Source: Planctomycetota bacterium
Lineage (GTDB): Bacteria; Planctomycetota; JAFGQW01
Assembly (NCBI GenBank): GCA_016935485.1
Contig: JAFGQW010000175.1
Coordinates: 1-38,258 of the forward strand
Length of the DNA: 38,258 bases
Direction of reading: 5' to 3'
Shown here: positions 1-38,258 of the stretch, piece after piece
Numbering within the stretch: the stretch's first letter is position 1
Layout: each line of letters starts with the position of its first letter
The notes under the pieces: model-generated
Told to the model about the DNA's origin: nothing
The model's database searches: none
Seen by the model: the letters and a program-made list of their open reading frames with translations, nothing else
Position numbers and translations under genes: made by a program

Positions 1-1005
1 AAACAGGGCGTGATACTGGCGGCTGATGACGCCGCCCGCGAGCCCGAGGATGAGCACCGACAGCGACGCCGGCGCCGCGTCCACCGCCTCCGGCAGCAGG
101 TACGGGAGCAGGGCATAGTGATCGTAGTACGATCCGGTGAGCAGACGCCCCGGCCGCCACAGCGAGTGGTAGTCCGTCACCGGCTCGTTCACCTGCAGCC
201 GGAGCTCGCGCTGGTCGCCCGCGCCGACCTCGCTCGCCCGCACGTACTGGTAGGCCGATTCCCCTTCGCCGAGCAGCCGCTCGCCGGCCTGCGCGGGCCG
301 GATCGGCGTGCGCCCGACGACCAGCCACGCCGCCAGCAGCACGAGCAGCACTGGCAGCGCCGCCCGGGCGCGACCGCCATGCGCGAGGTAGACGACGAGC
401 GCGACCAGGAACAGGACCGCCGTGGCGCCGAGCACGGTGGACCGGCTGCCGAGCCACGGGATCAGCACGAAGGTGGGCAGGAAGGTGCCCAGGAGGGACC
501 CCACGGTGCCGAGTGCGTAGACCGTGCCCGCCGATCGTCCGACCCGATCGTGCGCGACCACGCAGCGGATCGTGAACGGGCCCACGACCGCCAGCAGCAG
601 CGCCGGCGGGAAGAAGACGCAGGCCGCCGTCACCAACGACCCGAAACGCAGGAGGTCGTAGGCCTGGCCGAGGCCGAGACCGGCGGGCAGGATGGCGCGG
701 CCCAGCACCGGCGCGACCACCGGCGTCAGCGCCGTGACCGCGCACCCCCCCATCACGATCCCCGCGAGCAACCTCGGGCTGGGCCAGCGGTCGGCGAGGC
801 GGCCCCCCAGGTAGTAGCCGAGCGACAGCGCGGCCAGGATCACGCCGATCACGTTGGTCCAGACGTGCGCCGAGGTGCCGAAGAACGGCCCGAGAATCCT
901 CGGCGCGGTGATCTCCACCAGCATGACGGCAAACCCCGCGGTGAAGACCAGCAGGTAGAGGAGCGGTCTGACGGGCGGGCGGGCCGCCGGGGGTCTCGTT
1001 TTCAC
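1..1005 (-). CDS. Fused membrane/spermidine-synthase-like protein, 3' end outside window
   Basis: A GTG-initiated frame of 335 codons stays open to the left edge, so the C-terminus is missing. The N-terminal two thirds holds repeated hydrophobic stretches of transmembrane type, starting with LLYLLVFTAGFAVMLVEI and a GRLADRW loop. The last visible residues (LILGLAGGVISRQ) sit where polyamine aminopropyltransferases have the glycine-rich nucleotide-binding loop after their first beta strand. This is the layout of 'fused MFS/spermidine synthase' membrane proteins; the true substrate of such fusions is usually unknown. The start codon overlaps the stop of the upstream radical-SAM gene by 4 nt (GTGA), so the two are probably translated together. 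The family call rests on topology and the partial loop because the catalytic domain is cut off. Confidence 0.75.
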   Translation of the reverse strand, partial: MKTRPPAARPPVRPLLYLLVFTAGFAVMLVEITAPRILGPFFGTSAHVWTNVIGVILAALSLGYYLGGRLADRWPSPRLLAGIVMGGCAVTALTPVVAPVLGRAILPAGLGLGQAYDLLRFGSLVTAACVFFPPALLLAVVGPFTIRCVVAHDRVGRSAGTVYALGTVGSLLGTFLPTFVLIPWLGSRSTVLGATAVLFLVALVVYLAHGGRARAALPVLLVLLAAWLVVGRTPIRPAQAGERLLGEGESAYQYVRASEVGAGDQRELRLQVNEPVTDYHSLWRPGRLLTGSYYDHYALLPYLLPEAVDAAPASLSVLILGLAGGVISRQYHALF

Positions 1006-2714
1006 GTCTCGGTCCGCGCCGGAGCGGGCCTGGGTGCGGCGGCGACGGCGGCCGGCGCTGCCTCCGGCAGCGGCGCCAGGCCCCCGAAGCGCCGGGCGAG
1101 CGCGTGGCCGGTCATGAACAGCAGCCGGCTCCACCACGCGCGCCTTTTCTCCTTGAAGTTCTGGAGCAGGTTCAGCATCGCCTCCGCCGCGAGCTTCGCG
1201 CCGACCTGGCTCGCCACGGCCTCGCTCCCGTGGGTCCGGCCGATCTCGGCGAGAATCCCGGTGAGATCCTTCACGGTATAGTGCTCCCAGGGCCGGCCAG
1301 CCGCGGCGAGCCTCCGCGCGTACTCCAGGAAGATCGCCGAGGGCTTGAGACCGAGCTCCCGCGCCATCCAGCCGATCGTGCGCACGGCGTGGAGTTTGTT
1401 GTAGGCGGAGTCGACGGCGCACTTGAAGAAGACGAACTCCCGCACCTCCTGCTTGGAGAGCGTGGCCGTCGCGCGGATGACGTGGTCCGCGTCCGCGTCG
1501 ACCTGGTAGCGGAACTTGCCACGCATCACGTCGTCGTGGAGCTCGGTGCCGGGCAGGACCTTGGTGATGGCCACGCCGATCCGCGACGGCACGAGCCCGA
1601 ACGCGTAGTCGAAGGTCCTGAGGACGTCGGCGGCGGTGTCGTGCGGAAGTCCCACCATGACGTCGATCAGGACGCCCGCCAGCGGGCTGTAGCTGCAGGG
1701 GCGGTAGATGCTCGCCCGGAGCAGCGCGCGGACGCCAGCCTCGAACTTCGCCAGATCCGTGGGACGCTTGACGGCCGCGAGCGCCCGGGGATTGGTGGAC
1801 TGGAGCCCGAGCTCGGCGAAGAAGGAGAGCGGGGCGAGCGCGCGGCACTGGTCCTCGTCGATGAGCTCCGCCCTGAGCTCGAAGCGGTAGCGGGTGCGCC
1901 GGCGGAGCGTCCCGAGGAACCGGAGGATCTCCACGGCGCGGCGGCGGTCATAGTTGAGATTCGTGTCGAAGAACTCGATCTCGGCGACGCCGAGCCGCGC
2001 CAGGCACGAAAGCTCCTGCTTGACCCGCTCCAGCGGAAAGGCACGCATGATCTTGAACCCGCGGGGCTCGAAGCAGAACGTGCACCGGAACGGGCAGCCG
2101 CGGGCGGTCTCGACCGGAACGGTCGCGATGCGCCTGACGGTGTCGCCGTAGCTTCCCTGCAGGTACGGCGAGGGAATCGTCGCCAGGTCGGCGATCGGCG
2201 CGCGGGGCGGGTTCACGCGCACCGCGGTCCCGTCCCGCCAGGCGATCCCCTCGATGTCGCCGAGGTCTCGCCCGGCGCCCGCGCCGTCCCGCCCGAGCCG
2301 CCGGAGCAGTTCCCGGAACGTCTGCTCGCCCTCGCCGACGACGACGAAGTCCACGTTGCGACTCTTGCGCAGCACGTCCGCGGGCCGCGGCGTGACCTCC
2401 ACGCCCCCCAGCACCACCCGCGGCCTGCCCGCGCGCGCCAGCCGCGACACCACTTGCTGCACGGCCCGGAGGTTCCACGAGTAGCACGAGAAGCCGACCA
2501 GGTCGGCGCCAGCGCGGTCGATCCGGTCGACCACTTCGGCCGGATCGGCGTCCAGGCACCGGTGGTACAGCTCGATCTCCCAGCCCTCACCCACCTCGGC
2601 GTCGGCATCGGCGTACGCCTTGAGGAAGCCGAGCGCGAGAGACAGGCCGGGCTCTCCCTTGCCATAGAGGTAGATCAGCAGGGCCTTGCGCACGTGCCGC
2701 CGATTCCGTGCCAT
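1002..2714 (-). CDS. B12-binding-domain radical SAM protein
   Basis: The product is about 570 aa. Residues 1-150 resemble a cobalamin-binding Rossmann domain, with the signatures DLVGFSCYSWN and VVLGGVEVTPRP typical of B12-dependent radical SAM enzymes (COG1032-like). The radical SAM cluster CxxxCxxC is present as ARGCPFRCTFCF (cysteines near 207, 211 and 214). These enzymes use S-adenosylmethionine and a 4Fe-4S cluster for methyl transfers or ring chemistry on natural products, lipids or RNA; the substrate cannot be read from sequence. The roughly 200-residue C-terminal extension is not one I recognise. I chose the ATG at 2714; a GTG one codon upstream is equally possible, and no strong ribosome site decides. 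It is translationally coupled to the downstream membrane/spermidine-synthase-like gene. Confidence 0.88.
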   Translation of the reverse strand: MARNRRHVRKALLIYLYGKGEPGLSLALGFLKAYADADAEVGEGWEIELYHRCLDADPAEVVDRIDRAGADLVGFSCYSWNLRAVQQVVSRLARAGRPRVVLGGVEVTPRPADVLRKSRNVDFVVVGEGEQTFRELLRRLGRDGAGAGRDLGDIEGIAWRDGTAVRVNPPRAPIADLATIPSPYLQGSYGDTVRRIATVPVETARGCPFRCTFCFEPRGFKIMRAFPLERVKQELSCLARLGVAEIEFFDTNLNYDRRRAVEILRFLGTLRRRTRYRFELRAELIDEDQCRALAPLSFFAELGLQSTNPRALAAVKRPTDLAKFEAGVRALLRASIYRPCSYSPLAGVLIDVMVGLPHDTAADVLRTFDYAFGLVPSRIGVAITKVLPGTELHDDVMRGKFRYQVDADADHVIRATATLSKQEVREFVFFKCAVDSAYNKLHAVRTIGWMARELGLKPSAIFLEYARRLAAAGRPWEHYTVKDLTGILAEIGRTHGSEAVASQVGAKLAAEAMLNLLQNFKEKRRAWWSRLLFMTGHALARRFGGLAPLPEAAPAAVAAAPRPAPARTET

Positions 2715-3265
2715 CACAGGACGTCTGGACGGGCGTCAGCGACGCCCATTCCCGCCGGATCGAGTTCGGTGCAATTAACGATCCCGGGGCTACCGTCTGC
2801 AACCCTCTTCCCGGGAAGGCCCGGGGCGGGTCTCCGCGCAGCGCCGCCGCCGATGCCGCGGCAGGTTTCAGCGTACCGGATGCACTCCGCGGAGCCGCCC
2901 CGAGAGACCGGGCCGATCCGCTACCCGAGCAACCGGTCGGAATCGCCGGAACGCGGCGCAGGCGTCCCTCCGCCCCGCTGCCGTTACCTTCTGGTGACAC
3001 ATTTTCCGGAGTGTAACAGGCGGCCGAAGGAACTCCTCTCACCGGAACCGGATGAGCCGACGGCAAAAAATCACAACTCGTTTTCCAATAGGAACTTAAC
3101 TACAATGCTCCTATCGATTCCAGGAACTCCTGGGCGATCTCGGCCCGCCAGTTGCGTGAAACCGGTCGCCAGCCAGGTGGCCGGCGGAAAAACAGACGCG
3201 AACGAGGATTGTGGAAAGGGACTGGCCCTCTCCGGAAGTCGTTCGGAACCAAAGGAGCTCGAGTC
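2715..3265. other. Divergent intergenic region between radical SAM and HEAT-repeat genes
   Basis: About 550 bp with no convincing reading frame on either strand; the ORFs through it have no recognisable domain. It becomes A/T-rich around 3065-3120, which is where promoter elements for the rightward gene would be expected. A short palindrome lies at 3120-3133. No tRNA was seen, and no cobalamin-riboswitch consensus was evident next to the B12 enzyme. Confidence 0.6.
3078..3106 (+). promoter_or_regulatory. Possible sigma-70-type promoter for the HEAT-repeat gene
   Basis: A good -10-like hexamer TACAAT lies at 3101-3106 in a locally A/T-rich patch preceded by an A-tract (3065-3070). No good -35 hexamer stands at 16-18 nt spacing, so the call rests on the -10 and on base composition. 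The 6-bp inverted repeat CCAGGA-AC-TCCTGG at 3120-3133, just downstream, could be an operator or early-transcript hairpin. Confidence 0.25.
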
Positions 3266-5281
3266 ATGCGGAAGTTCTTCATCGCCTGCGTGTCCATCGC
3301 CTTCTCGCTGATCACGGCGAACACGGCGCTCGGACATGGCGGTGGCCACCCGCAGCCCTACAACGGCCCTGCGGGAAGCGTGCCACCCAACATGCAACCG
3401 CCCGGATCGCCGACCCCGCCGCCGGCGCCGGCGCCCACGCCGACGCCCACACCCACACCCACGCCGACCCCGACGCCGACCCCGACTCCCACTCCGGCAC
3501 CAACACCCACGCCAACGCCAACACCGTCCGGAGCCTCGGCAGCCGCCGGCAAAGCCGCGGGTCCCGGCGCGGCGGTCACCCGGCGCGCGACCCCGAAGAG
3601 CGGCACGGCGACCTTCGAAGACTGGGACTTCTGGTGGTCCCACAACAGCCCGGTCTACCTGAACCTCAAGGAGAGCCTCTTCCGGCAGACGGGCGAGTCC
3701 GAATCGGCGGATTTCTTCCTCGGCCGCAAGAGCCGGGCGGCGGCGAAGGACACGACCCGCCCCACCCCGGATCTGGTCCGCCAGTTCGTGCCCCGGGTCA
3801 AGCGGGCGCTCGACGCCTCCAACTCCGACATCCGCGACAGCGCGTGCGTCACCCTCGGCCGCATCGGCGGCGCCGAGGAGATCGCGGCGCTGACCGCCAT
3901 GATGAAGGACAAGTCGAAGAACGTCCGCGAGACGGCTCCGCTCGGCATCGGGCTGCTCCAGCTCAAGGAAGGCATCGCGCCGCTCCTGAACGTGCTCGAG
4001 GCGACGGCCGAAGCGGCCCAGCTCCGCGGCGGGCGCGAGCCCGAGTGGGGCATCCGGGCCATGGCCGCCGCCGGTCTGGCGCTGTGCGGCGGTGACAACG
4101 AGAAGGGCGAAGTGAAGGACGCGCTGAAGAAGTACAGCGCGGACACGAGCATCAACAAGGAGGTCCGGGTCAACGCCGCGGCCGGCCTCGGGTTGCTCAA
4201 GGGCGACAACGCCTACTGCGCGGACATCCTGGATCACCTCCAGCAACTCGCCTCCAAGCCGATGTACGACGACTTCGTCCGGGCCCATGCCGTGGTCGGT
4301 ATCGGACGGATCATCGACCGCAACGGCCTGCCGCCGGACGCGGAGATCGTGAAGTTCCTCTGCCGGCTGCTGCGCCGCGACAAGTCGACCCACGTGCAAC
4401 GGAGCGCGGTCATCGCGCTGGGCACCATGTTCAAGGACAAGGGTGACGCCGCGCACCCCGAGGCCCTGAAGGAGCTCCGCGCCGAGCTCGCCGGCGGCAA
4501 GGCGGGCAACATGGCGAAGAACTACGCGGCCATCGCGCTGGGCGAGATCGGCGGCACCGAAGCCTTCAACGCGCTGAAGAACGCCCTCTTCAGGGAGAAG
4601 GGGCAACTCTCGGCCTACTGCGGCCTCGGGCTCGCCATCCTGTGCGACAAGCTGCGCGACAAGGGTGACGACGAGAACGCCAAGCTGCAGCGCCTCCAGG
4701 GGCTCAGCCAGCTTCGTGTCTCGTTCAAGAACGCCAACAACCCGCAGATCAAGGGCGGGTTCGCCATCGCACTCGGCATTGCGCGCGACGGAGTCGAAGG
4801 CGGTCCCATCCTCCTCGAGGCGATGAAGAACAGCCAGATCGTGGATCTGCGCGGCTACATCGCCATCGCGATGGGGATGATCAACTACACGGCGGCCACC
4901 GACTATCTGCGTGACGTACTGCTGAACGCCGACAACGTGCCGCTCTTGAAGCAGCAGGTGGCCATCGGGCTCGGCCTCATGGGCAACCGCGAGGTGGCCA
5001 ACATGATGGTGAAGCAGCTCCGTGAGGGCACCAATAACTTCGTGGCCACGTCCATCAGCAAGGCGCTCGGCTACGTCGGCGATCGCGACACGATGGCCCC
5101 CCTGGCGGACATCATGAACGACGACACGGCCAACGCGGTGACCCGCGCCTATGCGACGCTCGCGCTCGGCACGATCGGGGACAAGAACAGCCTGCCCGCG
5201 CTGGCGGAGTTCTTCTCCGGTTGCAACTTCCTGGCAAGCACGCAGACACTGTCGCTGCTGCAGCGCATCATGAACTCCTGA
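3266..5281 (+). CDS. Secreted HEAT-repeat protein with Pro-Thr linker
   Basis: The product is 671 aa. I chose the ATG at 3266 because a GGAG ribosome site (3253-3258) precedes it and a clean Sec signal peptide follows (MRKFFIACVSIAFSL, cleavage near ALG-HGG, residues 1-23). Residues about 50-88 are an almost pure Pro-Thr linker. Residues from about 115 start FEDWDFWW and then form many HEAT/armadillo-type helical pairs to the end, for example DSACVTLGRIGG and VNAAAGLGLLKGD. HEAT solenoids are protein-binding scaffolds; here it would act outside the cytoplasm. The N-terminal HGGG/VPPN pattern plus FEDW-FWW block recalls exported HEAT proteins I associate with Planctomycetota, from memory and unverified. 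It is monocistronic, with its own terminator. Confidence 0.9.
   Translation: MRKFFIACVSIAFSLITANTALGHGGGHPQPYNGPAGSVPPNMQPPGSPTPPPAPAPTPTPTPTPTPTPTPTPTPTPAPTPTPTPTPSGASAAAGKAAGPGAAVTRRATPKSGTATFEDWDFWWSHNSPVYLNLKESLFRQTGESESADFFLGRKSRAAAKDTTRPTPDLVRQFVPRVKRALDASNSDIRDSACVTLGRIGGAEEIAALTAMMKDKSKNVRETAPLGIGLLQLKEGIAPLLNVLEATAEAAQLRGGREPEWGIRAMAAAGLALCGGDNEKGEVKDALKKYSADTSINKEVRVNAAAGLGLLKGDNAYCADILDHLQQLASKPMYDDFVRAHAVVGIGRIIDRNGLPPDAEIVKFLCRLLRRDKSTHVQRSAVIALGTMFKDKGDAAHPEALKELRAELAGGKAGNMAKNYAAIALGEIGGTEAFNALKNALFREKGQLSAYCGLGLAILCDKLRDKGDDENAKLQRLQGLSQLRVSFKNANNPQIKGGFAIALGIARDGVEGGPILLEAMKNSQIVDLRGYIAIAMGMINYTAATDYLRDVLLNADNVPLLKQQVAIGLGLMGNREVANMMVKQLREGTNNFVATSISKALGYVGDRDTMAPLADIMNDDTANAVTRAYATLALGTIGDKNSLPALAEFFSGCNFLASTQTLSLLQRIMNS
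3415..3530 (+). repeat. Hexanucleotide-like low-complexity tract encoding (Pro-Thr)n
   Basis: A run of CCNACN units encodes about 18 Pro-Thr dipeptides interrupted by a few Ala. Units are 6 bp, so slippage would change linker length without breaking frame. The opposite strand reads as a Gly-Val repeat, which is an artefact of the same composition. Confidence 0.85.
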
Positions 5282-5311
5282 TCCCGGGAGCCCGGTCCCA
5301 GGACGCAAGCG

Positions 5312-5342
5312 AAAACCGCCGGCTTCGGCCGGCGGTTTTTTT
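5312..5342 (+). terminator. Rho-independent terminator of the HEAT-repeat gene
   Basis: A perfect 12-bp stem, AAAACCGCCGGC at 5312-5323 and its complement at 5328-5339, closes on a TTCG tetraloop and runs into an unbroken T-tract to 5342. It lies 31 nt after the stop codon. This is the clearest intrinsic terminator in the window; the A-tract on the left also lets it act leftward. Confidence 0.93.
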
Positions 5343-5555
5343 CATGTGCCCGCGGCGCCGGCAGGCGGGTCGGCATCGAGCGCGGCCCAGCGCAATCGCA
5401 GGTGCCCAGCCGCCCGTAGAGGCGTCGCTCCTCGTAGAGCGCCAGCAAGCTCGCGCGTGCGCCCGCAGCGCTCGTAGAGCCAGGCGAGATCGAGATCGAC
5501 CCGGCGGTACGCCGCCGCCCGCGGGATCAGCACCGCCTCGGCCTCCGCCAGCCGC
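5342..5555 (-). pseudogene. Decayed TPR-like gene fragment
   Basis: On the minus strand a plausible coding signal (VDLDLAWLYERCGRTRE, then LLALYEERRLYGRLG, then LRLRWAALDADPPAG and a stop) can be read only by switching frame twice, near 5449 and 5405. The joined product resembles tetratricopeptide helices (DLAWLYERCGRTRELLALYEE). No start codon or N-terminal part is present to the right. This looks like the 3' remnant of a broken gene, or two sequencing errors in a short fragment. Function cannot be assigned. Confidence 0.4.
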
Positions 5556-5566
5556 CCCGGGCCTGA

Positions 5567-5773
5567 GTGAGCGCCTTTCCGCGCGCCGCCGCCCCGACGG
5601 AAGCCCTGACCGCCACCGATCCGGTCCACCCGGCCACGCTCACGCTTCTCGAGGAGGTGCGCGACCGCTTCGTCACGCGGCGCAGCCGCCTGTTCGCGCT
5701 GGATCTCGCCGACGACGGCGGCACTTCGGCGCTGGAACGGATCGTGCCAGCCCTGCGCCTCCGGGCGATCTGA
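5567..5773 (+). pseudogene. Short coding-like fragment, no recognised function
   Basis: A 68-codon frame from GTG shows a strong third-position G/C bias, unlike the random frames beside it, and reads as helical protein (LTLLEEVRDRFVTRRSRLF). No ribosome site precedes it and no partner gene follows. It starts about 12 nt from the right end of the minus-strand TPR fragment, pointing away. I regard it as a remnant; a real small protein is possible. A weak resemblance to the N-terminal helix of malate synthase was considered but is not strong enough to name it. Confidence 0.3.
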
Positions 5774-5862
5774 CGGGCGCCGCACGCGCTGAGCCCCCCT
5801 CCTCCCCTGCGTCAGGAGACTCGCTGCCGTTGAACAGCGTCGGAAGCTGGTCACCGTCGGCT

Positions 5863-5877
5863 GCGGGCCAAGCCCGC
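5863..5877 (-). terminator. Possible weak terminator hairpin after the kinase gene
   Basis: A GCGGGC stem (5863-5868) pairs with GCCCGC (5872-5877) around a 3-nt loop directly after the kinase stop codon. No T-run follows on the minus strand, so it would be at best a weak or Rho-assisted terminator or an mRNA 3' end stabiliser. Confidence 0.25.
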
Positions 5878-5878
5878 G

Positions 5879-8800
5879 CTACGGTACCTTCAGCGCCGTC
5901 CGGACTGCCGCCCACACTTTCCTCTCGATGGCGCAGGCCGTGGCGAGCTCCTCCACTTCCAGAAGCCGCCCGAAAAGATCCGGCGACTTCTCGCGCAAGT
6001 GGTCGCCGAACGCCGCCAGCGCCGCGACGGCCGCACGCACGTATTCAACATAACTGCGCGCCGTGTCCTCGTCCTGATTGCTCCAGAAGATGGCGCGACT
6101 TCGCTCGGTCAGGCTCCGGACGGCAACGCCAAGGTCGGCGAGTGCCACGAGTTCCAGGAACGCACGGTCCAGCTCCTGGAATCCAGTCGGGAGCATGGCT
6201 TCCACCGCCGCGGCGCGCCAGACCTCCCATTGATCGGCCTTCTCGATCCGGGAGACGACGCCACCCGCGGGCGGGGTCCGCCCGACCGCCGTCTCCAGAG
6301 CGGCCGCGAGGCGATCGAGCCCGCCCCCCGAGCCGCTCCCGACCGATTTCGCCAGCCGCGCGAGCGCCCGCATCTCCCGGCCCGCCGCCGCCAGATCCAC
6401 ACGGAGATCGCCGCCGACACCCGCCTGGACCGCGGCCTGGAGGCAGCCGGCGAGATGGCGGCGAATCCGCTTCTCGGCCGCGTCGCCAATCCTGGCGACC
6501 ACCGCCTCGATCCGTGCGAGCGACTCCTTCCGAGCGATGCCGGCCAGGTACTCCAGCCCCGCCTTCTCCTGGTGCTTGCCCTCGATCCACCGGCCGAGTC
6601 CCTCGAGCGTCGTCGTCTCCGCTTCAGGCAGCGGCTCCCCGCGCCCCACCACGAGAAGCGGACCCAAGGCCCACGGGTTGCCTTGCTGGTCGATCGCCAG
6701 CTTCGCCTCATCGAGGTCCTCCGGCGTGAGACCGTAGTAGGACAGGGTCGGCCGGATCACGTCGCGCGCAAACCCGCGGCGGTCCTGCCCACGCTCGGCG
6801 TGGAAGTAAGAGAGAAGAACGATACCCACGGCGAGTGCCGCGCCAACCGGGATCGCCGCCCTCCGTCCGAAGCGACCCAGACGGTGTCCCAGCCGGACGG
6901 CGGCCAGGCGGCGCAGGGCGCGCCGGAGGGCGGCCCCGCTCCTGGCGATCTGGCGGAGCACCGCCTCGTCCTGCACCAGAGCCGCGAGGTTGTCGTGCAC
7001 GGCCAGGATCGTGGCGAACCGCGCGCGTGGATCGGGTGACTCCAGGATGGCCGTGCGCAGCGACACGAGGGCGGCACTGGCCCGCTCTGCCGGGTGCGGA
7101 TGGTACTGGAGCGGTTTCAATAGCTTGACGATGCTCCTGAACCGCGTGATCTCGGCGATCACACTTCGAAGGTGATCGATCCGGGAGTCGACGTCACCCA
7201 GGTCCTCGCTCCGATCCAGCGGACCGAGGACGCGACCGAAGAACTCCAGCATCTGCTCGTTGAGGTTGGATTCCTTCCTGAGCAGCCCGACCGCGAGCTT
7301 CGCCTCCGGTTCACCCACGACGATATCCATGGTCTCGCGCAAAGCCGCAAGCCGCTCCGAAGCCCCCCGCAGCTTCGCGATGACGCCGCCTTGCACCGCG
7401 AACAGGCGCGCGAACATCCGGATCGCCTTCTGCCCGATGTCCACCATCGTCTCCTGCTCATGGCGCGCGGCATCCTGCTGAGAGAGGCGAACAAACACGC
7501 GAAAGTCATCGAGCGTGGCCTTCTCGCCCATGATCCGGTTGAACACCTGGTAGGTCTGCTCGCTGATGGCCTGGTTCTCTTCCTGCAACTGCCGGAGCTC
7601 GGCGATCCTGTCCGGAATGTCCGGAAAGAGACCCGGGGCGATCCGCGCCGCGGCCTCGAGCGTGATCTGGGCCTGACTGAAGTCGTTCTGCTCGAACCTC
7701 CGGAGCCCCTCGCGGTACTTCTCCTCCGCACGTCGCACCACGTCCGCAACCCGGGCCTCGAGTGCGCGGATGCGCGCGACCTCCTCGATGTCCAGCAGGT
7801 CCGTCCGGTCGGCGATGACCGCCAGCTCCGCGAGCGCGGCTTCCTGTTCCCGCAGGCGCCCGTCGCGCTCCGCAGCCTCAAAACGGGCTCGGAGCACCTC
7901 GATCCGCGCGCGCAGACGCTGCAGGACCTGCTCGAGGCCCTCGCGCCGAACCACGATCTCGGAGAGGCCTTCCGGCTTGTCCTCGGCGAGGCCTTCGAGG
8001 AGCCGCCGACAGTGCATCTCGGCCCGGACCAGCTCCACCCGCGCCGGCGGCAGCGCTCCCTCGCCGGCATCGAGGATCTTGCTGAGCGCGACGGGATCGC
8101 ACGACTGCACGATCTCGAACGACTCCTGGAGCTCGCTGTAGCGCCGGATGCGCGCCGCCCGCTCCTCCGGGTTCGGGAAGTGCTTCTCGAGCCGCTGCAA
8201 GCAGGCCGCCGCACGGTCCAGCCGGAGCCGCCCGAGGTACCTCGCGACGTCCCTCTGACAGGCGCCGAAGAAGTTCTCGCGCTCGTCGACGAAGTTGTAG
8301 AGATCCTGAACGGGCGGGGCGGGGCGCGCCGTCTCCTGCTCCCACTCCTTGAGCGAGCGCTGGACCGGCTCATAGCCGAGAAAACCCTCGACCTGAGTCA
8401 GGAGGAGCTTGGCGTCTGCAAATCGCGTCTCCTTGACCAGCCGCGAGCAAGTGCCCACCACGTTCTCGTACCGCTCCCGGATCACCTCAAGAACACTGCG
8501 CCTCAGCTGCACCAGGTCCGCGGCCGCAGAGAACCGCGTGCGGGCCCGGTCTACTTCCTTGATCGCGCGCAGCAGGTCGCCACCTCCGGCCAGGCCACGA
8601 ATCACCTCGATGCGCCGGGCCAGTGCCTTGCCGTCCGCTTCGGCGATGGTGATGAGGCGGGCGGCACGCTCGGAATAGCCCGTCTCACCGCGGTCCGCTT
8701 CCATCTGGACCACGCGGCGGTAGGCCTCGATCGCTCTGGAGTGCTCGCAGCGCGCGAAGAAGTGGTGTCCGCCGCGGAGCTGCTGGCGGCGCTCCTTGAG

Positions 8801-9934
8801 CGCCACGACACGCGGCGGATCCGGGCAATTGACCTCGGGACACACCCCGTGCACGTGCTCCACGGGGAAGGTCCGGCGGCAAGCGGGACAGGTGATCTCC
8901 GTCACGTAGCCGGTGAACGCGCTGCGCACCTGGCTCATGTCCGCGAATCGATCGCGCGGCTCTCGCGCGAGCATACGCTTGAGGATGGACCAGAGCTCCT
9001 CGTCGACGTAGGGAACGGTTTCCGCGATGGGCCGCGGATCCGCAGCGAGGATAACCGACGGACCCGCTCCGCTGAAGTCGAACGGATAGGCGCGGGACAG
9101 CAGGAAGTACAGCGTGATGCCGAGGGCCCAGATATCCACGCCCGGCTGGAGCCGCAGCTCCTCGGCCCCGCCGGTGCCGACCTGCTCCGGGGCAAGGAAG
9201 TACGGGGTGCCGGCGGCCTGCGCGGGGTCCACCATGAACAAGCCCTTGTTCATGGTGGCCGCGATCCCGAAATCGGTGATCAGCACGCGTTCGCCGTCGT
9301 CCCGCAGCAGGATGTTGGAGGGCTTGAGATCGAGATGGAGCACCCCGGCCTTGTGCGCGGCCTCGAGCGCCCCGGCCAGCTGGACCGCGAAACGGCACAC
9401 CATGAGCGGGGGAAGCACGCCGTCCTCGCTGACCACGGCATGAAGGTCACGGCCGCGCACCAGGTCCATGCGGATAATGAAGTGATCCTCCTCCTCGAGG
9501 ATGTCCTGGATCCGGACGATGCTCGCGTGGTGGATACTGCGGGCGAGCAGCGTCTCGCGAAACGCCTGGACGGATGCCCCGGGCTGGCGCGGAATGAACT
9601 TCCACGCCTCCTCGGAGTTGAGGTAGCGCACCTTCCACACCTCGCCGTAGCCGCCGGCACCCAGCCTTCGGATCCGGGTCCACGTCTTGCCGGGAACCGC
9701 CTCCTCCGCCGGGGGCGCCCCGACCAGGAACGATGGCATCGGCGTCTCGGGCGGGATCGAGGCGCCCGCGGGCGTCGCCTCGCCGGGAGTCATTGCCGCG
9801 AAGAGCCCGGACGGCGGCGTGACCATCGCGCCCTCTTCGGGCCCCCCGGGTCCGGTCGCCGGCACCCCGTCGAGCTCCGCCCCCGCCGCGAGCTCGTCGG
9901 GGAACTGCGCAGGATCTCGGCCGGCGGCGTTCAA
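5879..9934 (-). CDS. Transmembrane Ser/Thr protein kinase of the T6SS locus (PpkA/ImpN-type)
   Basis: The product is about 1351 aa. A Hanks-type kinase domain spans roughly residues 85-345: glycine loop LGAGGYGEV (91-99), ATP-anchoring Lys112 (EAWKF), catalytic loop HLDLKPSN (Asp202), DFG at 221-223, APE at 248-250. A zinc-ribbon-like cluster follows (CPAC at 349-352, CPEVNC at 365-370). Then come about 640 residues of charged helices of coiled-coil/TPR character, one membrane span near 1022-1045 and about 300 residues probably in the periplasm. Kinases of this kind phosphorylate T6SS parts (Fha1 in Pseudomonas, TssL in Agrobacterium) to trigger assembly; the target here is unknown. I chose TTG at 9934: it overlaps the upstream stop (TTGA) and has AAGGGA about 7 nt ahead. 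ATG at 9826, with its own GAGG, is the alternative. It is the last gene of the minus-strand arm. Confidence 0.9.
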   Translation of the reverse strand: MNAAGRDPAQFPDELAAGAELDGVPATGPGGPEEGAMVTPPSGLFAAMTPGEATPAGASIPPETPMPSFLVGAPPAEEAVPGKTWTRIRRLGAGGYGEVWKVRYLNSEEAWKFIPRQPGASVQAFRETLLARSIHHASIVRIQDILEEEDHFIIRMDLVRGRDLHAVVSEDGVLPPLMVCRFAVQLAGALEAAHKAGVLHLDLKPSNILLRDDGERVLITDFGIAATMNKGLFMVDPAQAAGTPYFLAPEQVGTGGAEELRLQPGVDIWALGITLYFLLSRAYPFDFSGAGPSVILAADPRPIAETVPYVDEELWSILKRMLAREPRDRFADMSQVRSAFTGYVTEITCPACRRTFPVEHVHGVCPEVNCPDPPRVVALKERRQQLRGGHHFFARCEHSRAIEAYRRVVQMEADRGETGYSERAARLITIAEADGKALARRIEVIRGLAGGGDLLRAIKEVDRARTRFSAAADLVQLRRSVLEVIRERYENVVGTCSRLVKETRFADAKLLLTQVEGFLGYEPVQRSLKEWEQETARPAPPVQDLYNFVDERENFFGACQRDVARYLGRLRLDRAAACLQRLEKHFPNPEERAARIRRYSELQESFEIVQSCDPVALSKILDAGEGALPPARVELVRAEMHCRRLLEGLAEDKPEGLSEIVVRREGLEQVLQRLRARIEVLRARFEAAERDGRLREQEAALAELAVIADRTDLLDIEEVARIRALEARVADVVRRAEEKYREGLRRFEQNDFSQAQITLEAAARIAPGLFPDIPDRIAELRQLQEENQAISEQTYQVFNRIMGEKATLDDFRVFVRLSQQDAARHEQETMVDIGQKAIRMFARLFAVQGGVIAKLRGASERLAALRETMDIVVGEPEAKLAVGLLRKESNLNEQMLEFFGRVLGPLDRSEDLGDVDSRIDHLRSVIAEITRFRSIVKLLKPLQYHPHPAERASAALVSLRTAILESPDPRARFATILAVHDNLAALVQDEAVLRQIARSGAALRRALRRLAAVRLGHRLGRFGRRAAIPVGAALAVGIVLLSYFHAERGQDRRGFARDVIRPTLSYYGLTPEDLDEAKLAIDQQGNPWALGPLLVVGRGEPLPEAETTTLEGLGRWIEGKHQEKAGLEYLAGIARKESLARIEAVVARIGDAAEKRIRRHLAGCLQAAVQAGVGGDLRVDLAAAGREMRALARLAKSVGSGSGGGLDRLAAALETAVGRTPPAGGVVSRIEKADQWEVWRAAAVEAMLPTGFQELDRAFLELVALADLGVAVRSLTERSRAIFWSNQDEDTARSYVEYVRAAVAALAAFGDHLREKSPDLFGRLLEVEELATACAIERKVWAAVRTALKVP

Positions 9935-11628
9935 CGCTCTGTCCCTTTCCTCACCATCGGGATGACGGTGCAGATCCCGACCGCACCGGCCGGAAGAGCG
10001 GCGGAGTCCATCGTCTTCTGGCCGCTCGCGTTCACCAGGCCGACGAGGCCCGCCTCCTGGATGTTCTCGAGCCGGAGCAGCTCCCGGGCCAGCTGCCAGC
10101 CGGGAAGCTGTTCGCCGCGACGCGCCGGGATGGCGAGAAGGTTGCTTTCCACGCCGAACAGCTCGATCAGCGCCCGCTCCACCTCCAGCGACGACGACGC
10201 ATCGACGCAAAACGGTCGCGCCTCGAACGACCGGTCGTACTCGACCTTCGCGAAGAGGTTCTTCAGACCGGCGTCATCCAGATCGGGCGGCGCACCGCCT
10301 GCCGACCTCCACAGCACGAAAAACGCCTGGCGTACCTTCGCGCGGCGCTCCTCGCCAAGCTGCTGGAGGTGCGCTTTCACGGCCTCAAGGGCATCGGCCT
10401 GATTCCAGCATCCCCGGGACACCCAGTAGGCGTCCTGCTGGAGCGTGCGGTGGTAGAAGAAGCCGCGAACCGCGGCGCGCGGCAGGAGCACCTCGACCGG
10501 CGTGTTCGGGCCCGTGCGCTCCGGCTGCACGAGCCAGACCGACTCCGCCACGCCCAGGGCGGCAGGCTCCGTCTCGAGCCGGTAGCGGAGGCGCAGCGTG
10601 CGGTTCGGCAGCACGTAGTACACCGGCGCACTGGCGTCGGCAGGCCGCACGGGAATCTCGGGCTCGATCCAGCCCCCGTCCCTGTCGAAGTACTGCACGG
10701 CCCCCAGAACGGCTCCCCGTACCTCGACGACATCCCCGCGCGGACCGGCCAGGTCCGGACGCTCGAGGTCCATGACCAGTCCCTCGCGCCCCACGCGGGG
10801 AACAACGAAGCGGAACCGGGTCTTCAGGTGCGCGTCGACGCCACCGGGGGATCGGACAATCCCCGAGGCACGGATCGCGTCGATCCGCGCATTGAAGGAC
10901 CGGTAGGCGTCGAGGCCAGCGGGATCGTCCTGAAGACACGCCTGGGAAATCCGCTCGGCCAGACCGACCAGTGCCTCGCCGAGCGCCGCATCCGGCGGCG
11001 GCACACGTGCCGCGAAACGACCGAGAAGATCCAGGTCGGCCCGTGCCTGCTGCATCTCGCGATCCGGCGACCAGTCCGCCACCCAGCGCGCCGCGGCCGC
11101 GTGAACGAGCCGAGCCTCGGGCGGAGTGCCTGACGCCGCGGACGCGGCGTGGTAGTCGATGCCCTCGAGCTGCTTGACGCCGGCCGCCAGGACCGCACCG
11201 ATCGGTTCCCCCTTGCGCAGGCGCTCGACGATCGTCCGCATCACGTCCGGTCCGCCGATCCCGCCGAGGGCCTGGCGGATCTCGGCGTGCCGGGTGACCA
11301 CCCCCTTCGCCGGCCCTTCGGAATCGTCGCCAGAACGAAACGACTGCCACACACGTTCGTACTGCTGACGGATCCGCGATTTCGTGACGTCATCCCACGT
11401 CGTGAAGCGATCCGTGTCGCCGAGGATGCGCTGCTGAAAGGCGGCGAGCAGCTCGAGCCTGAGCGGCGCCGGCGCAGCGGCGGCGACGCCGAGCAGCAGC
11501 GCCACCTCCGACTCCAGCCGGCCGACGTAGCTCTCCTCGTCATCCGCGCCGGCGAGCGAAGGCCCCGCGACGACGAGCATCACGGCCCCCAGAGACACGG
11601 CCGACCGGACGAGCGAGCGCGGCGTCAT
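9931..11628 (-). CDS. Exported protein of unknown function in T6SS arm (565 aa)
   Basis: A Sec signal peptide is visible at residues 1-27 (MTPRSLVRSAVSLGAVMLVV, cleavage near SLA-GAD), so the protein acts in the envelope or outside. The rest is a mixed fold with helices first and a beta-rich middle (RLRYRLETEPAALGVAESVW, about residues 350-370). I recognise no family. The ATG overlaps the upstream gene's stop (ATGA) and its stop overlaps the kinase start (TTGA), so it sits between a lipoprotein and the membrane kinase in one translationally coupled unit. That makes a role linked to the kinase's periplasmic part plausible, but this is inference from position only. Confidence 0.8.
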   Translation of the reverse strand: MTPRSLVRSAVSLGAVMLVVAGPSLAGADDEESYVGRLESEVALLLGVAAAAPAPLRLELLAAFQQRILGDTDRFTTWDDVTKSRIRQQYERVWQSFRSGDDSEGPAKGVVTRHAEIRQALGGIGGPDVMRTIVERLRKGEPIGAVLAAGVKQLEGIDYHAASAASGTPPEARLVHAAAARWVADWSPDREMQQARADLDLLGRFAARVPPPDAALGEALVGLAERISQACLQDDPAGLDAYRSFNARIDAIRASGIVRSPGGVDAHLKTRFRFVVPRVGREGLVMDLERPDLAGPRGDVVEVRGAVLGAVQYFDRDGGWIEPEIPVRPADASAPVYYVLPNRTLRLRYRLETEPAALGVAESVWLVQPERTGPNTPVEVLLPRAAVRGFFYHRTLQQDAYWVSRGCWNQADALEAVKAHLQQLGEERRAKVRQAFFVLWRSAGGAPPDLDDAGLKNLFAKVEYDRSFEARPFCVDASSSLEVERALIELFGVESNLLAIPARRGEQLPGWQLARELLRLENIQEAGLVGLVNASGQKTMDSAALPAGAVGICTVIPMVRKGTER

Positions 11629-12908
11629 TCCTCGGGCACCTTCCCCGGATCGGGCTCCTGCGGCTGCTGCGGCTCCCGCGGCTCGTCGGGAACCTCGCCA
11701 GCCCCCGCGGGAGGTCTCTCCTCGACCGGCGGCTTTCCGCCCGGCTCCCCTGGCTGCGCACGCTCCGCCGGACTTCCGGGGCCAAAGAGGAAGTCCCGCT
11801 CGATCTTCCGGGCACGCTCGCGGAAGCGCGCCGCCGCCGGGTCGGCATCCGGTTCGGTCTCGTCGTAGGGTCGTTCAGACGCGGGCAGCGCGTCGAACAG
11901 GAATGCCTGCAGGAAGTCCTTGTCGGCGATCGCCGCCGGCCGTCGATCGCGCTTGTAGGCTGCAAGCAGCTCGGAGTAGCACCCGTAGCGCGGGTGCGCC
12001 AGGACCTGGCGGAGCAAGCCGCCCCAGGCGTCGCGGAAGGTCCGGAACACCTCCCGGGAATCCGCGCCGTGCGCCCCCCCCACGATGCACTCGTACTCCT
12101 CGATCACCAGCGGCCGGCGATTGTAGAGCTCCCGGTCGAGTCGGTTGGGCCTCTTGCCCAGGACCTCGGCAAGCTTCAAGTCGAGAACGCGCATCGCCAA
12201 CTGTCCCGACACCTCGTCGGTGGGTGCGCGCGCATCCACGACGATCAGCACGTCCGGATCCAGCGGCCAACTCGCCCGCTGGAGGTCCGTGGACACCCGC
12301 TCCCGGTAGTCCTCGACGCGCCTCAGCCCGTCCTCGTCCGGCAGCAAGATGGCCGTCCGAAACGCCGCCGACAGCGCGCTGGCCGCCGTCTGGCGGAAGA
12401 GATCCCCCGTAGCGTCGCCCGCGGCGTAGCTGGATCCGGGGTGGATGAGGAACACGACGTCGAGGGGCTCCGGCCGCGCCAGGCCGAGGTCGGCGCGCGT
12501 TACCTGGCCCCCGATCACCGCCTGCGGCACCACGCACGTGACGTCCTCCGAGACCCGCCGCGAGTCGGACCGGGTTCGATTCACCGCAGCGTGCACCCGG
12601 ACCCGGTAGGTGCCCGATTCGACCCCGAACACGACCGCACGGGCTGGACCCGACCGCGTGGCGTAGCCGAACACCCGATCGCGTCCGAGTCGCTTGCCGT
12701 CGGGAGCGACCACCTCCACGTCGACATCCTCGTAGTCGACCGGATTCGCCCAGGTGATGACGAGACTGTCGCTGGCGGCCGCGAGCTCGACGCGCGACAC
12801 CGGGCGCGGAGCCACGGTCTCGCAGGCGACGAGGAAAGCCGCCGCGAGAAGCCCCCCGAGGAGGCGAGCCCACGAGCGGGCCACTGGATTGCGCATCATC
12901 CCAGCCAT
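11625..12908 (-). CDS. Putative lipoprotein with FN3-like N-terminal domain, unknown function
   Basis: The product is 427 aa. A good lipobox LVAC ends the signal peptide (Cys29), followed by E rather than D, which fits an outer-membrane lipoprotein. Residues about 40-115 look like a fibronectin-III-type beta sandwich (DSLVITWANPVDYEDVDVEV ... GTYRVRVHAAVN). Residues about 140-330 form an alpha/beta domain I do not recognise (LDVVFLIHPGSS ... DPDVLIVVDARAP). The C-terminal 60 residues are Pro/Glu-rich and probably disordered. The ATG at 12908 follows GGAGG about 10 nt upstream. It is 18 nt from the preceding gene and overlaps the next by 4 nt. Its place in the T6SS arm suggests an envelope accessory role; an effector or immunity role cannot be excluded. 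Confidence 0.8.
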   Translation of the reverse strand: MAGMMRNPVARSWARLLGGLLAAAFLVACETVAPRPVSRVELAAASDSLVITWANPVDYEDVDVEVVAPDGKRLGRDRVFGYATRSGPARAVVFGVESGTYRVRVHAAVNRTRSDSRRVSEDVTCVVPQAVIGGQVTRADLGLARPEPLDVVFLIHPGSSYAAGDATGDLFRQTAASALSAAFRTAILLPDEDGLRRVEDYRERVSTDLQRASWPLDPDVLIVVDARAPTDEVSGQLAMRVLDLKLAEVLGKRPNRLDRELYNRRPLVIEEYECIVGGAHGADSREVFRTFRDAWGGLLRQVLAHPRYGCYSELLAAYKRDRRPAAIADKDFLQAFLFDALPASERPYDETEPDADPAAARFRERARKIERDFLFGPGSPAERAQPGEPGGKPPVEERPPAGAGEVPDEPREPQQPQEPDPGKVPEE

Positions 12909-12926
12909 GTCTCGAGATCCTCCGAG

Positions 12927-13850
12927 CTAGTCTCTCCGGGCGATGGAGGCGCCCTTGATGTCCACTCTTCTCGTCCCGGCGTCGGTGAGCATCGCCTGCA
13001 GGGCCGGGCTGAGACCCAGATTGACGACGACCTTGTCGAGGAAACCCGCACAGAGGGCGCTCCTCATGGCCGCCTCGCCCTCCCCCCTGTAGTTCTTGAG
13101 GGCAACCCTGCCGAAGGCAGAGTCCTGGAAGACGAGCTCGAGGTGGGTGAAATCCGCTCGCTCCCGCAACGTGCTGTGGTCCGACCGGATCGGTGCCACG
13201 GTCACCTTGAAGGCGCGGATCTCCAGCCGGCAGACCAGCACGCCGTCCTGGGGCCTCGCGCCGGCCTCGCGCTCGACCCAGAAGCCCAGGCCCACCGCAA
13301 GCAACGGATCCGTTCGCGCCTGGGCCAGTCCCCCCTCGCGCTTGAGGAAGTCCTCCAGCGAGGTCTTCGCCTGTCGGGAGAAGCAGAACTCCTTGAAGAG
13401 CTCGTCCAGCAGGGCGAGCGCCACCCCGTACGCCTTGACGTTGCCCTGGCCATCCCGGGTGCCCCCGAGCGCAGCCAGCTCCGGCACGCCGGCGTCGGCC
13501 AGCGACACCCGCTGCACGCCCCCGGCCTGACGGTGCTCGCCGACACCTCCCGCGAGCGACGCGGGCGAGCCCGGCTCGACCGGCGGCGCATAGCAGCGGG
13601 ACCCGTCCCGATTCAGGTCGGGGTCGAGCAGGTAGAAGAGGGACCGGGCCTTCCGGCTCACCAGGCCTTGCCGCTTCAGGGTGTCGATCTGCTTCTTGAC
13701 GTCCTCGAAACGCGGTCCGGCGGCAGGAGCCTGCGCGTGCCCCTCGAGCGCGACCGAGAGCAGCGCGGCAACGACGACCGCGACCCGAACGCGGGCGAGC
13801 CGGGGGCTCCGGCACGACCGCCCATCCGTCACTCCGGCAGTACTTCTCAT
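12927..13850 (-). CDS. Exported protein of unknown function in T6SS arm (307 aa)
   Basis: I chose the ATG at 13850 because the frame upstream of it runs over the tagF end and adds nothing signal-like. A twin-Arg-free Sec-type signal follows (VRVAVVVAALLSVALEG, cleavage near HAQA, about residue 42). The mature protein is about 265 aa and contains DPDLNRDGS, which has the spacing of a calcium-binding loop, then a mostly alpha/beta body (DGVLVCRLEIRAFKVTVAPI). I recognise no family. It lies 50 nt after tagF and 18 nt before the lipoprotein gene, the first of three consecutive unknown exported proteins between TagF and the kinase. Function is unknown. Confidence 0.78.
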   Translation of the reverse strand: MRSTAGVTDGRSCRSPRLARVRVAVVVAALLSVALEGHAQAPAAGPRFEDVKKQIDTLKRQGLVSRKARSLFYLLDPDLNRDGSRCYAPPVEPGSPASLAGGVGEHRQAGGVQRVSLADAGVPELAALGGTRDGQGNVKAYGVALALLDELFKEFCFSRQAKTSLEDFLKREGGLAQARTDPLLAVGLGFWVEREAGARPQDGVLVCRLEIRAFKVTVAPIRSDHSTLRERADFTHLELVFQDSAFGRVALKNYRGEGEAAMRSALCAGFLDKVVVNLGLSPALQAMLTDAGTRRVDIKGASIARRD

Positions 13851-13900
13851 GTCCGTCCCATCCCGAAACCACAAACCCACGTTCTCCACAGCCACAGCCC

Positions 13901-14917
13901 TCACCGGCAACTCGCGCAGGATCGACCGTCGGAGCGCCGATCGGCCGGCGGCAAGAACCGCCTGAGATCGGCCTCGGCACTCTCGAGCGACTCCTGAACG
14001 GCAGCCGCGAAGTCCTCCCCCTCCCGTTCTCCCTCCGCGTCCGCGGTGCCGAGATCGACGACGTCCGCATCCCCGATCGACTCCTGCAGCAGCCAGACGT
14101 CACTCTCGCGCACCGGCCGGAAAATAAGCGCGAACGATCCTGGCGGTCCGGACGGTTCTCCTGACCGGGCCGCCGGAAAGAAGATCGAAGGAAGCACCGG
14201 CGCCCCGCCCGCGCGCGCGCGGATGAACGCGAGCCAGGCTTCGACCTGCACGGCGTGCGGAATCGATCCGGCAAGCGGCAACCGGAACGCCAGCGTGGGA
14301 GCCGACCCCGGGGAGCGCCGCCAGGGAGCCACCGCGCGCTCGATCCGCCACAGCAGCCGCGTCCACCGCGCCAGCGTGTCCGCTTCGAACAGCGCCCGTG
14401 CCAGATCGCGCGGGGCGTATTGCCGGGCGGCCGCAGCGAAACGCTCCGCCGGCTGCCCGCCGGGCCGCGCACCGACCGAGTCGTGCCGGAGGTTGCGAAG
14501 CTGCCGGTAGAAATCCTCCGTCGTCGCAACGCCCGAGAGCCGGGCGTAGTCGTGCTCCAGCCTTTCCCACAGGTCCAGCGCGGCGAACACCGGAACCCGG
14601 TCGCCGTCTCGGAGCTGCTCCCGTTCCATCTCGAAGAACAGTGCGAACGGGAACTTCCGGGCGCCGCCGGCGTCGGCCGAGTCCCAGATGGTGCCGACGA
14701 CGCAGTCCCGCTGGCCGGGCAGCGCGAAGAGAGCGCGCTGCGGACGGGGCAGCGCCGCCACGCGACCGCCTCGATCCAGGGCGCCGACCCAGGACTGGAA
14801 ACGCCGCGCCGCCGCACCGCCGCGGGACATGAGGAAGTCCTTGGCCAGCGGGAGCTTCCCGTAGCAAAGCACCCTCAGCACCTCAAGACGACGCGATCGG
14901 CGGAACAGTCCGAACAT
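13901..14917 (-). CDS. tagF: TagF (ImpM-like), T6SS-associated post-translational regulator
   Basis: The product is 338 aa. The N-terminal signature YGKLPLAKDFL (about residues 20-30) with RFQSWVGALD and the later TIWDSADAGGARKFPFALFF match the TagF/DUF2094 family, whose members have G-K-x-P-x-x-x-D-F-(V/L) there. TagF represses T6SS firing in Pseudomonas independently of, or in balance with, the threonine-phosphorylation pathway. A longer frame with TTG at 14923 exists; ATG at 14917 has a purine-rich GAGAGAGG stretch upstream and is preferred. It lies 57 nt after tssM. The length exceeds the single-domain TagF core, so the C-terminal third (FALIFRPVRESDVWLLQESI ...) may be an added domain. 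Confidence 0.88.
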   Translation of the reverse strand: MFGLFRRSRRLEVLRVLCYGKLPLAKDFLMSRGGAAARRFQSWVGALDRGGRVAALPRPQRALFALPGQRDCVVGTIWDSADAGGARKFPFALFFEMEREQLRDGDRVPVFAALDLWERLEHDYARLSGVATTEDFYRQLRNLRHDSVGARPGGQPAERFAAAARQYAPRDLARALFEADTLARWTRLLWRIERAVAPWRRSPGSAPTLAFRLPLAGSIPHAVQVEAWLAFIRARAGGAPVLPSIFFPAARSGEPSGPPGSFALIFRPVRESDVWLLQESIGDADVVDLGTADAEGEREGEDFAAAVQESLESAEADLRRFLPPADRRSDGRSCASCR

Positions 14918-14974
14918 GCACAACGCCGCCTCTCTCCGGCCACGAATTCCGGCCGGCCACGAGTGCCGACCCGA

Positions 14975-17900
14975 CTACTTGGCGCCCATGGCCTCGTTCC
15001 AGTCGGGAAGCGGCTCCATCGGGCCGTCGAGCTCGATCAGGAAGTAGACGATCACCGGCCCCCGGCCGGGCTGGTCCTTGCCGAGGCGGGAACGCATGAA
15101 CCACTCCCGGCGGTCGGCTGTCTTCGGCGCCTCCCGCGGTCCGGGAAGCCGTCCCCCTTGGGTGGGCGTGCCGAAGGTGCGGAGGTAGAGCAGGAACGAC
15201 CAGGGGCCCTGCATCTTCACCGCAAGCGGCATCCCGTCATCCCGCTGGGTCTTGCGGTCCCGATCCAGGACCTCGACCTCCGTGAGCCCTTCCTCCGCGC
15301 CGCCCGGCGCCGGCATCCAGGATAGGTCCTCGATGCGCGGGGTCGTCTCGTAGATCCTCGCCTCCCTCGATCCCCGCCCGGCGGAAAAACGCACGCAGAA
15401 GGGACTCAAGGAGAACACGTCGCGCCCGCCGCCCGCGGCCTCCGCGCGGGTGGCGCTCCCCGGACCACCGGGAAGCACGATCTTGAACTTCACCTCACGG
15501 AAATCGCTCGTGTTCCCCGCGAGAAGCAGCCGCTGGAGCGCCTGGCACGCCTTGAGGAAGGCGATCCGGGGCTGGCCCGCGTCGAGACCGTACGGATCGT
15601 CCGCGTCCGGGAAGCACGCCAGGTATCGCTCGCACAGAGCGCGGATCCTCCCGCCCGGTCGCAGCAGCTCGCGCAGGTCGTCGGGACTGACCTGATCGAT
15701 GGGTCCCGCGGCAAGCCGCGCGGCGCTCACCGGCAGATCGCCATTGAACGGGAACTTTCCAGCAAGCTTCGGGCCCCACGGACCGGCGAGATCCGTCCAC
15801 TCCTGCTCGAACTGCTTCAGGGCGTCGGTGGCCAGAAGGCGCTTGCCGCTCTCGGCGAGATCGAGGAGCTTCTGGGCGAACAGATCCCCTTCGAGCTGGT
15901 TTTGCCGGCAAAACTCCTCGATCTTCCGGTCGAGCCACAGCCCGCGCTGGCGGCGTACCTCGGCCAGCGCCTTGGCCGGATCCTTGCCGTCGAGACGCGC
16001 GACCAGGGATTCCTGGAACTCGATCAGGATCTGCTCGAGAGTGCCGCCGGTGCCCTCGTTCCCGAGGTAGGGGTCCAGAACAGCGCACCAGGCGTGGCCG
16101 GTCGCGCTGCGGCGGCGCTCCAGCGGAAGGACGGTCACGTGCGTGGCGGCGTGCCCCGCGGACTTCCGCAGGTTCGCCGCGAGGTTCCTGACCGATGAGT
16201 GACCCAGCCCGGCGGCAAGATCGCGCTGGAAGCTCTCCCAGCGGTTGCTGTCGCCCGCCGCGGCGTCGTACGCATGCCCCCGGTTCGTCCAGAGCGGGGC
16301 GCTCAGGATCCGCTCCTTCCAGCTGTCGAGGTAGGCCTTTTCGTACCGGTTTCTGAGATCGAGCAACCGGTCCTTGTGGGGGAGATCGAACGTCTCGAAC
16401 AGACGGTAATCGGGCGCCGGGGTCTGGTTGCCCTTCGTTCCCGGCTCGCTGTCCGGGGCGGCGCGGCCCTCCACGAACGCAACCAGCGCGTTGATCTGCG
16501 TGTCGTGTCCCTGGTAGGCGCTCGCCAGGAAGGCCTCGTCGGCCGCCGCCGCGAACAGTCCGACGGGCCGTCCCTCGGGATCGCCGCGCTTGCGGAACCA
16601 GTCGAAGAACGCGAGCCGCTTCGGCTCAGCCTGCACCTCCGCCCACTCGAAGTACTCGTCCAGCACGCCGGCGAACAGCGTGGTCAAGGCACCGGCGGCC
16701 AGCGTATCGATCACGACGCGGAGGCGCTCCGCACCCCAGCGCGGCGCAGCGACCCCCAACGGCGCCGCCATGAAAGCGCGGTACGCCTCGTACTTGCCCG
16801 TGATGTCCGCCGCGAAGGAGGCGATCTCGAGGGACCGGCGCTCCGGCACCGACCACTTCTTCGTCAGCTCCTTCGGATCGCCAGCGACGATGTCGTTGAG
16901 GAGAGCGAGTCGCGCGAAGACTCCTGCCGCCTCCTGGGTGATACCGGCGGCCGCTTCCGCCGCGCTGGCCCCCGAGGAACCGGCGCGTCGAACCAGGTGG
17001 TTGGCGCCGTCGAACCGGGAAAGCACCGTGTTCCGGAAGGACTCCTCGAGGCGCTGCACACTGCGCGCGCTTTCGCTCCGCAGCGAATCCCCCAGCCGTT
17101 TCGCGCCGGAATCGCTGCAACGGTCGAGCACGGCGTTCCCGGCCAGCTCGGAGTAGGAATCCACGAGGTCGGCCTTGAGACGATCGAGCCGACTCTCGAG
17201 CGGCCCGTCATCACTTGCCGCACGGCACGCCTGCTCGAGCTCCTTCCAAACACGCGCCACCTCGGCGAACTTCGCGCGCCATCGATCGGCGATCTCCTGG
17301 TAGCTCGTCCGGGTCAACTCGCTCACCGGCAGCGGCGCCTCATCATCCACCGCACGCGACGTCACCTTCTGAAGCTCCCCGTAGCTCTCCTGGAAGGCCG
17401 CGGCCGCCTTGAGGCAGCGGCGCCACGAAGCGAGCGCGTCACCGACGTCGGCGCCGTCGGCGCCGTCGAGTGTCTTGACATCGACGCGCCCGGCCAGAAA
17501 CTGCCGGAGCGGCTGGCTCGCCCGCTCCAGCCGGGTCCAGAACTCGTCCTTGCCTCCGGGACCGGAAGCGAGGAGCAACGGACCGATCTGGCCGCCGAAG
17601 CGGACGAAACGGGCGTACTCGAACTGCAGTCTGTCGTTGTAGTCCGGCGTCGCGGGCTTGGCCGTGTCCACGTCACCCACGGCCCGGACGAGTGCTGCGA
17701 ATCGCTCGCCCGCCGCCGTTGTGTCCGGCGGCTCCGCAGCGGCCGCCGCCGCCACGAGCTCGCGAAACGTAGTGCGGCGTTGCTCGAAATCCGACCAGGT
17801 GTGGATCTCGCGGTGGGGTGCGCCGGCCGACGCACTTCCTTCGACGAAGGTCAGCGCCTTCTTGTAGAACGGCCCGAGATGCTTGTCCCACAGCCGATGC

Positions 17901-19474
17901 TGGTAGGCCGCCTTGAGGTGCGTGATCAGCTTGCAGTCCCCCGCCGGATGCGGGAAGAACACCTCGAACAGGGCCGCCGGGGCCGAACCCTGCGCGCCTT
18001 CCTTCTCCAATCGGTCGATCTCGTCGCCGAGCTCCGTGCAGAGCTGGAACGGGCGGTCCGCGTTGTACACGCCGTCCCTGATCTGCTCGACGAGCCGCGC
18101 AGGCCGGCTGAGCGTGCCGCGCACCGAGGGGATGCGGAGGATCAGGATCGCGATCCCGAGCAGCAGCACCGCCGCCCCGCCCCACAGCGCTGCCCCGCGG
18201 ATGAGCGCGTTCACCAGCCGCGACCGGTCCGAGCGCAGCAGCAGCCCCTTCTCCGGAAAGACCTTGCGGATGTAGAACTCGCGCACGAAGAACGGAGTCG
18301 ACCGCGCCTCGACCGATCGGAGATCCAGCGCCGCGGGCCGGTCCTCGCCGATGCCGCCCAGGATGCTCCGGATCGCGTGGGGAATGGCGCGGCCCTCCTG
18401 GAGGCTGCTCGTGAAGAAGAACCCGCGGAAGAACCCGGCCTGGCCATAGGGGCCCTGCATGAAGATCCTGTCCAGGTACGACTGGAGGGGCTGCTTGAGG
18501 GCGGTGAACTCGTCGGGCAACGGATAGAACTGGTCGATCGCCTCGGTCGTCGTCTCGTCGCCGAGGAACTTGAGGCGCCAGCGCCGGAGCGCCTCGACCA
18601 CCTGGTCGAAGGCCCGGGCAAACCCCTCGGGGCTGAAGGGCTGATCGAAGCGGCCCGGATTGGCCCAGCCGAGGAGCTGCTTGCGCTCGAGGACCGGCAA
18701 TCGCTTGAAGAACGGCTCGAATCCGAGCACGAGATCGGTCTTGAGGACGACCAGGAAGACCGGGAAATGCACCTTCAGCGTCGTCTGCAGCTCCTTCAGC
18801 CGCCGGGCGATCGCCTCGGCCTTGCGCTGGATCGTCTCCCCGTCGTCCTCGAGGAGCGAGGTGCACGGGATGCCGAGAATCACGCCGTTGATGGGACAGT
18901 TGGGACGACACCGCACGAGGAAACGGAGCACCTCGGCCCATTGCTCGCGATCGATGATCTCGTCGTCGTGGAGCGTCAGACGCCCCGCCGTGTCGAGGAT
19001 CACGGCCTCGCTGGTGAACCAGAAATCGCAGTCGCGGGTGCCCCCGGCACCGGAGATGCCCTGGGTGCCGAGTGGCAGATCGACGCCCGAGGTCTTGATC
19101 GTGAAGGTCTTTCCCGACTGCGGTTCGCCGAGGTAGAAGTACCAGGGGAGCGCGTAGATATCGACGTGGTTGGCCCTGAGCTCCTCGAGCGCGCGCGCGA
19201 AGCGCTCGCCGATCTCGGCGCGGGCGCCCTTGACGTCGTCGATCAGTCCGGAGGCAAATGCGGCCTTGCGCTGTCGCACCCGGTGGCCGAGGAACCGCTG
19301 GAAGCCAAGGAGCCCGAGTGTCACCAGGCCGCCGATACCCAGCGCGACCAGTACCGCAGCGAGACCGGCGCACAGGAACACAGCGGCGGCCACGATCGTC
19401 ACGCCCCCTCCCGCGACCGCGAGCCGCATCCGGGGCGCGAGCTCTCGGAACCAGGTTGCCCACGAGCGGATCAT
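14975..19474 (-). CDS. tssM: TssM (IcmF/ImpL) T6SS inner-membrane complex protein
   Basis: The product is 1499 aa, at the long end for the family. Two N-terminal membrane spans (about 21-58) precede a cytoplasmic NTPase-like domain with an intact Walker A, GEPQSGKT (116-123). A third span lies near 427-451 (GAAVLLLGIAILILRI). The remaining thousand residues are periplasmic and end in the IcmF C-terminal region (VKMQGPWSFLLYLRTF). TssM joins TssL in the inner membrane to the outer-membrane TssJ lipoprotein and forms the trans-envelope channel. ATG at 19474 is fixed by a strong GGGAGGGGG ribosome site and by the ATGA overlap with the tssL stop; an upstream in-frame start at 19492 lies inside tssL. 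Confidence 0.97.
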   Translation of the reverse strand: MIRSWATWFRELAPRMRLAVAGGGVTIVAAAVFLCAGLAAVLVALGIGGLVTLGLLGFQRFLGHRVRQRKAAFASGLIDDVKGARAEIGERFARALEELRANHVDIYALPWYFYLGEPQSGKTFTIKTSGVDLPLGTQGISGAGGTRDCDFWFTSEAVILDTAGRLTLHDDEIIDREQWAEVLRFLVRCRPNCPINGVILGIPCTSLLEDDGETIQRKAEAIARRLKELQTTLKVHFPVFLVVLKTDLVLGFEPFFKRLPVLERKQLLGWANPGRFDQPFSPEGFARAFDQVVEALRRWRLKFLGDETTTEAIDQFYPLPDEFTALKQPLQSYLDRIFMQGPYGQAGFFRGFFFTSSLQEGRAIPHAIRSILGGIGEDRPAALDLRSVEARSTPFFVREFYIRKVFPEKGLLLRSDRSRLVNALIRGAALWGGAAVLLLGIAILILRIPSVRGTLSRPARLVEQIRDGVYNADRPFQLCTELGDEIDRLEKEGAQGSAPAALFEVFFPHPAGDCKLITHLKAAYQHRLWDKHLGPFYKKALTFVEGSASAGAPHREIHTWSDFEQRRTTFRELVAAAAAAEPPDTTAAGERFAALVRAVGDVDTAKPATPDYNDRLQFEYARFVRFGGQIGPLLLASGPGGKDEFWTRLERASQPLRQFLAGRVDVKTLDGADGADVGDALASWRRCLKAAAAFQESYGELQKVTSRAVDDEAPLPVSELTRTSYQEIADRWRAKFAEVARVWKELEQACRAASDDGPLESRLDRLKADLVDSYSELAGNAVLDRCSDSGAKRLGDSLRSESARSVQRLEESFRNTVLSRFDGANHLVRRAGSSGASAAEAAAGITQEAAGVFARLALLNDIVAGDPKELTKKWSVPERRSLEIASFAADITGKYEAYRAFMAAPLGVAAPRWGAERLRVVIDTLAAGALTTLFAGVLDEYFEWAEVQAEPKRLAFFDWFRKRGDPEGRPVGLFAAAADEAFLASAYQGHDTQINALVAFVEGRAAPDSEPGTKGNQTPAPDYRLFETFDLPHKDRLLDLRNRYEKAYLDSWKERILSAPLWTNRGHAYDAAAGDSNRWESFQRDLAAGLGHSSVRNLAANLRKSAGHAATHVTVLPLERRRSATGHAWCAVLDPYLGNEGTGGTLEQILIEFQESLVARLDGKDPAKALAEVRRQRGLWLDRKIEEFCRQNQLEGDLFAQKLLDLAESGKRLLATDALKQFEQEWTDLAGPWGPKLAGKFPFNGDLPVSAARLAAGPIDQVSPDDLRELLRPGGRIRALCERYLACFPDADDPYGLDAGQPRIAFLKACQALQRLLLAGNTSDFREVKFKIVLPGGPGSATRAEAAGGGRDVFSLSPFCVRFSAGRGSREARIYETTPRIEDLSWMPAPGGAEEGLTEVEVLDRDRKTQRDDGMPLAVKMQGPWSFLLYLRTFGTPTQGGRLPGPREAPKTADRREWFMRSRLGKDQPGRGPVIVYFLIELDGPMEPLPDWNEAMGAK

Positions 19475-20163
19475 GTTCCCCCTCCCTGCCATGGCGCGCC
19501 GCTCGTCAGGCTATTCACCGTCTCCCCGATGGTAGCCTTCTGCGTGCGATACACGACGCGGCCCAGGATCAGGAAGAAGAGCAGGATCCCGGCCAGGAGG
19601 ATCGCGTAGCGTCCGAACCGCGCCACCGGAGGGATCGTGCAGTCCCGCCGGTCGGTGTGCTCGTAGGCCTGGGGCGTGACCTTCTCGCCGGCATCGACCA
19701 GCTTGCCCGGCAATCCCCGGTAGAGCTTGCGCTTCTCGTCCATGCGCTTGTCCGCTTGCCGGGCCAGCCGGCCCTGGAAGCCGAGCGCCAGCGCCGTGAA
19801 GAAGATCTCCCGCTCCTCGAGCCGGTCGGCCGCAAGCCGCTGCAGTTCGTCGTAGAAGAAGTCCCCGCCCTCGTTGCTCTGGTAGTACCGGTTCTCGAGA
19901 AGGCAGCTTGTGCGGTAATCGAGGGCGTGCTCCCACTCGGATCCGGCCACCAGACCATCGGCCACCGCAACCAGCACCTTGCGCATTCTCCGGTAGCGCT
20001 CGGCAACCGCCGGATCCTCCTCGGCGTTCTTGTCCATGCGATCGACGATCATCTCCAGGTCGTGTGCCACGCCGGTGACCTGGAGGTCCGCCCGGGCCGC
20101 GACCTTGCGGCGAAAGACCACGAGGTAGAGAAACAGCTCGGATACGAGCTCCGTGAGCGTCAT
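19471..20163 (-). CDS. tssL: TssL (DotU/ImpK) T6SS inner-membrane protein
   Basis: The product is 230 aa. The helical cytoplasmic DotU domain (residues 1-180) shows SELFLYLVVFRRK at the N-terminus and the conserved DYRTSCLLENRYYQS and FFYDELQRL segments. One membrane span (about 184-206, YAILLAGILLFFLILGRVV) sits near the C-terminus, as in the family, followed by only about 24 residues. There is no OmpA/peptidoglycan-binding extension. I chose ATG at 20163 with AGGAACC just upstream; a longer frame to 20856 overlaps tssK and is spurious. Thr2 and Thr4 lie in the cytoplasmic tail, the region where Agrobacterium TssL is phosphorylated (Thr14), but no equivalent site is proven here. Confidence 0.96.
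   Translation of the reverse strand: MTLTELVSELFLYLVVFRRKVAARADLQVTGVAHDLEMIVDRMDKNAEEDPAVAERYRRMRKVLVAVADGLVAGSEWEHALDYRTSCLLENRYYQSNEGGDFFYDELQRLAADRLEEREIFFTALALGFQGRLARQADKRMDEKRKLYRGLPGKLVDAGEKVTPQAYEHTDRRDCTIPPVARFGRYAILLAGILLFFLILGRVVYRTQKATIGETVNSLTSGAPWQGGGT
19478..19486 (-). promoter_or_regulatory. Ribosome binding site deciding the tssM start
   Basis: On the minus strand GGGAGGGGG lies 3 nt ahead of ATG 19474, with its GGAGG core 6 nt away. It is inside the end of tssL and selects the internal ATG over the start at 19492. Confidence 0.8.
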
Positions 20164-20224
20164 GGTTCCTGCCACTCGTGTACGCTGTAGGGGCGGAGCG
20201 GTACGAGGACCGCCCCCGGTCGTT

Positions 20225-21628
20225 TCATTCGATCTCGAACTGACCCTTCTCCGCCCGTCCCTCCACCACATAGAGCACGAAGTGGAGCGACTGCCCGGAC
20301 CCGTTGAACACCGCCAGCTCCTCGGTGCCGACAGACAGCTCCTCGTCTCCACCGGTTCGCGCCAGCCGGAAGTAGACCCGGCGGGGCCGTTCGGGAAGTG
20401 CCGTCGGCGTGCGCTCTTCGAGGCGCCGCCCGATGCCCGGCACGACGTGCTTGGCCAGGTCCTCGATCGTCTGCTTCGACCCGATGGAGACCTGCCGGGC
20501 CATGATGCGCGCGACCTCTTGCGGTTCCAGCTCAGAGTCAATGGCGATGTAGAAGCTGTTGCGCGGGTCCAGCCAGTCGGGTCGAAGGGCGACGACCTCA
20601 AACCGCCCCCAGGGTTCGAACGGACGGTGGGGCGCCCGGACAATGTACATCCGGGCCAGCAGGTCATCCAGGATCTCGACCAGCTTCTCGAAGGCAGCGC
20701 CGGGCGCGCGGTGGTCATACGCCGGCAGTGCCGGGGTGCGCCGCTCCGCGGTGAAGATCGCGAGCTGTCCGGCAAGGCCACAGAGCTCGCAAAACACCGC
20801 GACCGGATGCAGCCGCGGGATCTGGAGCAGCGCCTCGTAGTGTGCGAGAAAGCCATTCAGCACGTGCAGCTTCAGCATCATCTCCGGACTGCCCCCCGCC
20901 TCGACCGCAAAGTCGATCCCCTGGGCGAGGACCGTGTCCGCGAGCGCGTTGGCGCGGGCAGTCGCCCGGGAGAGCACCCCGTGGGCGACCTCCCGAAGCC
21001 GGGGAGCGCCTTCGAGCTCAAGGGTGGGCGGCACAAATGCGCGCTCGAGGCGGGGCAGGTACTGTCCCTCCCCTTCGCGCACGATCCGCAGCAAGGGCAG
21101 CGTCGCGCTGTACTCCACGGCCTCGTCGCTCGGCAGATGAAGGCGGGCGTTCAGCCGCCGCACCATCACCGGCTCGAGGTTCCCGCCCGTGTTCTCGTCG
21201 CCGACCTCGATCTCGTCGAGCCGGTAGCGGCGGGGCAGGCCGTCAGCGGTGCCGTCCTCCGCCACCAGGTTGGGCCCGCGGTCCCGCCCGAGCGGCACGC
21301 CGACGCGGATCTCGAGCGGTTGCCCCGCCGCCACCGCCATGGCCTCCTTGATATCGAGGACCGGAAGGTCCGCGTTGTCCGGCACGCGAACCAGCGTGCC
21401 GTCGGGAAGACGAGCCTCGAGGAAGCGGATCGCGACGGTGAAGTTCTCGAGCGCGTCCTCGTCGACCTCGAGGCGGCGGATGCCCCACGCGTACGGCTGG
21501 AAGCTGGCCACCGCGCCGCTCAAGGCTCCGAACAGATGGCGCTGCCAGATCTGGAAATGCTGCGGTCTGAGCAGCATCCCCTCATTCCAGTGCAGCTCGG
21601 CAAACTGGTTGCGGGGACTCGAGCTCAT
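20225..21628 (-). CDS. tssK: TssK (ImpJ/VasE) baseplate protein
   Basis: The product is 467 aa, the usual family length. The N-terminal signature LHWNEGMLLRPQHFQIWQR is diagnostic, and the C-terminal half carries the typical FYIAIDSELEPQEVARI segment near the receptor-binding head. TssK trimers link the baseplate to the TssL/TssM cytoplasmic domains. ATG at 21628 follows a GAGAAGG ribosome site. It starts 10 nt after the TssJ-like gene and lies 61 nt before tssL. Confidence 0.97.
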   Translation of the reverse strand: MSSSPRNQFAELHWNEGMLLRPQHFQIWQRHLFGALSGAVASFQPYAWGIRRLEVDEDALENFTVAIRFLEARLPDGTLVRVPDNADLPVLDIKEAMAVAAGQPLEIRVGVPLGRDRGPNLVAEDGTADGLPRRYRLDEIEVGDENTGGNLEPVMVRRLNARLHLPSDEAVEYSATLPLLRIVREGEGQYLPRLERAFVPPTLELEGAPRLREVAHGVLSRATARANALADTVLAQGIDFAVEAGGSPEMMLKLHVLNGFLAHYEALLQIPRLHPVAVFCELCGLAGQLAIFTAERRTPALPAYDHRAPGAAFEKLVEILDDLLARMYIVRAPHRPFEPWGRFEVVALRPDWLDPRNSFYIAIDSELEPQEVARIMARQVSIGSKQTIEDLAKHVVPGIGRRLEERTPTALPERPRRVYFRLARTGGDEELSVGTEELAVFNGSGQSLHFVLYVVEGRAEKGQFEIE

Positions 21629-21638
21629 GGTTGCCTTC

Positions 21639-22115
21639 TCACCTCGGCGTCCCGAAGCCGGTCGGGTGGACGGGGACCTCGAGGACGCCGTGGGTGCTCA
21701 GCCACGAGGAAAGGAAGCGATCCGGTTCGACGACCAGCCGGTCCGCTCCCTCCCGGGTCTTCCCGGCGAAGCGGCCCCAGAGGAACACCTTGACCACAGG
21801 ACCGGGAAGTCGATCCGCATGGATCGGCTCCGCCCCTGCGGCCGAAACCACGGTGCTGTGCAGCCGCTGCGCGACCAGATCTCTCTCGAAGTCCCCGCCG
21901 CGATCGAACAGCTCCTTCGCCTCGAGCTTGAGGCAGCGCTCCACGTCTTGCGCGGCGGCAAAATAGACGTAGACCTGGATGGAAGGCTGGCTCTTCAACT
22001 CCGCCCCGTCCGGAACGAACCGGACCTGGTAGGTGGAGATGCCGCAGCCGAAGCCAGCCGGCGCCAGCGCCACGCACAGGACCAGCAGTCGCAGTCGGCC
22101 CGCCGGATCGGCCAT
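21639..22115 (-). CDS. TssJ-like small envelope protein
   Basis: The product is 158 aa with an N-terminal signal (RLRLLVLCVALAPAGFGC). The cysteine at 24 is preceded by GFG, a degenerate lipobox, so lipidation is uncertain. The body is predicted beta-rich and contains QPSIQVYVYF followed by an acidic helix, a layout reminiscent of TssJ, in which the first strand and a loop contact TssM. Length (150-180 aa for TssJ) and position immediately upstream of tssK support TssJ. Sequence identity to canonical TssJ is low to my eye, hence no symbol. A GAGG ribosome site lies 7 nt before ATG 22115. Confidence 0.65.
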   Translation of the reverse strand: MADPAGRLRLLVLCVALAPAGFGCGISTYQVRFVPDGAELKSQPSIQVYVYFAAAQDVERCLKLEAKELFDRGGDFERDLVAQRLHSTVVSAAGAEPIHADRLPGPVVKVFLWGRFAGKTREGADRLVVEPDRFLSSWLSTHGVLEVPVHPTGFGTPR

Positions 22116-22161
22116 GGCAGTGCCTCACTCTCTCTCCGACCTCGCCCATCTCGCCGCAGCC

Positions 22162-22197
22162 TCGGACAGGTCGACCGGATCGGACAGGTCGACCGGC
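22162..22197. repeat. Two tandem 18-bp direct repeats
   Basis: TCGGACAGGTCGACCGGA occurs twice back to back (22162-22179 and 22180-22197), differing only at the last base. Each copy contains GGTCGACC, a perfect palindrome, so each could bind a dimeric protein. It lies in the 117-bp gap between the first gene of the minus-strand arm and the TssJ-like gene. Confidence 0.85.
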
Positions 22198-22232
22198 GCT
22201 CCCGGAACCGCCGCCCCGCCGTGGTCCACGGT

Positions 22233-22979
22233 TCAGGACATGGCTTGCCGCGCGATCCGGCCGGCGATCTCGAAAATCTGACTCTTGGCCTCCGGCGGCG
22301 TCAAGTCGCGTGCCATCTCCCGATAGCTTTTCCAGTATGTCCCGAACCGATTGCCGAGGAAAGCCACCCTCGCGGCCTGCTCGATCGCCTGGGGGCTCAG
22401 ACGTTCCCACCACTCGGTCCACCAGCGATCCGGCGCGAGCTCCCAGGCCCTGAGGCTCGCGGCCATCCACCGATTGATATCCCCGAGGTAGTCGTTGATC
22501 TTGTCCACGGCGTCCTCACCGCCGTCCTGAAGGAGCTGCAGCACGTAGCCCCGCAGGTTGGCGAAATGTCCGGGCAGCTTCACTTTCTGGCCCTCCCGCA
22601 TGAACTCGGTGGCGATGGCGACGACCGCGCCCTCGATGCTCATGAACTGGCGAAACAGGCGCTGGACCAAGGCAACGAGCTCCTCGTCCGCCACCCGCTG
22701 CTGCGCGTCCGACCTCGCCGCCCCATCCGCCGCGGCCTCGAGGAAGACCTCGAGCAACTGTTCGCGCAACCTCCCGCCGAACGCACGCCGGAGCGCGCCT
22801 TGCTCGGCCGGGCTGAGTTCCTCGACCGCCTTGCGGGCGGCTTGGGCCCCGCGTCCCGGGCCGTCTTGCGCGACCCGTAGCATCAGCGCCGCAAGGTCAG
22901 AGATCTTGCTCTGGATCTCCTCCTCCGGCTGCATACTCCGGTTGCTCTCACGACGCCCGCCATCAGACTGAGCAGCCAA
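22233..22979 (-). CDS. Helical protein of unknown function opening the minus-strand T6SS arm
   Basis: The product is about 248 aa, cytoplasmic by appearance (no signal, no membrane span), all-helical and charged. The C-terminal third (LSPQAIEQAARVAF then YWKSYREMARDL then IFEIAGRIARQAM) weakly recalls the helical C-terminal domain of T6SS FHA proteins (TagH/ImpI), which has a similar L-x-P-x-x-(L/I)-E ... W-x-x-(Y/F) ... F-x-x-x-F order; no FHA domain is present. This is a pattern impression, not a match. The start is uncertain: TTG at 22979 has AAGGGAGA 4-5 nt upstream and is preferred; TTG at 22994 overlaps the stop of a short upstream frame; ATG at 22934 lacks spacing. It lies 117 nt ahead of the TssJ-like gene and is probably co-transcribed with the T6SS arm. 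Confidence 0.75.
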   Translation of the reverse strand: MAAQSDGGRRESNRSMQPEEEIQSKISDLAALMLRVAQDGPGRGAQAARKAVEELSPAEQGALRRAFGGRLREQLLEVFLEAAADGAARSDAQQRVADEELVALVQRLFRQFMSIEGAVVAIATEFMREGQKVKLPGHFANLRGYVLQLLQDGGEDAVDKINDYLGDINRWMAASLRAWELAPDRWWTEWWERLSPQAIEQAARVAFLGNRFGTYWKSYREMARDLTPPEAKSQIFEIAGRIARQAMS

Positions 22980-22990
22980 CGTGTCTCCCT

Positions 22991-23120
22991 TCAAGCTCGC
23001 ACCAGCACGTCCCAGAACAAGGAGCGTCCGCGGCCTGTCAGACTCTCACTCGGATAGAACACCAGGTCGACGGCCGGAACCCGGGCCTCCCCGCCTTTCA
23101 CCACGTCGAGCGAATCGCAC
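22991..23120 (-). pseudogene. Possible truncated gene remnant upstream of the minus-strand T6SS arm
   Basis: The last 41 codons of a minus-strand frame read like protein (DSLDVVKGG ... VPAVDLVFYPSESL ... LFWDVLVRA) with mild third-position G/C bias. Upstream of about 23120 the frame loses coding character. Its stop overlaps a TTG (TTGA) at 22994, the arrangement used by the kinase gene. It may be the 3' end of a deleted or frameshifted first gene of the arm. Function is unknown. Confidence 0.3.
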
Positions 23121-23159
23121 AACGGATGCTGGTGTGGCGCTGCCCTGGAGATGCGACAT

Positions 23160-23175
23160 TGGCACCATCGTAGCG
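23160..23175 (+). promoter_or_regulatory. Sigma-54-like -24/-12 element (weak)
   Basis: TGGCAC at 23160-23165 and GC at 23173-23174 have exactly the GG-N10-GC spacing of sigma-54 promoters; the -12 half is TAGCG rather than TTGCA. It points right, toward the sigma-factor operon, but lies about 980 bp from the first plus-strand gene. A chance match is quite possible. Confidence 0.25.
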
Positions 23176-24156
23176 ACCCTGATCCGCTACCGCAAGCCTG
23201 TTTGAAAGCCCAACGGAGCTGCCCTTCCGGCTCGCCGGCCCAAGTCTCTCGATGCCGCATTCACGATGCAGGATCGCCCAGCCCTCCCTGTAGAGCCGCT
23301 GGACGAATGGCCATGCGAAGCTCCGCGTCGGCGGTGCCGCAAGTCCCGGAACCTCCAGAACCAGTGGCGTGACACGATGCTATCCCACAAGGGTTTGCAG
23401 TGCCTACTCGATTCCAAGCTCTGGCCGGTCCGCGGCGGACAGGAGCCCGGCCGGCTGGCCCAAAGGCCACCACAACGACTGCCCCGCACGACCGCGCGTT
23501 CTTCGGAATCCAGAGCGCGCGCCCGCGGCGGCCACTCCGTGCAGCGTTTAACTCACTGTTCCGCTTTGACTTGTGGATTCTCCCCAGCCGAGTTGCGAAC
23601 CAACGGGGGTGCGGCTCTCCATGCGCGCAAGCCCTCCTCGGCCGGTCCTGGCGGGCTCGATCACCTTCTCCGACTCGACCCCGTGATTGCCCGCTCCCGC
23701 GCGAGCCCGCCAGAGACAGAGCGGTCCCGAATGCCGCAACGCTCGACCGATTCCTCTGCCGCGCCGCTGGGCACCGAGTATTGCGGATTGCCCGGCGCGG
23801 GAAGAGTACCTAACTCGAAAGTTTGCTTTCATTTACGCCCCGGCCCAAACGAACGGCCAGCCACCGTTGAACTGGGGCGCCTCTGCCGGGAAGTCCTCGG
23901 CCAGGGTGGTCGTGGCGAATCTCCAGAGGCACGGTCCCCGAGCCGTGCCCCGTTTGACGGCCAGGATTCCGTTCGCCGAAATCCCCCGCCTGGCGGTTGT
24001 GGTCGAGCTGCCTCGGCGATACAATCCTGGCTCCTTTCGCCGGAGCGGACCGCTCGGAGCAGAGGCGCCGGACCGGCTGGGGCCCATCTCTCGGGTTCAG
24101 AACCGGGTAGTGATCGCGGAGCAAGGGGTGCCCGCAACGCCGCGCGCGAGTACATC

Positions 24157-24564
24157 ATGGAACCCTCGACGCCAGATGCACAGCAGCCAAGGAACGGGGC
24201 CAAAGAGCCGGCTCGTCCCCTTCGGCAGACAGTGCCCTTCGATCGGAGAACCCTCGAGGAGGTGCTCGGGCGCGCTCTGACCCTTTCCGGCCCCGCTCAG
24301 GAGGTTCTGGCCGCTGATGTCGAGGCGCTGCGAGAAGTTGCCCGCCGACACCGGGAGGAGTCCTTCTCCCTCGAGCCGGTAGCCGTGGACCTGGTGGAAT
24401 CTCTCCTGGTGGCGTATTTCGACGGGCAGCGCCATGCCGAAGGATCTGCCCCGAGCCCCTGGCGGCCCATGTCGGAGCAGATCGCCCGCACCCTCTTCGA
24501 AGATAGCGCCTCCTCGCAGAGACTCTCGGCGCTCTGGACCCGTCTCCAGGAGGCAACGCAATGA
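24157..24564 (+). CDS. Small helical protein coupled to the sigma factor, unknown function
   Basis: The product is 135 aa, with no signal or membrane span and no zinc anti-sigma motif (no H-x3-C-x2-C). The first 25 residues are polar and probably disordered; the remainder is amphipathic helix (RTLEEVLGRALTLSG ... PVAVDLVESLLVAYF ... SQRLSALWTRLQEA). Its stop overlaps the sigma-factor start by 4 nt (ATGA), a coupling often seen for regulators and their sigma factors, so a partner or anti-sigma role is plausible but unproven. ATG at 24157 has only a weak ribosome site; the frame is open further left but reads as non-coding there. Confidence 0.65.
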   Translation: MEPSTPDAQQPRNGAKEPARPLRQTVPFDRRTLEEVLGRALTLSGPAQEVLAADVEALREVARRHREESFSLEPVAVDLVESLLVAYFDGQRHAEGSAPSPWRPMSEQIARTLFEDSASSQRLSALWTRLQEATQ

Positions 24565-25313
24565 CCCTCCAGAGGCCCAACTGCCAGAGGGCCACCGCCA
24601 GCGTGGAGGAGGTGCTCCCCGGAGGTCCCGAGAAGCTCATCGAGGGCTGCCAGGGCCTGGTCCGGTCGCTGGCGTGGAAGGTCCACCGCAAGCTGCCCCC
24701 CAGCACGGACATCGAGGACCTCATCGCCTTCGGGCAGCTGGGGCTCGTGGCCGCTGCGCGCGCCTTCGACCCCTCCCTCGGCGGGAAGTTCATCACCTAC
24801 GCGTACTATCGCATTCGCGGAGCCATCTTCGACGGCCTGTCCAAGATGAGCTGGTTCAGCCGTTACGACTACCACAGCTCGCGTTACGAGCGCATGGCCA
24901 ACGAGGTGCTGCGTCTGGAGTGCGAGGACACCGACGCAGTGCCCGGGAGGAACCTCGAGGAAGACGTCGCCTGGTTCAAGGGCATCACCACCACGCTGTC
25001 GGTCGTCTACCTCGCCACATGCTTCGGAAGCGAAGCGGACGAAGAAATGGCTGGCTCTCTGGAGGATCGGTCGGTGCCCTCGCCAGCCGCCGTGACGATA
25101 GAGCGGGATCTCGGCGCCAAGCTCCACGACCTGATCGATGCCCTCCCGGCCGATGCGGGCAAGCTCATCCGCAGCGTGTACTTCGAGGGCCAGACGCTCC
25201 AGGAGGCGGGGAGGACCATCGGCGTCAGCAAGGCGTGGGCCAGCCGCCTGCACCGCAAGACCCTCCACCGCTTGGCCTTCTCGCTGCGGCAAATCGGCAT
25301 CGGAGCCGCCTGA
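24561..25313 (+). CDS. Sigma-70-family RNA polymerase sigma factor, FliA-like
   Basis: The product is 250 aa. Region 2 (about residues 23-100) carries DIEDLIAFGQLGLVAAARAF, then FITYAYYRIRGAIFDGL and W(F)SR, the core-binding and -10 recognition pattern of FliA/SigF-type group 3 factors. Region 4 (about 184-245) ends in the -35 helix-turn-helix TLQEAGRTIGVSKAWASRLH. Between them there is no recognisable region 3 helix-turn-helix; instead there is a 75-residue divergent linker. It is not an ECF factor, as the conserved domain 2 boundary and length are those of FliA. Lying first in the plus-strand arm 61 nt before tssA, it is a candidate dedicated regulator of this T6SS. Confidence 0.88.
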   Translation: MTLQRPNCQRATASVEEVLPGGPEKLIEGCQGLVRSLAWKVHRKLPPSTDIEDLIAFGQLGLVAAARAFDPSLGGKFITYAYYRIRGAIFDGLSKMSWFSRYDYHSSRYERMANEVLRLECEDTDAVPGRNLEEDVAWFKGITTTLSVVYLATCFGSEADEEMAGSLEDRSVPSPAAVTIERDLGAKLHDLIDALPADAGKLIRSVYFEGQTLQEAGRTIGVSKAWASRLHRKTLHRLAFSLRQIGIGAA

Positions 25314-25361
25314 GTCCATGTGTCTTTGAAATGCGGTGCGCGATGGCGGAGAGAAGTCGTT

Positions 25362-25367
25362 AGGAGG
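25362..25367 (+). promoter_or_regulatory. Ribosome binding site deciding the tssA GTG start
   Basis: A perfect AGGAGG stands 7 nt ahead of GTG 25375. It selects this GTG over the in-frame ATG at 25336, which has no ribosome site. Confidence 0.85.
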
Positions 25368-25374
25368 TACTGAA

Positions 25375-26529
25375 GTGGGGTCGTCTGAAGTCCTGGATTT
25401 CGAAGCGCTTCTGGCCCCGATCCCCGGCGAGTATCCCACGGGAATCGACCTCCGCCAAGACCCGGCGCCCACCTCGCCGTATCGCGACCTCAAGGCCGCG
25501 GTCGCGAGGGCGAGGACCGAGGCGCGCCGCAAGATCGCCGGTGAACCCGATGCCGCCCCGGACTGGAACGTCGTGGTGGAGGCGGCCAAGGCGATGCTCT
25601 CCGGCGCCTCGAAGGATCTCGTGGTGGCGACCTGGCTCGCGGAGGCCCTCCTCCACGAGCACGGCTTCGGGGGGCTTAGGGACGGCTTCCGGCTGGCCCG
25701 CGAGCTGGTCGAGCGGTTCTGGGAAGGGCTCCACCCCATGCCGGACGAGGAGGGCGCGGCTGGCCGCGTCTCCGAGCTGGCCGGCCTCAACGGCGCCGAC
25801 CGCGATGGGCTCCTCGTGGACTGCATCCACGACGTTCCGCTGACCGAGGGGTCCTCGGCCGGGCCCTTCGTTTGCTGGCAGTACAGGAAGGCGGAGTCCC
25901 TGGAGGCTATTGCCGACCCGGATCGGCGCCAGAGGCTGAGCGCGGAGCCGGATGCGGTGACCAGCGAGACGATCCGCCAGGCCGAGGCCGAGACCTCCGC
26001 CGCATTCAGCCGCCAGCTGCGGGAGGACTTGCAGAGCTGCCTCGATGAGTTCGGTCAACTCGACCAGCTCCTGGAACAGACGTGCGGCACTGGCCCCGAC
26101 GGCGAACCCATCGCTCCTCCTACCTCGAGGATCCGCGGCGCCCTGAAGGAGTGCCTGGACATTGTCGAGGCCTACGCAGGTGGGGCGCGCGAAGCGGAAG
26201 ATCGGGACGGAGACAAGCAGGGCGAGGCGGGCAAGAGAGCCCCGGTGGCGGAGGGGATGGCCACGGGGAAGACGCTCCCGACGGTCGGGGCTGGCGAGGT
26301 CAGAGACCGGGAGCACGCCTTCCAGCTCCTGCTGGGGATCGCCGAGTTCTTCCGGAGAACGGAGCCGCACAGCCCGATCTCCTATGTGCTGAGAAGGGCC
26401 GTGGAGTGGGGCCGGATGCCTTTGCCGAAACTCTTCTCGGAACTGATTGACGAGGAAGGGATGCGGTCGAGCGTGTTCAAACTGGTCGGCATTCCTCCCG
26501 AGGAGTCTCCGGTCCAGCCACAAGATTAG
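25375..26529 (+). CDS. tssA: TssA (ImpA) T6SS assembly cap/initiator protein
   Basis: The product is 384 aa from GTG 25375. The ImpA N-terminal domain is clear (LLAPIPGEYPTGIDLR, then SKDLVVATWLAEALL, GFGGLRDGF and FWEGLHPMPDE, about residues 8-130). The C-terminal region keeps the family's AEFFRRTEPHSPISYVLRRA and WGRMPLP motifs. TssA recruits the baseplate and caps the growing sheath tip. Between the two, about residues 190-310, lies a variable helical segment with a charged linker. It follows the sigma gene by 61 nt and is separated from tssB by 226 nt. Confidence 0.95.
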   Translation: MGSSEVLDFEALLAPIPGEYPTGIDLRQDPAPTSPYRDLKAAVARARTEARRKIAGEPDAAPDWNVVVEAAKAMLSGASKDLVVATWLAEALLHEHGFGGLRDGFRLARELVERFWEGLHPMPDEEGAAGRVSELAGLNGADRDGLLVDCIHDVPLTEGSSAGPFVCWQYRKAESLEAIADPDRRQRLSAEPDAVTSETIRQAEAETSAAFSRQLREDLQSCLDEFGQLDQLLEQTCGTGPDGEPIAPPTSRIRGALKECLDIVEAYAGGAREAEDRDGDKQGEAGKRAPVAEGMATGKTLPTVGAGEVRDREHAFQLLLGIAEFFRRTEPHSPISYVLRRAVEWGRMPLPKLFSELIDEEGMRSSVFKLVGIPPEESPVQPQD

Positions 26530-26601
26530 GTGATCCCGGAACCATGATATTCCGCGCGGCAAGAGCGCAGGACGAGCTTCGCGAATCTCGTAATGCACAC
26601 C

Positions 26602-26609
26602 TATACAAT
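26602..26609 (+). promoter_or_regulatory. Possible -10 element ahead of tssB
   Basis: TATACAAT lies in the 226-bp tssA-tssB gap, 147 nt before the tssB start, in an A/T-richer patch. The -35 region (TTCGCG near 26578) is poor for sigma-70. The size of the gap in an otherwise compact operon supports a separate promoter for the sheath genes. Confidence 0.25.
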
Positions 26610-26755
26610 GGCTTGCGTGTATCTCCCCAGTTGCACCGTCCCCTGGCATTGACGGCAGCGGCCGAGGTGAGGACACTGGATCACGTGTCGGGAAAGCGCT
26701 TTGGTGCGGTTTCATCGCGAAACAGGCCGTGGTTGTATCCGGGAGGTCCTTGAAC

Positions 26756-27277
26756 ATGGCTGAGTCGATTGGAAAGAAGCTCACTCGGGTGCGCAAGCCC
26801 CGGGTCCACATCACCTTCGATGTGGAAACAGAAGGTGGCACCGTGAAGAAAGAGCTGCCGTTCGTCGTGGGAGTGATGGGCGACTTTTCCGGCAATCCAA
26901 CCGAGCCGTTGAAGCCGCTCAAGGACCGCAGTTTCGTCCAGGTGGATCGGGACAACTTCGACGCGGTCCTGGCGCGCATGACGCCCGGACTCAACCTCAA
27001 GGTCGAAAACACGCTGGCCGGCGACGGCACCGAGATGGCCGTCCAGCTCCAGTTCAAGAAGATGGAGGACTTCGAGCCGGTCAATGTCGCCAAGCAGGTC
27101 CAACCACTCCAGAAGCTCCTGGAGGCCCGCGAAAGACTCAAGACGCTCCTCAACGACATGGACCGCGGCAAGTTCTCCGAGGAAGCCCTCGAGGAGATCC
27201 TCAAGAACACGGAGAACCTGCAGAAGGCCGCGAAGGAGCTCGGGATCGCCAGTGAGGAGAAGGGAGGCCAGGAATGA
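26756..27277 (+). CDS. tssB: TssB (ImpB/VipA) sheath small subunit
   Basis: The product is 173 aa, the normal length. It has the family pattern [28 protein letters not shown] and [12 protein letters not shown], and ends in the helical tail that interlocks with TssC. TssB and TssC heterodimers polymerise into the contractile sheath around the Hcp tube. ATG 26756 follows GGGAGG by 9 nt; an upstream ATG at 26729 precedes this ribosome site and is rejected. It overlaps tssC by 4 nt (ATGA), ensuring balanced synthesis. Confidence 0.97.
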
Positions 27278-28773
27278 GCCCGGAGCAGAAGCGGGAAGGT
27301 GAATCGCGGCCGTCGCCTGCCGAGGAAGTCAGCGTACTCGAGAAGGTGCTCGCGGTGACTCCCGCCGCGGAACGCGACCGCGTGAAGACCGGCCTAGAGG
27401 TCTTCATCGACAGTCTGGTCAAGGGCACCACGTCGTGGGACAAGAGCGTCACCCGCACTCTGGAGCGCGGCATCCAGGCAATCGACGCGAAGGTCTCCCA
27501 GCAGCTCGCCGCGATCATGCACGCGCCCCAGTTCCAGAAGCTCGAGGGGACCTGGCGGGGCTTCCAACACCTCGTTTTCAACAGCGAGACGAGTGCTCAG
27601 CTCAAGATCAAAGTCCTCAACATCCCCAAGACGGAGCTCTTCAAAGACCTCGACAAGGCGGTGGAGTTCGACCAAAGCCAGGCATTCAAGAAACTCTACG
27701 AAAACGAGTTCGGTATGCCGGGAGGCGAGCCCTACGGAGCCCTGATCGGGGACTACGAATTCACGAACCACCCCGAGGACCTCGCCATGCTCACGAAGAT
27801 GTCCGGGGTCGCGGCGGCGGCGTTCTGCCCGTTCATCACGGCCGCCTCGCCAGGCCTCTTCGGGTTCACCGACTTCACCGAACTCTCGCGGCCCAGGGAC
27901 CTCGAGAAGCTGTTCGACACGGTGGAGTACGCCGCCTGGGAGTCCTACCGCGACACCGAAGACTCCCGATTCGTCACCCTGGTGATGCCGCGGGTCCTCG
28001 CGCGCCTGCCCTACGGACAGGCGACCAAGCCGGCCGAGGGATTCAACTTCGAGGAGGTGGCCCTCGACACCAAGGGCAGGGCCAAGAAGGTTCCCCACGA
28101 CCAGTTCTGCTGGATGAACGCCTCGTACGTGATGGGCGCGAAGCTCACCGAGGCGTTCGCCGAGAACGGGTGGTGCACGGCAATCCGCGGGGTCGAAAAC
28201 GGCGGGAAGGTGGAGGGCCTGCCTGCTTATACCTTCACCAGCGATGACGGCGATGTCGCCCTCCAGTGCCCCACGGAGATTGGCATTACGGACCGACGCA
28301 GCGCGGAACTGGACAAGCTCGGCTTCCTGCCGCTGTGCCACTTCAAGAAAACCGACTACGCGGTCTTCTTCGGGGCCCAGACGACCCAGAAGGCCAAGGA
28401 CTACGGCCCACGCAACACCAACGCCACAGCCAACGCCGCCATCTGCGCCCGCCTGCCCTATATCATGGCCGCCTCGCGTATCGCGCACTACCTGAAGGTG
28501 ATCGGCCGCGACAAGATCGGCGCCTTCCTGGAGCGCAGCGAGTGCCAGGACTGGCTGACCAACTGGATCAAGGACTACATCTGCGCCGATCCCAAGCCGA
28601 GCGCGGACATGAAGGCCAAGTACCCGCTGGCCGAAGCCAGCATCACCGTGCAGGAGGTCCCTGGGAAGCCCGGCTGCTACGATGCGGTTGCGCACCTCCG
28701 ACCCTGGCTGCAGATGGAGGAGCTGACCACCTCCATCCGCCTGGTGGCCAGGATCCCGCAACTGGCGAAGTAG
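27274..28773 (+). CDS. tssC: TssC (ImpC/VipB) sheath large subunit
   Basis: The product is 499 aa. Hallmarks are [18 protein letters not shown] (about residues 88-105), [20 protein letters not shown] and [31 protein letters not shown], and the C-terminal [18 protein letters not shown] strand that augments the neighbouring protomer's handshake. It has the complete family layout and is the likely cognate partner of TssB, whose stop it overlaps. The paralogue downstream is more divergent at its C-terminus. Confidence 0.97.
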
Positions 28774-28799
28774 CGATCACTTCGCGGAGGAAAGCCGCC

Positions 28800-28835
28800 G
28801 GCCCCCGGCAAGACCCTCGGGTCTCCACGGGGGCC
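28800..28835 (+). repeat. Inverted repeat (nested RNA hairpin) between the two tssC genes
   Basis: GGCCCCCG at 28800-28807 pairs with CGGGGGCC at 28828-28835, enclosing a second stem AGACC-CTCG-GGTCT (28811-28824). It lies 27 nt after the tssC stop. There is no T-run after it, so it is more likely an mRNA-stabilising or partial-stop structure than a full terminator. Confidence 0.7.
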
Positions 28836-28893
28836 CCTTCTCCGCTGGAGGTTCCGGATCCTCGTGACTCGGATGCAGAAGCAGGAACCAGGG

Positions 28894-30447
28894 ATGAGCC
28901 AGGCGCCTTCGGAAGCGGCGTTTGCCCAGGAGGGTCCAGGCTCGAACCTCTGGGAGACGCTCCTCGGAGCCACCGGCACGACAACGGGCGTGACGGCGCG
29001 CAAAGACCGGACCCCCTGCCTGGTGGAGGCCTTCCTTGCCGAGCTCTCCCCAGCTCGGGCCCTGGTCCTCTGGGTCGGCCCGGCGGCCTTGCGGCGGTTC
29101 ACCACAAGGCGCGCTCTCGCCCAGCTCCTCGCCCGGGACATCGCTCGCATCGACGACGCGCTCTCGGCCCAAGTGAATGCGATCCTCCATCACCCGCGGT
29201 TCCAGCGACTCGAGGCGTCGTGGCGAGGGCTCCACTACCTGGTCGGGCAGCTCGAAGAGGATCAGGACGTCAAGGTCAAGGTGCTGAACGTGAGCTGGAA
29301 GGAGCTCGCGCGCGATGCCGAGCGGGCAGTCGAGTTCGACCAGAGCCAGCTTTTCCGCAAGGTGTACAGCGAGGAGTTCGGGATGCCGGGCGGAGAGCCT
29401 TACGGCGTCCTTCTCGGGGACTACGAGATTCGCCATACCCTGGGGCCCGACCATTCCACGGACGACATCGCTCTTCTCGGCTCGATCTCCCAGGTCGCGG
29501 CAGCGTCCTTCGCGCCGTTCATCGCCGCCGCCCATCCGGCGCTCTTCGGTCTCGAGAGCTTCACCCAGCTCGAAGGTCCACTCCACTTGCACCGCATCTT
29601 CGAGCAGCAAGACTATGCGCGGTGGCAGGGGCTCCGCGAGTCCGAGGACTCCCGCTTCGTGGGCTTGGTGCTGCCGAGGGTCGTCGTTCGCCTGCCCTAT
29701 GAGGACGACGGCTCCCGGGAAGACCGCTTCCGGTTCCGGGAGGACGTGGCGGGGCCCGATGCCGGCAAGTACCTCTGGGGCAACGCGGCCTACGCTTTCG
29801 GCGCGGTGCTGATCCGGGCCTTCCAGCAGAGCGGGTGGCTGGCGGAAATCCGTGGCGTGCAGCGCGACCAGGAGACCGGCGGCCTGGTCACCCGTCTAGC
29901 GGTCTCCTCCTGCGACACCGATCGCCCGGGCGTGGCACCGCGGAGTGCCACCGAGGTGACCATCGTCGAAGAGCAGGAGAAGGAGCTCAGCGACCTGGGT
30001 TTCATGTCGCTCTGTCCCTGCAAGTACTCCGCGTACTCCGCGTTCTACGCCAACCCGTCGATCCAGAAACCACGGGACTACACGGAACTGGCGGCGGCCA
30101 TGAACGCCCGGATCTCAGCGATGCTGCAGTATGTGCTGTGTGCGTCGCGCTTCGCCCACTACGTGAAGATCCTGATGCAGCACAGGGTCGGCAGTTTCGC
30201 CTCGGCCCAGGAGCTTCAGGACTACCTGACGCAATGGGTGTCTCGCTACGTGGCCAACGACGCCAGCGCCTCGCCGCATACGCGGGCGCGTTTCCCGCTC
30301 AGGGAGGCCGAGATTCGGGTCAGCGAGAGGCCGGACCGACCGGGGACCTTCCAGTGCGTGCTCCGGCTGCTCCCCCACTATCAGCTCGATGCGGTGACGG
30401 CCACGGTGGCCCTGAAGACCACGCTTGAGACCCAGCGAACACGGTGA
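28894..30447 (+). CDS. Second TssC-family protein (ImpD-like paralogue)
   Basis: The product is 517 aa and clearly homologous to Tss[40 protein letters not shown] and [31 protein letters not shown]. It differs in its first 80 residues and in the C-terminal strand ([19 protein letters not shown]), which is not the usual LRP(H/W)(F/L)Q-x-EELT. Two adjacent TssC-family genes occur in rhizobial imp loci (ImpC/ImpD; TssC41/TssC40 in Agrobacterium), where only one is the TssB-stabilised partner. It may be a minor sheath or sheath-cap subunit. Three starts are possible: GTG 28864, ATG 28873, ATG 28894; I prefer 28894 because AGGA lies 7 nt upstream. Confidence 0.9.
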
Positions 30448-30528
30448 GGGTTTCCCGGTCCTCCTGCGGGGTCAGCGACCAGACCAGGAGCGAGAGACAA
30501 GACACGTTGGAGGGTGAGGGCACGAGGA

Positions 30529-30550
30529 GGCGATCACGACGAAGATCGCC
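30529..30550 (+). repeat. Hairpin ahead of tagJ
   Basis: GGCGATC at 30529-30535 pairs with GATCGCC at 30544-30550 around an 8-nt loop, in the 134-bp gap after the second tssC gene and 20 nt ahead of the tagJ ribosome site. It could modulate tagJ translation or protect the upstream mRNA; there is no T-run. Confidence 0.55.
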
Positions 30551-30581
30551 CCCCGCAAGGACCCATGCACAGGAGCGGATC

Positions 30582-31388
30582 ATGTTGGCCAAAGACCATT
30601 TCCGCGCCGGACGGCTGACGGAGGCGATTGCCGCCGCCACCGACGAGGTCCGGGCACATCCCGGCGACGTCGCGAAGCGAGGGTTCCTTTGCGAGCTGCT
30701 GTGCTTCTTGGGCGACCTGGAGCGGGCCGACCGCCAGCTCGATGCCACGGCGAGTCAGCTCGAGCCCAGGCACACCATGGGCGTCTCACTCTTGAGACAC
30801 CTGCTCCGAGCCGAGCAGGCCCGCCGGCACTTCTTCGCCGACGGCCGGGTTCCAGAGTTCCTCGAGGCGCCGTCTGCAGACCTGCGGCTCCGCCTGGAGG
30901 CCTCGATCTTCCTGCGGGAGGGCAAGCCCGACGAGGCCGCCAGAATCCTCGAAAAAGCCGAGGCAGAGCGCCCGCCGATCGCCGGTACCTCCGACGGCAC
31001 CGCCTTCGATGATCTGCGGGACCTCGACGATCTCACCGCCACCTTCTTCGAGGTCCTCACCTCGAACGGCAAGTACTACTGGGTCCCCATGGAGCGTGTC
31101 GATTCGATCGAGTTCCACGCCCCGGAGTTCCCCCGTGACCTGCTGTGGCGGCGAGCCCACCTCGTGGTCCGGGGCGGCCCCGACGGGGAGGTCTACGTGG
31201 CCGCCCTCTACCACGGCTCGCACCTCCACGAGGACGAGCGCATCCGGCTCGGGAGAGCCACGGACTGGCCGGGCGGGGAAGCCGCCCCCGTGCGCGGTGT
31301 GGGCCAGCGCATCCTGCTCGTCGGAGACCAGGACGTGCCGATCCTGGAGATCAAGACGATCGAGATCCGGCGAGGAGATTCCGCGTAG
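30582..31388 (+). CDS. tagJ: TagJ (ImpE) sheath-associated accessory protein
   Basis: The product is 268 aa. The N-terminal half is a TPR-like helical domain (LTEAIAAATDEVRAHPGDV, about residues 10-30, and further pairs), and the C-terminal half holds the ImpE-type beta domain with YYWVPMERVDSIEFHAPEFP and LLWRRAHL, the family's diagnostic block. TagJ binds the TssB N-terminus and may tune ClpV-driven sheath recycling. I chose ATG 30582 because AGGAG stands 6 nt upstream; the frame is open further left from 30444 but reads as Arg-rich non-coding sequence. It lies 3 nt ahead of tssE. Confidence 0.93.
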   Translation: MLAKDHFRAGRLTEAIAAATDEVRAHPGDVAKRGFLCELLCFLGDLERADRQLDATASQLEPRHTMGVSLLRHLLRAEQARRHFFADGRVPEFLEAPSADLRLRLEASIFLREGKPDEAARILEKAEAERPPIAGTSDGTAFDDLRDLDDLTATFFEVLTSNGKYYWVPMERVDSIEFHAPEFPRDLLWRRAHLVVRGGPDGEVYVAALYHGSHLHEDERIRLGRATDWPGGEAAPVRGVGQRILLVGDQDVPILEIKTIEIRRGDSA

Positions 31389-31391
31389 CCC

Positions 31392-31856
31392 ATGGCCAGA
31401 GTTCCCGGCAGCCAGCCCCTCTTGCCGTCCGTCCTGAACCGCTTGATGGACCCGACCGGCGTCAAGCGCATGCGCGAGCTCAAGGAGTACATCCGGCGCG
31501 ATCTGGAGGATCTCCTGAACACACGGTGGCGTTGCGTCTCCTGGCCCCGGAATCTCGACGAGCTGGACGTGTCGCTGGTCAACTATGGCATCCCGGACTT
31601 CACCGGGGCCAATCTCGGCTCGCCGGAGAATCAGGAGGAGTTCCGCCGAGTGGTCGAGCAGGTCATCCGTAACTTCGAGCCAAGGTTCAAGAGCGTGACC
31701 GTGACCCTGCTGAGGAACCCCGAGGCGTTGGACCGGACGCTCCGATTCCGGATCGAGGCGACGCTCCACACCGAGCCCGCCCCCGAGCCGGTGGTCTTCG
31801 ACTCGGCGCTGGAACCGCTGACGGCGAGCTTCCAGGTGAAGGAGGGCGGCCGGTGA
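31392..31856 (+). CDS. tssE: TssE (ImpF, gp25-like) baseplate protein
   Basis: The product is 154 aa, normal for the family. It carries the gp25-type core LVNYGIPDFTGANL and the preceding ELKEYIRRDLEDLLNTRW, with PRFKSVTVTLL in the second half. TssE anchors the first sheath ring to the baseplate, like T4 gp25. It is 3 nt after tagJ and overlaps tssF by 4 nt (GTGA). Confidence 0.96.
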   Translation: MARVPGSQPLLPSVLNRLMDPTGVKRMRELKEYIRRDLEDLLNTRWRCVSWPRNLDELDVSLVNYGIPDFTGANLGSPENQEEFRRVVEQVIRNFEPRFKSVTVTLLRNPEALDRTLRFRIEATLHTEPAPEPVVFDSALEPLTASFQVKEGGR

Positions 31857-33679
31857 CCGAGGAGCTGTTGCCCTACTACCAGCGCGAGCTGAGCTTCATC
31901 CGCAAGATGGGCGCCGAGTTCGCTGAGCACCACCCGGAGGTTGCCGCCGCGCTCCGTCTGGGACCCGACGCCTCCCAGGATCCCCACGTCGAGCGCATGA
32001 TCATGGCGTTTGCGTTCCTGGCGGCGCGGATCCGGCACAAACTCGACGACGACTTCCCGGAACTGACCAGCGCTCTCCTGGGAGTTCTGTACCCGCACTA
32101 CCTATCCCCCATCCCATCCATGGCCATCGTGGCGTTCGACCTCGACCGCAGCCAGGCCGGCCTCACGGAGGGCTATCGCATCCCGGCCGGGAAGATCCTG
32201 GAAACCGCACCGATCGGGGGCGAGCCGTGCCTCTTTCGCACCTCCTACCCGGTGGTTCTCTGGCCCATCGAGGTGACCTCCGCCAGTCTCGGCGCACTCC
32301 CATTGTCTGCGGAGGCCCCGGAAGGCTCGACGGCCGTGCTGCGGCTGGAACTGCGGTGCCTGGCCAAGGAGCTCACCTTCGCCAAGATGAAGCTCTCCCG
32401 ACTCCGGTTCTTCCTCAATGGCCAGCCCCAGCACGTCTTCGCCCTCTACGAGCTGCTCTTCAACAACGTGGTCGACGTGACCCTGGCGAACGTGGGCAAG
32501 TCCCCGAACCCCTCCCGGCTGGGCAAGGTCAGCATCCTCCCGGTGGGCTTTGAGGAAGACGAGGGGATCCTCCCGTATTCCCCGCGCTCGTTTCTCGGCT
32601 ATCGGCTCCTGACCGAGTTCTTCGCGTTCGCCCCGAAGTTCTGCTTTTTTGACCTCGCCGGTCTCGACGCCGCACTCCTCCGCCAGCGCGGCAACGCCAT
32701 CGAGGTCCGCTTCTTCCTCAATCGCACGACCAGCGACCTCGAGCAGAACGTCTCGGCAGAGACGTTCCGCCTGGGCTGCACGCCCATGGTCAATCTCTTC
32801 CCGCAGCGCGCGGAACCCATCCGGCTGACCGAGACCCACACCGAGTACCGGGTCGTCCCGGACGCGCGGCGCCCGCTGGCGACCGAGGTCTACTCGGTGG
32901 ATCGGGTGACCGCGACCTCACCGGCTGGAGACGAGGTCGAGTACGGTCCGTTTTACTCCCTCAAGCACGGCGTCAGCCGAGCGCAGGAACAGACGTTCTG
33001 GCACGCCTCGCGCCGGCCGTCGACGCGCAGCGGAGACCAGGCCGATCACGGCACAGAGCTCTTCCTCTCCCTGGTGGACCTGGAATTCATGGCCCTGTCT
33101 CCGGGTGGCTGGACCGTTCTGGTCGAAACGACTTGCCTGAATCGGGACCTACCTGGACGACTTCCCTTCGGGGGCGGCCAGCCCCGGCTGAAGCCAATCG
33201 AGGGAGGACCGGTCACCCTCGCATGCCTCACCGCGCCCACTCCCACGCTCCGCCTCCCCACAGGCGGCAGCGCGATGTGGCGGATCATCTCCCACCTCAC
33301 GCTCAATCACCTCTCCATCGCGAACCGGGACGGATCGCCCGACGCCCTCCAGGAGATCCTCAAGCTCTACGACTTCAAGGACTCCCCCGAGACGCGCTCC
33401 AAGATCTCCGGCATTCTCGGCGTGAGCAGCCGCTCCGTGGTGAGCAGGCTGCCGCTGAAGGAGGGCGGGGGATTCTGCCGGGGGATGGAGATCGACATCC
33501 AGTTCGACGAGGAACGCTTCTCGGACAACAGCCTGTTTCTTTTCGCCTCGATCCTGGAGCGGTTCCTCGGGCTCTACTGCTCGATCAACTCGTTCACCCG
33601 GCTCGTAACCAGCACGCGGCAAAGAAGAAGGATCTTTGGCCCATGGCCCCCGAGGGTGGCAAGAAGGATGCTCCTGTAG
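31853..33679 (+). CDS. tssF: TssF (ImpG/VasA) baseplate wedge protein
   Basis: The product is 608 aa, the standard length. The N-terminal LLPYYQRELSFIRKMGAEFA and HPEVAAALRL, then HKLDDDFPELTSALLGVLYPHYL, are diagnostic; WRIISHLTLNHLSI lies in the C-terminal third. TssF dimers with TssG form the wedge holding the tail hub. GTG start overlaps the tssE stop. The final 37 nt overlap the start of tssG in another frame. Confidence 0.97.
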   Translation: MTEELLPYYQRELSFIRKMGAEFAEHHPEVAAALRLGPDASQDPHVERMIMAFAFLAARIRHKLDDDFPELTSALLGVLYPHYLSPIPSMAIVAFDLDRSQAGLTEGYRIPAGKILETAPIGGEPCLFRTSYPVVLWPIEVTSASLGALPLSAEAPEGSTAVLRLELRCLAKELTFAKMKLSRLRFFLNGQPQHVFALYELLFNNVVDVTLANVGKSPNPSRLGKVSILPVGFEEDEGILPYSPRSFLGYRLLTEFFAFAPKFCFFDLAGLDAALLRQRGNAIEVRFFLNRTTSDLEQNVSAETFRLGCTPMVNLFPQRAEPIRLTETHTEYRVVPDARRPLATEVYSVDRVTATSPAGDEVEYGPFYSLKHGVSRAQEQTFWHASRRPSTRSGDQADHGTELFLSLVDLEFMALSPGGWTVLVETTCLNRDLPGRLPFGGGQPRLKPIEGGPVTLACLTAPTPTLRLPTGGSAMWRIISHLTLNHLSIANRDGSPDALQEILKLYDFKDSPETRSKISGILGVSSRSVVSRLPLKEGGGFCRGMEIDIQFDEERFSDNSLFLFASILERFLGLYCSINSFTRLVTSTRQRRRIFGPWPPRVARRMLL

Positions 33680-34740
33680 CCGCACGGCTTCTTCGAGAGG
33701 CCTTTCGCTTCGACTTCTTCCAGGCCGTCCGCGTCCTGGAGCGGTGGGTCCGGGAGCAAGCGCGTGCGCAGGGCAGCCCGCCGCCGGAGCCCGTAGGCGC
33801 GGATGGGAATCCGGCCCGGGAGGCCGTGCGGTTCCGATGCTGGCAGTCCCTGGGCTTTCCCGCCGGCTCGGTGGTGGAGATTCGCCTGCCCAAGGGGCAG
33901 GAGGGTGAATCCAAACACCGGTGGGACATGTGGGTCTCTTTCCTGGGGCTGACGGGCCCGCAAGGAGCGCTTCCCGACCGCTACACCCGCCTGGTGATCG
34001 AGCGCAACCGGGAGCGAAACCTCTCTCTCCCCGCTTTCCTTGACCTGTTCAACCACAGGCTCGTCTCCTTCTTCTTTCGCGCCTGGGAGAAGTACCGCTT
34101 CCCCTTCGTCTATGAGCGGGCGCGCCGCGAGGCCGCCGCACGCCCGGACCCCTTCACGACCGTCTTCTACAGCCTGGTCGGGCTGGGCACTCCCGGCGTC
34201 CGCGGCCAACTGAAAATCCGCGACGAGTTGTTCCTTCTGTATGCCGGTCTCTTCGCCGACGGGCGGCGCCCCGCCCTGTCGCTCGAGCGGGTCCTCGGCG
34301 ACGCCTTCGACGTACCGGTGACGATCCGCCCGTTCCACGGCGAGTGGCTGGACATCCGGCGGGAGGATCGGTCGATCCTTCCCGGCGCGGGTCGGACGGA
34401 AGGCGCGAACTGCCTCCTGGGTCGGGACGCCGTGCTCGGCAGTCGCGTCTGGGACGTTGGCGGCAGGTTCCGGGTGCGGGTCGGACCGCTCCACTACCGC
34501 CAGTACTTGCGGATTCTCCCGAACGGAGACATGCTGAAGCCGTTCTGCCAGATGGTCCGTGCCTTCGTCGGACCCGAGCTGACCTTCGATGTCCAGGTGG
34601 TCCTGGAGGGCGGCGAGGTCCCGCGCTGGACCTTGGGCGGAAGCGAAGGCCACCAGGCGCACCTCGGATGGACCACCTGGCTTCACGCCCTGCCCATGGA
34701 AAGAGGCGTCGATGATTCCGTGTTTGCCCTGGATGTGTAG
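33643..34740 (+). CDS. tssG: TssG (ImpH/VasB) baseplate wedge protein
   Basis: The product is 365 aa. Recognisable are EAFRFDFFQAVRVLERW at the N-terminus, WVSFLGLTGPQGALPDRYT, FLDLFNHRLVSFFFRAW, and the later GRFRVRVGPLHYRQYLRILP. TssG pairs with TssF in the baseplate wedge and contacts TssK. I chose ATG 33643, inside the end of tssF, with AAGGA about 10 nt upstream; the frame is open further left to 33133 but that part is a shadow of tssF. It ends 63 nt before clpV. Confidence 0.95.
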   Translation: MAPEGGKKDAPVAARLLREAFRFDFFQAVRVLERWVREQARAQGSPPPEPVGADGNPAREAVRFRCWQSLGFPAGSVVEIRLPKGQEGESKHRWDMWVSFLGLTGPQGALPDRYTRLVIERNRERNLSLPAFLDLFNHRLVSFFFRAWEKYRFPFVYERARREAAARPDPFTTVFYSLVGLGTPGVRGQLKIRDELFLLYAGLFADGRRPALSLERVLGDAFDVPVTIRPFHGEWLDIRREDRSILPGAGRTEGANCLLGRDAVLGSRVWDVGGRFRVRVGPLHYRQYLRILPNGDMLKPFCQMVRAFVGPELTFDVQVVLEGGEVPRWTLGGSEGHQAHLGWTTWLHALPMERGVDDSVFALDV

Positions 34741-34803
34741 CGTCCCGCCAGGTCACCGGGATCTGGCGACATCCGGCCTGGTCCGCCGCAGAAAGGGAAG
34801 ACC

Positions 34804-37530
34804 ATGATCCAGTTGCCGTTGAAATCGCTGGTCGGCAAGCTCAACGAGGTCTGTCGTCGGGCGCTCGAAGGGGCCGCCGGCCTGTGTCTGTCCCGGACCA
34901 ACTACAACGTGGAGATCGAGCACTGGCTGTTGAAGCTCCTCGAAACCCCGAACACCGATCTCGCCGCTCTTTTCCGCTACTTCGAGGTGGATTCCTCCCG
35001 GGTCAGCCGGGACTTGACCCGCGGCATCGACCGCCTGAAGACCGGCAACGCCCGGCCGCCCGCCCTCTCTCCCAACATCGTCGATCTGGCCCGCGAGGCG
35101 TGGCTGGTCGCCTCGGTCCAGTGCCAGGCGGGACTCATCCGCTCGGGGCATCTGCTGTGCGCCCTGCTCGCCGACGAAAGTCTGCAGCTGGCGGCCCTCG
35201 AGGCGTCCACGGAGTTCGAGAAGGTCTCTCTCGAGGCGCTCCAGAAGGCGCTCCCGGACATCACGGCCAATAGCGCCGAAGCCCAGTGGGAAGCACCGGC
35301 CGGTCCGCTCCCCGGGGCGCCGGGCAGAGCGTCGCCCACCGGAGGACCGACCAAGACCCCCTCCCTCGATCAGTACACCATCGATCTCACGGCGCGGGCC
35401 CGCCGCGGCGATATCGACCCGGTCCTCGGCCGGGACCGTGAGATCCGGCAGATCATCGACATCCTCACGCGGCGCCGGCAGAACAACCCGATCCTCACCG
35501 GGGAGGCCGGCGTGGGGAAGACCGCCGTGGTGGAGGGCTTCGCGCAGCGGATCACCGAGGGCGACGTGCCGCCCTCCCTCCACGGGGTTTCGGTGCGGAC
35601 TCTGGACCTGGGCCTCCTCCAGGCTGGAGCGGGCATCAAGGGGGAGTTCGAGAACCGGCTGAAATCGGTCATCGAGGAGGTGAAATCCTCGCCCCAGCCG
35701 ATCATCCTCTTCATCGACGAGGCCCACACCATGATCGGAGCCGGCGGGCAGGCCGGGTCGAGCGATGCGGCCAACCTGCTCAAGCCAGCGCTGGCCCGCG
35801 GGGAGCTCAGGACCATCGCCGCGACCACGTGGGCCGAGTACAAGAAGTACTTCGAGAAGGATGCCGCCCTGGCCCGGCGCTTCCAGGTGGTGAAGATCGA
35901 GGAACCCACCGAGACCGCGGCCGTGGAGATGATGCGCGGCCTGATGGGGATTCTCGAGAAGCACCACCACGTGCGGATCCTCGACGAGGGTGTCGTCGAC
36001 GCCGTCAAGCTCTCGCACCGCTACATCTCCGGACGACAGCTCCCTGACAAGGCCGTGAGTCTGCTGGATACCGCGTGCGCCCGCGTGGGGATCAGCCACG
36101 CCGCGACACCTCCGGCCATCGAGGACTGCCGCCGGAGGATCCAGCAGCTTGTGCTCTCCATGGACATCCTCCGCCGCGAGAGCGCGGCCGGCATCGACCA
36201 CGCGGAGCAGCTCGCGGAGCTGGAGCGGGCCAAAGCAGACGCCGAGCAGGAGAGGGAGGCGCTGGAGAACCGCTGGAGGGAGGAGGCCGAGCTGGTCGAG
36301 AAGATCCGCCAGGTCCGGGAGAAGCTGGAGGCCAGCGTGAAGCGGCCGGCAGAGGCCCCGTCGGCGGCCGCGCCCGCGGCACCGCCGGATTCGCCAGAGC
36401 CCCCCGCGCCGGCGGAAACCGCGCCGCCCCCGCCGGAACCTGCCGCCCTGCGCCAGGAACTCGGTCAACTCACGGCCGAGCTCCGGGCCAAGCAGGGGGA
36501 GAACCCGTTGGTGCAAGTCTCGGTCGACGCCCAGGCAGTCGCCGAGGTGGTGTCCGGCTGGACCGGCATTCCGGTGGGACGCATGGTGACCGATGAGATT
36601 CAGGCGGTGCTCTCTCTGCAAGAGCAGATGGGCAAGCGGATCATCGGCCAGGCGCACGCGCTGGACGCCATCGCCCAGAGAATCCGCACCTCCCGCGCCA
36701 ACCTCACCGACCCCCGGCGCCCCATCGGGGTCTTCCTCATGGTCGGTCCGAGCGGCGTCGGGAAGACGGAGACGGCCATCGTTCTCGCCGAGATGCTGTA
36801 CGGCGGCGACCAGAGCATGACGGTCATCAACATGTCCGAGTTCAAGGAGGAGCACAAGGTCTCCCTCCTCATGGGCTCGCCCCCGGGCTACGTGGGCTAC
36901 GGCGAGGGCGGGGTGCTGACCGAGGCCGTCCGGCGACGGCCTTACAGCGTGGTGCTTCTCGATGAGATGGAGAAGGCCCACTCCGGAGTCCAGGACATCT
37001 TCTATCAGGTCTTCGACAAGGGCACGCTGCGCGACGGCGAGGGGCGGGACATCGATTTCAAGAACACCGTCATCATCATGACCTCCAACGCCGGGACCGA
37101 CCTGATCGTCAAGCTCTGCGCCGATCTGGACACCTGGCCGGACCCGGAGGGCCTCGCGGAGGCACTCCACCCCGAGCTCTTGAAGACGTTCAAGCCGGCC
37201 TTCCTGGGGCGGGTCACGCTGGTGCCCTACTACCCGCTCACGGACAGCGTGATGCGCACGATCATCGAGCTCCAGCTGGGCCGCGTCGCCCGGAGGGTCC
37301 GGGAGAGCTACCGGGCCTCGTTTCGCTACACGCCCGAGCTCGTCTCGAGCATCGCCGACCGCTGCCGGGAAGTCTCGAGCGGCGCCCGGAACGTGGACCA
37401 CATCCTCACGCGAAGCCTCCTGCCGGAGCTCTCCGCGGAGTTTCTGGCCCAAATGGCCACCGGCCAGCCGATCGCCGCGGTGGAGGTTTCGGTGGATGGT
37501 CAGGGGTCCTTCCGGTACGCGATCGAGTAG
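34804..37530 (+). CDS. clpV: TssH/ClpV sheath-recycling AAA+ ATPase
   Basis: The product is 908 aa. The Clp N-terminal domain (1-160) includes SLVGKLNEVCRRALEGAAGL. The first ATPase module has Walker A GEAGVGKT (233-240) and Walker B LFIDEAHT; the second has Walker A GPSGVGKT (648-655) and Walker B VLLDEMEKA. The ClpV-type VVSGWTGIPVGRM links them. ClpV binds the N-terminal helix of TssC in contracted sheath and disassembles it. A Pro/Ala-rich stretch at about 513-547 (PSAAAPAAPPDSPEPPAPA) breaks the middle-domain coiled coil and is unusual. Gene start has AAGGGAAG upstream. Confidence 0.97.
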   Translation: MIQLPLKSLVGKLNEVCRRALEGAAGLCLSRTNYNVEIEHWLLKLLETPNTDLAALFRYFEVDSSRVSRDLTRGIDRLKTGNARPPALSPNIVDLAREAWLVASVQCQAGLIRSGHLLCALLADESLQLAALEASTEFEKVSLEALQKALPDITANSAEAQWEAPAGPLPGAPGRASPTGGPTKTPSLDQYTIDLTARARRGDIDPVLGRDREIRQIIDILTRRRQNNPILTGEAGVGKTAVVEGFAQRITEGDVPPSLHGVSVRTLDLGLLQAGAGIKGEFENRLKSVIEEVKSSPQPIILFIDEAHTMIGAGGQAGSSDAANLLKPALARGELRTIAATTWAEYKKYFEKDAALARRFQVVKIEEPTETAAVEMMRGLMGILEKHHHVRILDEGVVDAVKLSHRYISGRQLPDKAVSLLDTACARVGISHAATPPAIEDCRRRIQQLVLSMDILRRESAAGIDHAEQLAELERAKADAEQEREALENRWREEAELVEKIRQVREKLEASVKRPAEAPSAAAPAAPPDSPEPPAPAETAPPPPEPAALRQELGQLTAELRAKQGENPLVQVSVDAQAVAEVVSGWTGIPVGRMVTDEIQAVLSLQEQMGKRIIGQAHALDAIAQRIRTSRANLTDPRRPIGVFLMVGPSGVGKTETAIVLAEMLYGGDQSMTVINMSEFKEEHKVSLLMGSPPGYVGYGEGGVLTEAVRRRPYSVVLLDEMEKAHSGVQDIFYQVFDKGTLRDGEGRDIDFKNTVIIMTSNAGTDLIVKLCADLDTWPDPEGLAEALHPELLKTFKPAFLGRVTLVPYYPLTDSVMRTIIELQLGRVARRVRESYRASFRYTPELVSSIADRCREVSSGARNVDHILTRSLLPELSAEFLAQMATGQPIAAVEVSVDGQGSFRYAIE

Positions 37531-37673
37531 CGGAGGATCGCATGCCACCGCGAATGCGGGGGGGTCCCGATTGTGGGAACACCCTGGAAACTGCGCAACT
37601 TCCTCCGGGCGGTCGCGAGAATAGGGACGTCGATCGACGCCACAGGTTGGCTGAGGATCGTGGAGACCGCTGA

Positions 37674-37720
37674 GGCAGGAGTGGCAACTTCGGAAGCTCC
37701 TGCCACCGGGCGAACCCGGT
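37674..37720 (+). promoter_or_regulatory. Two tandem hairpins in the hcp leader
   Basis: Hairpin 1 has an 8-bp perfect stem, GGCAGGAG (37674-37681) with CTCCTGCC (37697-37704), around a 15-nt loop containing GGA. Hairpin 2 follows at once: ACCGGG (37705-37710) with CCCGGT (37715-37720) around CGAA. They end 34 nt before the hcp ATG. The position suits control of hcp transcript stability, attenuation from clpV, or binding by a GGA-recognising CsrA/RsmA-type protein; none is shown. Confidence 0.5.
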
Positions 37721-37754
37721 CGCGGGCCGTTACTTTCAGCAAGGGAGGTGTGTC

Positions 37755-38237
37755 ATGCCGGCGTACGCGAAGATCGGTGACATCAAGGGAGAATGCACAG
37801 ACAAGAACCACAAGGAATGGGTCATCCTCGAGTCGATGAGTTCGCCCATCCATCGGTCCATCCCGCAGGGAGCCAAGGACATGCAGCGAAGCCGGGGCGA
37901 GACGACCCTGGGGGACATCGTCCTGGTGCGGCAGCTGGACAAGTCATCCGTCAAGCTCCAGGAGGCGTGTGCCTCCGGGAAGTTCTTCCCGGAGGTCGAG
38001 ATGCACTTCTGCACCGAAGTCAAGGGGAAACGGGAGCCCTATCTGAAGTACAAGCTCAAGGACGTCATCGTCACCAGTTACAGTTTTCATGGCAACGCCA
38101 GCGGCAATCCCCTGCCCTCCGAGGAGGTGACGCTGGGTTTCTCGGAAGTCGAGTGGACCTACGTGGTCGTGGACCCGAACACCGGCGATCCCAAGGGGAA
38201 CGTGCCCGGCAAGTACTCTCCGGGAGCCGGAGCCTAG
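37755..38237 (+). CDS. hcp: Hcp (TssD) tail-tube protein
   Basis: The product is 160 aa, the usual length. It starts AYAKIGDIKGECTDKNHKEW and keeps the Hcp beta-barrel features HGNASGNPLPSEEVTLGF and VEWTYVVVD near the end. Hexameric rings stack into the tube inside the sheath and carry small effectors. GGGAGG stands upstream of the ATG. The gene is separated from clpV by 224 nt, giving room for its own promoter and leader; no vgrG is visible in the 21 nt that remain after it. The C-terminal tail (NVPGKYSPGAGA) is short and free of an effector extension. Confidence 0.97.
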   Translation: MPAYAKIGDIKGECTDKNHKEWVILESMSSPIHRSIPQGAKDMQRSRGETTLGDIVLVRQLDKSSVKLQEACASGKFFPEVEMHFCTEVKGKREPYLKYKLKDVIVTSYSFHGNASGNPLPSEEVTLGFSEVEWTYVVVDPNTGDPKGNVPGKYSPGAGA

Positions 38238-38258
38238 AACCGCACCGGGGCATCTGGC

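Follow-up and report, generated by a model that had tools for sequence, protein, structure and literature searches.

A FliA-class sigma factor and a conserved small partner protein at the head of a Planctomycetota type VI secretion locus

The structural arm of a type VI secretion system (T6SS) cluster in a Planctomycetota genome opens with a gene for a 135-aa protein and, overlapping it, a gene for a sigma factor of the FliA class, and we consider it reasonably probable (about 0.6) that this dedicated sigma factor and its cognate regulator, probably an anti-sigma factor, control the secretion locus. The window, meaning the whole stretch of DNA analysed, is an entire contig of 38,258 bp from a 4.9-Mb, 90%-complete genome, and its T6SS cluster is divided between a right arm and a divergent left arm. 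Gene order in the right arm is 135-aa ORF, sigma, tssA, tssB, two copies of tssC, impE, tssE, tssF, tssG, tssH and hcp. A sequence-only reading of this DNA had described two overlapping ORFs heading that arm; both are present (24157-24564 and 24561-25313, with ATGA common to the two), and tssA, tssB and tssC lie directly downstream of the pair. The arrangement of sigma and partner goes beyond chance, since dozens of loci in other genomes carry the two genes in the same order. The features of the window are:

5879-10210, - strand: large ORF with a Ser/Thr kinase (Pkinase) domain, left arm
14975..22994, - strand: divergent arm overall
14975-19492, from 19471, and 20225-21628, - strand: tssM, tssL and tssK, respectively
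21639-22115 and 22233-22994, - strand: unknowns of the divergent arm, 158 aa and 253 aa
22995..24156, no strand: divergent intergenic region, 1.16 kb
24157..24564, + strand: small partner protein, 135 aa (homologous ORF 5' of sigma in relatives)
24561..24564, + strand: ATGA, overlap of partner stop and sigma start (translational coupling), also the commonest spacing among relatives
24561..25313, + strand: 250-aa sigma factor of the FliA class, in a separate subfamily linked to secretion (Pfam, NCBIfam, tree)
24636..24854, + strand: sigma region 2, residues 26-98 (Pfam Sigma70_r2)
24855..25133, + strand: region 3 (remodelled) plus linker, residues 99-191, predicted as two helices, with family-specific W...T..LA.VYLA (no Pfam r3 match)
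25227..25253, + strand: region 4.2 recognition helix SKAWASRLH, residues 223-231 (alignment against FliA)
25375..26529, + strand: tssA, GTG start with AGGAGG, ORF opening at 25336 (TIGR03363, 1.1e-74; start by inspection)
26756..27277, + strand: tssB (PF05591, 1.8e-58)
27274..28773, + strand: tssC paralog 1 (Pfam)
28864..30447, + strand: tssC paralog 2 (Pfam)
30444-31388, 31392-31856 and 31853-33679, + strand: impE, tssE and tssF (Pfam, NCBIfam)
33568-34740 and 34804-37530, + strand: tssG and tssH (Pfam, NCBIfam)
37755..38237, + strand: hcp (tssD)

For tssA, the GTG at 25375 has a better ribosome site than the opening of the ORF. The tandem tssC (sheath) paralogs differ from each other and both occur in many sigma-bearing Planctomycetota loci, which suggests a two-subunit sheath. 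The left arm also contains a weak TagF-like match, while its 158-aa and 253-aa proteins matched no Pfam or NCBIfam model; the former is a possible TssJ-like lipoprotein.

The sigma factor retains the regions expected of its class. Pfam matches to Sigma70_r2 (residues 26-98, 8.9e-10) and Sigma70_r4 (residues 192-238, 2.3e-7) exceeded the gathering scores of PF04542 and PF04545, and the best NCBIfam model was FliA_WhiG (TIGR02479, 1.8e-29), co-linear over residues 31-239, albeit at 103 bits and therefore under the 189.6-bit cut-off. Two other genes of the same genome, at C271 (259 bits) and C154 (221 bits), exceed that cut-off. In the structural comparison, the AlphaFold model (mean pLDDT 75) kept helical regions 2 and 4, and sigma-28 and WhiG structures led the Foldseek matches with low overall TM-scores (about 0.3), as is expected if the sigma domain orientations differ. 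The earlier description of the protein as FliA-like was thus borne out. Assignment to flagellar FliA itself was rejected, given the sub-cut-off score and a position outside the FliA clade. An extracytoplasmic function (ECF) sigma of the EcfK type was likewise rejected: FliA_WhiG was the best model, and only the broad sigma70-ECF superfamily model passed its own cut-off.

Two parts of the protein depart from FliA. The sequence-only reading had noted no visible region 3, and Pfam r3 was indeed unmatched; however, approximately 94 aa are still there between regions 2 and 4, their sequence is family-specific, and AlphaFold predicts two long helices (residues 101-124 and 132-155) at moderate confidence, so region 3 appears to be remodelled rather than deleted. 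The region 4.2 helix of sigma factors reads the -35 element. In this helix, T6SS-linked and T3SS-linked (type III secretion system) sigmas have near-fixed K, W and R where FliA has E, R and Q (SKAWASRLH in the window sigma versus the FliA-type SESRVSQLH), and the -35 sequence recognised by secretion-linked sigmas should therefore differ from that of FliA too. In the tree, the 65 secretion-linked rows stand apart from FliA on a branch with support of 100 and a length of 1.1. Support was 97 for the T6SS clade and 84 for the T3SS clade, with L081/L082 and L085/L089/L169 branching separately, although these are SH-aLRT values from a quick search and the branching order among secretion-linked sigmas is unsure.

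We assessed how the sigma factor is distributed relative to T6SS genes across 392 Planctomycetota genomes, the window's own included. Homologs of the window sigma were found in 13 genomes (E-values of 1.1e-34 or better), and family-profile scores were bimodal: 14 genomes scored 255-348 bits, a single genome scored 153 bits and the others scored no more than 138 bits. TssB was detected in 83 of the 392 genomes, among them all 14 sigma-bearing genomes (Fisher p = 1.4e-10). Most T6SS-bearing Planctomycetota (69 of the 83 TssB-positive genomes) lack this sigma, implying that the system can persist in its absence. A scan of GTDB contigs yielded 80 sigma loci ranked by similarity, and synteny was assessed at the 50 non-redundant Planctomycetota loci whose downstream flank was 2.5 kb or longer. 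The sigma adjoins T6SS genes in 48 of these 50 (tssA in 43, and TssK, TssH or TssM-like genes next to the two genes in five more: L035, L045, L062, L078 and L080). These counts are descriptive, given the ranking by similarity and the non-independence of related genomes. Together with the genome-level association, this linkage strongly supports dedication of the sigma to the T6SS lineage, as had been suggested from the window. No T6SS gene lay within reach of the sigma-partner pair in the fetched flanks of the other two loci (L044 and L049), where the pair stands alone at around 9400-10800.

The 135-aa protein, whose gene shares its last four bases with the start of the sigma gene, belongs to a family that accompanies the sigma closely. 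A homologous small ORF was found 5' of the sigma gene in 54 of the 56 loci with room for one (three of the 54 rest on blast matches), the exceptions being L086, in which the sigma is fragmented, and L069, in which the sigma has no recognisable partner. A lower estimate from blast counts, with the partner in only 5 of 13 loci, was rejected, as an ORF search gave a small ORF in 13/13. Stop-to-start spacing fell between -25 and +4 nt in 50 of the 54 T6SS-clade loci, a 4-nt overlap being commonest, and the proposal that the small protein is a coupled companion accordingly extends to a conserved one. The two genes were also kept together in L044 and L049 despite the lack of T6SS genes in the flanks. 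Divergence of sigma and partner was correlated when TssA and TssB were accounted for (partial r = 0.45), compared with 0.12 for the control pairing of partner with TssA, in which sigma and TssB were accounted for. Near-universal presence, coupling, correlated divergence and retention outside recognisable T6SS loci together make it likely that the sigma and its partner are a functional pair.

The identity of the partner was less readily assigned. Its C-terminal motif is IARTLFEDSASSQRLSALWTRL, in line with a family pattern of IA.TL.ED...S.RL..LW..L, and the structural model (mean pLDDT 69) is predicted to be all-alpha with a low-confidence N-terminus, which is probably disordered. None of 14 members matched Pfam, and a PDB fold search with the model returned no neighbour (best E of 2.2). 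FlgM (PF04316) was rejected for the T6SS partners (hhalign P of 0.17), while T3SS partners gave a P of 0.001 at 22% probability. RsiG was also rejected: the c-di-GMP motif described for it, E(X)3S(X)2R(X)3Q(X)3D (PMC8325347), was absent from all 69 partners. No known anti-sigma family was therefore matched in the Pfam, PDB, FlgM and RsiG comparisons, and the proposed role draws instead on the usual companions of FliA/WhiG-class sigmas, by analogy with which the partner is probably an anti-sigma factor.

Sigma homologs were also found in T3SS clusters of Myxococcota and of MAGs named Bdellovibrionales, Schekmanbacteria and Eisenbacteria, with at least one T3SS gene at 27 of these 31 loci and two or more at 25. 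In Myxococcus eversor (L103), a needle-like protein (weak match) and a TPR protein are followed by a small ORF and the sigma, and then by SctI, SctJ, a FliG-like protein, SctL, SctN and SctO. The small ORF in T3SS loci was homologous to the window partner by hhalign (P of 2.5e-8 for the Myxococcaceae type and 1.4e-9 for several others), though these values are somewhat generous, as the ORFs were chosen with the partner profile among a few upstream ORFs. For L084, L091 and L099-L101, the ORF 5' of the sigma was not demonstrably of the same family, and some T3SS-linked sister sigmas have either a different small ORF upstream or none that can be recognised. Across the Myxococcota loci L102-L116 (e.g., L103:8496-17112), the sister sigma and a small partner lie within T3SS clusters of predatory myxobacteria. 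In M. xanthus, a needleless T3SS* (mxan_2434-2464) and the Kil system kill and lyse prey (PMC12075869), a paper in which the sister sigma goes unmentioned; gene content suggests that the L103 locus is a T3SS* cluster. The Myxococcales T3SS has been proposed by Abby and Rocha to descend from a flagellum-injectisome intermediate (PMC3459982), an origin that a FliA-derived sigma in Myxococcota T3SS would fit.

Turning to promoters, the sequence-only reading had proposed a shared motif at 22980-24156, 26530-26755 and 37531-37754, but none was found in the window, and two-block expectation maximization (EM) 5' of partner and tssB in about 40 loci gave no shared motif either. Patterns returned by EM were rejected as promoters: they were interpreted as ribosome sites or as coding sequence of TssA, even where some likelihoods were above those of shuffles. 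FliA-type consensus sites occurred at chance level, neither a sigma-70 site nor an Rfam RNA family was found in the 22.8-27.0 kb interval, and the 1.16-kb divergent region showed no conserved DNA across the fetched loci. In loci L030-L034, which belong to a single genus, inspection by eye showed a conserved sigma-70-like box (TTGGAA-16-TATACT) ahead of the sigma operon, and this genus therefore gives no indication of autoregulation. A distinct block 5' of tssB in these loci, GGGCAAACTTGGCCAGTGACGATGCG, is invariant by eye in four related genomes and is a candidate tssB promoter; it occurs once per genome and so reveals no regulon. The overall proposal consequently stands for a FliA-class, T6SS-dedicated sigma that has a coupled companion and heads the structural arm, and falls short on a common promoter motif.

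We infer promoter control, partner binding, the sign of the partner's effect and the signal along the following lines. At a few T6SS-locus promoters, RNA polymerase would carry this sigma instead of the housekeeping one, and the sigma may also serve effector or hcp genes elsewhere. The partner would be co-produced with the sigma and bind it, most likely as an anti-sigma factor restraining it until a signal arrives, for example contact or assembly state.

FliA-class sigmas are classic drivers of late genes, and this one could ride in the T6SS cluster while mainly driving genes elsewhere (effectors, surface), leaving the tss genes to the housekeeping sigma, a reading that suits both the lack of a shared motif at tss promoters and the sigma-70-like box 5' of the operon in one genus. 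However, the sigma is held tightly beside tssA over deep divergence and co-occurs with TssB, and we regard this wider role as its main one as rather unlikely. The partner could alternatively be a positive co-factor: it would dock on the sigma, perhaps replacing the reduced region 3, and promoter opening or binding to polymerase would depend on it. Remodelling of region 3 throughout the family and near-absence of partner loss agree with this, and translational coupling would suit a holo-complex no less than an inhibitor; yet some T3SS sister sigmas are preceded by a different small ORF or by none that is recognisable, which argues that the partner is not universally needed, and FlgM and RsiG, the known companions of FliA/WhiG-class sigmas, are inhibitors. 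A co-factor role thus seems unlikely to us.

Control might instead come from the left-arm Ser/Thr kinase (5879-10210), which would phosphorylate the sigma as PknS does EcfK, the partner being a scaffold or minor player. A Pkinase-domain protein is encoded within the same cluster, and a T6SS-encoded sigma with a kinase has precedent (PMC6653060, PMC13147305). Against this, a similar kinase was found in few relatives' flanks only while the partner is nearly universal, and the sigma is FliA-class rather than ECF. Post-translational control is another known role of Ser/Thr kinases encoded in T6SS loci, and we consider kinase control of the sigma improbable. The same ORF could represent a second control layer, compare PknS.

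Most knowledge of T6SS regulation comes from Proteobacteria and concerns sigma-54 activators, H-NS, Fur and one ECF-kinase pair. The window sigma belongs to the class of FliA/sigma-28 and WhiG, is co-linear with them in regions 2 and 4 and has its nearest structures among them, but it differs in its sub-cut-off score, separate clade, remodelled region 3 and region 4.2 residues, and it links to T6SS whereas FliA links to flagella. Sigmas from T3SS clusters of Myxococcota and relatives (e.g., L087, L093-L095, L100-L104), clusters that resemble the needleless T3SS*, form the sister clade and share the SK[SA]WASRLH helix, with a homologous small ORF just 5' of the sigma in Myxococcaceae-type loci; in contrast, they are about 35% identical and associate with T3SS rather than T6SS, and their partner has a Gly-rich N-terminus and weak similarity. 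In its proposed role, that of a small, helical companion to a FliA-class sigma, the 135-aa protein resembles FlgM and RsiG in their pairs with FliA and WhiG, but it has neither FlgM profile similarity nor the RsiG c-di-GMP motif. Cross-talk between flagellar FliA and T6SS has been reported in the literature, and we found no FliA-class sigma dedicated to T6SS in open-licence literature. The earlier view that a built-in sigma is unusual holds for the FliA class but not for T6SS-encoded sigmas at large: Xanthomonas citri EcfK is an ECF sigma encoded inside a T6SS cluster, needed for T6SS expression and activated by the kinase PknS (PMC6653060), and in the parts of that report covered here no coupled small partner is described for it.

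More tentatively, a sigma of flagellar type and the small regulator dedicated to it may have become a portable control module for contact-dependent weapons, serving an early-branching Myxococcota T3SS and, in parallel, Planctomycetota T6SS. The sigma would recognise a -35 element of its own, and the regulator would belong to a novel family of anti-sigma factors signalling the state of the secretion machinery. If true, control by a FliA-class sigma encoded within the locus, together with its conserved partner, would amount to a novel principle of regulation spanning two unrelated injection machines, and the T3SS sharing this control would be of the kind used by predatory myxobacteria on prey. 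It would bear on the carry-over of flagellar control when secretion systems arose from flagella, and it would supply named genes for testing the control of Planctomycetota and Myxococcota weapons. Towards its left end, the contig encodes a B12-binding radical SAM protein (1002-2717, - strand) and a HEAT-repeat protein (3152-5281, + strand).
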